DNA from: Mycolicibacterium litorale
GTDB taxonomy: Bacteria; Actinomycetota; Actinomycetes; Mycobacteriales; Mycobacteriaceae
Length of the DNA stretch: 64,000 bases
Assembly: GCF_014218295.1 (NCBI RefSeq)
Contig: NZ_AP023287.1
Coordinates: 3,472,001-3,536,000, forward strand
Direction of reading: 5' to 3'
Of this stretch, positions 1-64,000 are shown in pieces. The position numbers and the translations under genes are program-made. The notes under the pieces are model-generated. The model was not told the origin of the DNA, ran no database searches, and was given only the letters and a program-made list of their open reading frames with translations. The number at the start of each line of letters is the position of its first letter. The first letter of the stretch is position 1.

Positions 1-1047
1 GTCGCCCTCGACATCGCCACCCGGTATGCGTTGCAGCGCAAGCAGTTCTCCGCTCCCGACGGCGGCGAGGTGGTCATCATGGACTACCTGGTGCATCAGC
101 GCAGGCTGCTGCCGCTGATCGCCAGGTCATACGCCCTGCAGTTCGCGCAGAACGAGCTGGTCGCCAAATGCCACGAACTGCAGAGCTCCGACAATCCCGA
201 CGCCGAGGAGCAGCGCGAACTCGAAGCCCGCGCCGCCGGCCTGAAGGCGGCCAACACCTGGCATGCCAGCCGGGCGATCCAGGAGGCACGCGAAGCCTGC
301 GGCGGCGCAGGCTATCTCGCGGAGAACCGGCTGATCGGCTTGCGTGGCGACATCGACGTGTTCACCACCTTCGAGGGTGACAACCACGTGCTCACGCAGT
401 TGGTCGCCAAGGAGTTGTTGACCGCCTACGCCGACGACGTCAAGGGTATGAGCCCGATGGAGTGGGTCCGCTTCGCGGCCAACACCGTCGGCACGCGCGT
501 GATGAAACGCACTGCGGCCGAGACGATCATGCAGACCATCCTCGACACCCGCCAGGACAACGAGGAAGAGGGCAGCCTGTTCAACCGCGGCACCCAGGTC
601 CAGATGTTCGAGGACCGCGAGGAGTACATGCTGTCCTCCGTCGCGCGCCGGCTGCAGGGCAAGTCCAAGGAGATGTCGGCGTTCGACGCGTTCAACTCCG
701 TGCAGGACCACGTGCTGCACACTGCGCAGGCCCACATCGACCGGATCATCCTCGAGGCGTTCGTCGCCGGAATCGAGGCGTGTGAGGACGAAGAAGCCAA
801 GCGCATCCTCGGGATGGTGTGTGATCTGTACGCGCTGTCGGTGATCGAAGACGACAAGGCGTGGTTCATCGAACACCGCTTCCTGTCCACCGAGCGCGCC
901 AAGGCGGTCACCCGCGGCATCAACGAGCGCTGCCGGTCGCTGCGGCCCTACGCCGAGTTGCTCGTCGACGGGTTCGGCGTCCCCGAACAGCTGCGGTACG
1001 CGGCGATGATGGACCCCAAGGAACTGTTGTCGCCGGAGCCGGCCTAG
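1..1047 (+). CDS. Acyl-CoA oxidase/dehydrogenase family protein, C-terminal part (5' end outside window)
   Basis: The reading frame is open from base 1, so the gene starts before the window; 348 codons are present. The visible part matches the C-terminal half of the acyl-CoA oxidase/dehydrogenase superfamily, which oxidises acyl-CoA to trans-2-enoyl-CoA with FAD. Seen: ALDIATRYALQRKQF near the start, a glycine-rich ACGGAGYLAENRL segment, and the oxidase-like R-G-D-I-D-V-F-T-T-F-E-G-D-N stretch that forms the FAD/substrate pocket, followed by a long helical tail typical of the peroxisomal-type oxidases rather than short FadE enzymes. The stop codon overlaps the convergent lipoprotein gene by 4 bases. 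Whether it passes electrons to O2 or to ETF cannot be told from this fragment. Confidence 0.8.
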   Translation, partial: VALDIATRYALQRKQFSAPDGGEVVIMDYLVHQRRLLPLIARSYALQFAQNELVAKCHELQSSDNPDAEEQRELEARAAGLKAANTWHASRAIQEAREACGGAGYLAENRLIGLRGDIDVFTTFEGDNHVLTQLVAKELLTAYADDVKGMSPMEWVRFAANTVGTRVMKRTAAETIMQTILDTRQDNEEEGSLFNRGTQVQMFEDREEYMLSSVARRLQGKSKEMSAFDAFNSVQDHVLHTAQAHIDRIILEAFVAGIEACEDEEAKRILGMVCDLYALSVIEDDKAWFIEHRFLSTERAKAVTRGINERCRSLRPYAELLVDGFGVPEQLRYAAMMDPKELLSPEPA

Positions 1048-1547
1048 CTGTTGGGAATCGGGTCGAGCGCCTCGAGCTTGCCGTCCTGGCCGATGCGGAA
1101 CCGCACGGTGCCGATCCCCGTCGGGCAGCACGGCGCCTCGTCACCCTGGCGCCACTGGTACTGCACCTCGACGGTGTCCTCGCCGCCGGTCAGGACCGAG
1201 ACGTAGGGTCGCGGTTCCGGCGTCGCCGGGCCCAGCGCGGTGTTGCCGTCGAAGAACAGCACCTGCTGCGGGCTGTCGGGCTGCGCGCCGTTCGGTTGGG
1301 TCGGCGCCGGGCCGATCTGCACCCAGTACAGCCGGCAGTCGGTGGTGTGACCGTTGGCCACCTCGGTCCACGTGGCCCCCGGTACGGCCGGTGGGGTGCT
1401 GCTGATCGCGCGCTGCACGGTGTCGGGGGCGGGCCCGTCGTCCGGTGTGCAGGTGTCGGGTTTGGGCGGCGCGGCGCCTGGCGGACTCCACCCGCACCCC
1501 GCCGCCAGCAGACCTGCGGACATGAGCACTGCCAGGACGAGCCGCAT
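1044..1547 (-). CDS. LppP/LprE family lipoprotein
   Basis: 167-residue exported lipoprotein. The N-terminus is a lipoprotein signal peptide ending in lipobox L-A-A-G-C (Cys about residue 18), so the mature protein is expected to be lipidated and anchored outside the membrane. The body is Pro-rich at first, then has paired cysteines (T-C-T-P-D-D, T-D-C-R-L-Y, P-C-C-P-T-G) and the G-H-T-T-D-C-R-L-Y-W-V-Q core typical of the mycobacterial LppP/LprE family. M. tuberculosis has lppQ at the syntenic position. Function unknown. It is convergent with the acyl-CoA oxidase and divergent from the next gene. Confidence 0.75.
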   Translation of the reverse strand: MRLVLAVLMSAGLLAAGCGWSPPGAAPPKPDTCTPDDGPAPDTVQRAISSTPPAVPGATWTEVANGHTTDCRLYWVQIGPAPTQPNGAQPDSPQQVLFFDGNTALGPATPEPRPYVSVLTGGEDTVEVQYQWRQGDEAPCCPTGIGTVRFRIGQDGKLEALDPIPNS

Positions 1548-1627
1548 GTGTCGAGCCTACGCACCGTCGTCACACGCCGATCTCCTACGCTGACCCTCGA
1601 CATATCCCCCGATCGAAGGAGTAGCCG

Positions 1628-1987
1628 ATGGCGTGGTTCCTGGCGATGCAAGGACCGCCCAGCAAGCTCGGTCAGTCGCTGATCTACGAACTGGCCGAGT
1701 CGGCCGACCGCAAGAAGCTGGCCGAGGAGATGTCCAGCGCCGCGACGCTGGACCGGGTCGTCCCGATTCCCGCCCTGTTCGGCGGGAAGCGTCAGGAAGT
1801 GACGATCTACGTCCGTCCGGCGGCGTGGGGCGTGTGGGCGTTCTACGAGATGTCCGAGGAGGAACGGCGCCAGATGCTGGCTGCCGCCAACCCGCTCATG
1901 AACGCGCTGGCGCAGGCGGCCAAACAGCAGCAGGGCGGCCAGACCAATCGCGGCCAGGGCCCGGCTCAGGCCCCGCTGGGCCTGTAG
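1628..1987 (+). CDS. Conserved hypothetical protein, 119 aa
   Basis: Not assigned to a function. ATG start preceded by GAAGGAG about 6 bases upstream (AT-rich clear RBS at 1615-1621), which fixes the start. The protein is soluble, begins MAWFLAMQGPPSK, has a predicted alpha/beta core with the strand V-T-I-Y-V-R-P and a Trp-rich W-G-V-W-A-F-Y segment, and ends in a Gln/Gly/Pro-rich low-complexity tail. No signal peptide or membrane helix. It stands alone, divergent from the lipoprotein gene, and is followed by a strong hairpin. Confidence 0.7.
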   Translation: MAWFLAMQGPPSKLGQSLIYELAESADRKKLAEEMSSAATLDRVVPIPALFGGKRQEVTIYVRPAAWGVWAFYEMSEEERRQMLAAANPLMNALAQAAKQQQGGQTNRGQGPAQAPLGL

Positions 1988-2011
1988 CGCCCGGCACGCA
2001 TGACGTGCCCC

Positions 2012-2064
2012 CGAAAACAGATATCGCCCGCGCTGTCAGACAGCGCGGGCGATATCTGTTTTCG
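2012..2064. terminator. Perfect 25-bp hairpin, likely bidirectional terminator
   Basis: Arms 2012-2036 and 2040-2064 are exact reverse complements around a 3-nt loop (cag). The arms end in AAAA/TTTT-containing tips (CGAAAACAG at one end), so each strand gives a GC-rich stem followed by a short U run. It lies between the 119-aa gene (ends 1987) and the 3' end of tRNA-Asn (2085), which are convergent, so it can end both transcripts. Confidence 0.75.
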
Positions 2065-2084
2065 ACCGAGATGGTCGAACTGCG

Positions 2085-2157
<73 letters not shown>

Positions 2158-2307
2158 CTGCGGTTGTCCGCGTGAGCTTTCCGCGCGGAACGAGGGATGA
2201 CTCTAGCGTATGCACCGGCGCCGCCGCCAACGCGCTCCCCGGCCCGGCGGGAACCGCCCGTCATGAGGCAGGATGGGAGGTACGCACCGTCGAGTGGAAG
2301 GGCCTTC

Positions 2308-2553
2308 GTGATCGGGTACGTCGCCGTGATGGCCGTCGGATATGTGTTGGGCAGCAAGGCAGGCCGGCGCCGCTACGAGCAGATCGCGGGCACCTACCGC
2401 GCAGTGACCGCCAGCCCGGCCGCCAGAGCGGTGATCGAGACGTCGCGCCGCAAGATCGCCGAGCGGGTGTCACCCGACCCGCAGCTGACGACGCTGACGC
2501 CGATCGACGAGAAGACGACGGTGCTGCACCCGGAGGCGCAGACCGAGAGGTGA
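2308..2553 (+). CDS. Small conserved membrane-associated protein (Rv2342-like), 81 aa
   Basis: Start chosen at GTG 2308 because AAGGG sits 6 bases upstream; this gives 81 residues, close to the M. tuberculosis Rv2342 homologue, while upstream ATG 2263 has no clear RBS. The N-terminus V-I-G-Y-V-A-V-M-A-V-G-Y-V-L-G-S-K-A-G is one hydrophobic segment rich in Gly, followed by a basic R-R-R-Y-E-Q motif as in YtxH-like small envelope proteins, and a charged C-terminal tail. Function unknown. Convergent with the secreted protein that follows. Confidence 0.7.
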   Translation: MIGYVAVMAVGYVLGSKAGRRRYEQIAGTYRAVTASPAARAVIETSRRKIAERVSPDPQLTTLTPIDEKTTVLHPEAQTER

Positions 2554-2563
2554 GGCGGACGGC

Positions 2564-2860
2564 CTAGTTGCCGATACCGCGGTCGATCGTGGTGCCCGGC
2601 AGCAGCGGACCCGTGCTGATCCCGATGCCGTTGACGCCGCCGAGGGAGACCTCAGGGGTGCCGACGGCGACGCCGTTGCCGTTGGAGTAGGACAGGCACT
2701 TGCCGTCGTCCTTGTTGCCGAACCATGCCAGGCACGCCGGACCGGCCTGCGTCACCTGCTCAGGCGCCGAGGTCAGCGCGGCGGCCAGCGGCGCCGCCAC
2801 CGCGGCTGCCGCGAACGCGCCGATCGCGACCGAGCGCCGGATCCGAATCATGGTTGCCAC
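2564..2860 (-). CDS. Small secreted protein, 98 aa
   Basis: GTG start at 2860 is supported by GAAGGAAGG about 9 bases upstream. The N-terminus (basic RIRR then an Ala-rich stretch A-F-A-A-A-A-V-A-A-P-L-A-A-A) is a Sec signal peptide with likely cleavage near A-L-T-S-A. The mature part is about 65 residues with two Cys (P-A-C-L-A-W-F and G-K-C-L-S-Y) that could form one disulfide, and a Gly/Val-rich tail ending in I-D-R-G-I-G-N. Function not recognised. It lies just upstream of, and on the same strand as, no other gene; dnaG follows it upstream. Confidence 0.65.
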   Translation of the reverse strand: MATMIRIRRSVAIGAFAAAAVAAPLAAALTSAPEQVTQAGPACLAWFGNKDDGKCLSYSNGNGVAVGTPEVSLGGVNGIGISTGPLLPGTTIDRGIGN

Positions 2861-2930
2861 AAGCAGCTGCCTTCCTTCGCCGTTCCCCCAACGGTTCTAT
2901 AGCGGGCCCACCATATCGCGTTACACGCGA

Positions 2931-4859
2931 TCACGCAGTCAAGTCATCCCCGCTGGCCTGTTCGAGCAGGCTGCGACGGTAGGCCTCCATCGCCACCAGG
3001 TCACCGAACAGCGAGTGGTACTCGTCGCCCTGTTCCACCGGCGACATGCGCTGCAGCTTCGACTTCACCTCGGCGATCTGACGACCCACCCACACCTCCT
3101 GGAGCCGGGCCAGCACGCTGCCCACGTAGCGGGGCAACTTGTCGTCGTCCTCGACCCGGATGGCCTCGACGCTGAGCTCGTTGACCAGGTTGGCCGCCTG
3201 CGGGCTGGCGGTCTGCTCGCGCACCGACTCGATCCACTGGGCGCCCGACACGCCCGCGGCGGCCCCGCCCGCGGCCTCGATCGCCGCGCGCACCGCCCGG
3301 TAACCGGGATGGGTGAAGCTGTCGACGGTCAGGGCGTCGAACACCGGACCCGACAGCGCCGGGTACTGCAGCGCCGATTTGAGCGCCTCGCGCTGCGGCC
3401 ACAGCGTGGGATCGGCCGGGTCGGGCCGCACCGCCTCCACCGGGCGGGCCCGGCGCGGCTGCGCCGGTTCGGCCTGGCTGCGGCGCCGCCCTCCGCGCTC
3501 GGGTAAACCGCGCTTCTGCGCCTCCTCACGGACCCGGGTCAGCACCTGGCTCTCGTCGGCCCAGCCCACCCAACCGGCGAGCCGGCGTCCGTACTCGTCG
3601 CGCAGCATCGGCTCCTTGATCCGCGCCACCATCGGCACGCAGCGGCGCAGCGCCCCGACCCGGCCCTCCGCGCTGTCCAGATCGTGTTCGGCCAGCGCCG
3701 TGCGGATCGCGAACTCGAACAGCGGGGTCCGGCGCGCCACCAGGTCGCGCAGTGCGCCGTCACCGAAATGAAGCCGGATGTCACACGGATCCATCCCGGC
3801 CAGTTTGTCTTCCGAGGCCACCGCGACGAACGACTGCCCGGCGAGGTTCTGTTCGCCCTCGAACGCCTTGATCGCCGCCGCGCGCCCCGCGGCGTCCCCG
3901 TCGAAGACGTAGATCAGCTCACCGCGGAAGAAGTTGTCGTCCATCATCAGCCGGCGCAGCATCGACAGGTGCTCGTCACCGAACGCGGTGCCGCAGGAGG
4001 CGACCGCGGTCGTCACGCCGGCCAGGTGCATCGCCATCACGTCGGTGTAGCCCTCCACCACGACGGCCTGGTGCCCCTTGGCGATATCGCGTTTGGCCAG
4101 ATCGAGCCCGAACAGCACCGCGGACTTCTTGTACAGCACCGTCTCGGGGGTGTTGACGTACTTGGCTTCCATCGGGTCGTCGTCGAAGATGCGCCGCGCC
4201 CCGAATCCGATCACCTCTCCCCCGGCGGCCCGGATCGGCCACAGCAGCCTGCGGTGGAAGCGGTCCATCGGCCCGCGTTTGCCCTCCCGGGACAATCCGG
4301 CCGCCTCGAGTTCCTTGAACTCGAACCCCTTGCGCAGCAGGTGTTTGGTGAGCTTGTCCCAGCCGGACGGGGCGAAACCGCAGCCGAAGCGGGCGGCCGC
4401 CTGCGCGTCGAAGTTGCGTTCGATCAGATACTGGCGGGCCGGGTCGGCCTCGTCGGAGGCGAGCGCCTCGGCGTAGAACTCCTGCGCGGCGGCGTTGGCG
4501 GCGATCAGCCGGCTGCGGCTGCCCCGGTCGCGCTGGACGTTGGTGTTCGACGCCCCGGTGTAGGTGACGGTGTAGCCGATGCGGTCGGCGAGCAGTTCCA
4601 CGGATTCGACGAAGGTGACGTGTTCGATCTTCTGGACGAACGCGTAGACGTCGCCGCCCTCACCGCAGCCGAAGCAGTGGAAATGGCCGTGGTTGGGCCG
4701 GACGTGGAACGACGGCGACTTCTCGTCGTGGAACGGGCACAGTCCCTTGAGTGAATCGGCGCCGGCGCGGCGCAGCTGCACGTAATCGCCGACGACGTCC
4801 TCGATGCGGACGCGCTCACGGATGGCCGCGATGTCGCGATCTGGAATCCGCCCGGCCAC
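2931..4859 (-). CDS. dnaG: DNA primase DnaG
   Basis: 642-residue primase that makes RNA primers at the replication fork. Seen: an N-terminal CHC2 zinc finger (C-P-F-H-D-E-K-S-P-S then H-C-F-G-C-G-E-G-G), the RNA polymerase core, and a TOPRIM fold with E-G-Y-T-D-V-M-A and the acidic F-D-G-D-A-A-G motif that binds Mg2+. The C-terminal helicase-interaction domain is present, so the gene looks complete. It follows dgt with a 4-base gap on the same strand, as in M. tuberculosis (Rv2343c-Rv2344c), so the two are probably co-transcribed. Confidence 0.97.
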   Translation of the reverse strand: MAGRIPDRDIAAIRERVRIEDVVGDYVQLRRAGADSLKGLCPFHDEKSPSFHVRPNHGHFHCFGCGEGGDVYAFVQKIEHVTFVESVELLADRIGYTVTYTGASNTNVQRDRGSRSRLIAANAAAQEFYAEALASDEADPARQYLIERNFDAQAAARFGCGFAPSGWDKLTKHLLRKGFEFKELEAAGLSREGKRGPMDRFHRRLLWPIRAAGGEVIGFGARRIFDDDPMEAKYVNTPETVLYKKSAVLFGLDLAKRDIAKGHQAVVVEGYTDVMAMHLAGVTTAVASCGTAFGDEHLSMLRRLMMDDNFFRGELIYVFDGDAAGRAAAIKAFEGEQNLAGQSFVAVASEDKLAGMDPCDIRLHFGDGALRDLVARRTPLFEFAIRTALAEHDLDSAEGRVGALRRCVPMVARIKEPMLRDEYGRRLAGWVGWADESQVLTRVREEAQKRGLPERGGRRRSQAEPAQPRRARPVEAVRPDPADPTLWPQREALKSALQYPALSGPVFDALTVDSFTHPGYRAVRAAIEAAGGAAAGVSGAQWIESVREQTASPQAANLVNELSVEAIRVEDDDKLPRYVGSVLARLQEVWVGRQIAEVKSKLQRMSPVEQGDEYHSLFGDLVAMEAYRRSLLEQASGDDLTA

Positions 4860-4863
4860 CGGG

Positions 4864-6135
4864 TCAGTCTAGAGGTCTGGGCGAGCGCGCCTCGTGCACT
4901 CGTTCCAACCGCCCCTCGGTGTATGAGGCGATCTGGTCGATCACCACACGCAGCCGGGTGCCGTCGTCCTCGGCGGCCGCGAACTCCGGCGCGAACAGCG
5001 GATCGAGGCTGCCGGGCGCCTGCGCCCACAGGATCAGCGCCACCTCGTGGATGCGGGTCCGCTGATCGGCCTGGATGCCCAGGTGACCGTGATCGGACAT
5101 GATGAACTGCAGCGCGAGCATCTTGAGCACCGCCACTTCGGCGCGCACCAACGTCGGCACCGCGAGTTCGGTGTCGAAACGCCGCAACGGTCGGTCACCC
5201 GCGACCGCCCGGGTGGCGGTGATCGCCGCGTTGGCGAACCGACCGACCAGCTCACTGGTCATCCGCTTGAGCGCCACCGACGCCGACAGCGTGCCGTCGT
5301 ACTTACCCACCTCCGCGACCACCGGCATCTCCGAGAGGCGCAGGGCCGCGGCCAGCAGGTCGTCGGGGGCCAGCGTCGGGAAGGCGTCGGCTCCCAGCCG
5401 GGCCAGCGAGGCGGCCGCGTCGTCGTCGGCCAGCACCCGCAGGTCGATGCGGCCCGAGACGACGCCGTCCTCCACGTCGTGGACCGAGTAGGCGACGTCG
5501 TCGGCCCAGTCCATCACCTGAGCCTCCAGGCACGGCCGTTCGGGCGGGGCGCCGTCGCGCACCCAGTCGGCGACGGTGGCGTCGTCGTCGTAGAAGCCGA
5601 ATTTCGTCCGGTCGCCGCGCTGCCACGGGTACTTCGTCACCGCGTCGAGTGCCGCCCTGGTGAGGTTGAGCCCCACGCTACGGCCTTGCGCGTCAAGCAC
5701 TTTCGGCTCGATGCGGGTGAGGATGCGGAAGTTCTGCGCGTTGCCCTCGAACCCGCCGAAGGACTTGGCGATCTCGTTGAGCGCGCGTTCGCCGTTGTGG
5801 CCGTACGGCGGGTGGCCGATGTCGTGGGCGAGGCCGGCGAGGTCGACCAGGTCGGGGTCACAGCCGAGCCCGACGGCCATGCCGCGGCCGATCTGGGCGA
5901 CCTCGAGCGAATGGGTCAACCGCGTGCGCGGGGTGTCGCCTTCGCGCGGACCGACCACCTGCGTCTTGTCGGCGAGCCGGCGCAGCGCCGCGCAGTGCAG
6001 CACCCGGGCACGATCGCGCGCGAAGTCGGTGCGGTGCTCGGTGCCCGCCCCCGGCAGGACCGCACTCTTCGCCGGTTCGGCCACCCGGCGTTGGCGGTCG
6101 AACTCGTCGTAGCTGTCCTGCGCGTGTGGATTCAC
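4864..6135 (-). CDS. dgt: Deoxyguanosinetriphosphate triphosphohydrolase-like protein
   Basis: 423-residue HD-domain dNTP triphosphohydrolase, which splits dNTPs into deoxynucleoside and triphosphate and so limits dNTP pools. The metal-binding HD motif is visible: [12 protein letters not shown], then [14 protein letters not shown], and D-W-A-D-D-V-A-Y-S downstream. Start taken at GTG 6135 (V-N-P-H-A-Q-D-S-Y), giving a length close to the M. tuberculosis homologue; longer starts add a sequence without family features. Operon with dnaG. Confidence 0.92.
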
Positions 6136-6208
6136 CGACGCACAGTCTGCCAGGACGGTCTGTCCGTCCGATCGAGGTCGGCCTGTGTGCGGCACTACAT
6201 TGACGACC

Positions 6209-8212
6209 ATGCGCATCACGCGACTGCTCGCCCTGCTGGCCACCGTCCTGACCGCGGGGGCCCTGCTCGCACCGGCGGCCGCCGCCGAACCGCCGTTCCG
6301 GTTGCCCGGCTATGTCACCGATCAGGCCGGTGCGCTGTCGGCGGCGCAGCGCGGTCAGGTGCAGCAGGCGGTGGACCGCCTCTACACCGACCGCAGGATC
6401 CGGCTGTGGGTGGTGTTCGTCGACGACTTCTCCGGCCAGGGTGCGGTCAACTGGGCCCGCAGCACCATGCAGATCAGCGATCTGGGCAGCTACGACGCGC
6501 TGCTGGCGGTGGCGACGGTCGATCGGGCGTACGCCCTGCAGGTGCCGTCGACGGTGCCGGAGCTCACCGCCGACGAGGTCGACGAGATCCGGCGTGATCA
6601 GGTGGAACCGGCGCTGCGCAACAGCGACTGGGCGGCCGGTGCGGTGGCCGCCGCCGACGGGCTCAACGACGCGACGGCGCCGGGCGGCGGGATCGCGTGG
6701 CGGGGACTGCTGATCGCGCTGGGTGTCATCGCGCTGGCCGTGGTGATCCTGTGGGTGTGGGCGCGTCGACGCAGCCGCAGGCGGCGCGCCGCGGAGATCG
6801 AACGGGCCCGCCGCGTCGACCCCAGTGATCCGAACGCGCTGGCGACGGTGTCACTCGACGCGCTCGACGAACTGTCCAAATCGATGGTGGTCGAGGTCGA
6901 CAACGCCGTGCGCACCAGCAGCAACGAACTGGCGCTCGCAGTCGAGGAGTTCGGCGCCGAGCGCACCGAACCGTTCACCCGCGCGGTGGACAACGCCAAA
7001 CAGACGTTGGCCCAGGCGTTCACGGTGCGCCACCAACTCGACGACGCGATTCCCGAGACACCCGCGCAGCGCCGTGACCTGTTGACCCGCGTGATCGTCT
7101 CGGCCGCGAAGGCCGACCGCGAACTCGACGCGCAGACCGAGGCGTTCGAACAGCTGCGTGAACTCGTGATCAACGCGCCGAGCCGGCTGGACGGTCTGAC
7201 GCAGCGCGTCGTCGACATCACCGCCCGCCTGGAACCGTCGCAGCAGAAACTCGCGGCGTTGCACACCGAATTCGACGCCGCCGCGCTGACGTCGGTCGCG
7301 GGCAACGTCGACGCAGCGAGGGAACTTCTCACCTTCGCCGACCAGAACATCGGGCGCGGCCGGGAACTCGCCGCCCGCCCGGTCGCCGGTCAGCAGTCCG
7401 AGCTGGTCGACTGCGTGCGGGCCGCGGAATCCGCGTTGAGCCAAGCGAGTTCGCTGCTGGACGCGGTCGACAGCGCCGCCGGTGACATCCGGCGGGCCGC
7501 CTCGCGACTGTCCGCGGTGATCGAGGACACCCAGGCCGGGATACGCCAGGCCGGCGAACTGCTCGCCGGCGGCACGGTGCCCCAGGGCGCCGAGTTGGAA
7601 GCCGCCCGCGACGCCGCGTCGGCGGCGGTCGCCGCCGCACAGCGGTCCGGCGCCACCGATCCGCTGGGCGCGTTCACCCAGCTGACCAAGGCCGACGCCG
7701 ACCTCGACCGGCTGCTGGCCGCCGTCGAACAGGAACGTGAGGCCGCCGACCGGCTGAACCGCGCGCTCGAGGAGGCGCTGTTCGTGGCGCGGTCGCGGGT
7801 CCGTTCGGTGTCGGACTTCATCGACACCCGCCGCGGCAGCATCGGCCCGGAGGCCAGGACGCGGTTGGCCGAAGCGGTGCGCCAGATCAGCGCCGCGGAT
7901 GCCGTCCGCGCGACCGACCCGTCGACGGCGATCGCGCACGCGAACGGGGCGGCCATGCTCGCCGCGCAGGCCCAACAGCTGGCCAACAACGACGTCCAGT
8001 ACGCGCAGCAGGCGTACATGGGCCGCTACGGCGGGGGCGGCGGCGGCAACATGGGCGCGATGATCGGCGGCATCCTCATCGGCAACATCCTCAGCGGCGG
8101 GATGCGCGGCGGTTTCGGGGGCGGATTCGGAGGGGGCGGGTTCGGCCCGGGATCCTTCGGCGGCTCCGGTGGCGGCGGCGGTGGGATGTTCGGCGGCGGG
8201 GGCCGGTTCTGA
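6209..8212 (+). CDS. TPM-domain membrane protein (Rv2345-like)
   Basis: 667 residues from ATG 6209. Signal peptide ([20 protein letters not shown], cleaved after A-A-A-A-E), an extracytoplasmic TPM domain of about 130 residues (V-T-D-Q-A-G-A-L-S onward), one transmembrane helix near residue 165 ([19 protein letters not shown]) with a basic RRRSRRRR stop-transfer, then about 400 residues of cytoplasmic alpha-helical, coiled-coil-rich sequence, and a Gly/Phe-rich tail beginning about residue 600 (runs of GGGGGG and GGFGGG). The TPM fold is known from photosystem-assembly and phosphatase-like proteins; the role in mycobacteria is not established. Divergent from dgt. Confidence 0.85.
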
Positions 8213-8231
8213 CCCCCGGGGCGAAGGCGGT

Positions 8232-9626
8232 CTAGCAGCCCTTGAGCCGCACCGCGAGGTAGTCGGACACCTCCGAGAGCGCGATGCGGTCCTGCGTCAT
8301 CGTGTCGCGTTCGCGGATCGTCACGGCGTGGTCCTCGAGCGAGTCGAAGTCGACCGTGATGCAGTACGGCGTGCCGATCTCGTCCTGGCGGCGGTAGCGC
8401 CTGCCGATCGCGCCGGCGTCGTCGAACTCGACGTTCCAGTTGCGGCGCAGCTCGGCGGCGAGGTCACGCGCCTTCGGTGACAGGTCGGCATGGCGCGACA
8501 GCGGCAGCACCGCGGCCTTGACCGGCGCCAGCCGCGGATCCAGCCGCAGCACGGTGCGCTTGTCGACGCCACCCTTGGCGTTGGGCGCCTCGTCCTCGGT
8601 GTAGGCGTCGACCAGGAACGCCATCAGCGACCGGGTCAGGCCGGCCGCGGGTTCGATGACGTACGGCGTGTAGCGGGTGTCGGTGGCCTGGTCGTAGAAC
8701 GACAGGTCGGTGCCGGAGTGCTTCGAGTGCGTCGACAGGTCGAAGTCGGTGCGGTTGGCTACACCTTCCAGCTCACCCCACGGGTTGCCGGCGAAACCGA
8801 ACTTGTACTCGATGTCGACCGTGCGGTCCGAGTAGTGCGACAGCTTCTCCTTGGGGTGCTCGTAGAGCCGCAGGTTGTCGCGGTCGATGCCGAGGTCGAC
8901 GTACCACTGCAGCCGGGTGTCGATCCAGTACTGGTGCCATTCCTTGGCCGTCGACGGTTCGACGAAGAACTCCATCTCCATCTGCTCGAACTCACGGGTG
9001 CGGAAGATGAAGTTGCCCGGCGTGATCTCGTTGCGGAAGCTCTTGCCGATCTGGCCGATGCCGAACGGTGGCTTCTTGCGCGCGGTCGTCACCACGTTGG
9101 CGAAGTTGACGAAGATGCCCTGCGCGGTCTCGGGCCGCAGGTAGTGCAGCCCCTCCTCGGTCTCGATCGGGCCGAGGTAGGTCTTGAGCATCATGTTGAA
9201 GTCGCGCGGCTCTGTCCACTGACCCTTGGTGCCGCAGTCCGGGCAGGTGATCTCGCTCATCGGCACGGAGTCCGGGTCGTCGATGCCCCGCTTCTCGGCG
9301 TAGGCCTCCTGCATGTGGTCCTGACGGTGCCGCTTGTGGCAGTTCAGGCATTCGACGAGCGGGTCGTTGAACACCTCGACGTGACCGGAGGCCACCCACA
9401 CCTCGCGCGGCAGGATGATCGCGCTGTCGAGGCCGACGACGTCGTCGCGGCCGGTGACCACCGAGCGCCACCACTGCCGCTTGATGTTCTCCTTGAGTTC
9501 GACCCCGAGTGGCCCGTAGTCCCACGCCGACTTGGTACCGCCGTAGATCTCGCCGGATTGGTAGACCAGTCCACGGCGTTTCGCCAGGTTCGCAACGGTG
9601 TCGATGATCGAAGAAGATGGAGCCAC
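8232..9626 (-). CDS. glyS: Glycine--tRNA ligase
   Basis: 464-residue class II glycyl-tRNA synthetase of the alpha2 type, charging tRNA-Gly. Class II motifs are clear: F-R-N-E-I-T-P (motif 2), and the C-terminal [10 protein letters not shown] (motif 3) followed by an anticodon-binding domain ([10 protein letters not shown]). A zinc-type C-L-N-C...C-P-D-C cluster is present near residues 95-155. GTG start at 9626 ([11 protein letters not shown]) gives the usual length of mycobacterial GlyS. Divergent from smtB. Confidence 0.96.
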
Positions 9627-9684
9627 GGTCCAACAGCGTAGTGGGCGCGCAGACCGCGGCCCGCCAGCGCGTCGACAGCCGTTG

Positions 9685-9704
9685 ACATGCAGATCGATGC
9701 ATGT
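9685..9704. promoter_or_regulatory. Inverted repeat upstream of smtB, candidate SmtB operator
   Basis: ACATGCA (9685-9691), 6-nt spacer, TGCATGT (9698-9704): a perfect 7-6-7 inverted repeat. It overlaps a TTGACA-like -35 (9682-9687) and lies 15 bases before the chosen smtB start, in the position expected for an autoregulatory ArsR/SmtB operator. Binding itself is inferred. Confidence 0.6.
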
Positions 9705-9719
9705 ATGGTGGCTGCCATA

Positions 9720-10079
9720 ATGAAAATCGTTTCCAGCACTGCGGCGTCGGACACCCACCAGCACAGCGCGGCCCCGGTGCCGGAGCTGCCCGCGCGCGAA
9801 GTCCTCGAGAGTGCGGGTGAACTGCTGCGGGCCCTGGCCGCGCCCGTGCGCATCGCGATCGTGCTGCACCTGCAGCATTCGGCGCGCTGCGTGCACGAAC
9901 TGGTCGACGCGCTGGGCGTGCCGCAGCCCCTGGTGAGCCAGCACCTGCGCATCCTCAAACAGGCCGGCGTGGTGGCCAGCGAACGGTCGGGCCGGGAGGT
10001 GCTGTACCGCCTCGTCGACGCGCACCTGGTGCACATCGTCACCGACGCCGTCGCCCACGCCGGCGAGGACGCCCGGTGA
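9720..10079 (+). CDS. smtB: Zinc-sensing ArsR/SmtB-family repressor
   Basis: 119 residues from ATG 9720, chosen because GGTGG lies about 8 bases upstream; in-frame ATGs at 9705 and 9687 are possible but the latter falls inside the inverted repeat. A winged helix-turn-helix with [13 protein letters not shown] and recognition helix [13 protein letters not shown]. The alpha-5 zinc site D-A-H...H-A-G-E is intact, with the spacing of SmtB-type sensors. In mycobacteria SmtB represses the smtB-zur operon until zinc binds. The stop overlaps the zur start (GTGA), so the two are translationally coupled. Confidence 0.9.
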
Positions 10080-10471
10080 GCCCGGCCCCCGTGCGCGCGA
10101 CCCGGCAGCGGGCCGCGATCGCCGAACTCCTCGAGGAGGTCGACGACTTCCGCTCGGCCCAGGAACTGCACGACGCCCTCAGACGCCGGGGCGAGGGCAT
10201 CGGGCTGACCACGGTGTACCGCACCCTGCAGTCGATGGCGGAGTCCGGACTCGTCGACACCCTGCGCACCGACACCGGCGAATCGGTGTACCGCCGCTGC
10301 TCGGCCGATCACCACCATCACCTGGTGTGCCGGGCGTGCGGGGCCACCGTCGAGATCCAGGGCGGTCAGGTGGAGACGTGGGCCGCCGACATCGCCCGCG
10401 AACACGGGTTCTCCGACGTCAGCCACACCATCGAGATCTTCGGGGTGTGCGGGGACTGCTCAGGACGTTAG
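10076..10471 (+). CDS. zur: Zinc uptake regulator Zur (FurB)
   Basis: 131-residue Fur-family repressor. N-terminal winged helix ([13 protein letters not shown], then [10 protein letters not shown] recognition helix) and C-terminal dimer domain with the metal cluster [12 protein letters not shown] and final C-G-D-C structural zinc cysteines. With zinc it represses uptake and alternative ribosomal protein genes. GTG start inside the smtB stop. Synteny (glyS-smtB-zur) identifies it as Zur rather than FurA. Confidence 0.93.
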
Positions 10472-10888
10472 ATCGCGGCGGATGTCGGCGCCCGTGCTGA
10501 GCACCAGCAGGATCAGTGTGCGCAACGCCTCGTCGGACAGCCCGGCGGCCGGAAAGTTGTAGCGCAGCAGCACATCGGCGGCCTTCTTCGAATTGCGTTT
10601 GGCGCCCGCCGCGATCTCCTTCGGACCGCTCTTGGCCGCCAGGGACACCGTGCCCAGCAGCGTGCCGTGTGCGTGGTCGGCGACGGCGTTGCGCAGTCTG
10701 GCGTCCAGCGGCAGATCCCACGCCAGGATCTGCGTGAGCGACACCAGGTCAAGGCCTTCGGCGATGGAGACCACCCGCAGCGAGGCGATCGTCCCGTCGT
10801 GCCGCACGGTGAGCGCACCGTCGGCCTCACGGGTCACCGCGTCGACGAAACCGTCGAGCACGGCGGCCAACCGCGGCTGCAGGTCCAT
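10460..10888 (-). CDS. Conserved hypothetical protein (Rv2360c-like), 142 aa
   Basis: Starts [10 protein letters not shown]; the ATG shares one base with the uppS stop (TGATG), indicating coupling to uppS. Soluble protein, mixed alpha/beta, with a Lys-rich K-S-G-P-K-E-I-A-A-G-A-K-R-N-S-K-K segment and hydrophobic C-terminal helix. No known catalytic motif. Conserved in mycobacteria at the same site between zur and uppS. The 3' end overlaps the zur 3' end by 12 bases (convergent). Confidence 0.75.
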   Translation of the reverse strand: MDLQPRLAAVLDGFVDAVTREADGALTVRHDGTIASLRVVSIAEGLDLVSLTQILAWDLPLDARLRNAVADHAHGTLLGTVSLAAKSGPKEIAAGAKRNSKKAADVLLRYNFPAAGLSDEALRTLILLVLSTGADIRRDLTS

Positions 10889-11784
10889 CAGGCCCGACCG
10901 AACCTTCGGTTGCGGCTCACGTACTCCTCGCAGGCCGCCCACAGGTCGCGGCGGTCGTAGTCCGGCCACAGTTTGTCCTGGAAGACGTATTCGGCGTAGG
11001 CGGACTGCCACAGCAGGAAGTTGCTGGCCCGCTGCTCCCCCGACGTGCGGATGAACAGGTCGACGTCGGGGATGTCGGGCCGGTGCAGATGCTTGGCGAA
11101 CGCGGCCTCGGTGATGCGGCCCGGGTTCACCTTGCCGTCGACGGCCTCCTGCGCGAGCTGGCGCGCCGCCTCGACGATCTCGGTGCGCCCGCCGTAGTTC
11201 ACGCAGTAGTTGATGGTGATGACGTCGTTGTCGACCGTCATCTCCTCGGCGATGTCGAACTCCTTGCTCACGCTGCGCCACATCCGTGGCCGCGATCCGA
11301 CCCAGCGCATCCGCACACCCATGTCGTTGAGGTTCTCGCGGCGGCGGCGGACCACCTCACGGTTGAACCCCATCAGGAAGCGCACCTCCTCGGTGCTGCG
11401 TTTCCAGTTCTCGGTGGAGAACGCGTACACCGTCAGGTGTTTGATGCCGATCTCGATGGCTCCGCAGGTGATGTCGATGAGCACCGCCTCGCCCATCTTG
11501 TGGCCCTCGGTGCGGTGCAGCCCGCGCTGCGTCGCCCAGCGACCGTTTCCGTCCATCACGACCGCGACGTGCTGGGGCACCTGGTCGGCGGGGATCTTCG
11601 GCGCCGCCGCCTTGCTCGTATGCTGCGGCGGGCGGGCGAACCTGCCGTTGGTGTTCGGCGGCAGCTCGGGGAACACCACCGGCCACGTCGACTTGTCGGG
11701 GAAGGTCGGATAGTCGTCGGCAGGTGGGTCGAGCTGCGGGAATTGCGACTTCTTGCGCTCAGCTCCCCGCCGCGAGCTGGTCAC
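10888..11784 (-). CDS. uppS: Decaprenyl diphosphate synthase (long-chain cis-prenyltransferase)
   Basis: 298 residues from GTG 11784 (V-T-S-S-R-R-G-A), the start that best matches the M. tuberculosis Rv2361c N-terminus. Adds isopentenyl units in cis to make decaprenyl diphosphate, carrier for arabinogalactan and peptidoglycan precursors. Family motifs: [13 protein letters not shown] (catalytic Asp), [20 protein letters not shown], and [15 protein letters not shown]. Overlaps the recO 3' end by 26 bases and couples to the 142-aa gene downstream. Confidence 0.95.
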
Positions 11785-12589
11785 CCGGTTCGTCACCACG
11801 GTGCACATCCTGCCGCAACAGCGAAACCCGGTGATCGGCGACCGCTTGATCGACTCGGTAGACGCGCTCCACCAGCGGCAACGTGCGTAACTGTCGTTCC
11901 AGGTGCCACTGCAGATGCGCGGCCACCAAACCGCTGGCCTGGCTGCGGTGTGCCGACGTGGACGCCTCGGCGGCCGGCCAGTCGCCGTCGTGCAGCGCGG
12001 CCATCAGGTCCAGCACCGCCTGCGGCGGCGTCACCGACCCCGACGGCCGGCAGTGCACGCAGACGCTGCCGCCCGCCGCGACGTGGAACGCCCGGTGCGG
12101 GCCCGGTGTGGCGCAGCGGGCGCACTCGGTCAGCGCCGGCGCCCAGCCCGCGATTCCCATGGCGCGCAACAGGTACGCGTCGAGCACCAGTTCGCGCGGC
12201 CGGCTGCCGTCGGCGACCGCCCGCAACGCGCCGACGGTCAGCCGGTGCAGCGCGGGCATCGGGGCGCGCTCCTCACCGGCGAGCCGTTCGGCGGTCTCGA
12301 GCACCGCGCAGGCCGACGTGTAACGGCCGTAGTCGCTGACGATGTCGGAGGCGAACGCATCGATCGCCTGCACCTGGGTGACGATGTCGAGGTTGCGGCC
12401 GGGATGGAGTTGGACGTCGATGTGGGCGAACGGTTCCAGCCGGGCACCGAACTTGCTGCGGGTACGGCGCACCCCTTTGGCGACTGCGCGGACGAGTCCG
12501 TGGTCGCGGGTCAGCAGGGTGACGATCCGGTCGGCCTCCCCCAGCTTGTGTTGGCGCAGCACGACCGCGCGGTCCCGATACAGCCGCAT
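11759..12589 (-). CDS. recO: DNA repair protein RecO
   Basis: 276 residues. N-terminal OB fold ([21 protein letters not shown]) and helical domain with four cysteines (C-A-R-C...C-V-H-C) of the RecO zinc site. It anneals single strands and loads RecA with RecR in gap repair. Start set at the second of two adjacent ATGs (12589), as in M. tuberculosis Rv2362c. First gene of the leftward recO-uppS-142aa operon; divergent from the amidase. Confidence 0.94.
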
Positions 12590-12652
12590 CACTCCAGTGT
12601 TCCATCACGGTCGGACAATGCTCGGTCGGCAACGCCGATATGGTTGGAGCCG

Positions 12653-14173
12653 ATGGCTGATTCGTCTGCTCCCCGTTCTGCTCGAACCGCCTTCCCGACC
12701 CTGACGGACCAGCTCTATCAGCTCGCCAGTGGCGCGGTGACGGCGGAGGATCTGGTGCGCCGGTCCCTGCATGCCATCTCGGCGAGCCAGCCCACACTCA
12801 ACGCGTTCCGGGTGGTGCTGACCGAACGGGCACTCGTCGACGCCGCCGAGGCCGACCGCCGGCGCGCCGCCGGGGATCAGCGTCCCCTGCTGGGCATCCC
12901 GATCGCGGTGAAGGACGACGTCGACGTCGCCGGGGTGCCGACGCGTTTCGGCACCGCGGGCACGGTGCGGCCGGCCACCGCCGACGCCGAGGTGGTCCGC
13001 CGCCTGCGGGCCGCCGGCGCGGTGATCGTCGGCAAGACCAACACGTGCGAACTCGGCCAGTGGCCGTTCACGAGCGGACCGGCCTTCGGCCACACCCTCA
13101 ATCCGTGGTCGCGCGACCACACTCCGGGCGGATCGTCGGGCGGCAGCGCAGCGGCGGTGGCCGCCGGCCTCGTCACCGCGGCGATCGGCTCCGACGGCGC
13201 GGGCAGCGTGCGGATCCCGGCGGCCTGGTGTCACCTCGTCGGCATCAAACCGCAGCGCGGCCGCATCTCGACCTCGCCGCTGGCCGATGCGTTCAACGGC
13301 ATCACCGTCAACGGGGTGCTCGCCCGCACCGTCGCCGACGCGGCGCTGGTGCTCGACGCGGCGTCCGGCAACGCTCCCGGCGACCTGCACCGTCCCGCGC
13401 CGGTGCGGGTATCGGAATACGTGGCCAGAGCGCCGGGGCCGCTGCGGATCGGGTTGTCGACGAAGTTCCCCTTCACCGGCTTCCGCGCCACCCTGCATCC
13501 CGACATCCGTGCGGCACTGCACACCGTCTCGCGCCACCTCGAGGAACTGGGCCACACCGTGCGGCCCGCGGATCCCGACTACACCGTCGGCATGTCGTGG
13601 AACTTCCTGTCCCGCTCCACTTCCGGGCTGCTGGACTGGGCCGACCGGCTGGGCTACGGCGTCGACCTCGACAAGCGCACGAAGGCCAATCTGCGGATGG
13701 GGCGGCTGCTGTCGGAGCACGTCCTGCGTAAGGCCCGCGCCAAGGAGGCCGCCGCCCAGCGCCGTATCGGCTGGGTGTTCAACCTGTGCGACGTGGTGCT
13801 GGCGCCGACCACCGCGCAACCCCCGCCCCGTGTGCACGAGTTCGACGACCTCGGCGGACTGGCCACCGACCGCACGATGATCAAGGCGTGTCCGGTCACG
13901 TGGCCGTGGAACCTGCTCGGCTGGCCGTCGATCAACGTGCCGGCCGGGTTCACCGCCGACGGGCTACCGATCGGGGTCCAGCTCATGGGTCCCGCCGAGA
14001 GCGAGCCGCTGTTGGTGTCGCTGGCGGCGGAACTCGAGGCCGTCAGCGGGTGGGCCGCCCGTCAGCCGGCGGTGTGGTGGGAGACGCCGCAGGTGCCGCT
14101 GGCCGCCACGGCCGCGGCCGCTCGAGCCGAGGACCCACCGACCGCTCCGATGCGGCAGGACGAAGTCGCCTGA
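12653..14173 (+). CDS. amiA2: Amidase signature family amidase
   Basis: 506 residues. The Ser-cisSer-Lys triad of amidase-signature enzymes is intact: Lys in G-I-P-I-A-V-K-D-D-V, cis-Ser in G-G-S-S-G-G-S, and nucleophile Ser in S-D-G-A-G-S-V-R-I-P. Hydrolyses an amide of unknown identity; no GatB or GatC is adjacent, so it is a stand-alone amidase, not part of the amidotransferase. Start ATG 12653 (M-A-D-S-S-A-P). The C-terminus extends past the W-W end of the M. tuberculosis protein by about 25 Ala-rich residues. Convergent with era, 5-base gap. Confidence 0.9.
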   Translation: MADSSAPRSARTAFPTLTDQLYQLASGAVTAEDLVRRSLHAISASQPTLNAFRVVLTERALVDAAEADRRRAAGDQRPLLGIPIAVKDDVDVAGVPTRFGTAGTVRPATADAEVVRRLRAAGAVIVGKTNTCELGQWPFTSGPAFGHTLNPWSRDHTPGGSSGGSAAAVAAGLVTAAIGSDGAGSVRIPAAWCHLVGIKPQRGRISTSPLADAFNGITVNGVLARTVADAALVLDAASGNAPGDLHRPAPVRVSEYVARAPGPLRIGLSTKFPFTGFRATLHPDIRAALHTVSRHLEELGHTVRPADPDYTVGMSWNFLSRSTSGLLDWADRLGYGVDLDKRTKANLRMGRLLSEHVLRKARAKEAAAQRRIGWVFNLCDVVLAPTTAQPPPRVHEFDDLGGLATDRTMIKACPVTWPWNLLGWPSINVPAGFTADGLPIGVQLMGPAESEPLLVSLAAELEAVSGWAARQPAVWWETPQVPLAATAAAARAEDPPTAPMRQDEVA

Positions 14174-14178
14174 GGCGA

Positions 14179-15090
14179 TCAGAAACCCAGGCGCCCAAGT
14201 TGTTTCGGGTCGCGCTGCCAGTTCTTGGCGATCTTGACCCGCAGGTCCAGGTAGACCTTCGTACCGAGCAGCTTCTCGATCTGCGTTCGCGCGGCCGTGC
14301 CGACCTCGCGCAGGCGGGCACCGCCCTTGCCGATCACGATGCCCTTCTGGCTGTCACGCTCGACGTACAGGATGGCGTGGACGTCGATCAGTTCGCCCTG
14401 TTCGGGTGTGCGGCCCTCGCGCGGATTCACCTCGTCGATGACCACGGCCAGTGAGTGCGGCAGTTCGTCGCGCACCCCTTCGAGGGCGGCCTCGCGGATC
14501 AGTTCGGCCATGAGCGTCTCCTCCGGCTCGTCGGTCAACTCACCGTCGGGATAGAACGCCGGGCCGGGCGGGAGCTTGCTCGCCAGCACGTCGGTCAGCA
14601 CGTCGAGCTGTTCGCCGGTGGTGGCCGAGACGGGCACGATCTCGGCGTCCGGTCCGACCAGTTCACTGACCGCGACGAGTTGGGCGGCGACCCGGTCCCT
14701 GGGCACCTTGTCGATCTTGGTGACGATCGCGACCAGCGTGGTCCTCGGCGCGACGGCCCGGATCTGCTCGTGGATCCAGCGGTCCCCCGGGCCGATGGCC
14801 TCGTCGGCGGGGATGCACAGGCCGATCACGTCGACCTCGGAGTAGGTGGTCTTGACCAGATCGTTGAGCCGCTGGCCGAGCAGCGTCCGCGGCCGGTGCA
14901 GGCCCGGCGTGTCGACGAGGATGATCTGGAAGTCCTCGCGGTGCACGATGCCGCGGATGGTGTGCCGCGTGGTCTGCGGTCGATTCGACGTGATCGCGAC
15001 CTTGGCGCCGACGAGCGCGTTGGTCAGGGTCGACTTGCCGGTGTTCGGCCGGCCGACGAAACACACGAACCCGGAACGGAACTCGCTCAC
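14179..15090 (-). CDS. era: GTPase Era
   Basis: 303 residues. G motifs: G-R-P-N-T-G-K-S-T (G1), D-T-P-G (G3), T-K-I-D (G4); C-terminal KH domain with V-I-G-K-G-G-A-R-L-R-E-V-G that binds the 3' end of 16S rRNA for 30S assembly. GTG start shares GTGA with the stop of the upstream 109-aa gene. Part of the leftward run phoH-ybeY-CBS protein-109aa-era, a ribosome-maturation operon conserved in mycobacteria. Confidence 0.97.
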   Translation of the reverse strand: MSEFRSGFVCFVGRPNTGKSTLTNALVGAKVAITSNRPQTTRHTIRGIVHREDFQIILVDTPGLHRPRTLLGQRLNDLVKTTYSEVDVIGLCIPADEAIGPGDRWIHEQIRAVAPRTTLVAIVTKIDKVPRDRVAAQLVAVSELVGPDAEIVPVSATTGEQLDVLTDVLASKLPPGPAFYPDGELTDEPEETLMAELIREAALEGVRDELPHSLAVVIDEVNPREGRTPEQGELIDVHAILYVERDSQKGIVIGKGGARLREVGTAARTQIEKLLGTKVYLDLRVKIAKNWQRDPKQLGRLGF

Positions 15091-15416
15091 ACCACGGTCC
15101 CGGCACGGTCGGTGACGATCACGGCGGCGTCGGCGGACAACTCACGCACCGCGGCCACCCCAGCATCGTCGGCCGCGCCGCCGACGAGCACGGCGGCCTC
15201 GAATCCGGTGGCGCCGCTGGAGACCGCCGCGGCCACCGCGGCCTGCAGGGCGGTCAGTGACAACGCGGTCAGGCCGACGGGGGCGCCGGCGTAGGTGCGG
15301 CCGTCGAGGTCGCGCACGGCGGCACCGCTGCCGGCTTCGGCGCGGGCCATCGCGCCGCGGGCCAGCACGACGAGTTTGCCGTCCTCGGGGTCGAGCTCAG
15401 TCAACGTTCTCCTCAT
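15087..15416 (-). CDS. Conserved hypothetical protein between era and the CBS protein (Rv2365c-like)
   Basis: 109 residues, Ala/Val-rich. The sequence [27 protein letters not shown] suggests a cytidine-deaminase-like fold (as in small Cdd-related proteins), but the zinc-binding C-x-x-C pair is not visible, so deaminase activity is not supported. Coupled to era by a GTGA overlap and overlaps the 3' end of the upstream CBS gene by 20 bases, so it is translated with them. Confidence 0.7.
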
Positions 15417-16704
15417 CGTGCTCGTCGTCGTCTTCAGGTTCGGTGGGACTGACCAAGACGGTGCCGATCCGTACCCGCCCGCGGTGGTCCGGGCCGCCTT
15501 CGGCCTTGAGCCGCAAGCCGTCCCAGGTCACCTCGGCGCCCGGCAGCGGCACGCGGCCGAGTTCGAAGGCCACCAGGCCGCCGACGGTGTCGACGTCGAG
15601 ATCCTCGGCGAACTCGATGTCGTACAGCTCACCGAGATCCTCGATCGGCAGCCGCGCCGATACCCGGTACTCGCGGTTGCCGAGGTCCTCGACGGGCGCC
15701 ACCTCGTCGGTGTCGTACTCGTCGGCGATCTCACCGACGATCTCCTCGAGCACGTCTTCGATGGTGACCAGACCCGCGATGGCGCCGTATTCGTCGACCA
15801 GCAGCGCCATGTGGTAGCGGTCGCGCTGCATCTCGCGCAGCAGTTCGTCGAGCGGTTTGGAGTCCGGGACGAACACCGCGGGCCGCATCACCTGGTCGAC
15901 GGTCGTGTCGCGGCCGCCGTTGACCGAGTAGTAGGTCTGCTGGACAAGGTCTTTCAGATACACCACGCCGACCACGTCGTCGACGTTCTCACCGATGACG
16001 GGGATGCGGGAATGGCCGCTGCGCACCGCCAGTGAGGTCGCCTGACCGGCTGTCTTACCGCTCTCGATCCACACCATCTCGGTGCGCGGCACCATCACCT
16101 CACGTGCCGCGGTGTCGCCGAGTTCGAACACCGACTGGATCATCCGCCGCTCGTCGTCGGCCACCACACCACGCTGTTGCGCGAGGTCGACGACCTCACG
16201 CAGTTCGATCTCGGAGGCGAACGGACCGTTGCGGAAGCCGCGGCCCGGGGTGAGCGCGTTGCCGATCAACACGAGCAGTCGGCTGATCGGGGTCAGCAGC
16301 ACCGAGATCGCCTGCAGCGGAAGCGCGGTGTAGAGCGCGATGGGATAGGCGTTCTGCCGCCCGACCGTGCGCGGACCGACGCCGACGGCGACGAAGCTGG
16401 CGACCACCATGATGCCCGCGGCCGCGGTCAGCCCCCAACTGACGCCGAGCAGGCCGTCGAGGTAGGCGGCCAACAGCACCGTGGCGGTCACTTCGCAGCT
16501 GATCCGCAGCAGCACGATGAGGTTGATGTAGCGGGGCCGCTCGTTCATCACACGCGACAACCGCACGGCACCCGGACGTTCGTCGCGGACGAGTTCCTCG
16601 ACCCGCGCCATCGACACGGTGCTCAGGGCGGCGTCGATCGCCGCGAACAGCCCGCCGAAGGCGACCAGGGCGATGGCTCCGATGAGCTGAGGTAGTCCGC
16701 TCAT
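15397..16704 (-). CDS. Hemolysin/CorC family membrane protein with CBS domains (Rv2366c-like)
   Basis: 435 residues from ATG 16704, which overlaps the ybeY stop (ATGA). Order: DUF21 transmembrane domain (about residues 1-180, helices starting [13 protein letters not shown]), a CBS pair ([19 protein letters not shown] and [19 protein letters not shown]), and a C-terminal CorC/HlyC domain, then a very acidic tail ([11 protein letters not shown]). The family is linked to Mg2+/cation transport. Sits in the ybeY-era operon. Confidence 0.9.
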
Positions 16705-17234
16705 TCGTCGAAGTACCGCGACTTGTCCAGCAGCCGCCGGTCGCGCTCGGTCTGACGGTCGAGGTGGTATGCCTCGACCTGGTCGGCCACCCACCCCTCG
16801 AGCAGTTCACGTTGCAGCGCGAACATCTCTTTCTCCTCGTCGGGTTCGGCGTGGTCGTAACCCAGGAGGTGCAGCACCCCGTGCACGGTCAGCAGCGCGA
16901 GCTCGTGGCCGAGCGAATGTCCCGCGGTCTCGGCCTGTTTCGCCGCGAATTCCGGGCACAGCACGATGTCGCCGAGCATGGCGGGACCCGGCTCCGGCGC
17001 GTCGGGGCGACCACCGGGCTCGAGCTCGTCCATCGGGAAGCTCATCACGTCGGTGGGCCCGGGCAGGTCCATCCAGCGCATGTGCAGATCGGCCATCGCC
17101 GGCGTGTCGAGCAGCACCATGGACAGCTCGGCCGCGGGGTTGACGTTCATCTTCTCGATGACGAACCGGGCGACGCTGATCAACTCCTCTTCGGAGACGT
17201 CGATGCCGGACTCGTTGGAAACCTCGATACTCAT
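16701..17234 (-). CDS. ybeY: Endoribonuclease YbeY
   Basis: 177-residue rRNA-processing endonuclease needed for 16S 3' end maturation and ribosome quality control. The single zinc site is [11 protein letters not shown] (the H-x3-H-x5-H motif). Starts M-S-I-E-V-S-N-E. Seven bases downstream of phoH, and its stop overlaps the CBS gene start by 4 bases. Confidence 0.95.
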
Positions 17235-17240
17235 GCGCCG

Positions 17241-18317
17241 TTACCGCCGTGGCCGGCCGCTGGACGCCCGCCGCTGCGCCCGGTTCAGTTGCGCGGGCTC
17301 TTCGAACTTGGCGTAGGCGTCAACGATCTCGGAGACCAGCCGGTGCCGGACGACGTCGGCGCTGGTGAGTTCGGCGAAGTGGATGTCGTCGATGTTGTCG
17401 AGGATCCGCATCGCGGCGCGCAGACCGGACTCTGCCCCGCCGGGCAGGTCCATCTGGGTGACGTCGCCGGTGACGACGATCTTCGAGTTGAAGCCGAGGC
17501 GGGTGAGGAACATCTTCATCTGCTCGGCGGTGGTGTTCTGCGCCTCGTCGAGGATGATGAACGCGTCGTTGAGCGTCCTGCCCCGCATGTACGCCAGCGG
17601 CGCGACCTCGATGACCCCGGCGCTCATCAGCTTCGGGATCAGCTCAGGGTCCATCATGTCGTGCAGCGCGTCGTACAGCGGCCGCAGGTAAGGGTCGATC
17701 TTCTCGCTCAGCGTGCCGGGCAGGAAGCCGAGCCGCTCACCGGCTTCCACGGCGGGACGGGTGAGGATGATGCGGCTGACCTGTTTGCTCTGCAGTGCGC
17801 TGACGGCCTTGGCCATGGCCAGGTACGTCTTGCCCGTACCGGCCGGGCCCACACCGAACACGATGGTGTGCTGGTCGATCGCGTCGACGTAGTGCTTCTG
17901 GTTGAGCGTCTTGGGCCGGATCGTCTTACCGCGCCGCGACAGGATGTCCAGCGTCAGTACCTCGGCCGGGGACGCGTCGCCGGTGCCGGTGAGCATCGCG
18001 ACGCTGTGCCGCACCGTGTCCGGCGTCAGGGCCTGACCGCCCGCGGCGATCGCGATCAGTTCGGAGACCACCCGCTCGGCGAGCGCCACGTCGGCGGGCT
18101 CCCCGGTGAGGGTGAGTGCGTTGCCGCGGACGTGGAGGTCAGCGGCCAGCAGCTGCTCGAGGGCGCGCAGGTTCTCGTCGGCGGAACCGAGCAGGCCCAT
18201 GACGAGGTCGGGCGGAACATCGATGCTGCTGCGTACCTGGGCGCCGGTGGTTGAGGGGCCGGTCGTGGGGGCCGGCGAGGACCCGGACGAGTCAGCGTTC
18301 GTTTCGCGGGGCGTCAC
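17241..18317 (-). CDS. phoH: PhoH-family ATPase
   Basis: 358 residues from GTG 18317 (V-T-P-R-E-T-N-A-D), matching the start of M. tuberculosis PhoH1; longer starts add an unlikely basic segment. Walker A G-P-A-G-T-G-K-T, Walker [10 protein letters not shown], and an N-terminal KH-like region (S-I-D-V-P-P-D-L-V). RNA-binding ATPase of the YbeY neighbourhood, probably acting with YbeY in RNA processing. First gene of this leftward operon; divergent from the membrane protein that follows. Confidence 0.93.
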
Positions 18318-18430
18318 GTGCTGCTTTCTGCCTGCTTTCTGTTCTGCATCGACCCGACGGCCGTGTTGTCGCTGGTCCCAGTCTACCGCCGGGTCCGACA
18401 CCGCCCCAATGGTTAACCTGGTGAACGCCG

Positions 18431-19033
18431 ATGACCCCTCGCCCCCGCGCCGCCGCGACCGCCTGGATCCTCGGTGCGGCGGCCTACCTGACGGCCGAGG
18501 CGCTCGCCGCGGCCGCGTACCGGCCGTCCTACAGCTACGTCGACGACTACATCAGCGATCTCGGGGTGCCGGGGCGGCCGCTCGCAGCCCTGATGAACGC
18601 CGCGTTCATGGTTCAAGGTGGGCTGTTGCTCGTGGGCGCGGTGCTGGCGACGGGACTGCGTTGCCGTCTGCTGGTGACCTTCGCGGCGGCCAACGCCGTC
18701 GGCAACCTGCTGGTCGCGACGGTGCACGCGGGCGACGGCGCAATTCACCTCGTCGGCGCCGCCCTCGCCATCGCGGGCGGCAACGCGGCGGCGCTCGCCG
18801 GCGTGTCCCTGCACCCGGGTCGTCGCTACCGGCTGATCTGCCGGCTGCTCGGCGGTGCCGGGTTGGTCAGCCTGGCCGTTCTGGTCGCCCAGGCGTGGGC
18901 CGGTGTCGAGGTGGCGCCTGCACCGGTGTGGGAACGGGCGAGCGTCTATCCGATCCTGGCCTGGCAGGTCTGCGCGGCCGTTGCGGTGGCACGGCCGGCG
19001 ATCTCACTGCCAGCGCGGCGTCAGCACCCCTAG
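18431..19033 (+). CDS. DUF998-type integral membrane protein
   Basis: 200 residues, about six hydrophobic segments. The first helix carries [16 protein letters not shown], followed by [12 protein letters not shown], a motif common to DUF998 proteins. Basic C-terminus. No catalytic role known. Its 3' end overlaps the convergent rsmE by 30 bases. Confidence 0.75.
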
Positions 19034-19750
19034 CGCGCCGAGGCCGACGGCCGCCGCCGTCGAGGTCCGCAGCACGGTCGGCCCCAGCCGCACGGCCACC
19101 GCCCCCGCTGCCGTCAGCGCGGCGATCTCGTCGTCGGCGATACCGCCCTCGGGCCCCACGATCAGCGTCACCGCGCTCGCCTCCGCCAGGGAAAGGCCGG
19201 TCAGCGGCGCGGTCGCCGATTCGTGCAGCACCAGCACGGTCACACCGGCGGCCACCTCCGCCGTCACCCGGCCGACCAGCTCGGGCGTCGTCACCACACC
19301 GTCGACCGGCGGGATGTGGGCGCGGCGCGACTGGCGGGCCGCCGACCGGGCCACCGACCGCCACCGCCGCAGACCCTTGTCGACCTTCGGTCCCTCCCAC
19401 CGGGCCACGCACCGCGCGGCCTGCCACGCCACCACCGCATCGGCACCGGCCTCGGTGGCCAGCTCCACGGCGAGTTCGGAACGCTCGGACTTCGGGATCG
19501 CCTGGACGACGGTCACCGCGGGCACCGTCGGCACGACGATCCGGCGGTCCAGTACACGCGCGGTCAGCCGTCCCTTGGCGACGTCCTCGACCACGCAGTG
19601 CGCCACGGCGCCGGCGCCGTCGCCGAGATCGAGGTGCTCGCCCGGCCGGATGCGCCGCACGCTGGTGGCGTGGAAGCCCTCGTCACCGTCGACGACGGCG
19701 AGTCGGTCGGGCTCGGGGACCGCGTCGACGTAGAAGAGCGGTCGACTCAA
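19004..19750 (-). CDS. rsmE: 16S rRNA (uracil(1498)-N(3))-methyltransferase
   Basis: 248 residues. SPOUT methyltransferase with an N-terminal PUA-like part ([19 protein letters not shown]) and the knotted SAM site I-V-G-P-E-G-G-I and [11 protein letters not shown]. Methylates U1498 of 16S rRNA. Two bases downstream of dnaJ2, so likely part of the hrcA-dnaJ2-rsmE unit. Confidence 0.94.
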
Positions 19751-19752
19751 CG

Positions 19753-20904
19753 TCAGCGACCGGTGAACGTCTCGCGCAGCCGGCTGAACAACCCGCCGGA
19801 GTTGGACGCGGACGGTGAGCTGCTGGTGCGCACCTCGGCCACGTCGCGGCTGCGGTGTTCCTTGAGCTGGCGCAGCAGTTCGATGTCGGTGTGGTCGAGC
19901 CGCGACGGCACCACGACGTCGATGTGGGCGTGCAGGTCGCCGCGCACCCCGGAGCGCAGATGCGGCATACCGTGGCCGCGCAGCGTCGTCACCGCACCGG
20001 GCTGGGTGCCTGCCGCGATCGTGAGTTCGATCGGACCGCCGAGGATGTCCTCGACGGTGACCGTGGTGCCCAGCGCCGCGTCGACCATCGGCACCGACAC
20101 CGTGCAGTGCAGGTCGTCGCCGTCGCGCACGAACACGTCGTGCGGTTTCTCGTGCACCTCCACGTACAGGTCGCCGGCCGGACCGCCGCCGGGGCCGACC
20201 TCCCCCTGGGCGGCCAGCCGCACGCGCATCCCGTCGCCGACGCCGGCCGGGATCTTCACGCTGATCTCGCGGCGGGCGCGGACGCGGCCGTCACCGCCGC
20301 AGCGGTGGCACGGGTCGGGGATCACCTCGCCGACGCCGCCGCACACCGGGCAGGGCCGCGTGGTCATCACCTGTCCGAGCAACGAACGCTGCACCGTCTG
20401 GATCTCCCCGCGGCCACCGCAGGTGTCACAGGCCACCGGCGTCGAGTCGCCGTGGGTGCCCTTGCCGTGGCACAGGTCGCACAGCACCGCGGTGTCGACG
20501 GTGACCTGCTTGGTCACCCCGGTCGCGCATTCGGCCAGGTCCAGACGCATCCGGAGCAGGGAGTCGGAGCCGGGACGCACCCGGCCGATGGGCCCGCGCG
20601 AGGTGGCGCCGCCGCCGAAGAAGGCTTCGAACACGTCGCCGAGGCCGCCGAATCCGCCGCCGAACCCGTTGGCCGATGCGCCCGCACTCTCCAGCGGATC
20701 CCCGCCGAGGTCGACGATGCGCCGCTTCTCCGGATCGGAGAGCACCTCGTAGGCGGCGCTGATCTCCTTGAACCGCGCCTGCGCCTCCTCGTCCGGGTTG
20801 ACGTCGGGATGCAGTTCCCGCGCCAGCTTGCGATAGGCGCGCTTGATCTCCTGATCGCTCGCACCCTTGCTCACCCCGAGCAGGCCGTAATAATCGCGTG
20901 CCAC
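19753..20904 (-). CDS. dnaJ2: Chaperone DnaJ (DnaJ2)
   Basis: 383 residues. J domain with the H-P-D triad (E-L-H-P-D-V-N-P-D), Gly/Phe-rich linker ([10 protein letters not shown]), four zinc repeats ([32 protein letters not shown]) and C-terminal substrate domain. Co-chaperone of DnaK. Follows hrcA by 55 bases; HrcA is the likely regulator. Confidence 0.96.
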
Positions 20905-20959
20905 GCTTGACCTTTCAGTGCCTTTGCCGCCGGTGTGACCCGACGTCTCCGTGCCGGTG

Positions 20960-22003
20960 TTACCGGCTGCCTAAGACTTCGCCGATGTAGAGAGCAACCG
21001 CCGCGACATTGGCGATAGTTCCCGGATAGTCCATTCGAGTGGGGCCGACCACGCCCATACCGCCGTAGACCTTGCCAGAGCTGCCGTACGCCGTGGTGAC
21101 CACCGACGTCCCGGCCATTTGCTCGGCCTCGGTCTCGTGACCGATCCGCACGGTGACCTTGCCCGCCTCCTGCTGGGCCGCCAGCAACCGCAGCACCACC
21201 ACCTGCTCCTCGAGCGCTTCGAGCACCGAGCGCAGCGAGCCGCCGAAGTCGGCGGTGGCCCGGGTGAGGTTCGCGGTACCGCCGAGCAGGAGCCGCTCCT
21301 CGGTGTGCTCGACGAGGGTCTCGACCAGCACCGTGGCCGAACGGCCGACCGCATCGGCGAGCCGGTGCGACATCCCCGGGCTGCCGGTGAGGTGCGAGGC
21401 CAGGTCGGAGACCGCGACCGACGCCGCCGAGAGGCGCTTACCGTCCAGCGCCTGACCGAGCAGGTCGCGCAGGGTCGCGAGCTCGTGTTCGTCGATCGCG
21501 TCACCGAGTTCGACGATGCGCTGGTCGACGCGCCCGGTGTCGGTGATGACGACCAGAAGCAGCCGCGCCGGCGTGAGCGCCACCACCTCGAGGTGGCGGA
21601 CGGTCGAGGTGGACAGCGTCGGGTACTGCACGATCGCGACCTGACGGGTCAGTTGCGCCAGCAACCGCACCGCACGGCGCAGCACGTCGTCGAGGTCGAC
21701 GCCGCTTTCGAGGAACTTGAGGATCGCGCGCCGCTCGGCCGACGACAGCGGTTTGACGTCGTCGAGGCGGTCGACGAACTCGCGGTACCCCTTCTCGGTG
21801 GGCACCCGCCCCGAACTCGTGTGCGGCTGGGTGATGTAGCCCTCGGCCTCCAGAACCGCCATGTCGTTGCGGACCGTCGCGCTGGACACCCCGAGGTTGT
21901 GTCGTTCCACCAGGGTCTTCGAACCGATCGGCTCCTTGGTGGCGACGAAGTCGGCGACGATGGCGCGCAGCACCTCGAAGCGACGATCGTCGGCACTACC
22001 CAT
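20960..22003 (-). CDS. hrcA: Heat-inducible transcription repressor HrcA
   Basis: 347 residues. N-terminal winged helix ([13 protein letters not shown], then [14 protein letters not shown]) and the HrcA effector domain ([13 protein letters not shown]). Represses groE-type genes through CIRCE elements; none was found in its own upstream region, so autoregulation here is not supported. Divergent from the 104-aa gene. Confidence 0.95.
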
Positions 22004-22164
22004 GTGTTCACCTACCTCTCCACGGAAAGCCCAGCACAGGTCTTACCCATTTTACGGTGCTCAGCAGCTGTGTTACGCATCGCGCACGGCGGGCGCGGCT
22101 GCCTGACGGGCATGGCTCGGCTAACCTTCCTCGTGGAGGGGGCAGAGCTACCGAAGGCGCGTCG

Positions 22165-22479
22165 ATGATCTTCAAGGGTGTCCGCGACGGGAAGCCTTAC
22201 CCCGACCACGGCCTGAGCCACCGCGAGTGGTCCCGCATCCCCCCTCGGCAGATCCGGCTGGACGAGATCGTCACCACCACGACGGTGCTCGCGCTGGACC
22301 GGTTGCTGTCGGAGGACTCGACGTTCTACGGCGACCTGTTCCCGCATGCGGTGCGCTGGCAGGGCGTCATCTACCTCGAGGACGGACTGCACCGCGCGGT
22401 GCGCTCGGCCCTGCGCAATCGCACCGTCCTGCACGCGCGGCTGTACGACATGGACGTGCCGTACGCACAGCAGATCTGA
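22165..22479 (+). CDS. Conserved hypothetical protein (Rv2375-like), 104 aa
   Basis: Start ATG 22165 (M-I-F-K-G-V-R-D-G-K) aligns with M. tuberculosis Rv2375 over its whole length. Sequence core: L-D-R-L-L-S-E-D-S-T-F-Y-G-D-L-F-P-H-A-V and V-I-Y-L-E-D-G-L-H-R-A-V-R. No signal peptide; DNA-binding or enzymatic motif not recognised. Mycobacteria-restricted. Ends 8 bases before a strong terminator hairpin. Confidence 0.8.
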   Translation: MIFKGVRDGKPYPDHGLSHREWSRIPPRQIRLDEIVTTTTVLALDRLLSEDSTFYGDLFPHAVRWQGVIYLEDGLHRAVRSALRNRTVLHARLYDMDVPYAQQI

Positions 22480-22486
22480 CAGACGA

Positions 22487-22520
22487 AACCGGGCCCCCTC
22501 CGGAGGGAGGGGGCCCGGTT
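22487..22520. terminator. GC-rich hairpin between convergent genes
   Basis: Arms 22487-22501 and 22506-22520 are a perfect 15-bp inverted repeat (AACCGGGCCCCCTCC) around loop GGAG. It lies between the 104-aa gene and the first GjpA-like gene, so it serves both strands. Its core is nearly the same as the hairpin at 24216-24245. Confidence 0.75.
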
Positions 22521-22532
22521 CCTCGTCAGGTG

Positions 22533-23963
22533 TTACTCGGCGGCGCCGGACTTGGCGTCCGAGCCGGACTTGGCATCCGACTTGGTGTCGGCCTTGTCGT
22601 CGGCCTTGTCGGCGGAGTCCTTGGCGTGCTTCGGCGTGGAATCCGAGGCGCTCTCGGACGCCTCCTTGCCGCTCGCGTGACGTCCGCCGGTCAGGGCGTT
22701 CTTGAAGCCGTCCTGGGCGTTCTTCACCGCCGCGGCGACCTGGTCGCCGACGGCCTTGAACGGATCCTTGACCGCCTTGGCGGGAGCGGCTTCGGCACCT
22801 TCCTCCGCGACGACCTCCTCCACCACGACGTCGGTGTCGACCACCGGCGCCTCGGCGACAGGCACCGGCTTGTCGGCGACGACCTCGACGTCGACGAGGC
22901 CGGCCTTGTCAGCGGTGGCCGAATCGGCGGCCTCGATGGCGGCGAGCGCGGGTTCGGTACCTTCCTCGCCCTGGGGCAGGTCCAGGGTCACGACCCGCGC
23001 CGACGAGGGGGCCACCGGCGGAGCGAGGGCGGCCGCGATCGCGCGGGGCAGCCGCACCAGGAACTGGTCGAGGGTGCCGAGCGGCGAGAACACGCCCTGG
23101 AACGCTTCGGTGGCGTAGGTGAGGGGGTTGCCGTCCTCGTCGTAGGTCAGCACCGGCCGGTACCCGTTGAGGAAGGCGCCCGTCGCGATGCCGGGCGCGT
23201 TCACCACGGCCGTGAGAGCCGCCTCGAGATCGCCCCGCTCCACCGCCTTCGTGACGGTCTCGGCGATGTTGGCCAGCGCGAAGCTCAAGGTGATCGGCGG
23301 CGCCAGCAGACCCCGGGTGATCGCCACAGCGTTGCCGCGGGTGAACAGCGAGTCCCACACGTCGGCGGCGTTCTGGAGCATGTCGCCGGGGATGGCCAAC
23401 GGGGCCAGCAGCGGGATACCGATGTTCTCGTAGCCGATCAGCAGTGCGCTCTCGACCTCGGCCCACGCGGCCGTGAGGTCACCGGCCAGCAGATACTCCT
23501 GCGCAGCGGCCAGCCGCGTCTCGAAGAGCGTGACGGTGCGCTCGACGCCCTGGATGGCGCCACGAATGCCGGTACCGCGCTGCCGCGGCGGGGCGTCCGC
23601 CGGGGCGGGCGCCCCGATGATCGTGTCGGCGTACGTGGACAGATTCTCGATGACCTGGCTCAGGATCGGGAACGGCTGATCGGTGAGGGACGCCGCGAGC
23701 GCCTCGAAGTTGGCGAACGCGTTGGTGAAGTTGTCCTCCCACACGGCAACGGGATTCGCAAGAATCGGATTGGCGTCGGCGGTCATCTCGTATGCGCGCT
23801 GCTGGATGTCCGACACGCTCGGCGCCACCGGGCTGACGGCCATCGCGCCGGCGCCGACCATCGCGACGCTCGCGAGCAGCAGCTTGTTGGGGCGCGGCGT
23901 GGAGTCTGCCGGAGCCACCTGGGGCTCCGCGCACGACGCGGCGGGACGAAGAACTGATTGCAC
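22533..23963 (-). CDS. GjpA-type outer-membrane porin-like protein, copy 1
   Basis: 476 residues from GTG 23963, fixed by GAAGGAG 7 bases upstream. N-terminal export signal (after a 25-residue leader with one Cys: K-L-L-L-A-S-V-A-M-V-G-A-G-A-M-A-V-S-P-V), then a body of the family named for Gordonia GjpA porin (Q-P-F-P-I-L-S-Q-V-I-E-N, F-A-L-A-N-I-A-E-T-V, N-A-P-G-I-A-T-G-A-F-L-N-G-Y), and an acidic Val/Glu stretch (V-D-V-E-V-V-A-D) before a Lys/Ala/Ser/Asp tail. Paralogue of the next gene. An iron box lies 74 bases upstream of the start, so iron repression is expected. Porin activity is family-level inference. Confidence 0.72.
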   Translation of the reverse strand: MQSVLRPAASCAEPQVAPADSTPRPNKLLLASVAMVGAGAMAVSPVAPSVSDIQQRAYEMTADANPILANPVAVWEDNFTNAFANFEALAASLTDQPFPILSQVIENLSTYADTIIGAPAPADAPPRQRGTGIRGAIQGVERTVTLFETRLAAAQEYLLAGDLTAAWAEVESALLIGYENIGIPLLAPLAIPGDMLQNAADVWDSLFTRGNAVAITRGLLAPPITLSFALANIAETVTKAVERGDLEAALTAVVNAPGIATGAFLNGYRPVLTYDEDGNPLTYATEAFQGVFSPLGTLDQFLVRLPRAIAAALAPPVAPSSARVVTLDLPQGEEGTEPALAAIEAADSATADKAGLVDVEVVADKPVPVAEAPVVDTDVVVEEVVAEEGAEAAPAKAVKDPFKAVGDQVAAAVKNAQDGFKNALTGGRHASGKEASESASDSTPKHAKDSADKADDKADTKSDAKSGSDAKSGAAE

Positions 23964-24036
23964 GAAATCTCCTTCGAAGTGGGTAGGCGCCACTGAGGGC
24001 GCGCACGGACGCTAACTGAGATTCCGTTAAGAATCA

Positions 24037-24055
24037 ATAGGTACGCCTAACCTAA
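24037..24055. promoter_or_regulatory. IdeR-type iron box upstream of porin copy 1
   Basis: ATAGGTACGCCTAACCTAA matches the mycobacterial IdeR consensus TWAGGTWAGSCTWACCTWA at 17 of 19 positions (mismatches at 1 and 8). It lies 74 bases upstream of the GTG start, close to the same spacing as copy 2. Confidence 0.75.
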
Positions 24056-24215
24056 GTGAGAGCAGCTTAGTAAATCGTTTCCGCAGGTCTTGGACGCAAT
24101 CGTTACCTGAGCGAACGATAAGAGGGGCGCGCCGATATTTTGACATCACAAAGATCACCACCACGCAGAGGCCCCCTGAACGGTGGCCGCGTTAGCCGTA
24201 GGCAGACCAACGAAA

Positions 24216-24245
24216 CCGGGCCCCCTCCGCGAGGAGGGGGCCCGG
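24216..24245 (-). terminator. Terminator of porin copy 2
   Basis: 13-bp perfect stem (24216-24228 with 24233-24245) closed by GCGA, a GNRA-type tetraloop. It lies 15 bases past the stop codon of the leftward gene at 24261. The stem core CCGGGCCCCCTCC is shared with the hairpin at 22487. Confidence 0.7.
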
Positions 24246-24260
24246 CTCGTTCGACGGTTC

Positions 24261-25772
24261 TTACTCGGCGCCGCCGGACTTGGCGTCGGAGCCCGACTTC
24301 GAATCCGACTTCGCGTCGGACTTCACGTCGGACTTCGCCTCGGACTTGGGGTCCGACTTGGTGTCCGACTTGTCCTCGGATGCGTTGTCCGACTTGGCAT
24401 CCGACGCAGCATCGTCGTTGGCCGAGTTCGACTCGGCGTCGTCCTCGGCGTGTTTCGGCGACGACTCCGAACCGCTCGTCGTCGACTCCTCTCCACTGCC
24501 ATGGCGACCACCGGTCACGGCGTTGACGACGCCCTCACGGGCATCCTCGACCGCCGCGGCGACCCCGTCGCTGATGGCCTTGACCGGATTCGCCGGCACA
24601 GCCTCGGCGGGCAACTCTTCGGTGCCCTCCTCCACCACGACATCGCCCTCGGTCACCGGCGCTTCGGCGGCGGGCACCGTCGTGTCGGCGACCACCTCGA
24701 CGTCGACCAAACCGGCCTTCTCCGACGTCGCGGAATCCGCGGCGTCGATGGCGGCCAGCGCGGGCTCCTCAGGGGATTCGCTCACGTCCAAGGCCAGCGT
24801 GGTGGTGCCGGCATCGGTCGACGGGGCCGCCGGCACGTTCGGCTTGAGCGCCTCGGCGATGGCGTTCGGGATACGCACGACGAAGTCGACGATCGGGCTC
24901 GTGCTGTTGAGCAAGCCGGGGAAGACGTCATCGCATGCTGCCCCTTCGCATTCCGGGTTCACGTAACCGTTCAGGAACGCATTGAGGACCGTGCCCGGCG
25001 TGTTGACGAGCGCGGTGGCCGCACCCGCGAAGTCGCCCGCGTCGACCGCATCCTTGATGGCTTCGGCCGCAAGCGCCAGTTCGAAGTTCACGCCGATGAA
25101 CGGTCCGAGGAGCGACTGGGTGGACCCGCTGACGACGCTGCCCTGGTTGAACACCGCCCGCACGACATCGGCGACGTTCAGCGCGATCTGCTCCGGAATG
25201 CCGATGCGGCCCTCGGGGACCCGGGGACTCGGCTCGGCCGAGAGCAGCAGGTTGTACAGCGGTGCGAACACCGTCAAGGAGTAGATGTTGAAGCGGTTGA
25301 GCTCGTCGTAGGCGTCGGCGAAGTTGCCCTCGCGGATGTTGTTGACCGCGTTCTGCAGGCGTACCTCACCGTTGCGGCCCGTCCAGAACGCGTCGAACGA
25401 CTCAGGCAGAGAAGCGAACCCATTGAGGATGCTCTCGGCGTATCCGGCCTGGTTCTCGAGGATCTGACCGACGATCGGGAACGGATTCTCGGCAAGGATG
25501 CCGCCGAGCTCGGTGACGTTCGCGAACGCCGAGCTCAGGAGGTTGCCGTACACGGCCGCCGGGCTTTCGGTGACGGCGACCGGCGCGGCCGTCAGCGCGA
25601 CGGCGCGCTGCTGAAGCTCCGCCACGGTCGGGGCGACCGGCGTGACGGCCATGGCACCCGCACCGATCATCGCGACGCTGGCCAGCAGCAGCTTGTTGGG
25701 ACGCGGCGCGCAGTCCGCAAGAGCTGTTTGCGGCTCGGGGCATGACGCGGCGGAACGTAGAGCTAATTGCAC
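24261..25772 (-). CDS. GjpA-type outer-membrane porin-like protein, copy 2
   Basis: 503 residues from GTG 25772, with GAAGGAG 6-7 bases upstream. Same plan as copy 1: leader with Cys, signal segment (K-L-L-L-A-S-V-A-M-I-G-A-G-A-M-A-V), family body (N-P-F-P-I-V-G-Q-I-L-E-N-Q-A-G-Y, F-L-N-G-Y-V-N-P-E-C), shared acidic block (E-K-A-G-L-V-D-V-E-V-V-A-D), and a longer tail with tandem K-S-D-x repeats. Two Cys in C-E-G-A-A-C-D near the middle are not in copy 1. Iron box 75 bases upstream. Situated directly downstream of the mbt operon end. Confidence 0.72.
   Translation of the reverse strand: MQLALRSAASCPEPQTALADCAPRPNKLLLASVAMIGAGAMAVTPVAPTVAELQQRAVALTAAPVAVTESPAAVYGNLLSSAFANVTELGGILAENPFPIVGQILENQAGYAESILNGFASLPESFDAFWTGRNGEVRLQNAVNNIREGNFADAYDELNRFNIYSLTVFAPLYNLLLSAEPSPRVPEGRIGIPEQIALNVADVVRAVFNQGSVVSGSTQSLLGPFIGVNFELALAAEAIKDAVDAGDFAGAATALVNTPGTVLNAFLNGYVNPECEGAACDDVFPGLLNSTSPIVDFVVRIPNAIAEALKPNVPAAPSTDAGTTTLALDVSESPEEPALAAIDAADSATSEKAGLVDVEVVADTTVPAAEAPVTEGDVVVEEGTEELPAEAVPANPVKAISDGVAAAVEDAREGVVNAVTGGRHGSGEESTTSGSESSPKHAEDDAESNSANDDAASDAKSDNASEDKSDTKSDPKSEAKSDVKSDAKSDSKSGSDAKSGGAE
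24288..24371 (-). repeat. Tandem 12-bp repeats encoding K-S-D-x at the porin C-terminus
   Basis: Seven successive 12-bp units read K-S-D-T, K-S-D-P, K-S-E-A, K-S-D-V, K-S-D-A, K-S-D-S, K-S-G-S. Units differ mainly in the last codon. The homologous part of copy 1 has only a short, less regular version (K-A-D-T-K-S-D-A-K), so unit number has changed since duplication. Confidence 0.85.
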
Positions 25773-25846
25773 GGATTCTCCTTCGATATCGGATGCGGCC
25801 ACCAGGGCGCGCTCCGGCACGCTAACTGAGAGTCCTCTGTGAATCA

Positions 25847-25865
25847 ATAGGTTCACCTAACCTTA
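25847..25865. promoter_or_regulatory. IdeR-type iron box upstream of porin copy 2
   Basis: ATAGGTTCACCTAACCTTA matches the IdeR consensus at 16 of 19 positions. The flank GCTAACTGAGA...GAATCAATAGGT is also shared with copy 1, so the promoter was duplicated with the gene. From 25866 to 26050 no gene or other signal is seen. Confidence 0.7.
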
Positions 25866-26054
25866 TTAAGTCACGCTCACTACCGCCTTTTAGCTGCAGT
25901 TTCGTGCTTCAGATCACTCGAGTGCGTGACCGTGATGTGGATGACTCAGCTTATGGGCTGGGCACGCACAGTCGGTCGCGCGAATGCCCGACACGTGCAC
26001 TCGCGATCGCCACCGAAGCGGACTGCGTCGGAGTCAGATGTTTGCTGACTGGTG

Positions 26055-26074
26055 GCGGGGCAACACTTCCCCGC
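26055..26074 (-). terminator. Candidate terminator of the mbtB-mbtH operon
   Basis: 6-bp GC stem (GCGGGG with CCCCGC) around an 8-nt loop, 11 bases past the mbtH stop. Short and without a U run, so only moderate support. Confidence 0.4.
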
Positions 26075-26084
26075 GGCGTGTCGC

Positions 26085-26300
26085 CTAGTCGGTGGACATC
26101 GCGTCGCGCAGGCTGCGCGGACGCAGATCGGTCCAGTTCGCCTCGACGTACGCCAGGCAGTCGGCCCTGGTGGATTCACCGAACACGATGCGCCAACCCG
26201 CGGGCACGTCGGCGAACGTGGGCCACAGGCTGTGCTGTTCCTCGTCGTTCACCAGGACGTAGAAGGTGCCGTTCTCGTCATCGAAGGGGTTGGTGCTCAA
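26085..26300 (-). CDS. mbtH: MbtH, NRPS adenylation-domain cofactor
   Basis: 71 residues, founder of the MbtH family. Signature N-x-E-x-Q-x-S-x-W-P is seen as [10 protein letters not shown], followed by P-A-G-W-R-I-V-F-G and W-T-D-L-R-P-x-S-L. Binds and activates adenylation domains of NRPS (here probably MbtE and MbtF, possibly MbtB). Last gene of the leftward mbt operon, overlapping mbtG by 23 bases, whereas in M. tuberculosis it also sits next to mbtG. Confidence 0.97.
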
Positions 26301-27570
26301 GGTGTCTCCTGTTCGTCGTGTCGCCGGCTGCCACGAGATCCGCGCCGAGGACGCGATCGGAGAGCAGCCCGAGGCAGCTGAGATTGGGAAAACCGGGTCC
26401 CTGGTTGAGCCCGGCGAGTCCGGGCAGGAACAGTTTGGGCGTCACGCCTGCGACGGCGAGGTCGTGGCCGATCGACTCCTGCAACAGCTCACCGGTCAGC
26501 GGCCCGCCGAGTCCGAGTTCGAGCAGGTCGCGTGCGTCCTGACCCAGCAGCGACATGAACCACAGCGGGTCGGCCCCCTGACCGTCGATCACCAGGTCGA
26601 AACCGTGCACGGTCTCCACGCGTTCGCCTGCCCGGTCGGTGTGCAGAGTCAGCCGGATCCGCCCGTCGCGGGGGACCGCGTGCGCCACGCGGCCGCGCAG
26701 ATGCCGGATGCGGTCGTCGGCCAGCAGCGCTTCCTGCACGCGCGCGGAGAACACGCCGCGGTCGGTGCGGAACATGGCGTCGCGACGTTCGGCCAACGTC
26801 AGGCTCGTCCAGCCGGTGGGATCGGAGAACAGAGTGTTCTCGAAGAACCCCTCACCGCGGGTGAACAGCGTGACCTGCGGCGAGATCACCGTGATCGTCG
26901 AAATACGGTGGCGGAACAGCTCGTTGAGCATCGAGGCCGCGGTCTCACCGCCGCCGATCATCGCGACACGTTCGGCGACGATGAGTTCGTGCGCCGCGGC
27001 GCGGCGCCAGAAGTCGGCGATCGACATCACCCGCGGGTGTCCCGGAAGCAGCGTCCGTTCGGCCTGCCCCGGCCCGGTGATCAGCACCCCGTCGGCGCTC
27101 ACGGTGGTGTCGCGGGTGTGCAACTCCCAGCCGCGGCCGCCGACCGAGATCCGCTCCACCTCCCCGTGCACCACGGACATGCCGATCGCGTCGGCGACCC
27201 AGCGCAGGTACGCGGCCCACCTGTGGTGATTCGGCGCCGGCCTGCCGCGGTCGATCCACTCGGCGAACTGCGAGGTCGCGATCAGATAGGCCTGCCAGCT
27301 GTGCCGGGTCATCCGTTCGTCGAGTTCGGCGTTACGGCGCGGCACGAGCGCCGAGCGGTACGGGAAACCGATGTCCTTCTCGGGGCTGGTGCCCAGCCGG
27401 TGCTGACCGTCGGTCCAACCGCCTGCGGCGGTCCAGTTCGCGCCGACCCCGGTGCGTTCGACGACCACCACCTCGGGCGCGTCGACGCCCATGTTGCGCA
27501 TCTCGGCGGCCTTCGCGGCCACGGCGACGGCCTTGGGGCCGGCGCCGATCACGGCCAGTGTGGCGATCAT
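26278..27570 (-). CDS. mbtG: Mycobactin lysine N6-monooxygenase
   Basis: 430 residues from ATG 27570, overlapping the mbtF stop (ATGA). FAD site V-I-G-A-G-P-K-A-V near the N-terminus, NADPH site M-I-G-G-G-E-T-A-A around residue 205, and the C-terminal [15 protein letters not shown]. Hydroxylates the lysine side-chain nitrogens to make the hydroxamate iron ligands of mycobactin. Earlier starts in this frame lie inside mbtF and are unlikely. Confidence 0.95.
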
Positions 27571-30500
27571 GGGGCAACCTCTCGGAGCGCGTCCTGCCAC
27601 AGCGACTGCAGGACGGCGACGTCGTCGGCGGACAGGACCTCGGGCAGTGTTCGCCATTGGGTGGCCAGTACCGGCGCACCGCCCTCACCGAGGACGGCGG
27701 CCATCACGGTCACCTCGTGGCGGACGGCCTGCTGCGGCTCGGGCAGGACCGACACCGCCGTCAGAAGTGACCGGTCCATGGCGAAGGCGCCGGCGCCGGC
27801 CACGTCGGCGCGGCCGAGGTAGTTCAGCAGCAGCTGCGGCTCCCGATAGCCCGACAACCGTTCGGCGGTGTCGGGCCGCAGGTACCGTAGCAAGCCGAAA
27901 TCGATTCCGTGCCCGGGGATCTCGGTCGGGCCGGTCTCCGGGTCGACTCGGACGGGATAGATCGCGCTGAGCAGCCCGACGGTGTCGCCGGTGTCGGCGC
28001 TGTCGCTGACCGCGCCGTCGGCACGGCCATGGGTCTCCAGCGCCAGCAGCGGCGGTGGCGTGGGTTGGCCACGACGGCGGCGCCATGCGGTCACCGTCCG
28101 CGCGGCCGCCACCGCCAACAGGTCGGGTATCGCGTCCGGTGCGGCTATCAGCCTCGCGGTGACGTCCGGGTCCGTGATCGCCACACTGACCGACAGATCG
28201 CGGGCGCGGTCGCTGTCCGGGCGCACCCGGCGGGTGCCGAGGTCGGGGTCGGCGCCGTCGAGTTGGGCTGCCCAGAAATCGGCGGTGTCGAGGGCCTGCG
28301 CCCGCGCATGAAGCTGCCCCGACCATTGCCGGTAGGTGGTGTGCTCGCGTGCCGGCACCGGCGTCCGTCCGGCACTGAGCGCGTGCCAGCCGGCGTCGAG
28401 TTCACCGAGCACGACGCGCCACGACGCCGGGTCGATCGCCAGCACATGGGCGGTCATCACCAGCACACCGGATCCCTGCGACGGACGCAGCCACACCGCC
28501 GACCACAGCCGGCCCCGCTCCGGATCCAACTGCTGCACAGCCTTTTCGGCGTGCTCGGCGACCGCGAGAGCGAGGTCACCGCTGACCGAGGCCTCGGTCA
28601 ACAGTTCGCCACCCTCCGAAACCGACTGCGGCACAAGCGTCATCGTCGTGCGGTCCAACCGCGTACGCAGCACCTCGTGACCGTCGACGACGGCGTGCAG
28701 CAGCGTGCGCAGCGCCTCGGCGGTGATGCCCTCGGGCAGCGGGATCGCCTCGGTCTGCGCCAGCCGGCGCGGGTCGCCGTACTCGTACAGCCAGTGCACA
28801 TTGCCGAGCACCGGAATCGGTTCACCGGACCGCTCCACCGACTGCGGGATGTCGGGCCCGGCGCCCGCCTCGGCGTCGATCGCGGCGGCGAGTTCGCGGA
28901 TCGATCCGCACTCGAGCATCAACCGGGCCCGCAGCGCGACGCCGCGCCGGCGGGCGGCCTGCACCACCGACAGCGCCACGATGCTGTCCATCCCGAGCGT
29001 GAGCAGATCGGCGCTCACGTCGACGGTCGTCGACCCGAGCAGTTCGGCGACCGCCTCGGCCAGCGCCGTCTCCGTCGGGGTCTCCGGCGCAGCGGCCGGG
29101 CCCCCGGCGGAGGCGTCGTGGGCGGCCAGTGCGGCGTCGTCGATCTTGCCGTGAGCGGTCAGCGGGAGTTCGTCGAGGACCGCGATGTGGTGCGGGACGA
29201 GGTAGCGCGGCAGTCGCGCGCTGAGCATGCTGCGCAGCTCGGCGACCTCCACGGCGGCGCCGGCGGTGGCGGCGTAGGCCATCAACCGCGGCCCGCTGGC
29301 GTGGGTGCGCACGGCGACGTGGGCGGCCCTGACGCCGGGATGGGTCTGCAGCACCGCGGACACCTCACCCGGTTCGACTCGGAATCCGCGGATCTTGACC
29401 TGGTCGTCGCTGCGGCCCAGATACTGCAGCGCACCGTCGGGCTCGCGGCGCACTACGTCACCGGTGCGGTACATCCGGCTGCCGGACTGGAACGGGTCGG
29501 CGACGAACCGCCCCGACGTCTCGCCGGCACGGTTCAGGTAGCCGCGCGTGAGCTGGGCGCCGGACAGGTAGAGCTCCCCCGCCACCCCATCGGGCACCGG
29601 GCGCAACCACGCGTCGAGGACGTAGGCACGGGTGTGCCGGGTCGGCAGGCCGATCACGGACTGCCGATGCCCGGTGAACGCGGCGACGACGGCCTCCACG
29701 GTCGTCTCGGTGGGGCCGTAGCAGTTGAACGCCGCCATCCCGGTGCGCGCGCACTCCTCGCGGATGAACCGCCACGTCCCGCTGCCCACGGCCTCGCCGC
29801 CGAGGGCGAGCACCGCGAGCGGCACCCGGGACAGCAGGCCGAACGCCTTGAGTTGGGCGAACATCGACGGCGTCGTGTCGATCATGTCGATACCGTGGCG
29901 GTCGATGGCGTCGACCAGCGCTTCGGCGTCGCGCTGCACGTCGTCGCCGATGATGTGCACCGAGTGGCCCTCGAACAGTGCGACCAGCGGCTGCCACGCG
30001 GCGTCGAACGTGAACGACCAGGCGTGGGCGATCCGCAGCGGGCGGCCCAGCCGGTCGGCGGCCGGGCGCAGCACATGGCGGGCGTGGTCGTCGCCGTAGG
30101 CCAGCACCGCGTCGTGGGTGCCGACGACACCCTTGGGCAGTCCGGTGGTGCCGGAGGTGAACACCGCGTATGCGGCGTGTCCGGGAGCGACCTCGGCCGG
30201 CGCATACGAGGGATCCGGGTCACCGGCGGTGGCCAGCAGCGCCTCGTCGATCACGACGGGCGCCGCGGTCTGGCGCAGGACCTCGGCGATGCGTTCCCCG
30301 GCCATCCCCGGGTCCAGCGGCACGATCATGCCGCCCGCCTTGAGGACTGCGAGCATCGCGACCACGTAGTCGGGTCCACGCGAAAGGGCAATGGCGACCG
30401 GGGTTTCCGAGCCGACGCCGCGTCCGGTCAGCGCGGCGGCGAGACGGTCCGCGGCGATGTCGACCTCGCGATAGCTGAGCGTGCCGCCGTCCCAGCTCAG

Positions 30501-31943
30501 CGCGACGGCGTCCGGCGTCCGGCGCGCGGCCTCGGTGAACGCGGTGTGCACACCGCCGCCGCGGGGCGGTGCGGTGGGCGCCGCCTCCGGGATGGCGTCG
30601 GTTCCGGAAAGGACCGTCACCTCGCGAAGTGGCCGGTCCCACAGGGCGATCAGGCGCTGCACGGTGTCGAGCAGGCATGCGCCGACACTGTGCGGGCTGA
30701 GTGCGCCGAGGGCGCCCTCGAGCGTCTCGACCAGCACCGTCAGCTGCTCGTCGGCCATGTGCGCGGCGATGGTGACCGGGAAGTGCGACAGGCTCTCCAG
30801 CGCGGCCGGGACGAAGGTGGCGCCACCCGCCTCGAACCGGTGGTCACCGCCGACCATGCCGCCCGGTGGGAAGTTCTCGTAGACCAGCAGCGAGTCGAAC
30901 AATTCCCCCACGCCCGCCAGCGCGCGCAGCTCGGCGTGCGCGAGGTAACTGTGGTCGCGCAGCGCGGCGGCGGTGCGCTGCAGCGAAAGACATTGGTCAC
31001 CAACGCTTTGCACCGGGTCGAGCCGGACGCGCAGCGGCACGGTGTTGATGAACAGACCGACCATGGTCTCCACACCCGCGAGTTCGCCTGGCCGTCCGGA
31101 CACGGTCATCCCGAAGGTCACGTCGCGGCGGTCGGTGAACACCGAGAGCATGGCCGCCCACGCCATCTGCACCAGCGTGTTGACGGTGATCCCGCGCGAC
31201 CGCGCGGCCTCGGTCAACCGTTGGGTGGCGGCGGCGTCCAGCCGCACCTCGGTACGCCGCGGCAGCCCGGGTGCGGGTTCGACGGCCGACAGAGCGGGGG
31301 TGAGCAGCGTGGGACCGTCCAGTCCGGCGAGGTGCTCACCCCACAGAGCGCGGCTGGCGGCCTGGTCGCGGCCGGCGAGCCAGCCGATGTAATCGCGGTA
31401 CGGCCGCGGTGGCGCGCCGAGCGCGTTCAGGTCGCCGCCCGCGCCGTAGAGCGCCATGAGTTCGCCGACGAACAGAGGAAGTGACCAACCGTCGATGACG
31501 ATGTGGTGGGCGACGATGACGAATCGCCAGTGCGGCTCCGGCGTTTCGATGAGTAGGAACCGGATCGCCGGTCCGTGTTCCAAGTCGAAGGGGTGTCGGC
31601 GTGCGCGGTCCTCGAGTTCTGCCGCCGCCTCTGTGGTGGGCACGGAGACGTGCTGCCACGGCAGGTCGACGCGGACGGGCACGACCTGGACGGGGCGGGG
31701 CAGGTCTCCGCGGAAGAAGCTGGCCCGCAGATTGGGGTGCCGGGTCAGCATCGCCGCGGCGCAAGCCCGCAGCAGGGCCACGTCGAGGGTTCCGGTGACG
31801 TCGGCGGCCATCGCGATGACGTAGGGGTCGCCGTCGGTGTGGTCGGTGCCGCTGAGCACCGTCATGGAGTACAGGCCCTGCTGCAGGGGGCTGAGCGCCA
31901 AGACGTCCTCGATGGCGTTGGCGGCGGCTTCGGTCTGCGTCAC
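27567..31943 (-). CDS. mbtF: Mycobactin NRPS MbtF
   Basis: 1458 residues from GTG 31943, which overlaps the mbtE stop (GTGA). Domains in order: condensation (H-H-I-V-I-D-G near 146-152), adenylation ([34 protein letters not shown]), carrier ([10 protein letters not shown]), and a C-terminal epimerase-like domain ([24 protein letters not shown]). In the last domain the expected H-H-x-x-x-D is A-H-V-L-A-I-D, lacking the second His, so epimerisation is doubtful. Known role: adds the second lysine that closes to the cobactin caprolactam. Confidence 0.95.
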
Positions 31944-34900
31944 GGCGCGTCTCCCCGCGATGCGCTCCACGACGCCGTCAGGGCGGCGAGTTCGTCCGGG
32001 GACAGGCCCGAGGCGCTCATCGGTGCGTGGGCGGTGTCGGCGTCGCCGGCGGTGCCCGCGGCGGCGGCCTTGTCGTCGACGGCGGCGGCGAGGTCATGCA
32101 GGGTGGGCTGTTCGAACACCATGCGGGCGGTCAGTTTCAGGCCGGCGTCGCGAGCCCGGGCGGCGAGTTGCACGGCAAGGATGCTGTCACCGCCGAGGCT
32201 GAAGAAGTCGTCGTGGCGTCCGGTGACCTCGGTGTCGAGCACCTCACCGAGCAGCGCCGCCAGCGCGCGTTCGGTGTCGGTGGCGGGAGGCTCACCGGAC
32301 GAGTCCACCGGCCGAGCGGCGGGTGCGTCGGTCCGCTCCTCGAAGCCGACGAGTTCGAGCACACCGCCTGCACTCCACCGGGCCTGCTCACCGGTGCGGT
32401 GCAGCCGCGTCCCGGGCTTCCCGTAGGGGTGGGCGACCAGCCGGGTCGCGGTCGTCACCGCGGTGTTCCAGTGCGCGGCCGCCAGCGGTCCGCCCGCGGT
32501 GTACACGTCGCCGACCACGCCGACCGGCACCGGCCGCAGCGCCTGGTCGAGTACGAATACGCTTCCCCCGCCCCACTGTTCGACGATGCGCTGCCGCTCG
32601 CCGGGCGCGCCGATCTCGAGGTCGGCCAGGGTGAGGTCGGGATGTTCGGCGAACGCCGCCACGACGCGGCCGAGCCAGCCGACGAACCGTCGGGCGGTCT
32701 CACGGCTGTAGAGCTCGGGGCGGTAGATGACGTGCCCCCGGTAGCCGCTTCCGTCCTCGTAGGCGAAGAAGTTCAGGGACAGATCCGCGTGGGCGGCGTC
32801 GAAGGTCGGCTCGAGCACGGTGACGGTCGTGTCCCCGTCGGGGCCCTGGTCGATCACCCGGTTCTCGGGCAGTTGTTCGCGGACGTGGACCACCACGCTG
32901 AACAGCGGGTTGCGCGCCAGGGTGCGGACCGGACTGACCGCGTCGACGACCTGATCGAACGGCAGGTCCTGGTGGGCGTACGCCGCCAGCGCCATCTCGC
33001 GGGCGCGCCGGCACACCTCGCGCAGGGTCGGGTTGCCGCTCAGGTCGTTACGCAGGACCAGGATGTTGATGAAGAACCCGACCAGCTGGTCCAGTTCGGG
33101 TTCGTTGCGGCCCGCCACCGGGGTACCGATCGGCACGTCGGGGCCGCCGCCGGCTTTGTGCAGCACGACGGCCACCGCCGCCTGCAGCAGCATGAACTCG
33201 GTGACACCGAGTTCGCGGCACAGCGCCGTCAACTTCTCCCTCGTCGCGCCGTCGATGTGGAACTCGACGGCTTCGGCGAGGCCACTGGGCACCGGCGGAC
33301 GGGTGAAATCGGGACGCAGCCCGGTCTCCTCGGGCAGACCGGCGAGCTGCCCCGCCCAGTAGTCGCGCTGCGGTGCGGCGACGCCGGCCTCGTCGGCGAG
33401 CAGCGCGGTCTGCCAGGCGCCGAAGTCGGCGTACTGGATCGGCAGCGGCGCCCAGGCGGGCGTCTCACCGGCCACCCGGGCCCGGTAGGCGGTCAGCAGA
33501 TCGGAGAACAAGACGGTCGCCGACCAGTGGTCGGCGGCGATGTGGTGCACCACCACCGACAGCACATGTTCTTCCGGCAGGCTCAGCAGCGCCGGGCGGA
33601 TCGGCCGTTCGTTCTCGAGGTCGAACACGTGGGCGCGTTCGCGGTCGAGTTCGGCGCGCAGCCACTCCTCACCGTCGCCGCAGGCCCGCCGTACGGTCAC
33701 CGGTTCCGGCGCCAGCACCACCTGGTGGGGCACGCCGTCGATCTCCCGGTAGACGGTGCGCAGGATGTCGTGGCGGTCGATCACGTCACCGATCGCCGCC
33801 ACCAGCGCGTCGACGTCACACGGTCCTTGTAGCCGGGCCGCGAACGGGATGTTGTTGACGACACTGGGGCCGTCGACGCGGTAGGCGAACCAGGAGCGCA
33901 GCTGCGCCGAGGACAGCGGTGCCGGCCCGTCGAGGTGCAGGGGCATCAGGCGCGGCCGGGCCGGGCCGGTGCCGCCGGCACGCAGGTCGTCGATGTGCCC
34001 GGCGATCCGCGCCACCGTGGCCAGCTCGAAGACCTCCTGGACGCCGATGTCGACCCCGCACGAGCTACGCACGGCGGCAACGAGTTTCGTCGCCAGCAGC
34101 GAGTGGCCCCCCAGGTCGAAGAAGGAGTCGTCGGCGCCGATGCCACCGTCGCGGCCGAGTAGGTCACCGAACAACCGGGCGATCTCGCGTTCGGTGTCGG
34201 TCCCGGGTTCGCGGTATTCGGTGGTGGAGGCGAGCTCGGGCGCGGGCAGCGCGGCCCGGTCGATCTTGCCGTGGGTGGTGATCGGGATCTCGTCGATGAC
34301 GACGTACGCCGCGGGCACCATGTACTCGGGCAGCGCCGCGGCCACCCGTGCGCGGATGCGCTCGACGGCCACCGAATCCCGGTCCTCGCCACTGACCGGG
34401 GTCAGATAGCCCACCAGGCTCTTACCCAACCCCGGCAGGTCGCTGACCACGACGACGGCCTGTCCGACACTGGGGTCGACGGAGATCGCGGCCGCCACGT
34501 CGCCCAGTTCGATGCGGAAACCGCGGATCTTCACCTGTTCGTCGGCGCGTCCGACGAATTCGATGTCGCCGTCGGCGTTGCGGCGGGCGAGGTCACCGGA
34601 CCGGTACAGCCGCCCGCCGGGAGTGAAGGGATCGGCGACGAATCGCTCTGCGGTCAGGCCGGGTCTGCGGTGGTAGCCGTGCGCGACATGGGTTCCGCCG
34701 ATGTAGATCTCGCCGATCACGCCGACCGGCACCGGTTGCAGTGCGTCGTCGAGCAGATACATCTGGGTGTTGATCTTCGGGCGGCCGATCGGCACGATCC
34801 GCGTGCCCTGTTTGCCCTCCACCTTGTAGCGGCTGGCGTTGATCACCGTTTCGGTGGGACCGTAGAAGTTGTGCAGCAGCGCGTCGAAGGTGGCGTGGAA

Positions 34901-37159
34901 CTTGTCGGCGACCTCACCGGGCAGCGGTTCGCCGCCGATCGGGACCCGCTGCAGGGTCCGCCACTGGTTGACCCCCGGAAGCGACAGGAACAGACCGAGC
35001 AGCGACGGGACGAAGTGCATCGCCGTGATGCCCTCGTCGCGCAGCAGGTCGGTGAGGTAGCCGATGTCGTTGAGCCCGCCCGGCCGGTGGATGACGATGC
35101 GGGCGCCGCACGCGAGCATGCCGAAGATCTCGGCGATCGACACGTCGAAGCTCGGTGAGGCGACCTGCAGCAGGCGGTCGTTGCCGTCGACCTGGTAGTC
35201 GTTCTTGAACCAGACGAAGTACTCGGCGACCGGGCGGTGCGGAACCGGCACGCCCTTGGGGAGGCCGGTGGTCCCGGAGGTGTAGATCAGGTACGCGGTG
35301 TTCTCCGGGCGCAGCGGCCGCACCCGGTCGGCGTCGGTCGGGTCATCGTCAGGGAGGTCGTCGATTCCGATGACCGGTTCCCGCAGAACGACTTTCGCAT
35401 CGCAGTCGCCGAGGATGAACGTCAGCCGGTCCTCGGGGTAGGTCGGGTCGATCGGCACGTACACCGCCCCGGCCTTGGCCACGCCCAGTGCGGTGACGAC
35501 GAGCTCGGGCGACTTGTCGAGCAGCACCGCGACGCGATCCTCGGCGCCGATGCCCTGGCCGATGAGCCAGTGCGCGACCCGGTTGGCGGCGGCGTTGATC
35601 TCGCGGTACGAGTAGTGCCTGCCCTCGTAGACGACGGCGACCTCGTCCGGCGTCCTGGCCACCTGGGCGGCGATCACGTCGGGCAGCGTGCGGGCCGGGG
35701 TGTCGAAACGCTCGCCGCAGGCGACGTCGTGCAGCCACGCGGCGTCGGCGGCGCTCATCAGCGGCAGGCGCGACAGCGCGGTGCCGGGGTGTTCCAGGGC
35801 GCTGTCGAGCAGCACGACGAAGTGGTCGAGCAGTTGCTGTGCGAGCGCCGGTTCGATGATCTCGACGAGGTGCTCGACCTCGACGAGAACGCCGCCGGTG
35901 CCCGGGTCCGCATCGAATTCGACCATGACGTCGAGCGGGAGCTGAGTGATGTGGCTGCGCAGTTCGGCCCGCTCGCACCGTACGCCGGGCGGGGTGAAAC
36001 CGAAGCGGTCCGGTCCGCGGAAACCAAAGCTCACCCGCGTCATCCGCTCGGTGCCGTGGCGGCGGTCCGGGTTGAGTTCGCGGACCACCAGGTCCACGTT
36101 GACGCCCTGATGGGCGAATGCCTCGAGCGCGGTGTCGCGCGCCTGGGTCAGCATGTCGCGGAACGACATCGACGCCGTCGGCTTCAGCCGCATCGCCACG
36201 GTGTTGCCGTAGTAGCCGATGCGGTTCTCGGTGCCGGCGCCCCGGTTGAGCACCGGGGTGGCGACCAGGAAGTCGTCGGTGTGGGTGTAGCGGTGGATCA
36301 GGGTGCCGAACACCGCCAGCAGCACCGCGTACGGGGTCGATCCGGTCTCCCGCGCGAAGTCGGCGACGCGGCGGGCGGTATCCGCCCCGAGCGCGACGCT
36401 GGTGCGCCCCGAACGCCAACTGGTGGGCACCGCCGAACCGGTCGGCCCCGGAAGTTCGAGTGGCTCCGGCGGATCGGCCATGACCTCACGCCAGTACGCG
36501 AGGTCGGCCTCGGCGTCGCGGGGCGCGGCGGGTATGTGCGGGGTGAGCTCCTCCCCCAGTCCGTCACCGGTGTACGCACGGGTGAGGTCGGCGAAGAAGA
36601 CCTCCCACGAGCCGTCGTCCCACGCGATGTGGTGCGCGACGAGCAGCATGACGTATTCCTGGGGGCCGGTGCGCACCATGGTGATTCGCAGTGGCGCGTC
36701 GGTGGCGAGATCGAACGGTGCAGCGAATTCGCGCTGTGCGAGCACCTCGAGGCGCAACCGCTGCGCGTGGCTCGCCAGGGCGGTCAGGTCGTGCTCGGCC
36801 CAGGCCGGCCGCAGGTCGGGGTGCACGGTCGGACGCGGTTCGCCGGTGTCGTCGACGGTGTAGGTGGTGCGCAGGACGGGGTGGCGGCGGGCGACGGCGT
36901 CGAGCGCCCGGCGCAAGGCGGCGAGGTCGACCTCACCGCGGATGCGGTAGGACAGGCAGATGTTGAGCAGGGCCCCGGACGGGTCGGCGGCCTGGACGAA
37001 CCACATGCGGAGCTGCCCCTCGGACAGCTCTTCGGCCGACGGCACGGGGCCCGTGGCGTTCTGCGACGACAGGCCGCGCTCACTGAGCTTGCGGCGCAAC
37101 AACTCCAGGCGGGCATCGGCGTCCAGGCCGGCCGGCCGTGATTCGGTGGTGTCAGTCAC
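31940..37159 (-). CDS. mbtE: Mycobactin NRPS MbtE
   Basis: 1739 residues from GTG 37159 (V-T-D-T-T-E-S), overlapping mbtD by 8 bases. Order: condensation 1 (H-H-I-A-W-D-D, 176-182), adenylation ([11 protein letters not shown] about 626, N-F-Y-G-P-T-E about 764, Y-R-S-G-D-L about 852), carrier 1 (Ser 1020 in G-G-H-S), condensation 2 (H-H-I-A-A-D-H, 1205-1211), a remnant of an adenylation domain (1532-1606), and carrier 2 (Ser 1659 in G-G-D-S-I). Activates and loads a lysine of the mycobactin backbone. The second carrier with no working adenylation domain is unusual. Confidence 0.95.
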
Positions 37160-40106
37160 TCGGGGTATCCACTTTCTCGTCGAGCTCGGCGACAAGTTCG
37201 GTCCCGGTGATGCCTCCGAGCAGGGTGGCGAGCGGGACGGTGCGGCCGAGGGCACGTCGGAATCGTTTACGGAGGTCGAGGGCGAGCAGCGAGTCGACGC
37301 CCAGGTCGAACAGGGAGGCGTCGAGGTCGATGTCGTCGCGGTCGGTGATGCCGAGCACGGCGGCGAGTTGGCCTCGGACGGTGTCAGCGGTGTCGGCGTG
37401 CTCGGCGATGGCGGTGGTGGCGGCGCCGGGCGCGGGCTGCGCCCTGGCGGGTTCGGCGGCGCCGAAGAACATCTGTATCCGGTGCATGTCGGCCGAGAGC
37501 ACCAGCGGGTCGGGTCCGTGGTCGGCGAGGCTCGCTTCGATCGCCTGCTCCGGGTCCATCGGCCGCAGCCCCGATCGCTCGATGCGCGCCGTTTCGACGT
37601 CGTCGACGATGCCCGAGCCGCCGTCGGACTGCCACAGTCCCCACCGCACGGCCACGGCGTGCCGGCCGTCCGCGCGCAGGCGCTGGGCCATCGCGTCGAG
37701 CATCCGGTTGGCCGCCGAGTACAGGGCGTGGCCGCGGCCACCCCACAGACCGGACACCGACGAGCACAGCAGGATGCGGGCGTCCTTCCGCAGCGGCCAC
37801 AGCTCGGCCATGTGGGCGAGTCCGACGACCTTGGCGCCCAACGTGTCCGCGGCTGCTGCCGCATCGAGCCGGTCACCGGTGGCGAAGGTGGCCGCGCCTG
37901 CGGCGTGGATCAGCAGCGACGCCCCGCCGGCGGAGTACCCAGCGGCGACGGCGGCGACGCTGGCGCGGTCGGTCAGGTCGCACGGGACCGACAGCACCTC
38001 GGCGCCGTGCGGTTCCGCCAGCCCGGCCAGCACCGCCGGGTCGACGGTGCGGCGGCTGAGCAGAACGATGCGTCGCGCTCCCCGGTCGGCCAGGTGGCGT
38101 GCGTAGCGCAGACCGATGGCTCCCGCGGCACCGGTGATGACCACCTCGTCGAGCAGTCCGGACTCCAGCGGCCACGGTCGGGCGGCCGCGGCGTCGAGCA
38201 TCGCCCGTCGGTGCAGCGTCGGTCCGGTGCCGCCGTCGCGCAGGGCCAGCTCCCCCGTGCCGGTCAGCACCGTGTCGATCACGACGGTGTCGGCGGGCGT
38301 GTCGGCGGACAGATCGAGGTGGTGGAACCCGACTTCGGGGTTTTCCAGGCCGAGGCTGCGGTGCGCCGCCGCCAGTGCGGCCGCGGGCATCGCCACCGGC
38401 TCGCCGGTGCGCACCTGCTCGCCGCCGACGGTGACCAGCCACACGTCGCGGCAGCGCGGTCCGGCCTCGGCGGGATAGCGCAGCGCCCCGGCGGCGACCA
38501 GCTCGGTGAGCGCGGCGACGGCGGCACCGGCGTCGGCGGCGGCGGATCGCGGTGCGACGACGACCATCACCTCCGCGGTGTCCGGCGCCGTCACCGCCAC
38601 ACCGGGGTGCTCGGCGGCGGCGGCACGGAGCCGCGCGCCGAGTGGGTCGGCGTCGACCAGGTCAACGACCGCGACCGCGACGCGCGCCGCGACATCGGGT
38701 GCGGGGTGCGCCGTGACCGGCTGCCACACCTCCTGCGCGATGGTGAGATCGCTTGCCGGCTCGAGCGGTTCGGGCATGGCCCACATCGGGGTGGCCCGCA
38801 TCGGGGCGTTGGGAAAGCCGCGCAACCGGTTCCCGCCCCGTCCGGCGGCGTCGCGCCAGGCGAATCCGGGGTCCGATACGGCGGCGGCGGCCAGGTTCGC
38901 CGACAGCGCCTCGGTGATCGGCTCGTCGCGTCTGCCGGACCCGACGAGCGTGGCGCTGGTGTCGCCGAGGATGTCGCCGATCGCGAACAGCAGTTGGGGA
39001 TGCGCGGACAGTTCGACGAAAGTGCGGGCGCCACAGCGCAGCGCGGCGGCGACGGCGTGGTCGAAACGCACCATGTGGCGGAGGTTTCCGTACCAGTACT
39101 CGCCGAACGGCGTGCCGGCCGGCACCACGTCACCGGTGGCGCCGCCGATGAACTGCACCGGCGTCTCGGCGAACACGGTCTGCGGAAGCCGGCGAAGCAG
39201 GTCGTCGCGCAGCGGTTCGAGGATGCTGGTGTGCACCGGGAAGCCGACGGTGATCTCGCGCGCGAACCGGCCCTGGTCGCGGACGCGGGCGACGGCCGCT
39301 CGGACCGCGTCCCGGTCACCGGAGACCGCCACCGAGGACGGCGCGTTGACCACGGCGAGCTCGAGCCAACCCGCGGTGGCGGCGATGACCTCACGGGCTG
39401 CATCGGGGTCGATGCCGAGGACCGCGACCGCGTGGTCGCCGGACAGCCGGTCGACGACGGCGGCGCGGGCGATCACCACCGACACCGCGTCCGGCAGCGA
39501 CATCGCACCCGCGATGTGGGCCGCGCCGATCTCGCCGAGGCTGTGGCCGACCGTGAGGTCGGGCAGTATCCCGACGGACCGCCAGACGTGGGCGAGCGCG
39601 ACCGCGTGCGTGAACTGTGCGCCCTCGATCTCGGTTTCGGAGAAGCTGCCCACGTCGTCGGGCCTCGTCAGGTAGCGGACCGGCGACGGCGCCCCGGCGG
39701 CGAGGAACGCCTCGGCGCAGGCGTCGACCGTCGTCCGGTACTCGTCGAGTTCGCCATAGGCCTGTGCGCCCATCGACGGCCATTGGGTGCCCTGACCGGG
39801 GAACACGAAAGCGATGCGGCCTGGCGCGCCCTCCGCGCTGCGCGCGACCAGGGGATGTTCGGCGCCCGCGGCGACCGCACGCAGACCGTGGACGAGTTCG
39901 TCGCGGTCGGCGGCGCGGACCACCGCCCGGTGCCGCCGCACCCGACGGGTGCCTGCCAGCTGTGCGGCCACATCGGGGATCGAGGCGTCCGAGTGGTGCT
40001 CAAGGTAGCCCAGCACCGCGCGGGCGTCAGCGGTGAGGAGGTCGGCGGCATACGCGCTCAGCAGCACCGGGATCCGCCCGTCGGGCCACCGGTTCGGCCG
40101 GGTCAC
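37152..40106 (-). CDS. mbtD: Mycobactin polyketide synthase MbtD
   Basis: 984 residues from GTG 40106 (GTGA overlap with mbtC stop). Acyltransferase domain with nucleophile elbow G-H-S-L-G-E, then ketoreductase (I-T-G-A-A-G-A-I-G-L-R, and S-S-V-S-G-L-W-G-G with catalytic Y in L-Y-S-A-A-N), then carrier (L-G-V-D-S-L-L-A-L-D). No ketosynthase: that is supplied by MbtC. Together MbtC and MbtD make the beta-hydroxy acid (3-hydroxybutyrate-like) unit from malonyl/acyl-CoA and join it to the growing chain. Confidence 0.94.
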   Translation of the reverse strand: MTRPNRWPDGRIPVLLSAYAADLLTADARAVLGYLEHHSDASIPDVAAQLAGTRRVRRHRAVVRAADRDELVHGLRAVAAGAEHPLVARSAEGAPGRIAFVFPGQGTQWPSMGAQAYGELDEYRTTVDACAEAFLAAGAPSPVRYLTRPDDVGSFSETEIEGAQFTHAVALAHVWRSVGILPDLTVGHSLGEIGAAHIAGAMSLPDAVSVVIARAAVVDRLSGDHAVAVLGIDPDAAREVIAATAGWLELAVVNAPSSVAVSGDRDAVRAAVARVRDQGRFAREITVGFPVHTSILEPLRDDLLRRLPQTVFAETPVQFIGGATGDVVPAGTPFGEYWYGNLRHMVRFDHAVAAALRCGARTFVELSAHPQLLFAIGDILGDTSATLVGSGRRDEPITEALSANLAAAAVSDPGFAWRDAAGRGGNRLRGFPNAPMRATPMWAMPEPLEPASDLTIAQEVWQPVTAHPAPDVAARVAVAVVDLVDADPLGARLRAAAAEHPGVAVTAPDTAEVMVVVAPRSAAADAGAAVAALTELVAAGALRYPAEAGPRCRDVWLVTVGGEQVRTGEPVAMPAAALAAAHRSLGLENPEVGFHHLDLSADTPADTVVIDTVLTGTGELALRDGGTGPTLHRRAMLDAAAARPWPLESGLLDEVVITGAAGAIGLRYARHLADRGARRIVLLSRRTVDPAVLAGLAEPHGAEVLSVPCDLTDRASVAAVAAGYSAGGASLLIHAAGAATFATGDRLDAAAAADTLGAKVVGLAHMAELWPLRKDARILLCSSVSGLWGGRGHALYSAANRMLDAMAQRLRADGRHAVAVRWGLWQSDGGSGIVDDVETARIERSGLRPMDPEQAIEASLADHGPDPLVLSADMHRIQMFFGAAEPARAQPAPGAATTAIAEHADTADTVRGQLAAVLGITDRDDIDLDASLFDLGVDSLLALDLRKRFRRALGRTVPLATLLGGITGTELVAELDEKVDTPSD

Positions 40107-41434
40107 TTCGCTTCCCGGGGCCGGTCCGGCACCGACACGACGATGTGGGTGTTCGTGCCGCTCATCCCGAATGCCGATACGGCGCCGACACGCTCGCCGT
40201 TGTGGGCCGGCCACGGCGTCAGCTTGTGCGCCACGCGCAGACCCGTGCTGTCCCAGTCGATCTCGCGGCTGGGTTCGTCGGCGTGCAGGGTGGGCGGGAT
40301 GGTGGCGCGCTCGGCGGCGACGAGGACCTTGGCCAGCCCCAGGGCGCCGGCGGCCGCCTGGGTGTGCCCGATGTTGGACTTGACCGACCCGAGCAGCGGT
40401 CCGCGGCCGGGGCGGGCGGCGCCGTAGGTCGCGGCCAGCGCGTGCAGTTCGGTGCGGTCGCCGAGGCGGGTCCCGGTGCCGTGGCCCTCGACCATCCCGA
40501 CGTCCTCGGGCGACACGCCTGCCTGCGCGATGGCGCGGCTGAACAGCCGGATCTGTGCCCGTTCGCTGGGGGCGGTGAGACCGACGGAGCGGCCGTCGGA
40601 GTTGAGGCAGCTCGCTCGGACGTCGGCGAGGATGTCGCGGCCTTCGCGCACCGCGCGAGACCTGCGCTGCAGCACGAAGATCCCGGCCCCCTCGGCCCAG
40701 ACCGTGCCGCTGGCGTGGGCGCTGTAGGGCCGGCAGTGGCCGTCGTCGGAGAGCGCGTGCTGTTTGGAGAACTCGACGAAGTAGCCGGGCGACCCCATCA
40801 CGCAGACACCGCCGGCCAGGGCCAGATCGCAGTCGCCGGAGCGCAGCGCCTGCACCGCGAGGTGCACGGCGGACAGCGCCGATGAGCACGAGGTGTCGAC
40901 GGTGACGGCCGGACCCGCCAGGTCGAGCGTGTACGCGATGCGCCCGGAGATGACACCGAGCGACGTGCCGGTGATGAGATGACCGCTGTGGTGGGAGAAC
41001 TCGGTGAGCGCGGGCCCGTACTCCAGGGCCGACGCCCCCACATAGCAGCCGGCGTCGTGGCCGGCGAGGTCGTCGGGGTTGATGCCGCTGTTCTCCAGCG
41101 CACGCCACGCCAGGCGCAGGGCGACCCGCTGCTGTGGGTCCATCGCGACGGCTTCACGTGGCGAGATGCCGAAGAACTCCGGGTCGAATTCCGCGGCGGC
41201 CGAGAGGAATCCGCCGAGATCGTGGATCTGTTTGAATCCCTCACGCCGCGATCCGGCGAACAGCTCCCGCAGCGACCAGCCGCGGTCGGTCGGGAACGGC
41301 CCCAGTGCTTCGCGCTGCTCGGACAGCAGCGCCCAGTAGTTCTCGGGCGTGTCGATCCCGCCGGGTGCCTCCACCGCCATACCGACGATGACGACGGGGT
41401 CGTCACCGGAGGCGGTCAGGTCCCGTGCGGTCAT
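40103..41434 (-). CDS. mbtC: Mycobactin ketosynthase MbtC
   Basis: 443 residues, a single KS domain. Catalytic Cys in V-D-T-S-C-S-S-A-L, His in E-G-H-G-T-G-T and N-I-G-H-T-Q-A-A. Start ATG 41434 overlaps the mbtT stop (ATGA); longer starts run into mbtT. Works with MbtD, whose AT, KR and ACP are on a separate protein. Confidence 0.95.
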   Translation of the reverse strand: MTARDLTASGDDPVVIVGMAVEAPGGIDTPENYWALLSEQREALGPFPTDRGWSLRELFAGSRREGFKQIHDLGGFLSAAAEFDPEFFGISPREAVAMDPQQRVALRLAWRALENSGINPDDLAGHDAGCYVGASALEYGPALTEFSHHSGHLITGTSLGVISGRIAYTLDLAGPAVTVDTSCSSALSAVHLAVQALRSGDCDLALAGGVCVMGSPGYFVEFSKQHALSDDGHCRPYSAHASGTVWAEGAGIFVLQRRSRAVREGRDILADVRASCLNSDGRSVGLTAPSERAQIRLFSRAIAQAGVSPEDVGMVEGHGTGTRLGDRTELHALAATYGAARPGRGPLLGSVKSNIGHTQAAAGALGLAKVLVAAERATIPPTLHADEPSREIDWDSTGLRVAHKLTPWPAHNGERVGAVSAFGMSGTNTHIVVSVPDRPREAK

Positions 41435-42168
41435 CCGCCGCTCACCAGCGCCGCGACCTCGTCGAGATGATCGTCGAGGTAGAAGTGGCCGCCTTCGAAC
41501 GTCGACAGTGTGAAGCGGCCCGTGGTGTGCGACGCCCAGCGCTGCGACCACTGCGGGCTGATCCGATGGTCGCGGTCACCGCGCAGCGCGTGGATGTCGG
41601 CGTCGATCTGCTCGTCCGATCCGCAGGTGTAGCCGCTCAACGCTCGGTAGTCGGCCCGCACCGCCATGACGAGCAGCTCGACGAAGTCATCGTCCTCGAG
41701 CAGTCGCGGATCGGTGCCGCCGAGGTCGACCATGTCGGCGAGCACGTCGCGGTCGGTGCTGGGCAGGGGTGCCCCCTCGGCGACCGTCGACGGAGCCTGG
41801 CCCGCCGACGCCCACAGCGTGCGCACCGCGACGCCGTGGCGTTCGGCGACCCGCGCGAACTCGAACGCCACCACCGCGCCCATGCAGTGCCCGAACAGGT
41901 CCAGCGGACCGAGGCGGTCCCACGGCCCGGCCTCGAACAGCTGGGTGGCGAGCTCGTCGATGCTCGCGGCCGCCGGATGCCGCAGCCGTTCCGCGCGTTG
42001 CGGGTACTGCACGATATAGGTGTCGATGCCCTTGCCGGAGAACGTCTTCGCCAGCGCGCGGTAGGCCGCGGCGGCGCCACCCGCGTGCGGGAACACCACG
42101 GCCGCAGGACCACCCTCGGCAGGGAAACGTTTGACCCACGGCGCGAACTCGAGCTGCTGCGCCGTCAT
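41431..42168 (-). CDS. mbtT: Type II thioesterase MbtT
   Basis: 245 residues from ATG 42168 (ATGA with the mbtB stop). Alpha/beta hydrolase with nucleophile motif G-H-C-M-G-A (Cys where most type II thioesterases have Ser: F-G-H-C-M-G-A-V), P-H-A-G-G at the N-terminus, Asp in the G-D-R-D region and C-terminal G-G-H-F. Removes mis-loaded groups from carriers in NRPS systems. In M. tuberculosis the thioesterase is the C-terminal domain of MbtB; here it is a separate gene. The G-x-C-x-G elbow would make it a Cys thioesterase. Confidence 0.9.
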   Translation of the reverse strand: MTAQQLEFAPWVKRFPAEGGPAAVVFPHAGGAAAAYRALAKTFSGKGIDTYIVQYPQRAERLRHPAAASIDELATQLFEAGPWDRLGPLDLFGHCMGAVVAFEFARVAERHGVAVRTLWASAGQAPSTVAEGAPLPSTDRDVLADMVDLGGTDPRLLEDDDFVELLVMAVRADYRALSGYTCGSDEQIDADIHALRGDRDHRISPQWSQRWASHTTGRFTLSTFEGGHFYLDDHLDEVAALVSGG

Positions 42169-45100
42169 CGCGCCTGCGCCGACGTCGGATCGAGCGCGGA
42201 CGCCACGTCGGCGGAGTTCATGTCGGCGACTTCGAGGTAGAGCTCGGCGACGGCCTCGAGGCGGTCGCTGCCGGACTCGTGACCGACCAGCCGCTGCGCC
42301 AGGGCGCCGACGTTGCGGGCGGCGAAGATGTCGGTGACCATGACCCCCGGCGAGTCCAGCCATTCGCGGATGCGCGCGACGGTCTGGGTGGCCAGCACGG
42401 AATCGCCCCCGAGTTCGAAGAAGTCGTCGTCGACGCCGACGTTGTCGCGGTCCAGCACGGTGGCGACGATGTCGGCCAGCGCCCGCTCCAGCGCCGTGGC
42501 CGGCGCGCGGTACGTCGGTGCCTGATCCTGGGCGCGTTCGGTCATGCTGCGGGTCAGCGCCGCGGTGACGGCCCTGCGGTCGATCTTGCCGCCCACGGTG
42601 AACGGGATGGTCTCGACGAGAGCGATATGGCTCGGAACCATGTGCGGCGGAACGAGTTCGGCCATCCGGCGGGTCAGCTCCTCGACGGTCAGCCGGGGGT
42701 CCGAGGGATGGACGATCGCGGCGAGCTGTTCGGTGCGCCCGTCCCCGGGAGCGGCCAGAACGGCGGCCACGGCGGCGTCGACTCCGACGATGCGCCGCAG
42801 CGCGGCCTCGACCTCGCCCAGTTCGATGCGGTAGCCGCTGATCTTGACGCGGTGGTCGGCGCGGCCGACGAAGTCGATCTGACCGTCGGGCAGGTAGCGG
42901 ACGAGATCGCCGGTGCGGTACCAGGTCCGGCCGTCGTGGTCGACGAACCGCTCGGCCGTCAGGTCGGGGCGGCCGCGGTAGCCGCGTGCGATTCCGCGCC
43001 CGCCGACCCACAGCTCGCCGGGCACCCAGTCCGGGCAGTCCGCCCCGTCGGCCGCGACGACGCGGCAGGTGTTGTTGGGCAGCGGACGGCCGAACGGTAC
43101 GGCCGACCACCGCTCGGGCAGCTCACCCGGTTCGCAGATGGTGTTGTGGATCGCGGTCTCGGTGGCACCGCCGAGGCCGGCGAAGCGGACATTCGGTGCG
43201 GCGCTGCGCAATTCGCGCACCATCTCGGTACGCACCCAGTCACCGCCGGTGGGCACGACGCGCACCGACGGCAGCGATCCGCCGACCTGGAGCAGCATCT
43301 CCAGCCAGCCGGGCATCCAGTGCAGCACGGTGACGTGATGCTCGTTGATCATGCGTACCCAGCTGTCGGGGTCGCGGCGCTGGGCTTCGTCGACCACGAC
43401 CAGCGAGCCACCCGCGCGCAACATGCCGAACACGTCGAGAACCGACAGATCGCCCTCGAGCGTGGACAGCGCCAGGCAGCGGTCGGCGGGGCCGATCTCG
43501 AAGTGGGCGTTGATGAATTCGAGCGTGTTCATCGCGGCGGCGTGGGTGACCTCGACGCCCTTGGGTGCACCGGTCGAGCCCGAGGTGAACAGCACGTAGG
43601 CGACCTCGTCGGCTCCGATGGCTGCGGGGGTGACGTCCTCGGCGCGGGATCCGACGCGGACCGCTTCGGCGACGGTCAGCGCCGGCAGGGTGGTCGGGGC
43701 GTCGTCGCCGCACGCCAGCGCCATCCGGACGCCGGCGGTCCGCAGGATGGTCTCGGCGCGGTCGGCGGGCTGGTCGGCACCGATCGGCACGTACACCGCG
43801 CCGGCGGCGTGGATCGCCAGCAGCGCCGTCACCTGATCGGCGCACTTGGGGCCCGTCACCGCGACGGTGTCACCGGGTTTGATGCCGGCCACCTGCAGGG
43901 CTCCGGCGACCGCCAGAACCTTCTCGCGGAGGTCGGCGTAGCTCAGCGTGCCCGCCGAGCTGATCACCGCCGTCGCGTCCGGGGTGGCCGCGGCGCTGCG
44001 GAAGAAACCGTCGTGCAGGGCCTCGTCGCTGCGCTCTGCGGTGGTGTCGAGTGCGGTGCGCACCGCCAGCTGTGCCGGCGGCACCGCGGGAGGATCGACG
44101 GCGTCCCACGCGGCGTCGTCGGTGGCGAGCCGCTGCAGTTCGGCGAGCTGGTAGGCGAACATTGCGTCGATGGCCCCGGGGCGGAACGCCTCTTCGCGCA
44201 CGTCCCAGTTGACCAGCAGACCACCGTCGAACGGGGTGACCTGCGAGTCGAGCAGCACCTGTGGACCCTGGGAGATGTGCCAGACCGGGGTGCCGAACTG
44301 GTCGGTGACGTCGCCGGCGAACAGGTCGCCGAGGCCGAGCGCACTGGTGAACACGAACGGCGCCAACGTCGGGGTGCCGTGGTGGCGGCTCAGGTCGCGC
44401 AACACCGACAGACCCGAGTACGTGGAGTGGGCGGCGGAGGTGTGTAGTGCCTCCTGCATCACCCGCGCACGCTGCGCCGGGGTGTGTGCCGCCGTGAAGT
44501 CGACGTCGAGCATCAGAGACGACGAGAAGTCGCCGACCAGTCTGTCGACGTCGGGGTGGAACGGTTCACGACCGAACATCGGCAGGTTGAGCAGGAAGTG
44601 GCGGCTCGTCGACCAGCGGGCCAGCGTCCCGGCGTACGACGCGGCGAACGCCATGGCGGGAGTGATGCCGCGTTTGCGGGCGGCCGCGTAGAGACCGTCG
44701 CGGGTGTGGGCGTCGAGGAACTGCCAACGCCGGGTGCCGCGGCGAGGGTTGCGTTGTTCGGCGCGCGGAACCAGCGGCAGCGCAGGCGGTTCCGGCAGGT
44801 GCGGGATGCGCTCGGCCCACCAGCGGCGGTCCTCGTCCGCGGCCGGGGGCGGTGTCGCGGTGAGGGCGCTGCGGTATTCGCGGTAGGTGTACTGCAGTTC
44901 GGGCAGCTGCACACCGCGGTAGAGCGCGGCGAGGTCGGCCATGAAGTTGCGGTAGCTGACGGCGTCGGCGGCCTGCATGTCGAGGTCGACGTGCAGCCGG
45001 GTCCGCCCGCCGGGCAGCAGGGTCAGCGCCAGCTCGAGCACCTCACCCTCGAGCATCTGATGGGATTTGGTGTCACGGATGACTTCCAACTGCTCCTCGG

Positions 45101-45650
45101 CGGCGGCGATGTCCAGATCGCGGAGGTCGGTGAGCTTGACCGGCAGGGTGCGGTCGCTGATCCGCTGCATACCGTCGCCGAGGATCTCGACGCGCAGCAT
45201 GGGGTGGCGCGCGGCGAGGGCGGCGGCCGCGGCGCGCAGCCGTTCGGGGTCGACGCCGGCGCCGTCGAATTCGACGTAGAGGTGTGCGGCCACCCCGCCG
45301 AGTTCGGTGAGTTCGTTGCGTCCGACCCACAGTGCGTGCTGGATCGGCGCGAGCGGGAACGGCGCGTCCGGATCCCGCGCGCCGGTGTCGGCCGCTGCCA
45401 CGGGTTCCTCGGCCGTGGTGTGCTCACCGACGAGCTGTGCCCACGCCGCCACGGTCGGGTTCGCCGCCATCGCCGCGAAACGCACGTCGATGCCCTGCTT
45501 CCGCCAGCGGCCGGACAGTGACATCATGCGAATCGAGTCGAGGCCGGAGGCGATGAGGTCGGCATTCGGATCGAGCTCGGATTCGTCGATACCGAGAAGT
45601 TCTGCAACCTCGGCGCGCACGGACTGTGAACTCGTCACAACGGCCTCCAC
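42165..45650 (-). CDS. mbtB: Mycobactin NRPS MbtB (aryl carrier, cyclisation, adenylation)
   Basis: 1161 residues from GTG 45650 (GGAGG 7 bases upstream; a second GTG at 45638 also has an RBS). Domains: aryl carrier (Ser 39 in S-G-L-D-S-I-R-M-M), cyclisation domain with D-M-Q-A-A-D-A-V-S fitting D-x4-D-x2-S, adenylation (F-T-S-G-S-T-G-A-P-K-G, Y-R-T-G-D-L), and carrier (E-L-G-G-D-S-V-L-A). Accepts the aryl acid from MbtA, adds Ser or Thr and cyclises it to the oxazoline ring that binds iron. Lacks the fused C-terminal thioesterase of the M. tuberculosis protein. First gene of the eight-gene operon. Confidence 0.96.
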   Translation of the reverse strand: MEAVVTSSQSVRAEVAELLGIDESELDPNADLIASGLDSIRMMSLSGRWRKQGIDVRFAAMAANPTVAAWAQLVGEHTTAEEPVAAADTGARDPDAPFPLAPIQHALWVGRNELTELGGVAAHLYVEFDGAGVDPERLRAAAAALAARHPMLRVEILGDGMQRISDRTLPVKLTDLRDLDIAAAEEQLEVIRDTKSHQMLEGEVLELALTLLPGGRTRLHVDLDMQAADAVSYRNFMADLAALYRGVQLPELQYTYREYRSALTATPPPAADEDRRWWAERIPHLPEPPALPLVPRAEQRNPRRGTRRWQFLDAHTRDGLYAAARKRGITPAMAFAASYAGTLARWSTSRHFLLNLPMFGREPFHPDVDRLVGDFSSSLMLDVDFTAAHTPAQRARVMQEALHTSAAHSTYSGLSVLRDLSRHHGTPTLAPFVFTSALGLGDLFAGDVTDQFGTPVWHISQGPQVLLDSQVTPFDGGLLVNWDVREEAFRPGAIDAMFAYQLAELQRLATDDAAWDAVDPPAVPPAQLAVRTALDTTAERSDEALHDGFFRSAAATPDATAVISSAGTLSYADLREKVLAVAGALQVAGIKPGDTVAVTGPKCADQVTALLAIHAAGAVYVPIGADQPADRAETILRTAGVRMALACGDDAPTTLPALTVAEAVRVGSRAEDVTPAAIGADEVAYVLFTSGSTGAPKGVEVTHAAAMNTLEFINAHFEIGPADRCLALSTLEGDLSVLDVFGMLRAGGSLVVVDEAQRRDPDSWVRMINEHHVTVLHWMPGWLEMLLQVGGSLPSVRVVPTGGDWVRTEMVRELRSAAPNVRFAGLGGATETAIHNTICEPGELPERWSAVPFGRPLPNNTCRVVAADGADCPDWVPGELWVGGRGIARGYRGRPDLTAERFVDHDGRTWYRTGDLVRYLPDGQIDFVGRADHRVKISGYRIELGEVEAALRRIVGVDAAVAAVLAAPGDGRTEQLAAIVHPSDPRLTVEELTRRMAELVPPHMVPSHIALVETIPFTVGGKIDRRAVTAALTRSMTERAQDQAPTYRAPATALERALADIVATVLDRDNVGVDDDFFELGGDSVLATQTVARIREWLDSPGVMVTDIFAARNVGALAQRLVGHESGSDRLEAVAELYLEVADMNSADVASALDPTSAQAR

Positions 45651-45670
45651 CGCGTTTCCTCCAAGTCAAC

Positions 45671-45704
45671 GTAGGCTGCCCTAACTTCAGGAAGGCTATC
45701 CTAT
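45671..45704. promoter_or_regulatory. Two overlapping IdeR-type iron boxes in the mbtA-mbtB promoter
   Basis: Box 1, GTAGGCTGCCCTAACTTCA (45671-45689), fits the IdeR consensus at 13 of 19 positions; box 2, TTCAGGAAGGCTATCCTAT (45686-45704), at 14 of 19. They lie in the 99-base divergent gap between mbtB and mbtA. TATATT at 45702-45707 is a plausible -10 for mbtA. Single boxes are weak, but tandem sites at this promoter are known in M. tuberculosis. Confidence 0.65.
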
Positions 45705-45749
45705 ATTCAAGGAGTCGAACACTCCTACCCAGAGGGGCCTTTCCGCGCC

Positions 45750-47399
45750 ATGAGCACCGGATTCCAGAACCTGCAGAGCGACCTCGCCGACGGTTTCGTA
45801 CCCTTCCCCGACGACCGCGCCGAGGAGTACCGGCGGGCGGGCTACTGGGCCGGGCGTCCGCTGGAGTCGCTCCTGCTCGACGCGGCGCAGCAGCGGCCCG
45901 ACCACCCCGCGGTCGTCGACGTCGACGAATCCCTCAGCTACGCCGAGTTGGTGCGCCGCGCCGACGCCGCCGCGGCCGCCATCGCCGGACTCGGCATCCG
46001 GCCCGGGGACCGCGTGCTGTTGCAGTTGCCCAATTCCGTGCGGTTCGCCGTCGCGTTCTTCGGGCTGCTCAGGGCGGGCGCGGTTCCGGTGATGTGCCTG
46101 CCGGGGCACCGCACCGCAGAGCTCGGGCACTTCGCCGACGTCAGTGGCGCGGTGGCCATGGTGATCCCCGACGAGGTCGGCGGTTTCGACTACCGCGAGA
46201 TGGCGGCCCAGCTGACCGCGGACCGGCCCGGCCTTCGGCACGTCATCGTCGACGGCGACGCGGGCCCGTACACGTCGTGGACGGCGCTGGTCGACGGTGG
46301 CGGCGCACCACCGGAGCGCGCACCGGTCGACACGTCCCTGCCCGCGCTGCTGCTGGTGTCCGGTGGGACCACCGGGCTGCCCAAGCTGATCCCCCGCACC
46401 CACGACGACTACGTCTACACCGCGGTGTCGAGTGCGCAGGCCTGCCACGTCAGCGCCGACGACGTCTATCTGGTGGCGCTGCCGGCCGGCCACAACTTCC
46501 CGCTCGCATGCCCCGGGATGCTGGGCGCGATGACCGTCGGGGCGACGACGGTGTTCACCGCCGATCCCAGCCCGGAGGCAGCGTTCGCGCTCATCGACAA
46601 GCACAAGGTGACCGTCACCGGGCTGGTCAACGCGCTCGGCAAGCTGTGGGCGCAGGCCTGCGAGTGGGAACCGGTGCTGCCGACGTCGCTGCGGCTGGTG
46701 CAGGTGGGTGGCTCGCGGATGAGCCCGGAGGAGGCGCGGTTCATCCTCGACCGGCTGACCCCCGGACTCTCGCAGATCTTCGGGATGGCCGAGGGCATGC
46801 TGAACTTCACCCGGCCGGGCGATCCGGTCGACGTCGTGGTGCACACCCAGGGCCGGCCGGTGTCACCGCACGACGAGATGCGGGTGGTCGACGAGAACGG
46901 TGACGAGGTCGCGCCCGGCGACGAGGGTGAACTGCTGGTGCGCGGGCCCTACACGCTCAACGGGTACTACCGGGCCGACGAGGCGAACGCCCGCTCGTTC
47001 AGCCCCGACGGTTTCTACCGCACCGGGGACCGGGTCCGGATCTTCGCCGACGGCCCGTTGGCGGGCAACGTCGAGGTCACCGGTCGCATCAAGGACGTCA
47101 TCCACCGCGGCGGCGAGACCGTCTCGGCGACCGATCTCGAAGACCACCTGCTCACCCACCCCGGGATCTACTCCGCGGCGGCGGTCGCGTTGCCCGACGA
47201 CTATCTCGGCGAGAAGATCTGTGCCGCTGTGGTTTTCCGCGGCAAGCCGCTCACGCTCGCCGAGCTCAACGCGTTCCTCGACGAGCGCGGGGCATCCACG
47301 CACGCCCGGCCCGACGTGCTGGTGCCGATGCCGTCGCTGCCGTTGACCGCGGTCGGCAAGGTCGACAAGAAGAAGATCATGGCCCAGCTGACGGCCTGA
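45750..47399 (+). CDS. mbtA: Aryl acid AMP ligase MbtA
   Basis: 549-residue stand-alone adenylation enzyme that activates an aryl acid to its adenylate and loads MbtB. ATP motif [20 protein letters not shown], catalytic Lys near the C-terminus (G-K-V-D-K-K). Aryl pocket residues Asn 249, Phe 250 and Cys 254 (G-H-N-F-P-L-A-C) are those of salicylate-specific MbtA, but residue 291 is Gly (V-T-V-T-G-L-V) where M. tuberculosis MbtA and B. subtilis DhbE have Ala (core position 278). That would make room for a substituent such as a ring methyl. Divergent from mbtB under shared iron boxes. Confidence 0.95.
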   Translation: MSTGFQNLQSDLADGFVPFPDDRAEEYRRAGYWAGRPLESLLLDAAQQRPDHPAVVDVDESLSYAELVRRADAAAAAIAGLGIRPGDRVLLQLPNSVRFAVAFFGLLRAGAVPVMCLPGHRTAELGHFADVSGAVAMVIPDEVGGFDYREMAAQLTADRPGLRHVIVDGDAGPYTSWTALVDGGGAPPERAPVDTSLPALLLVSGGTTGLPKLIPRTHDDYVYTAVSSAQACHVSADDVYLVALPAGHNFPLACPGMLGAMTVGATTVFTADPSPEAAFALIDKHKVTVTGLVNALGKLWAQACEWEPVLPTSLRLVQVGGSRMSPEEARFILDRLTPGLSQIFGMAEGMLNFTRPGDPVDVVVHTQGRPVSPHDEMRVVDENGDEVAPGDEGELLVRGPYTLNGYYRADEANARSFSPDGFYRTGDRVRIFADGPLAGNVEVTGRIKDVIHRGGETVSATDLEDHLLTHPGIYSAAAVALPDDYLGEKICAAVVFRGKPLTLAELNAFLDERGASTHARPDVLVPMPSLPLTAVGKVDKKKIMAQLTA

Positions 47400-47404
47400 G
47401 GAGC

Positions 47405-47464
47405 CGCGTTCGTGACCAGACGGCGGAAAACGGCCCGGATTCCCGCCCTCCGGTCACGAACGCG
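47405..47464. terminator. Hairpin between mbtA and the convergent PKS gene
   Basis: A perfect 13-bp outer stem (CGCGTTCGTGACC, 47405-47417, with 47452-47464) encloses 34 nt that hold an inner GGCGG/CCGCC pairing. It begins 5 bases past the mbtA stop and ends 13 bases before the PKS stop, so it may end both transcripts. Confidence 0.65.
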
Positions 47465-47477
47465 AGCGCCCCGCGTC

Positions 47478-50400
47478 TCAGGCGGCCGAATCGTCCTGGG
47501 CTGCCAGCAGTTCGGCGATCCGCTCACTCACCGCCGCGGCCGTGGGGTACTCCCACAGCAGCGTCGGCGGCAGGGCGAGCCCGGTCTGCTTCTCCAGCTG
47601 ACGCCGCAGCGACACGGTCATGATCGAGTCGACGCCGATCTCCACCAGCGGCAGCCGGACGTCGACATCGTCGGGGGCGCAACCGAGTTCCGAGGCCACC
47701 GCGGTGAGCACCTGTCGCGCCGCCCATTGCGCGACGTCCAGGTCGCCGCGGTCCTCGATCGCGGCGGCGGCGCTCGCATCGGCAGTCTCGGCGGGCGCGA
47801 CGTCGGCCAGGATCGGCACCGCCGCCGCGGCGGGCAGTACGGGCAGCACGACCACGTTCGCGTCGTCGTCGCGCAGCGCCGAGTCGAGCGCCCGCATGGC
47901 GTCGTCGAGGCCGACGGTGCCCATCCCGAGCGCGTCGAGTTGGGCGGCGACGAAGCCGGATGCCGACCCCATGCCCAACCCCCGCCACGCCGTCCACGCC
48001 ACGCTGGTGGTCCGGTCGCCGAGGCGGCGCCGGTGGCGGGCGAACGCGTCGAGGTAGGCGTTACCGCACGCGTACGCGCCCTGTCCGGGGAAGCCCGCGA
48101 GATAGCCGCACGACGAGAACAGCACCATCCAGTCGAGCTCACCCGGCGGGAACAGCTCATGCAGCGCGTTGAGACCGTCGACCTTCGGCCGCATCGCCGC
48201 CTGCAGGTCCTCCGGGGTCGTATTCGACAGCAGCGCACCGGCTTCCACCCCGGCGGCGTGGATGACGCCCCGCACCGGCGGCAGGTCCTCGAGTGCCGAC
48301 CGTAACGCCGCGGCGGCGCCGGGCGCTCCGACGTCGACGGCCGCCACCCGCACCGACACCCCGCGCTGCTCGAGCGCGGACACCACGGCGACGGCCTCCG
48401 AGCCGGGGTGGGCGGGCCACGCCGCGCGCGCCGGCATCCCCGACCGGGACGCCAGCACAAGCCGTCGCGCACCCAGGTCGGCCAGCCGCTGCGCCAATCG
48501 CAGACCCAGCACGCCGGTGCCGCCGGTGATCAGATAGGTGCCGGCGGGCGAACACTGCAGCGGCGCCGCGTCACCGGCGCCGGCGTGGGTCAGTCGGGCG
48601 GCGTACGCGACACCGTCGCGGACCACCACCACACCGTGACCGGCGAGCGCGTTCAGCGCCCGCACGGGGAGCCGCTCACCGGTGACGTCGAGGACCCCGC
48701 CCCACAGCTGCGGGTGTTCGGCGGCGGCGACCCGGGCCATCCCCCACAGCGGGGCGTGCGCAGGGTTGAGGCCTTCGTGGACGTCGGCGGTGAGGACCCA
48801 CAGACGGGCCTGGCTTCCGGACGCGTCCAGGTGTTGCAGGGTGCGCAGCACGAGTTCGGCCGACGCCTGCGGGCTGTCGTCGGCGCGCGGCAGGACCAGC
48901 ACCACCGCACCTGGCGTGAGTGCGCCGAATTCCGTTGACTCGCCGACCGTCCGGTGTGGGACGCCGGCTTCGCCGAGGTCGCGGGCGACGAAGTCGACCG
49001 TCGCCTCGTCGCCGCCGACGACGGCCACCTCGGTGGGCGGCGCGGTGTCGGGCCAGTCGACCGGATGCCACGCCACGTGGTGCAGCAGGCGCACGGTGTC
49101 GCGGCCGCTGGGATTCTCGAGCTCCTCGAACGCCATACCGGTCAACGACACCGACACCGTCCCGGACTCCTCGGCCAGCACCACGTCGGTGACGGTCCCC
49201 GCGTCGCGGCGGCGCACATGCAGCAGGGCGACGGCGGGCGGCTTGTCGTGGACGTGCACCCGTTCGATACGGGCGGGCATCCGTAGCCGCGGCGGGCCGT
49301 CGAAGATCGTGGACGCCGCCGACGTCGCCGCGTCGAGGAGTCCCGCCCACGTCGCCGGTGTGGAACCGTCGGCGTCGGCCGCCACCCGCGCGAACAGTTC
49401 ACCGTCGCCGCGGTGCAGTTCGAGCACCTGCCAGCCGAAGCCCATCGCCGCCACCCCGAGTGTCGCGAGCGTGTCGACCACGTGCGTCGACGGCAGCGAC
49501 TCGGTGCAGCGTGAGCGGATCTCGTCCTCGTCGAGGACGGTCAACGCCGCCTCACCGCCGGGCGCGGCCAGCGCCGTGCAGTGGGTCAGCCAGCCGCCTT
49601 CGGCCTCGTCGTCGACCAGCCGGGACGCCAGCGCCAGTGAGCGGTCCTGTGACACCACCTGGATGTCGCGCGCCCGGCCGGGCGGCACAGGGGTCCGCAG
49701 CCGCACGTCGGCCAGATCGGTGCCCGCGGCGGTGAGGAAGGTGTTGAGCAGCACCGCCGCCGGCACGATCTCCGTGCCCTGCACCGGATGGTCACCGGGA
49801 TAGGGACGCGTCGAGGAGTCCAGGCGCGTCTGCCACACCCGGGCCGGAACGGCGCCGGTCACCTCCATCAGGCCGCCGAGCAGCGTATGCGATTCCGGTT
49901 CGTGCACGCCACGGCCGCCGGGCGGCGCGGTGGGGGTGCGCCAGTGCGTACGGTGCACCCACTGCGTACCCGGAAGATCTGTCGCCCACGGAGTTTCGGT
50001 TCTCACACCGGGATCGACGGGTGCGCCGTGGCAGTACAGGGCGGCGACGGCGACGGCGAGTGCGGGGCGCTCGGGTTGCTCGCGGCGCAGCACGGGCACC
50101 ACCGCGTGGTCGCCGATTCCCAGGTGGCTCAGCGTCTCGGCGATGGAGTGGGCCACGACCGGGTGGGCGGACACCTCGAGGAAGAGCCGGTGACCGTCCT
50201 CGGCCGCGGCGCTGACGGCTTCGGCGAAGCGCACCCGGCCGCGCAGGTTGGCCACCCAGTAGTCCGGGTCCCGCGGCGCGTCCGAGCGCGGATCGGCCAG
50301 TGCGGTGGTGTAGAGCGGCACGGCCGGCGGTGTCGACGGCCCGAGTCCTGCGGTGAGAGCGGCCAACTCGGCGGTGAGGGCGTCCATCGCCGGGCTGTGG

Positions 50401-52595
50401 AACGCCACGTCGGTGTTCACCCGGCGCACCATCAGACCCTCGTCGGCCCACCGTGCGGACACCTCCTCGACCGCCGCGACGGTGCCGGAGATGACCGTCG
50501 ACTCAGGTGACGCACTGATGGCGGCCACCACGTCGGTGCGGTCACCCAGCCGCATCTCGGCCTCGGTGAACGCCAGCCGCACCAGCGCCATCGCCCCTTC
50601 ACCGGCGACGGCGCGGAAACCCCGTGCCCGGTAGCAGGCCACCCTGGCGCCGTGGGCGAGGTCGAACACACCGGCCACCACGTTGGCCGCGACCTCACCG
50701 ACGGAATGACCGATCACCGCGGCGGGGCGCACCCCCCGTTCCCGCAGCACCGCGGCCAGCCCGACCTGCATGGCGAACGTCAACGCCTGCACGTGGTCGG
50801 TGCCGCCGAGGTCGCCGGTGCGAAGCGCCTCACGCGGGGAGAAGCCGAGTTCGGCGGCGAACACCGGTTCCACCGTGTCGATGACCGCCGCGAACGCCGG
50901 TTCGTGGTTCAGCAGTTCGCGTCCCATGCCGGGCCAGTGCGACCCGTGTCCGGAGAACACCCAGACCGCGCCGTCGGCCGCGCCGGCGAGGACGCTGCCG
51001 GTAACCACCGAGGGGGTGCGCCGGTCGCCGGCGAGCGCGTCCAGTCCGGCGACGAGTTCGTCGGTGTCATGCGCGACCACGGCGGCGCGGACCGGCTCGT
51101 GGGACCGCCGTGACCACAGCGTCGCGGCTACCTCACCCACCGGATGCGGTTGGCGCCGAACATGATTCGCGAGGGCGGTGGCCTGGCGGGCCAGCCGCGC
51201 CGAGGACCGCGCGGACAGCGGAAGCACCGACGGCGCGGCGGGGGCCGCCGTCCCGGCACCGGCGCGGGGCGGCGCCTCTTCGAGCAGGACATGGGCGATG
51301 GTGCCGCCGTATCCGTAGCTGCAGACCGCGGCCCGTCGGGGTGTGCCCTCGCGATGCGGCCACGGCTCGACCTGTGTCGGCACCCGCAGCCCGCTGGTCG
51401 ACCAGTCCACGGCCGGGGTGAGCGCGCGGATGCCGGCCGTCGGCGGGATGGTCTCGTACTGCAACGCCATCGCGGCCTTGATCAGCCCGACCACCCCGGC
51501 CCCGCCCTCCAGGTGGCCGGTGTTGGGTTTGACCGATCCGACGCGGCACGGCTGTCCGTCGGCACGCTCGGCGCCGTAGACCGCGGCGAGCGCGTTGAGC
51601 TCAACCGGGTCGCCGGTCGGCGTGCCGGTTCCGTGGGCTTCGACGAATTCGACTGTGCCGGGCGCAATCCCGGAGATCGCACAGGTGTGCCGGAACAGGT
51701 CCTCCTGGGCGGCGCCGTTGGGCGACATGATGCCGACGGTGCGCCCGTCCTGGGCCACCGCCCCGCCGCGCACGACGGCGATCACCCGGTCCTCGTCGCG
51801 CAGTGCGTCGGCCAGGCGCTTGAGCACCACCACCGCCGCGCCCTCGCCGCGCCCGTATCCGTCGGCCGCCGCGTCGAAGCTCTTGCACCGCCCGTCGGGT
51901 GCGGTGGCGCCGGCCTGGTCGAGCACCCGGGTGAGCCCGGGGCCGATCAGCGCGCTCACTCCGCCGGCCAGCGCCAGTGAGGTCTCCCCCGCCCGCAGCA
52001 ACTGGCACGCCTGGTGGACCGCCACCAGAGAGGCGGCGCACGCCGCGTCGAGGGCGACGCTGGGGCCGCGCAGGTCGAGCAGGTGCGAGACGCGGTTGGC
52101 GATACCGCACAGCGACGTGCCGATTCCGGTCCACGCCTCGATCCCCGGGAGATCCTCCATGATGAGCTTGCCATAGTCGTCGGAGTTGACGCCCATCAGC
52201 ACGGCGGTGTCGCTGCCGGCGAGTGAGCGCGGTGGCACACCGGCGTGTTCCAGTGCCTCCCATGAGACTTCGAGGGCGAGGCGCTGCTGCGGATCCATCA
52301 GCTCCGCTTCGCGGGGTGAGACGCCGAAGAACTCGGCGTCGAATCCGGCGAGGTCGTCGAGGAAGGTGCCCCACGGCGTCGTCTCCCGCAGCACTGCGGC
52401 ATTGCGCGGATCGCGCCGCAGATAGGGCTCCCAGCGCTCGGCGGGCACCTCGCGTACGTGGCTGCCGCCGTCGAGCAGGAACTCCCAGAAGTCCGCCGGG
52501 GTGGTGATGTCGCCGGCCAGACGGCAGCCGATACCGATGATGGCGACCGGCTCGGGGGCGGCGGTCTGGTTAGCCTTGCCTAACTCCGTCGACAT
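47478..52595 (-). CDS. 6-Methylsalicylate synthase-type iterative polyketide synthase
   Basis: 1705 residues from ATG 52595. One module: KS (Cys 186 in D-A-A-C-A-A-S, His 321, His 361), AT (Ser 631 in G-H-S-V-G-E; V-A-F-H at 730-733 points to malonyl-CoA), dehydratase/thioester-hydrolase (H-P-V-Q-G-T-E-I-V-P, 936-945, a pattern of the MSAS family), KR (T-G-G-T-G-V-L-G 1357-1364; Tyr 1508, Asn 1512) and ACP (Ser 1657 in G-V-D-S-I-M-T-V). C-S-Y-G-Y-G-G-T-I-A-H-V and L-P-P-T-L-L-W-E are also family marks. Four malonyl/acetyl units with one keto reduction give 6-methylsalicylate; the intact KR argues against orsellinate. It occupies the place of mbtI beside mbtA. Confidence 0.82.
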   Translation of the reverse strand: MSTELGKANQTAAPEPVAIIGIGCRLAGDITTPADFWEFLLDGGSHVREVPAERWEPYLRRDPRNAAVLRETTPWGTFLDDLAGFDAEFFGVSPREAELMDPQQRLALEVSWEALEHAGVPPRSLAGSDTAVLMGVNSDDYGKLIMEDLPGIEAWTGIGTSLCGIANRVSHLLDLRGPSVALDAACAASLVAVHQACQLLRAGETSLALAGGVSALIGPGLTRVLDQAGATAPDGRCKSFDAAADGYGRGEGAAVVVLKRLADALRDEDRVIAVVRGGAVAQDGRTVGIMSPNGAAQEDLFRHTCAISGIAPGTVEFVEAHGTGTPTGDPVELNALAAVYGAERADGQPCRVGSVKPNTGHLEGGAGVVGLIKAAMALQYETIPPTAGIRALTPAVDWSTSGLRVPTQVEPWPHREGTPRRAAVCSYGYGGTIAHVLLEEAPPRAGAGTAAPAAPSVLPLSARSSARLARQATALANHVRRQPHPVGEVAATLWSRRSHEPVRAAVVAHDTDELVAGLDALAGDRRTPSVVTGSVLAGAADGAVWVFSGHGSHWPGMGRELLNHEPAFAAVIDTVEPVFAAELGFSPREALRTGDLGGTDHVQALTFAMQVGLAAVLRERGVRPAAVIGHSVGEVAANVVAGVFDLAHGARVACYRARGFRAVAGEGAMALVRLAFTEAEMRLGDRTDVVAAISASPESTVISGTVAAVEEVSARWADEGLMVRRVNTDVAFHSPAMDALTAELAALTAGLGPSTPPAVPLYTTALADPRSDAPRDPDYWVANLRGRVRFAEAVSAAAEDGHRLFLEVSAHPVVAHSIAETLSHLGIGDHAVVPVLRREQPERPALAVAVAALYCHGAPVDPGVRTETPWATDLPGTQWVHRTHWRTPTAPPGGRGVHEPESHTLLGGLMEVTGAVPARVWQTRLDSSTRPYPGDHPVQGTEIVPAAVLLNTFLTAAGTDLADVRLRTPVPPGRARDIQVVSQDRSLALASRLVDDEAEGGWLTHCTALAAPGGEAALTVLDEDEIRSRCTESLPSTHVVDTLATLGVAAMGFGWQVLELHRGDGELFARVAADADGSTPATWAGLLDAATSAASTIFDGPPRLRMPARIERVHVHDKPPAVALLHVRRRDAGTVTDVVLAEESGTVSVSLTGMAFEELENPSGRDTVRLLHHVAWHPVDWPDTAPPTEVAVVGGDEATVDFVARDLGEAGVPHRTVGESTEFGALTPGAVVLVLPRADDSPQASAELVLRTLQHLDASGSQARLWVLTADVHEGLNPAHAPLWGMARVAAAEHPQLWGGVLDVTGERLPVRALNALAGHGVVVVRDGVAYAARLTHAGAGDAAPLQCSPAGTYLITGGTGVLGLRLAQRLADLGARRLVLASRSGMPARAAWPAHPGSEAVAVVSALEQRGVSVRVAAVDVGAPGAAAALRSALEDLPPVRGVIHAAGVEAGALLSNTTPEDLQAAMRPKVDGLNALHELFPPGELDWMVLFSSCGYLAGFPGQGAYACGNAYLDAFARHRRRLGDRTTSVAWTAWRGLGMGSASGFVAAQLDALGMGTVGLDDAMRALDSALRDDDANVVVLPVLPAAAAVPILADVAPAETADASAAAAIEDRGDLDVAQWAARQVLTAVASELGCAPDDVDVRLPLVEIGVDSIMTVSLRRQLEKQTGLALPPTLLWEYPTAAAVSERIAELLAAQDDSAA
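52565..52583 (-). promoter_or_regulatory. IdeR-type iron box inside the first codons of the PKS
   Basis: Read on the minus strand, TTAGGCAAGGCTAACCAGA fits the IdeR consensus at 16 of 19 positions. It spans codons 5-11 of the PKS. The rare Leu codon TTA in a GC-rich gene falls exactly in the box. A TATTGT -10-like hexamer just upstream of the ATG would place the transcript start near the start codon, with the box just inside the transcript. Confidence 0.7.
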
Positions 52596-52644
52596 GCGGA
52601 CAATATTGGCACAATCGGGTCGACCCGGGGCAACCACCTCGGGT

Positions 52645-53832
52645 CTAATCGGCGAGCAGCGTGCGCACCACTCCGTCGGCCAGCAACCGTCCCCGGTCGG
52701 TGAGGATCAGCCGGGTGCCGTCGACCTCCGCCAGACCGTCGGCGACCACGCCGCCGACGCGACCCCGCTCCTGCACGGTGAGCGACTCCAGCGGCAGCCC
52801 GCTGCGCAGCCGCAACCGCAGCATCACGTCCTCGGTGTGCCGCGCGTCCGGGTCGAGGATCTCGAAATCAGCGACGGGCAGCGAACTCTCGGCGAGTACC
52901 GCCGCATACGCGTTGGGATGTTTGACGTTCCACCATCGCGTGTCACCGAGGTAGCCGTGCGCACCCGGTCCGGCGCCCCACCACTCCCCGCCGGCCCAGT
53001 AGCCGAGGTTGTGGCGGCACTCGCCGCCGGGTCTGGCCCAGTTGGAGACCTCGTACCAGCCGAAGCCGGCCTCACCCAGTCGTGCGTCGAGCAGTTCGTA
53101 CCGCGCCGCCAGTACGTCGTCGTCGGGGGCGGCCACCTCGCCGCGCCGCACGCGCCGCGCCAGCGCCGTCCCGTCCTCGACCACCAGCGCGTAGGCCGAG
53201 ACGTGATCGACCCCGGCCGCCACCGCGGCGTCGACGGAACGGCGCAGATCGTCGTCGGTCTCCCCCGGTGTGCCGTAGATGAGGTCGAGGTTGACGTGGC
53301 CGAAACCGGCTGCGCGCGCCTCGCCCGCCGCGGCCAGCGCACGCCCCGGCGAGTGCAACCGGTCCAGCACCGTCAGGACGTGGCGGGCGATCGACTGCAT
53401 GCCCAGCGACACCCGCGTGTAGCCGGCGGCCAGCAGCGCGTCGAACAGTTCAGGTCCCGACGACTCGGGGTTGGCCTCGGTGGTGATCTCCGCGCCGGGC
53501 GCCAGGTCGAAGTGGTCGCGCACGGCGTCCAGCACCGCGCGCAGGCCGGCGCCGCCCAGCAGCGACGGTGTGCCACCCCCGACGAAGACCGTCTGCACCG
53601 GCGGGGGCGACCCCAGCGTGCGGGCGGCCAGGGCCAACTCCTGGCGCATCGCGGTCAACCAGCCGTCGGGGTTCGCACCCCCGGCCTCGGCCGGGGTGTA
53701 GGTGTTGAAGTCGCAGTACCCGCAGCGCGTCGCGCAGAACGGCACGTGGATGTAGACGCCGAACGGCCGGCCCGGCGTCGCGGCCAGCGCCGGCACGCGG
53801 ACGGGTGCGGATCGAACGGTCACTTCACCCAT
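52645..53832 (-). CDS. hemW: Radical SAM heme chaperone HemW
   Basis: 395 residues. Radical SAM cluster C-A-T-R-C-G-Y-C (C-x3-C-x2-C), G-G-G-T-P SAM site, then E-A-N-P-E-S and the HemN-like C-terminal domain. HemW-type proteins lack the extra Cys of HemN and act as heme chaperones, not coproporphyrinogen dehydrogenases; long annotated as HemN in mycobacteria (Rv2388c). On the same strand as the PKS, 49 bases upstream of it, so read-through into the PKS is possible. Confidence 0.9.
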   Translation of the reverse strand: MGEVTVRSAPVRVPALAATPGRPFGVYIHVPFCATRCGYCDFNTYTPAEAGGANPDGWLTAMRQELALAARTLGSPPPVQTVFVGGGTPSLLGGAGLRAVLDAVRDHFDLAPGAEITTEANPESSGPELFDALLAAGYTRVSLGMQSIARHVLTVLDRLHSPGRALAAAGEARAAGFGHVNLDLIYGTPGETDDDLRRSVDAAVAAGVDHVSAYALVVEDGTALARRVRRGEVAAPDDDVLAARYELLDARLGEAGFGWYEVSNWARPGGECRHNLGYWAGGEWWGAGPGAHGYLGDTRWWNVKHPNAYAAVLAESSLPVADFEILDPDARHTEDVMLRLRLRSGLPLESLTVQERGRVGGVVADGLAEVDGTRLILTDRGRLLADGVVRTLLAD

Positions 53833-53983
53833 GGTCCCAGGATCGTGCCGGATGTCGTAATCCCGACCGGCCCGTCATGATCAGGGTGGTGGGCCGGCTG
53901 ACCGCGCAACGGGGGCCTGCGGCGACTTTTGCTCACCGCGAGCGCAAATATGGGCCGGTTAGGGCATATGCGGCCGTCCGTGG

Positions 53984-53989
53984 CAGAAT
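53984..53989 (+). promoter_or_regulatory. -10 element for the leaderless cysteine-leader transcript
   Basis: CAGAAT, 6 bases before GTG 53996, fits the mycobacterial -10 (A at 2, T at 6) of a transcript starting at the first base of the short ORF. No RBS precedes it, as expected for leaderless translation. Confidence 0.5.
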
Positions 53990-53995
53990 GGCCGC

Positions 53996-54091
53996 GTGAC
54001 CGTCGTCCCGACTCTTCGCACCCGCATCGCGTTGGTGGCACGTCGGCATGTCGACTTCAAGCGCGTGTGTACCTGTCGCTGTATGCCCTGA
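53996..54091 (+). CDS. Cysteine-rich leader peptide of nirA (attenuator)
   Basis: 31-residue leaderless ORF starting GTG and ending V-C-T-C-R-C-M-P; Cys codons cluster at positions 25, 27 and 29 just before the stop. It ends 122 bases before nirA. Polycysteine short ORFs of this kind in mycobacteria are known to sense Cys-tRNA: ribosomes stalled at the Cys codons under Cys shortage allow expression of the downstream sulfur genes. Conserved position and composition support the same role here; the RNA structure was not modelled. Confidence 0.8.
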   Translation: MTVVPTLRTRIALVARRHVDFKRVCTCRCMP

Positions 54092-54213
54092 CGCGCCTGA
54101 TCTAGGACCCAGCCCACCACGATCTTCAGCTGGCCGCCGGATCTGCGCCGCCGGACAGCCCCCCGGTGATTCAGCGCGGTCCCAACGCCGGCTCCGAGAA
54201 GGAGCCAACCTCC

Positions 54214-55914
54214 ATGACCGAGACTCCGGCCCAGGCCAAGCCTCGTCCCGCCAAGCCTGCCAAACGTCCCCGCGGCGAGGGCCAGTGGGCGCTGGGCTAC
54301 CGCGAACCGCTCAACGCCAACGAGCAGGCGAAGAAGGACGACAACCCGCTCAACGTCCGCGCGCGCATCGAGAACATCTACGCCAAGGGCGGCTTCGACA
54401 GCATCGACAAGGGTGACCTGCGCGGCCGGTTCCGCTGGTGGGGTCTGTACACCCAGCGCAAACCCGGGTACGACGGCACCTGGACCGGTGACGAGAACAC
54501 CGACATGCTCGAGGACTCGTACTTCATGCTGCGCGTGCGCTGCGACGGCGGCGCGCTGTCGGCCAGGGCGCTGCGCACGCTGGGCGAGATCTCGACCGAG
54601 TTCGCCCGCGACACCGCCGACATCTCCGACCGCGAGAACGTCCAGTACCACTGGATCCGGGTCGAGGACATGCCGGAGATCTGGAAGCGCCTCGACGCCG
54701 TCGGCCTGCAGACCACCGAGGCGTGCGGCGACTGCCCGCGCGTCGTGCTCGGCTCCCCACTCGCCGGTGAGTCTCTCGACGAGGTCATCGACGGCACACC
54801 TGCGATAGACGAGATCGTCCGCCGCTACATCGGCAAGCCCGAGTACTCGAACCTGCCGCGCAAGTTCAAGACCGCGATCTCCGGACTGCAGGACGTCGTG
54901 CACGAGGTCAACGACGTCGCGTTCATCGGCGTCAACCATCCCGAGCACGGCCCCGGTTTCGACCTGTGGGTCGGCGGTGGCCTGTCGACGAACCCGATGC
55001 TCGGCCAGCGCGTCGGCGCATGGGTGCCGCTCGACGAGGTGCCCGACGTGTGGGAGGGCGTCGTGAGCGTCTTCCGCGACTACGGGTACCGCCGGCTGCG
55101 TTCGAAGGCCCGCCTCAAGTTCCTGATCAAGGACTGGGGCGTCGAGAAGTTCAGGGACGTTCTCGAAACCGAGTACCTGAAGCGTCCGATGATCGACGGC
55201 CCGGCGCCGGATCCGGTGGTCCGCCCCATCGACCACGTCGGCGTCCAGAAGCTCAAGAACGGGCTCAACGCCGTCGGCGTCGCACCGATCGCCGGCCGCG
55301 TGTCGGGCACCATCCTGCAGAAGGTGGCCGACCTCGCCGAGGCCGCCGGCTCCGACCGCATCCGCTTCACGCCCTATCAGAAGCTGATCGTCCTCGACGT
55401 GCCCGACGACAAGCTCGACGAACTGCGCGCCGGCCTCGACGCCGTCGGCCTGCCGTCGCAGCCGTCGCACTGGCGGCGCAACCTGATGGCCTGCACCGGC
55501 ATCGAGTTCTGCAAGCTGAGCTTCGCCGAGACCCGCAAGCGCAGCCAGACCCTGGTGCCGGATCTGGAGAAGCGGCTGGAGGACATCAACGCCCAGCTCG
55601 ACGTGCCGGTGACCGTCAACATCAACGGCTGCCCCAACTCGTGCGCACGCATCCAGGTCGCCGACATCGGCTTCAAGGGTCAGATGGTCAGCGATGACAC
55701 AGGCGGCGACCCCGTGGAGGGTTTCCAGGTCCACCTCGGCGGCAGCCTCGGCCTGGACAGCGGTTTCGGCCGCAAGCTGCGTCAGCACAAGGTGCTGTCG
55801 ACCGAACTCGGTGACTACATCGAGCGAGTGGTTCGCAACTTCGTGAAACAACGCGAGCACGGTGAGCGTTTCGCTACCTGGGCGCTACGCGCCGACGAAG
55901 CGGATTTGAGGTGA
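54214..55914 (+). CDS. nirA: Ferredoxin-dependent sulfite reductase (SirA/NirA)
   Basis: 566 residues from ATG 54214, with GAGAAGGAG about 10 bases upstream. Reduces sulfite to sulfide. Siroheme/4Fe-4S ligands are seen as A-C-T-G-I-E-F-C and N-G-C-P-N-S-C; A-C-G-D-C-P-R near residue 175 matches the Cys of the covalent Tyr-Cys pair known in the M. tuberculosis enzyme. First of the nirA-cysH-chelatase operon; the chelatase supplies siroheme. Confidence 0.95.
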   Translation: MTETPAQAKPRPAKPAKRPRGEGQWALGYREPLNANEQAKKDDNPLNVRARIENIYAKGGFDSIDKGDLRGRFRWWGLYTQRKPGYDGTWTGDENTDMLEDSYFMLRVRCDGGALSARALRTLGEISTEFARDTADISDRENVQYHWIRVEDMPEIWKRLDAVGLQTTEACGDCPRVVLGSPLAGESLDEVIDGTPAIDEIVRRYIGKPEYSNLPRKFKTAISGLQDVVHEVNDVAFIGVNHPEHGPGFDLWVGGGLSTNPMLGQRVGAWVPLDEVPDVWEGVVSVFRDYGYRRLRSKARLKFLIKDWGVEKFRDVLETEYLKRPMIDGPAPDPVVRPIDHVGVQKLKNGLNAVGVAPIAGRVSGTILQKVADLAEAAGSDRIRFTPYQKLIVLDVPDDKLDELRAGLDAVGLPSQPSHWRRNLMACTGIEFCKLSFAETRKRSQTLVPDLEKRLEDINAQLDVPVTVNINGCPNSCARIQVADIGFKGQMVSDDTGGDPVEGFQVHLGGSLGLDSGFGRKLRQHKVLSTELGDYIERVVRNFVKQREHGERFATWALRADEADLR

Positions 55915-55918
55915 CACG

Positions 55919-56626
55919 ATGACTGACCTGCTCTCCGACATCGACCTGCAGCAGCTGGCCGAACGCGGCGCCGCCGAACTCGGACCCGACGCGTCGGCGG
56001 TCGACCTGCTGCGCTGGACCGACGAGAATTTCGCCGGCAACTACGTCGTCGCCTCGAACATGCAGGACGCGGTGCTCGTCGACATGGCCGCCAAGGTCCG
56101 GCCCGGTGTCGACGTCCTGTTCCTCGACACCGGTTACCACTTCGCCGAGACCATCGGCACCCGGGACGCGGTGCAGGCGGTGTACGACGTCAACGTCGTC
56201 AACGTCGCCCCGGAGCGGACCGTCGCCGAACAGGACGCGCTGCTCGGTAAGGACCTGTTCGCCCGCGAACCCAACCAGTGCTGCCGGCTGCGCAAGGTCG
56301 AGCCGTTGACCAAGGCGCTGCGCGGCTATTCGGCGTGGGTCACCGGCATCCGCCGCGTCGAGGCCCCCACCCGCGCGAACGCCCCGCTGATCAGCTGGGA
56401 CAAGGCGTTCCGGCTGGTGAAGATCAACCCGATCGCGGCCTGGTCCGACGAGGACATGCAGGCCTACATCGACGCCAACGGTGTGCTGGTCAATCCCCTG
56501 GTCGACGAGGGCTACCCGTCGATCGGCTGCGCGCCCTGCACGGCCAAGCCGATCGAGGGCGCCGATCCGCGCAGCGGACGCTGGGCGGGCACCGGCAAGA
56601 TCGAATGCGGGCTGCACCAGTCTTGA
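55919..56626 (+). CDS. cysH: Phosphoadenylyl/adenylylsulfate reductase
   Basis: 235 residues. The 4Fe-4S cysteines of the APS reductase class are present: C-C-R-L-R-K and G-C-A-P-C, with the C-terminal catalytic E-C-G-L-H. Reduces APS to sulfite with thioredoxin. ATG 4 bases after nirA, and the stop overlaps the chelatase TTG start. Confidence 0.95.
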   Translation: MTDLLSDIDLQQLAERGAAELGPDASAVDLLRWTDENFAGNYVVASNMQDAVLVDMAAKVRPGVDVLFLDTGYHFAETIGTRDAVQAVYDVNVVNVAPERTVAEQDALLGKDLFAREPNQCCRLRKVEPLTKALRGYSAWVTGIRRVEAPTRANAPLISWDKAFRLVKINPIAAWSDEDMQAYIDANGVLVNPLVDEGYPSIGCAPCTAKPIEGADPRSGRWAGTGKIECGLHQS

Positions 56627-57327
56627 GCACCCTGGTTCTGACCGCGCACGGCAGCGCCGACCCGCGGTCGGCGGCGGTCACGCATGCGGTGGCCGGGCGG
56701 ATCCGGCGGCTGCGGCCGTGGCTGGACGTGCGGGCGGCATTCCTCGAGCAGACCCAACCGGCGCTGCCCGATGTGCTGGCTCAGACCCGCGACGCCACCG
56801 TCGTCCCGTTCCTGTTGGCCGACGCCTATCACGCGCGCGTCGACATCCCCGCCGTCATCGACGCGGTGGACCGACCGGTGCGGACCGCTGCCGTGCTGGG
56901 TGAGGATCCGGCACTGCTGACGGTGGCGCGGCTGCGGCTGAGCGAGGCCGGGGTCTCCCCCTACGACCCGGACCTCGGCGTGATCGCCGTCGCCGTCGGG
57001 TCGTCGCGACCGGCCGCCAACGCCAGGACGTCGACGGTCGCCTCGGCGCTCGCTGACGGTACCCGGTGGGCGGGTGCGCGGGTCGCGTTCGCGACCGGTC
57101 CGCACGCCAACCTGGCCGACAGCGCCGACGCGTTGCGGCAGACGGGCGCTCGCCGGCTGGTGATCGTGCCGTGGTTCCTCGCCCACGGCCGCATCACGGA
57201 CCGAGTCGCCGAATACGCTGCGCGCGAAGGGATCTCGATGGCCGAGCCGCTGGGGTCGCACAATCTGGTCGCGGCCACGGTGCTCGACCGCTTCGACGAG
57301 GTGACCGCAGCGCGCGCAGCCGCCTGA
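56623..57327 (+). CDS. CbiX-like sirohydrochlorin chelatase
   Basis: 234 residues from TTG 56623, inside the cysH stop; the frame gives L-S-T-L-V-L-T-A-H-G-S. Two tandem ferrochelatase-like halves; metal-binding His in T-A-H-G-S-A and D-A-Y-H-A-R. Inserts iron into sirohydrochlorin to make siroheme for NirA, which fits the operon. Homologue of Rv2393. Confidence 0.85.
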   Translation: MSTLVLTAHGSADPRSAAVTHAVAGRIRRLRPWLDVRAAFLEQTQPALPDVLAQTRDATVVPFLLADAYHARVDIPAVIDAVDRPVRTAAVLGEDPALLTVARLRLSEAGVSPYDPDLGVIAVAVGSSRPAANARTSTVASALADGTRWAGARVAFATGPHANLADSADALRQTGARRLVIVPWFLAHGRITDRVAEYAAREGISMAEPLGSHNLVAATVLDRFDEVTAARAAA

Positions 57328-57439
57328 CGGCGCAGCACGAAAGACCAACTCCGAGCGTTCGGTAGTGTGGATGTCGACGGACATTCCGCCCACCACCGAG
57401 CAAGGACTCGATGCCCCCTCTTAGACCCATGGCGGTCAC

Positions 57440-58816
57440 ATGTTGACCGCCGTTCTCGGAATACTCGTAGGATTTCTCGTCGTCTTGGCGATCACCGCGC
57501 TGACCGGATACTTCGTCGCGCAGGAATTCGCATACATGGCGGTGGACCGCTCCCGTCTCAAGGCCCGCGCCGAAGCAGGTGACCACGCCTCGGCGCGCGC
57601 GCTGACCGTCACCCGCCGCACCTCGTTCATGCTGTCGGGCGCCCAGCTGGGCATCACCGTCACCGGACTGCTGGTCGGCTACGTCGCCGAACCGCTGATC
57701 GGCCGCGGTCTGGAGACCCTGCTCGGCGGTGCCGGAATCCCCACCGCGGTGGCCGTCGGCTTCGGCGGACTCGTCGCGATCGCGGTCTCGACGGTCGTGC
57801 AGATGGTCTTCGGCGAACTCTTCCCGAAGAACCTGGCGATCGCGCGGCCCGAGCCGCTGGCCCGTTGGCTGGCGCTGTCGACCACGATCTATCTGAAGCT
57901 GTTCGGGTGGCTGATCTGGCTGTTCGACCAGTCGTCGAATCTGCTGCTGCGGCTGCTGCGCATCGAACCCGTGCACGACGTCGAGCATTCGGCGACCCCG
58001 CGCGACCTCGAGCACATCGTCGCCGCCTCCCGGGAGGCGGGTGAGATCCCGCAGGAGTTGTCGGCGCTGCTCGACCGGATCCTCGATTTCCCGACCAGCA
58101 CCGCCGAACACGCCATGATCCCGCGTTCGCGCGTCGACGTCGTCGCCGCCGACGAGCCCGTGCCGGACGTGCTGCAGCGCATGGCCCGCGGCCACACCCG
58201 CTATCCCGTCACCGGCTCGGGCCCGGACGACGTCGTGGGGGTCATCGATCTGCACGACCTGCTCGGGCCGACCTCCGATCGCAGCACGGGTACCGCCGGG
58301 AGCCGGTGCCGGCCGGCCGTCGTCGTTCCGGAGACGCTGCCGCTGCCCAACGTGGTGCGCACACTGGCGCGGGCCGGCGACGAGATGGCCATCGTCATCG
58401 ACGAATACGGGGGGTTCGCCGGCATCGTCACGGTCGAGGACCTGGCCGAGGAACTGGTGGGCGAGATCGATGACGAGCACGACACCGAGTCGGGGGCCGA
58501 CGCGATCGCCCGGGACGGCGGCTGGCTGCTGGCCGGCGACCTCCCGCTCGACGAAGCCGAACGCACGTTGGACCTCACGCTGCCCGAAGGCGACTACGAA
58601 ACGGTCGCGGGCATGGTCATCGCGCACGCGGCGGGCCTGCCCGCCGTCGGCGACACCGTCGAGATCGAACTGCCCACCGACACCGCCGATCTCGTCAACG
58701 ACGGAGCCCCGGTGACGCGGCAGATCGTCGCGGAGGTGCGGGCGGTCGAGCGGCGGGTACCGGCACGCGTGCTGGTCACCGTCGGCACCCGCACCGAGGA
58801 GGCCGACCATGAGTAG
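57440..58816 (+). CDS. DUF21-CBS-CorC membrane protein, copy 1 (Rv1842c-like)
   Basis: 458 residues. DUF21 transmembrane domain from M-L-T-A-V-L-G-I-L-V-G-F-L, then a CBS pair (R-Y-P-V-T-G-S-G-P-D-D-V-V-G-V-I-D-L-H-D; M-A-I-V-I-D-E-Y-G-G-F-A-G-I-V-T-V-E-D) and C-terminal CorC/HlyC domain. Such pairs are linked to divalent-cation export or efflux. M. tuberculosis has Rv1842c/Rv1841c elsewhere; here the pair lies between the siroheme chelatase and cysA, where M. tuberculosis has ggtB. Overlaps copy 2 by 8 bases. Confidence 0.85.
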   Translation: MLTAVLGILVGFLVVLAITALTGYFVAQEFAYMAVDRSRLKARAEAGDHASARALTVTRRTSFMLSGAQLGITVTGLLVGYVAEPLIGRGLETLLGGAGIPTAVAVGFGGLVAIAVSTVVQMVFGELFPKNLAIARPEPLARWLALSTTIYLKLFGWLIWLFDQSSNLLLRLLRIEPVHDVEHSATPRDLEHIVAASREAGEIPQELSALLDRILDFPTSTAEHAMIPRSRVDVVAADEPVPDVLQRMARGHTRYPVTGSGPDDVVGVIDLHDLLGPTSDRSTGTAGSRCRPAVVVPETLPLPNVVRTLARAGDEMAIVIDEYGGFAGIVTVEDLAEELVGEIDDEHDTESGADAIARDGGWLLAGDLPLDEAERTLDLTLPEGDYETVAGMVIAHAAGLPAVGDTVEIELPTDTADLVNDGAPVTRQIVAEVRAVERRVPARVLVTVGTRTEEADHE

Positions 58817-59816
58817 CCCGTGGACCGTCGTGGCGATCACCGTCGCGCTGATCAGCCTGAGCGCGTTCTTCGTCGCCGTCGAGTTCGCGTTGATCGCCGC
58901 GCGCCGCAGCCGGCTCGAGGATGCGGCCGCCGACAGCGCCGCGGCGCGTGCCGCACTCCGCAGCGCCGGTGAGCTGTCACTGCTGCTGGCCGGGGCCCAG
59001 CTCGGTATCACGGCATGCACGCTGCTGCTCGGCGCGGTCACCAAACCGGCTGTGCACCATGCCATCACGCCGTGGTTGGCCGGCCTGGGGGCACCGTCGT
59101 GGGTGGCCGACGCCGGCGGTTTCGTCCTGGCGCTGGCGATCGTGACGTTCCTGCACCTGGTCATCGGTGAGATGGCGCCGAAATCGTGGGCGATCGCCCA
59201 TCCCGAACGCTCGGCCACGCTGCTGGCCCTGCCGATGCGCGGGTTCATGTTCCTCACCCGCCCGCTGCTGCGTGGCCTCAACCACGCCGCCAACTGGTGT
59301 CTGCGCCGGGTCGGGGTCACGCCGGTCGACGAACTGGCCGATGCGCAGGATCCGGATGCGCTGCGTCAGTTGGTCGAGCACTCGGCGACGGTGGGAACGC
59401 TCGACGAGCGCTACCACGCGAATCTGACCAGCGCGCTGGAGCTGGAGACGCTGACCGTCGGACAGGTCGCCCGCCGCGACGGCGAGTACAGCGACGTGCG
59501 GGCCGAGGCGACGCCGGAGGAGATCCAGCAGACCGCGCACGCGACCGGGCATCTGCGGTTGCTGGTGCGCGACGGCTCGGCCACCGTGGGTGTCGTGCAC
59601 GTTCGCGACAGCCTGGGCGGATCGGGTATCGCGCGCACATTGATGCGGCCGGTGCTGACCCTGCCGGAGAGCACACCGGTGTACGAGGCGCTGCGCACCA
59701 TGCGGGAGACGCGCAGCCACCTGGTCATCGTCGACGGCGCCGCCGGTCGGGGGTTGCTCACCCTGACCGATCTGCTGCACCGGCTGCTGCCCAGCGAGGC
59801 GGCGTCACAGGCCTGA
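58809..59816 (+). CDS. DUF21-CBS membrane protein, copy 2 (Rv1841c-like)
   Basis: 335 residues: DUF21 transmembrane domain (A-I-T-V-A-L-I-S-L-S-A-F-F-V-A-V-E-F-A-L-I-A-A-R-R-S-R-L), then a CBS pair near residues 220-320 (G-S-A-T-V-G-V-V-H-V-R-D; H-L-V-I-V-D). Lacks the C-terminal CorC domain of copy 1. The first bases overlap copy 1, so the two are translated together and probably form a complex. Confidence 0.85.
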   Translation: MSSPWTVVAITVALISLSAFFVAVEFALIAARRSRLEDAAADSAAARAALRSAGELSLLLAGAQLGITACTLLLGAVTKPAVHHAITPWLAGLGAPSWVADAGGFVLALAIVTFLHLVIGEMAPKSWAIAHPERSATLLALPMRGFMFLTRPLLRGLNHAANWCLRRVGVTPVDELADAQDPDALRQLVEHSATVGTLDERYHANLTSALELETLTVGQVARRDGEYSDVRAEATPEEIQQTAHATGHLRLLVRDGSATVGVVHVRDSLGGSGIARTLMRPVLTLPESTPVYEALRTMRETRSHLVIVDGAAGRGLLTLTDLLHRLLPSEAASQA

Positions 59817-59843
59817 CACGGGAGGTCGCCGCCCTCACGCCAC

Positions 59844-60890
59844 TCAGGCGTTGGTCAGCGACTCGTCCTCGTCGGCCTTCGGCAGCGCGGTGCCGCCGGG
59901 AATCTCGGGCACCCGGGTGGCCCGCACGTACACCGTCTCCCCCTCGCGCAGGCCGAGGGCCTCGGCGTCGCCGCGGGTGATCTGCGCGGTGAACGGCGCA
60001 TGCGTCGCGGCGTTGGTGAGCTCCAGGCGTACCTCGAAGCCCAGCACGACCACGCGGTCGATCGTGGCCTTGACGACTCCGGTCGCCTGGACCGACTCGC
60101 TCTCGTAGATCGGCAGCTCGGGATTGCGGCCGACCCGGATGTCGTGCGGCCGCACCAGCGTGCCGTTGAGCGACGACACCGCCCCCAGAAACGACATGAC
60201 GAACGCGTTGGCCGGGGTGTCGTACACCTCGGTCGGTGAGCCCACCTGTTCGATGCGGCCCTTGTTGAGCACGGCGATGCGGTCGGCCACGTCGAGTGCC
60301 TCGGCCTGGTCGTGGGTGACCAGCACGGTGGTGACGTGCACCTCGTCGTGCAGCCGGCGCAGCCATGCCCGCAGGTCTTCGCGCACCTTGGCGTCCAGGG
60401 CGCCGAACGGCTCGTCGAGCAGCAGCACCTGCGGGTCCACCGCCAGCGCGCGGGCCAGCGCCATCCGCTGACGCTGCCCGCCGGAGAGCTGGTTGGGGTA
60501 GCGGTTCTGGAACCCGGCCAGTCCGACCACCTCGAGCAGGTTGTCGACCTTCTCCTTGATCTCCGCCTTCGGCCGTTTGCGGATCTTGAGCCCGAAGGCG
60601 ACGTTGTCGCGCACCGACAGGTGCTTGAACGCCGCGTAGTGCTGGAACACGAAACCGATACCGCGGTGCTGCGGCGGCACGTTCGTGACGTCGCGGCCGT
60701 TGATCGTGATGGTGCCGGTGTCGGGGTGGTCCAGGCCGGCGATCGCCCGCAGCAGGGTCGACTTGCCCGAACCGCTGGGGCCGAGCAGGGCGGTGAGGGA
60801 ACCGGCGGGAACCTCGAAGTCGATGTTGTCCAGCGCGGCGAAGTCGCCGTAGTGCTTGTTGGCGCGGCGCACGATGATCGCGTCTGTCAT
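59844..60890 (-). CDS. cysA: Sulfate/thiosulfate ABC transporter ATP-binding protein
   Basis: 348 residues. Walker [10 protein letters not shown], signature L-S-G-G-Q-R-Q-R, Walker [13 protein letters not shown]-loop V-T-H-D-Q. C-terminal TOBE-like regulatory domain. Drives sulfate import with CysT, CysW and SubI. Last gene of subI-cysT-cysW-cysA, 36 bases after cysW. Confidence 0.96.
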
Positions 60891-60926
60891 GTTCGCTTCC
60901 TTGTCGGCCTCGGGGCTGTCCGGGAC

Positions 60927-61739
60927 TCAGTTGTGTTGTCTGGCGCGACGGGCGTCGAGGACCACCTGGAACACCAGGACGATCACCGCGACCCCCATGA
61001 GCAGGGTCGATACGGCGTACGCCCCGTATTCGGCGCCCCGGTTGTAGCGGTCGGACACCAGCAGCGTCAGGGTCTGCGACGTCCCGGGCAGGTTCGACGA
61101 CACCATGATGACCGCGCCGTACTCACCCAGTGTGCGGGCGATCGTCAGCACGACGCCATAGGTCAGACCCCAGCGGATCGACGGCAGCGTGATCCGCCAG
61201 AACGTCTGCCACCACTGCGAGCCCAGTGTCGAGGCGGCTTCCTCCTGGTCGGTGCCGATCTCGTGCAGTACGGGTTCGACCTCGCGGATGACGAACGGCA
61301 CGGTGACGAAGATGCTCGCCAGCACGATGCCGGGCAGGCCGAAGATGATCTTGAAGCCGAGGTCGTTCTCCACGAACCCGAAGACCCCGGCCGAACCCCA
61401 CAGCAGGATCAGCGCGACACCGACGACCACCGGCGACACGGCGAACGGCAGGTCGATGACCGCCTGCAGCGCGCTCTTACCTCGAAACCTGTTGCGGGCC
61501 AGCACAAGCGCGGTGGGCACCCCGAACAACACGTTGAGCGGCACCACGATCGCCACCACCAGCAGCGACAACTGCAGTGCGCTGATCGCGGCCGGGGTGC
61601 CGATGGAGGCGATGAACGCACCCAGGCCGGGCGAGAAGGTCCGCCACAGGATCAGGCCCACCGGGACCACGACCAGTACCAAGATGTAAGCCAGCGCGAC
61701 GAAGCGCAGCGCATAGCGCGTGACGGGCGACAGGATCAT
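60927..61739 (-). CDS. cysW: Sulfate ABC transporter permease CysW
   Basis: 270 residues, about six transmembrane helices. The EAA loop is E-E-A-A-S-T-L-G-S-Q-W-W-Q-T-F-W, followed by L-P-S-I-R-W-G-L. Pairs with CysT to form the channel. ATG 7 bases after the cysT stop. Confidence 0.95.
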   Translation of the reverse strand: MILSPVTRYALRFVALAYILVLVVVPVGLILWRTFSPGLGAFIASIGTPAAISALQLSLLVVAIVVPLNVLFGVPTALVLARNRFRGKSALQAVIDLPFAVSPVVVGVALILLWGSAGVFGFVENDLGFKIIFGLPGIVLASIFVTVPFVIREVEPVLHEIGTDQEEAASTLGSQWWQTFWRITLPSIRWGLTYGVVLTIARTLGEYGAVIMVSSNLPGTSQTLTLLVSDRYNRGAEYGAYAVSTLLMGVAVIVLVFQVVLDARRARQHN

Positions 61740-61746
61740 GGCCGAC

Positions 61747-62592
61747 CTACCCCACCAACTGTTCCCGTTTGGCCGCCCGGGACCCGAGCGCGCGCAGGAT
61801 CAACAACACGACGAACGAGATCAGCAGCAGCACGATGGAGATGGCGGCCGCACCGGTGCGGTCGTCGTTCTCGATCAGCGTGCGGATCCACTGGGAGGAC
61901 ACCTCGGTCTCCCCCGGCACGGCGCCGCCGATCAGGACCACGGAGCCGAACTCGCCGATGGCGCGGGAGAACGCCAGCCCGGCACCCGACAGAAGCGACG
62001 GCAGCAGGGCCGGCAGGATGATCTTGGTCAGGATCGTCCAGTTGTTGGCCCCCAGCGAGGCGGCCGCCTCCTCGACCTCCCGATCCAGTTCCAGCAGCAC
62101 CGGCTGCACCGAACGCACCACGAACGGCAGCGTGACGAACAGCAGCGCGATCCCGACACCCCACTTGGTGTGCTGTAGATGCAGGTCGACCGGGCTCGCG
62201 GGTCCGTAGAGCGCCAGCATGACCAGGCTGGCCACGATCGTCGGCAGCGCGAACGGCAGATCGATGACCGCGTCGACAAGCCGCTTCCCGGGGAAGTCGT
62301 CGCGGGTCAGCACCCAGGCGACCAGCAGCCCGAACACGGCGTTGATCACCGTCACCCCGACCGAGATGGTCAGCGTCACGCGGAACGACTCCAGCGCGGC
62401 GTTGCCGGTGACGGCGCGGTAGAAGGCCTCCCAGCCGCCGCCCACCGACTGCCACAGGATCGCGGCCAGCGGCAGCAGCACGATGACGCTCAGCCAGATG
62501 GTCGCGACCCCGACCCGAAGCGACGCCGTACCGCGGCGCCGGGCGAGACCGCCCGGCGCGCGGCCGGTGTCCGAGTCGACGGCAGTGATCAT
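61747..62592 (-). CDS. cysT: Sulfate ABC transporter permease CysT
   Basis: 281 residues from ATG 62592, which overlaps the subI stop (ATGA). EAA loop E-E-A-A-A-S-L-G-A-N-N-W-T-I-L, then L-P-A-L-L-P-S-L. Basic cytoplasmic N-terminus (R-A-P-G-G-L-A-R-R-R) before the first helix. Confidence 0.95.
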   Translation of the reverse strand: MITAVDSDTGRAPGGLARRRGTASLRVGVATIWLSVIVLLPLAAILWQSVGGGWEAFYRAVTGNAALESFRVTLTISVGVTVINAVFGLLVAWVLTRDDFPGKRLVDAVIDLPFALPTIVASLVMLALYGPASPVDLHLQHTKWGVGIALLFVTLPFVVRSVQPVLLELDREVEEAAASLGANNWTILTKIILPALLPSLLSGAGLAFSRAIGEFGSVVLIGGAVPGETEVSSQWIRTLIENDDRTGAAAISIVLLLISFVVLLILRALGSRAAKREQLVG

Positions 62593-63626
62593 CCAGTGGC
62601 CTGGGTGTAGATCTTGGTGATCGAGCCGGTGTCCTTGTTGAACAGTTCGCTGTCCACCTTCTGCCAGCCGCCGAGGTCGGCGATCGTCCAGAGCTTCTCC
62701 GGCGCCGGGAACTCGTCGGCGAACTCCTCGGCCACCGACGGGTCGACGGGGCGGAATCCGGCTTCGGCCCACAGCTTCTGCGCCTCAGGGGTGTACTGGA
62801 AGTTCACGAACGCCGTCGCCTGCTCGAGATGGCGGCTGGAGTCGACGACCGCGACCGGGTTCTCGATCTTGAAGGTCTGCGCGGGGTTGAAGTAGTCGAA
62901 TTTGTGGCCCAGGCGGCGCGAGTTGATCGCCTCGTTCTCGTAGGCCAGCAGCACGTCGCCGCTGCCCTGCAGGAAGACGTCGGTGGCCTCACGCCCGGAT
63001 CCGGGGCGCAGCTTGATGTGCTCGCTCACCAGCTTGTTGACGAAGTCGAGACCGGCCTGCGGGTTCTTGCCGCCGTCGCTCTTGACCGCGTACGGCGCCA
63101 GCAGGTTCCACTTCGCCGAACCGGAGCTCAGCGGGCTGGGGGTGATGACCTCGACGCCCGGCTTGAGCAGGTCGTCCCAGTCGCGGATGCCCTTGGGATT
63201 GCCCTCGCGGACCATCAGGCTCACCACCGATCCGAACGGAATCCCCTTGGTGGCGTTCTTGTTCCAGTCCTCGCTGACCTTGCCCGACTTCACCAGGCGG
63301 GTGATGTCGGGTTCGACCGAGAAGTTCACCACGTCGGCGGGCTTACCCGAGTCGACCCCACGGGACTGGTCCCCGGAAGCGCCGTAGGACGCGGTCACCC
63401 CGACGCCCTTGCCTTCGGGCGTGGCCGCGAAGGCGGGGATGACCTTCGACCAGCCGGGCTCGGGAACGGCGTAGGCGACCAGCGTCAGCGTCGTCTCCGC
63501 GTCCGAGCCGCCGTCCTCACCCGCGACGTCACTGGCACCGCCGCCGCACGCCGCCAACAGTGACGCGGTGGTGGCGAGCGCCGCGGCGTACCGCCAGCGC
63601 TTGAGCGATGTGAATGAACTGAGCAT
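62589..63626 (-). CDS. subI: Sulfate-binding lipoprotein SubI
   Basis: 345 residues from ATG 63626. Lipobox L-L-A-A-C-G-G-G places the lipidated Cys near residue 27. Family motifs: V-A-Y-A-V-P-E-P-G-W, S-Y-G-A-S-G-D-Q-S-R, S-P-L-S-S-G-S-A-K-W-N and D-V-L-L-A-Y-E-N-E-A. Periplasmic-side receptor of the transporter. First gene of the operon; the cysteine-rich short ORF ends 118 bases before it. Confidence 0.95.
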   Translation of the reverse strand: MLSSFTSLKRWRYAAALATTASLLAACGGGASDVAGEDGGSDAETTLTLVAYAVPEPGWSKVIPAFAATPEGKGVGVTASYGASGDQSRGVDSGKPADVVNFSVEPDITRLVKSGKVSEDWNKNATKGIPFGSVVSLMVREGNPKGIRDWDDLLKPGVEVITPSPLSSGSAKWNLLAPYAVKSDGGKNPQAGLDFVNKLVSEHIKLRPGSGREATDVFLQGSGDVLLAYENEAINSRRLGHKFDYFNPAQTFKIENPVAVVDSSRHLEQATAFVNFQYTPEAQKLWAEAGFRPVDPSVAEEFADEFPAPEKLWTIADLGGWQKVDSELFNKDTGSITKIYTQATG

Positions 63627-63744
63627 CGATGGCCTTTCGGTCGTTTTCCGTGGAGTACAGGACATGTCCCGTCACACGTCGGCGGCAACGAAAAGGCACG
63701 CATGCAGAGCCGTCGCCGAGCCCCCTACCGTGTAACGGAAGGGT

Positions 63745-63837
63745 TCAGCGACAACAGTGAACGTCAGCAACCGCGCAGGGACCCACGGCAATGAGCGCCA
63801 AGATGTGGCACTCGTTGTTGCCGGACGCCGGATGCAT
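63745..63837 (-). CDS. Cysteine-rich leader peptide of subI (candidate attenuator)
   Basis: 30-residue ORF starting ATG (M-H-P-A-S-G-N-N-E-C) and ending V-A-D-V-H-C-C-R, with Cys at 10, 21, 28 and 29; two adjacent TGT codons come just before the stop. No RBS, and a TATTCT -10 lies 7 bases upstream, so it would be leaderless. Same design and nearly the same distance (118 bases) to the first structural gene as the nirA leader. Function inferred by analogy. Confidence 0.7.
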   Translation of the reverse strand: MHPASGNNECHILALIAVGPCAVADVHCCR

Positions 63838-63844
63838 GGCGCGA

Positions 63845-63850
63845 AGAATA
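63845..63850 (-). promoter_or_regulatory. -10 element for the subI leader transcript
   Basis: TATTCT on the minus strand, 7 bases before ATG 63837, matches the TAnnnT -10 used by leaderless mycobacterial transcripts. Confidence 0.6.
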
Positions 63851-63879
63851 ACAGAGCGTCGCCGACGGCTCAGCGCAAG

Positions 63880-63966
63880 TCAGCGAGTCATCAGCCAGGC
63901 GACGATGACCAGCAGCACCAGGGCGACGAGGATCAGGGTCACCCGTGAGCGCGGCATACCGGTCAT
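63880..63966 (-). CDS. Small single-helix membrane protein, 28 aa
   Basis: ATG 63966 with GCAGGAG 6 bases upstream. The product is a basic start (M-T-G-M-P-R-S-R) and one hydrophobic helix (V-T-L-I-L-V-A-L-V-L-L-V-I-V-A-W-L) ending M-T-R. M. tuberculosis has a small membrane protein (Rv2401A) at the same place upstream of subI. Role unknown. Its stop is 30 bases before the -10 of the subI leader. Confidence 0.6.
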   Translation of the reverse strand: MTGMPRSRVTLILVALVLLVIVAWLMTR

Positions 63967-64000
63967 GACAGCTCCTGCCCGTTACCGCGGACGCGCCGCA

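What the first reader, a model, noticed from the sequence alone, without database searches (positions are those of the whole stretch)
47478..52595. A 6-methylsalicylate synthase-type PKS sits where mbtI is expected
Seen: a complete single-module PKS with KS-AT-DH-KR-ACP and MSAS-family motifs (H-P-V-Q-G-T-E-I-V-P; G-G-T-I-A-H-V; L-P-P-T-L-L-W-E), convergent with mbtA. No salicylate synthase is visible in this region, though in M. tuberculosis MbtI is encoded near mbtA. Known: some classical mycobactins (for example mycobactin P of M. phlei) carry 6-methylsalicylate. Inference: this gene supplies the aryl cap here, giving a genetic route to those mycobactins.
Basis: partly seen in the sequence, partly recalled or inferred. 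Interest (0 to 1): 0.88.

Follow-up and report, generated by a model that had tools for sequence, protein, structure and literature searches.

The report
Polyketide cap replaces salicylate in mycobactin
Many mycobacteria appear to start their iron-scavenging molecule mycobactin with 6-methylsalicylate built by a polyketide enzyme, instead of salicylate made by MbtI, which would give a genetic basis to a chemical difference known for decades and would make drugs aimed at MbtI useless against those species.

Summary
Window 47478-52595 (minus strand) encodes a complete KS-AT-TH-KR-ACP protein. Its KS groups with other actinobacterial MSAS-type PKSs (100/99); its middle domain best matches the AviM product-template domain. 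The single-contig genome has no MbtI or PchB over cut-off.

In 118 genomes of the genus, 104 have MbtA and each has an aryl source: MSAS only 38, MbtI only 61, both 5, neither 0. The 14 genomes without MbtA lack both. MSAS lies 1.1-5.5 kb from hemW in 38 of 40 genomes with both on one contig and between hemW and mbtA in 52 of 52 named loci holding both, which is also where mbtI usually lies. MbtA beside MSAS is a separate clade with changes in the pocket region not seen in 61 MbtI-only genomes. On an rpoB tree of 60 genomes the trait changes at least 8 times, together with MbtA type. MSAS has an iron-box-like site in 55 of 55 scored loci where it does not follow mbtA.

No paper found in the held library links MSAS to mycobactin. 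The chemistry is not shown here.

The parts
47478..52595 (-). 6-methylsalicylate synthase-type iterative PKS (MSAS), 1705 aa
51429..52553 (-). KS domain (Cys186, His321, His361 of P0001)
   Evidence: PF00109 and PF02801; residues; KS tree
50070..50966 (-). AT domain, GHSVGE and VAFHS (malonyl-type motif, recalled)
   Evidence: PF00698; Ser631, Ala731, Phe732, His733 in 111 of 111 genus rows and 11 of 11 outside
49107..49889 (-). thioester-hydrolase / product-template domain (His936, Asp1088), called DH by Pfam
47982..48542 (-). KR domain with NADPH motif and Ser-Tyr-Asn residues
   Evidence: PF08659 192 bits
47517..47714 (-). ACP domain (Ser1657)
   Evidence: PF00550
52565..52583 (-). iron-box-like site (IdeR/DtxR type) at the MSAS 5' end, overlapping codons 5 to 11 of the ORF
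   Evidence: 4 mismatches to the recalled 19-bp consensus, 0 of 200 randomised stretches as good; same place in 55 of 55 scored related loci
45750..47399 (+). mbtA, aryl-AMP ligase of the MSAS-linked type
   Evidence: best NCBIfam match TIGR02275, 552 bits, below its equivalog cut-off of 723.55; 5kei 822 bits
45666..45684 (.). weak iron-box-like site between mbtA and mbtB (6 mismatches)
   Evidence: 4 of 200 randomised stretches as good
42165..45650 (-). mbtB-like NRPS: carrier, condensation (taken to be cyclisation), A, carrier
   Evidence: name by domain order and place
41431..42099 (-). thioesterase domain in its own frame after mbtB
   Evidence: PF00975 in ORF 41431-43110
40103..41551 (-). 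mbtC-like KS
   Evidence: name by domain and place
37152..41108 (-). mbtD-like AT-KR-ACP (ORF; the true start lies inside)
   Evidence: name by domain and place
31940..37876 (-). mbtE-like NRPS
   Evidence: name by domain and place
27567..31970 (-). mbtF-like NRPS
   Evidence: name by domain and place
52645..53832 (-). hemW, conserved neighbour that marks the mbtI/MSAS slot (not part of the pathway)
   Evidence: TIGR00539 255 bits, cut-off 205.4

Best explanation
The gene is an iterative type I PKS that makes 6-methylsalicylic acid from one acetyl and three malonyl units, with one ketoreduction, and frees it through its TH/product-template domain (inferred from architecture and family). The free acid is activated by the neighbouring, specialised MbtA and loaded on the aryl carrier of MbtB, where salicylate goes in other species, so that the mycobactin carries 6-methylsalicylate (+14 Da) at its aryl cap. 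Shown here: the gene, its family, no mbtI or PchB over cut-off, the slot near hemW and mbtA, complementary distribution with mbtI, co-switching with MbtA type, iron-box-like site. Inferred: the product, its release as the free acid, and its use by MbtA.
For: No MbtI or PchB over cut-off in the genome; the three chorismate enzymes are TrpE, PabB and an isochorismate synthase. Of 118 genus genomes, 104 with MbtA: 38 MSAS only, 61 MbtI only, 5 both, 0 neither; 14 without MbtA have neither. MSAS 1.0-5.3 kb from mbtA (from the TH region) in 39 of the 40 genomes with both on one contig; 3 have them on different contigs. MSAS 1.1-5.5 kb from hemW in 38 of 40 on one contig; between hemW and mbtA in 52 of 52 named loci holding both. 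mbtI within 10 kb of hemW in 50 of 54 MbtI-only genomes with both on one contig. MbtA identity to the window's: 71-100% with MSAS, 62-69% with MbtI only; DhbE position 280 Asn in 42 of 42 against Pro in 61 of 61, 329 Ile in 41 of 42 against Val in 61 of 61, 277 Gly in 27 of 42 against Ala in 61 of 61. MSAS-linked MbtA is one clade while rpoB needs at least 8 changes. KS clade 100/99 with 11 actinobacterial MSAS-type rows; TH best match AviM PT domain 7vwk; catalytic residues kept. Iron-box-like site at MSAS in 55 of 55 scored non-tandem loci, 0 of 10 tandem, 0 of 11 outside the genus. Precedent: cahuitamycin C (PMC4757757, abstract and passages).
Against: No metabolite seen. PKSs of this layout can also make methyl-naphthoates (recalled; one M. 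vanbaalenii relative is named 5-methyl-1-naphthoate synthase by its source). CahJ, which PMC4757757 proposes to take 6-methylsalicylate, has Ala277, Pro280 and Val329, so the MbtA changes are not required for that substrate; ligases beside MSAS outside the genus also keep Pro280 (11 of 11) and Val329 (10 of 11). MSAS-linked MbtA arose once, so its fixed changes are one event. Five genomes carry both genes; in G027 and G100 the MSAS-mbtA pair is about 3 Mb from hemW, and M. triplex, M. ahvazicum and M. genavense loci hold no hemW. Mycolicibacter species (M. algericus, senuensis, longobardus) have MSAS, whereas mycobactin R of M. terrae is recalled as a salicylate type; M. terrae itself was not examined.
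Confidence: 0.88

Rival explanations
1. The PKS makes a larger aryl acid (for example a methyl-naphthoate) or orsellinate, which then caps the mycobactin.
For: Same KS-AT-DH-KR-ACP layout as known naphthoate synthases (recalled); one relative carries that name.
Against: KR Tyr and Asn are intact in 110 of 111 genus rows (the last has a gap) and 11 of 11 outside, against orsellinate; several classical mycobactins are recalled to carry 6-MSA and none a naphthoate; one protein named M. phlei is in the family.
Confidence: 0.07
2. The PKS serves another metabolite and sits beside mbtA by chance; salicylate comes from an unrecognised source.
For: Five genomes have both MSAS and MbtI.
Against: 0 of 104 MbtA genomes lack both sources and 0 of 14 MbtA-less genomes have either; linkage, co-switching and iron-box-like site; no MbtI or PchB over cut-off.
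Confidence: 0.03
3. Both caps are made wherever salicylate is available; MSAS adds a second cap rather than replacing the first, and MbtA is merely relaxed.
For: 9 of 69 named loci hold mbtI and MSAS side by side, six of them from species named M. peregrinum, septicum, porcinum or senegalense; orphan mbtI with a good iron-box-like site persists in G027 and G100.
Against: 38 of 43 MSAS genomes have no MbtI over cut-off, so there it is a replacement.
Confidence: 0.1

Closest known systems
Mycobactin biosynthesis with MbtI (M. tuberculosis, M. smegmatis type)
   Same: mbtA-mbtB and downstream genes, hemW neighbour, iron-box-like sites
   Different: mbtI replaced by a PKS; MbtA of a separate clade with pocket-region changes
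Cahuitamycin C pathway of Streptomyces gandocaensis (PMC4757757, abstract and passages)
   Same: 6-MSAS product proposed to be adenylated by a free-standing aryl-AMP ligase and loaded on an NRPS line
   Different: there the 6-MSAS gene is unlinked and the salicylate synthase CahI coexists; here it is linked, has an iron-box-like site and is usually the only source
AviM / ChlB1 / PokM1-type bacterial MSAS and OSAS
   Same: KS clade with actinobacterial MSAS-type PKSs, among them one of Streptomyces sp. Tue6028 (recalled as the polyketomycin strain); TH domain like AviM PT
   Different: those feed antibiotics (recalled), some through KSIII-like acyltransferases (ChlB3, PMC9573744, start of abstract seen in the listing); here a siderophore
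Transfer of MSAS/OSAS sub-clusters between gene clusters (PMC4256081, passages)
   Same: that paper infers from a tree that MSAS/OSAS sub-clusters moved between clusters of different types
   Different: the passages seen do not mention mycobactin; the tree figure itself was not held
Fungal 6-MSAS
   Same: domain order and TH domain (recalled)
   Different: no fungal row could be put in the tree

Membership tests
6-methylsalicylate synthase (MSAS) family PKS | single-module KS-AT-TH(DH)-KR-ACP protein of about 1700 aa | tested here: met
6-methylsalicylate synthase (MSAS) family PKS | TH/product-template type middle domain, not an ordinary DH | tested here: met
   best sequence and fold match 7vwk, AviM PT domain, 36% identity, Foldseek E 5e-22; the DH-fold rows at ranks 3-50 have 13-22% identity
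6-methylsalicylate synthase (MSAS) family PKS | KS groups with MSAS rather than with the genome's other PKSs | tested here: met
   53 genus and 11 other MSAS-type rows on one side of a branch, 100/99; 20 other PKS rows outside; no ChlB1, AviM or fungal row
6-methylsalicylate synthase (MSAS) family PKS | intact KR (one reduction; separates it from orsellinate synthases) | tested here: met
6-methylsalicylate synthase (MSAS) family PKS | makes 6-methylsalicylic acid | not testable with these tools
   needs purified enzyme or metabolite analysis
Mycobactin pathway, 6-MSA chemotype | mbtA-F-like cluster with an aryl source beside it | tested here: met
Mycobactin pathway, 6-MSA chemotype | no salicylate synthase in the genome | tested here: met
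Mycobactin pathway, 6-MSA chemotype | MbtA prefers 6-MSA | tested here: inconclusive
   pocket-region changes tied to MSAS, but CahJ lacks them
Mycobactin pathway, 6-MSA chemotype | 6-MSA in the siderophore | not testable with these tools
   mass spectrometry needed

The most novel reading that the evidence does not exclude
The aryl end of mycobactin is an exchangeable genetic module. A slot between hemW and mbtA holds mbtI, MSAS or both, each with its own iron-box-like control; the MSAS module with its specialised MbtA has spread or been swapped at least 8 times across the genus, species of the M. fortuitum group make two caps at once, and the MSAS chemotype makes up about two fifths of the MbtA-bearing species sampled.
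Probability: 0.68. Interest if true: 0.85.

Novelty: new variant of a known kind. Interest (0 to 1): 0.77.

Why it matters
Since the classical structural work (recalled) it has been known that some mycobactins carry 6-methylsalicylate; I found no gene named for it in the held papers. Here is a candidate gene, a rule for predicting the cap from a genome, and a natural series of switches. MbtI is pursued as a drug target (recalled); 38 of 104 MbtA-bearing genomes sampled have MSAS and no MbtI over cut-off, so MbtI inhibitors should fail against them. It also offers a paired natural set (MbtA of two types) to learn how aryl-AMP ligases choose substrates.

Tried and rejected
TH-region hits at 31-37% identity (the only kind in 19 of the 62 genomes with a hit) were considered as a second MSAS family and dropped from the counts; KSs at five such loci fall outside the MSAS clade. 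A first rpoB tree had rows on the wrong strand and was discarded; one search replaces it. I first took P0062 as proof that M. phlei has the gene; it is one protein on one contig, so it is a lead only. I considered that the MbtA changes alone prove 6-MSA use; CahJ speaks against that. The slot claim first rested on three MbtI loci picked for a short mbtI-mbtA distance; searches then tested it over the sample. mbtI lies within 1.7 kb of mbtA in only 18 of 51 MbtI-only genomes with both on one contig; the largest distance is 142 kb. Paper searches for a printed link between MSAS and mycobactin found none beyond PMC4757757; (MSAS structure, CahJ, polyketomycin) added none. I did not repeat the presence/absence survey on a second sample.

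The iron-box consensus, the DhbE pocket and specificity-code numbering, the classical mycobactin structures, the M. fortuitum grouping, the polyketomycin identity of Tue6028 and the malonyl-type AT motif are recalled and come from no call. Random stretches were drawn from first-order base frequencies of the same stretch, not exact dinucleotide shuffles. The 60 genomes of the rpoB tree were chosen by hand for spread out of 103, labels set beforehand; it is a single-gene tree. The 15 named loci in the KS tree were picked by hand from 69.

Full report
What is there. On the minus strand, 52595 down to 47478, lies one open frame of 1705 aa with KS, AT, DH-fold, KR and ACP domains and the quoted motifs. 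It ends 78 bases from the end of mbtA (45750-47399, plus strand), so the two are convergent; mbtB-like to mbtF-like genes follow on the minus strand, and hemW lies 49 bases upstream. The window is bases 3472001-3536000 of a single-contig genome of 5,634,149 bases. The closest relatives of the PKS are in M. litorale: 88-90% identical over the TH region, 91% over the full protein for P0002.

What kind of PKS. A tree of 84 KS domains puts 53 genus rows and 11 rows from Actinophytocola, Streptomyces, Actinomadura and Rhizohabitans on one side of a branch (100/99). The 20 other PKS rows lie outside: they come from this genome, five other genomes of the genus and four named loci. The 11 outside rows are MSAS-type by homology, not by assay. 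The middle domain, modelled at mean pLDDT 81, matches the product-template domain of AviM best (7vwk, 36% identity, E 5e-22); the DH-fold rows ranked 3 to 50 have 13-22% identity. By sequence 7vwk is also first. KS, AT, TH, KR and ACP catalytic residues are kept in 108 to 111 of 111 genus rows, some genomes being in twice; the exceptions are gaps and one KS Ser. They are kept in 11 of 11 outside rows.

No other source of the cap. The salicylate synthase model finds nothing over its cut-off in the genome (best 180 against 325 bits). The three chorismate-binding enzymes are TrpE, PabB and an isochorismate synthase. No isochorismate pyruvate lyase reaches its cut-off (best 29 against 73 bits).

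The natural experiment. In 118 genomes of the genus (95% complete or more, drawn evenly by the tool), 62 have a TH-region hit at E 1e-30 or better. In 43 of them it is 54% identical or more, and I count these as MSAS; the other 19 have only hits at 31-37%. 66 have MbtI over the cut-off and 104 have MbtA. Crossed: MSAS only 38, MbtI only 61, both 5, neither 14; and the 14 are exactly those without MbtA. Of the five with both, G018 and G115 have them side by side and G027 and G100 about 3 Mb apart. M. genavense requires added mycobactin J for optimal growth (PMC11980387, passages), which fits. A family-wide search found MSAS in 3 of 151 genomes, all in this genus, 1 of 30 genera.

The slot. hemW was found in 116 of the 118 genomes. 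MSAS lies 1.1-5.5 kb from it (from the TH region) in 38 of 40 genomes with both on one contig; the exceptions are G027 and G100, where mbtI still stands 2.4 kb from hemW. In MbtI-only genomes mbtI is within 5 kb of hemW in 45 and within 10 kb in 50 of 54 with both on one contig; in four it is 440 kb or more away. One search gave 69 named loci of the genus: 61 hold mbtA, and all 52 that hold both hemW and mbtA have MSAS between them. Nine of 69 also hold mbtI; in these the order is hemW, mbtI, MSAS, mbtA, among them M. peregrinum, M. septicum, M. porcinum and M. senegalense. In 50 of 61 mbtA is on the opposite strand to MSAS, in 11 on the same strand with mbtA upstream. One relative, G036, branches with the window's genome, G086 and G024 on rpoB (98/89). 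Its hemW is 85% identical to the window's, but it has mbtI in the slot and an MbtA only 69% identical.

MbtA follows. MbtA identity to the window's does not overlap between groups: 71-100% with MSAS, 62-69% with MbtI only. In 42 MSAS-linked against 61 MbtI-only sequences (G068 left out), position 280 (DhbE numbering) is Asn 42/42 against Pro 61/61; 329 Ile 41/42 against Val 61/61; 336 Met 41/42 against Leu 61/61; 277 Gly 27/42 against Ala 61/61. 277 and 329 are specificity-code positions by recall. In 11 ligases next to MSAS outside the genus, 277 is Ser in 10 and Ala in 1, while 280 is Pro in 11 and 329 Val in 10; CahJ has Ala, Pro, Val. So 277 differs from Ala in both settings (27 of 42 and 10 of 11), and the rest is special to mycobacteria. 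MSAS-linked MbtA is one clade (SH-aLRT 100, quick tree). On an rpoB tree of 60 of the 103 genomes the MSAS label needs 11 changes, at least 8 by well-supported branches, and one clade is rejected (AU p 2.7e-27). The module and its ligase therefore move or are lost together. Because the MbtA type arose once, its fixed changes count as one event, not 42.

Iron control. A 19-bp iron-box consensus (recalled) was scanned from 250 bases upstream to 30 downstream of the KS start motif in the 80 loci; 4 had no anchor (L153, L162, L171, L191). In 55 loci where mbtA is convergent (47) or not held (8), the best site has 4 (10 loci), 5 (37) or 6 (8) mismatches, and at most 1 of 200 randomised stretches did as well. 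In 10 tandem loci the best has 8-10, in 11 loci outside the genus 8-11. Of 14 tandem entries (M. genavense twice) 11 have a 5-mismatch site within 250 bases upstream of the mbtA match; two of the others, L168 and L191, have one further upstream. mbtI has a site of 6 mismatches or fewer in 14 of 17 entries, some loci twice; at 6 mismatches 0-3 of 200 randomised stretches did as well. In the window the MSAS site is 52565-52583, 4 mismatches, inside the first codons, so the true start or promoter needs checking.

Literature. The nearest printed case is cahuitamycin C, where an unlinked 6-MSAS is proposed to feed the ligase CahJ (PMC4757757, abstract and passages). PMC4256081 infers transfer of MSAS/OSAS sub-clusters between gene clusters (passages). 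Searches for MSAS or 6-methylsalicylate with mycobactin or mbtI returned no paper on mycobacterial 6-MSA. One search (mycobactin P with M. phlei) returned two mycobacterial papers, PMC4810606 and PMC9514802, whose passages do not bear on it. Of the six papers, passages of PMC2661021 and PMC4256081 were seen, the other four in the listing only. Most subscription journals are not held, so this is no proof of novelty.

Judgement. The gene family and its place in mycobactin supply are well supported; the exact product rests on family and on recalled mycobactin chemistry. I count it as a new variant of a known pathway, common in the genus.

Noticed in passing
L191 (M. genavense), L120, L121: MSAS, mbtA and mbtI are all broken in M. 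genavense, which fits its reported need for mycobactin J for optimal growth (PMC11980387 passages).
   Followed up: partly
L115 7873-9126; L116 8709-9965: Orphan mbtI beside hemW, with a good iron-box-like site (3 mismatches), in two genomes (G027, G100) whose only MbtA match is the MSAS-linked type about 3 Mb away; its present use is unclear.
   Followed up: partly
L156, L165, L167, L168, L172-L174, L178, L180, L183, L191: MSAS in the other orientation, in tandem behind mbtA; in the 10 of these 11 that were scored it has no iron-box-like site of its own, suggesting an inversion or a second insertion.
   Followed up: partly
window 24037-24055 and 25847-25865: Two further iron-box-like sites (3 and 4 mismatches) about 2-4 kb beyond the mbtF-like end; the genes they would control were not identified.
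   Followed up: no
window 41431-42165: The thioesterase domain after mbtB sits in a different reading frame from mbtB, as a separate short gene.
   Followed up: no
L193-L200, L202-L204: Outside the genus each of 11 MSAS-type loci has an aryl-AMP ligase (42-45% to MbtA) directly after MSAS on the same strand; 10 of 11 ligases have Ser at the 277 position.
   Followed up: partly
L117 (G011:C9:201000-220900): About 14 kb separate MSAS and mbtA in this genome, against at most 5.3 kb in the other 39 on one contig.
   Followed up: no
G044, G083, G080, G003: MbtI-only genomes in which mbtI stands 440 kb or more from hemW, so the slot is not universal for mbtI.
   Followed up: no
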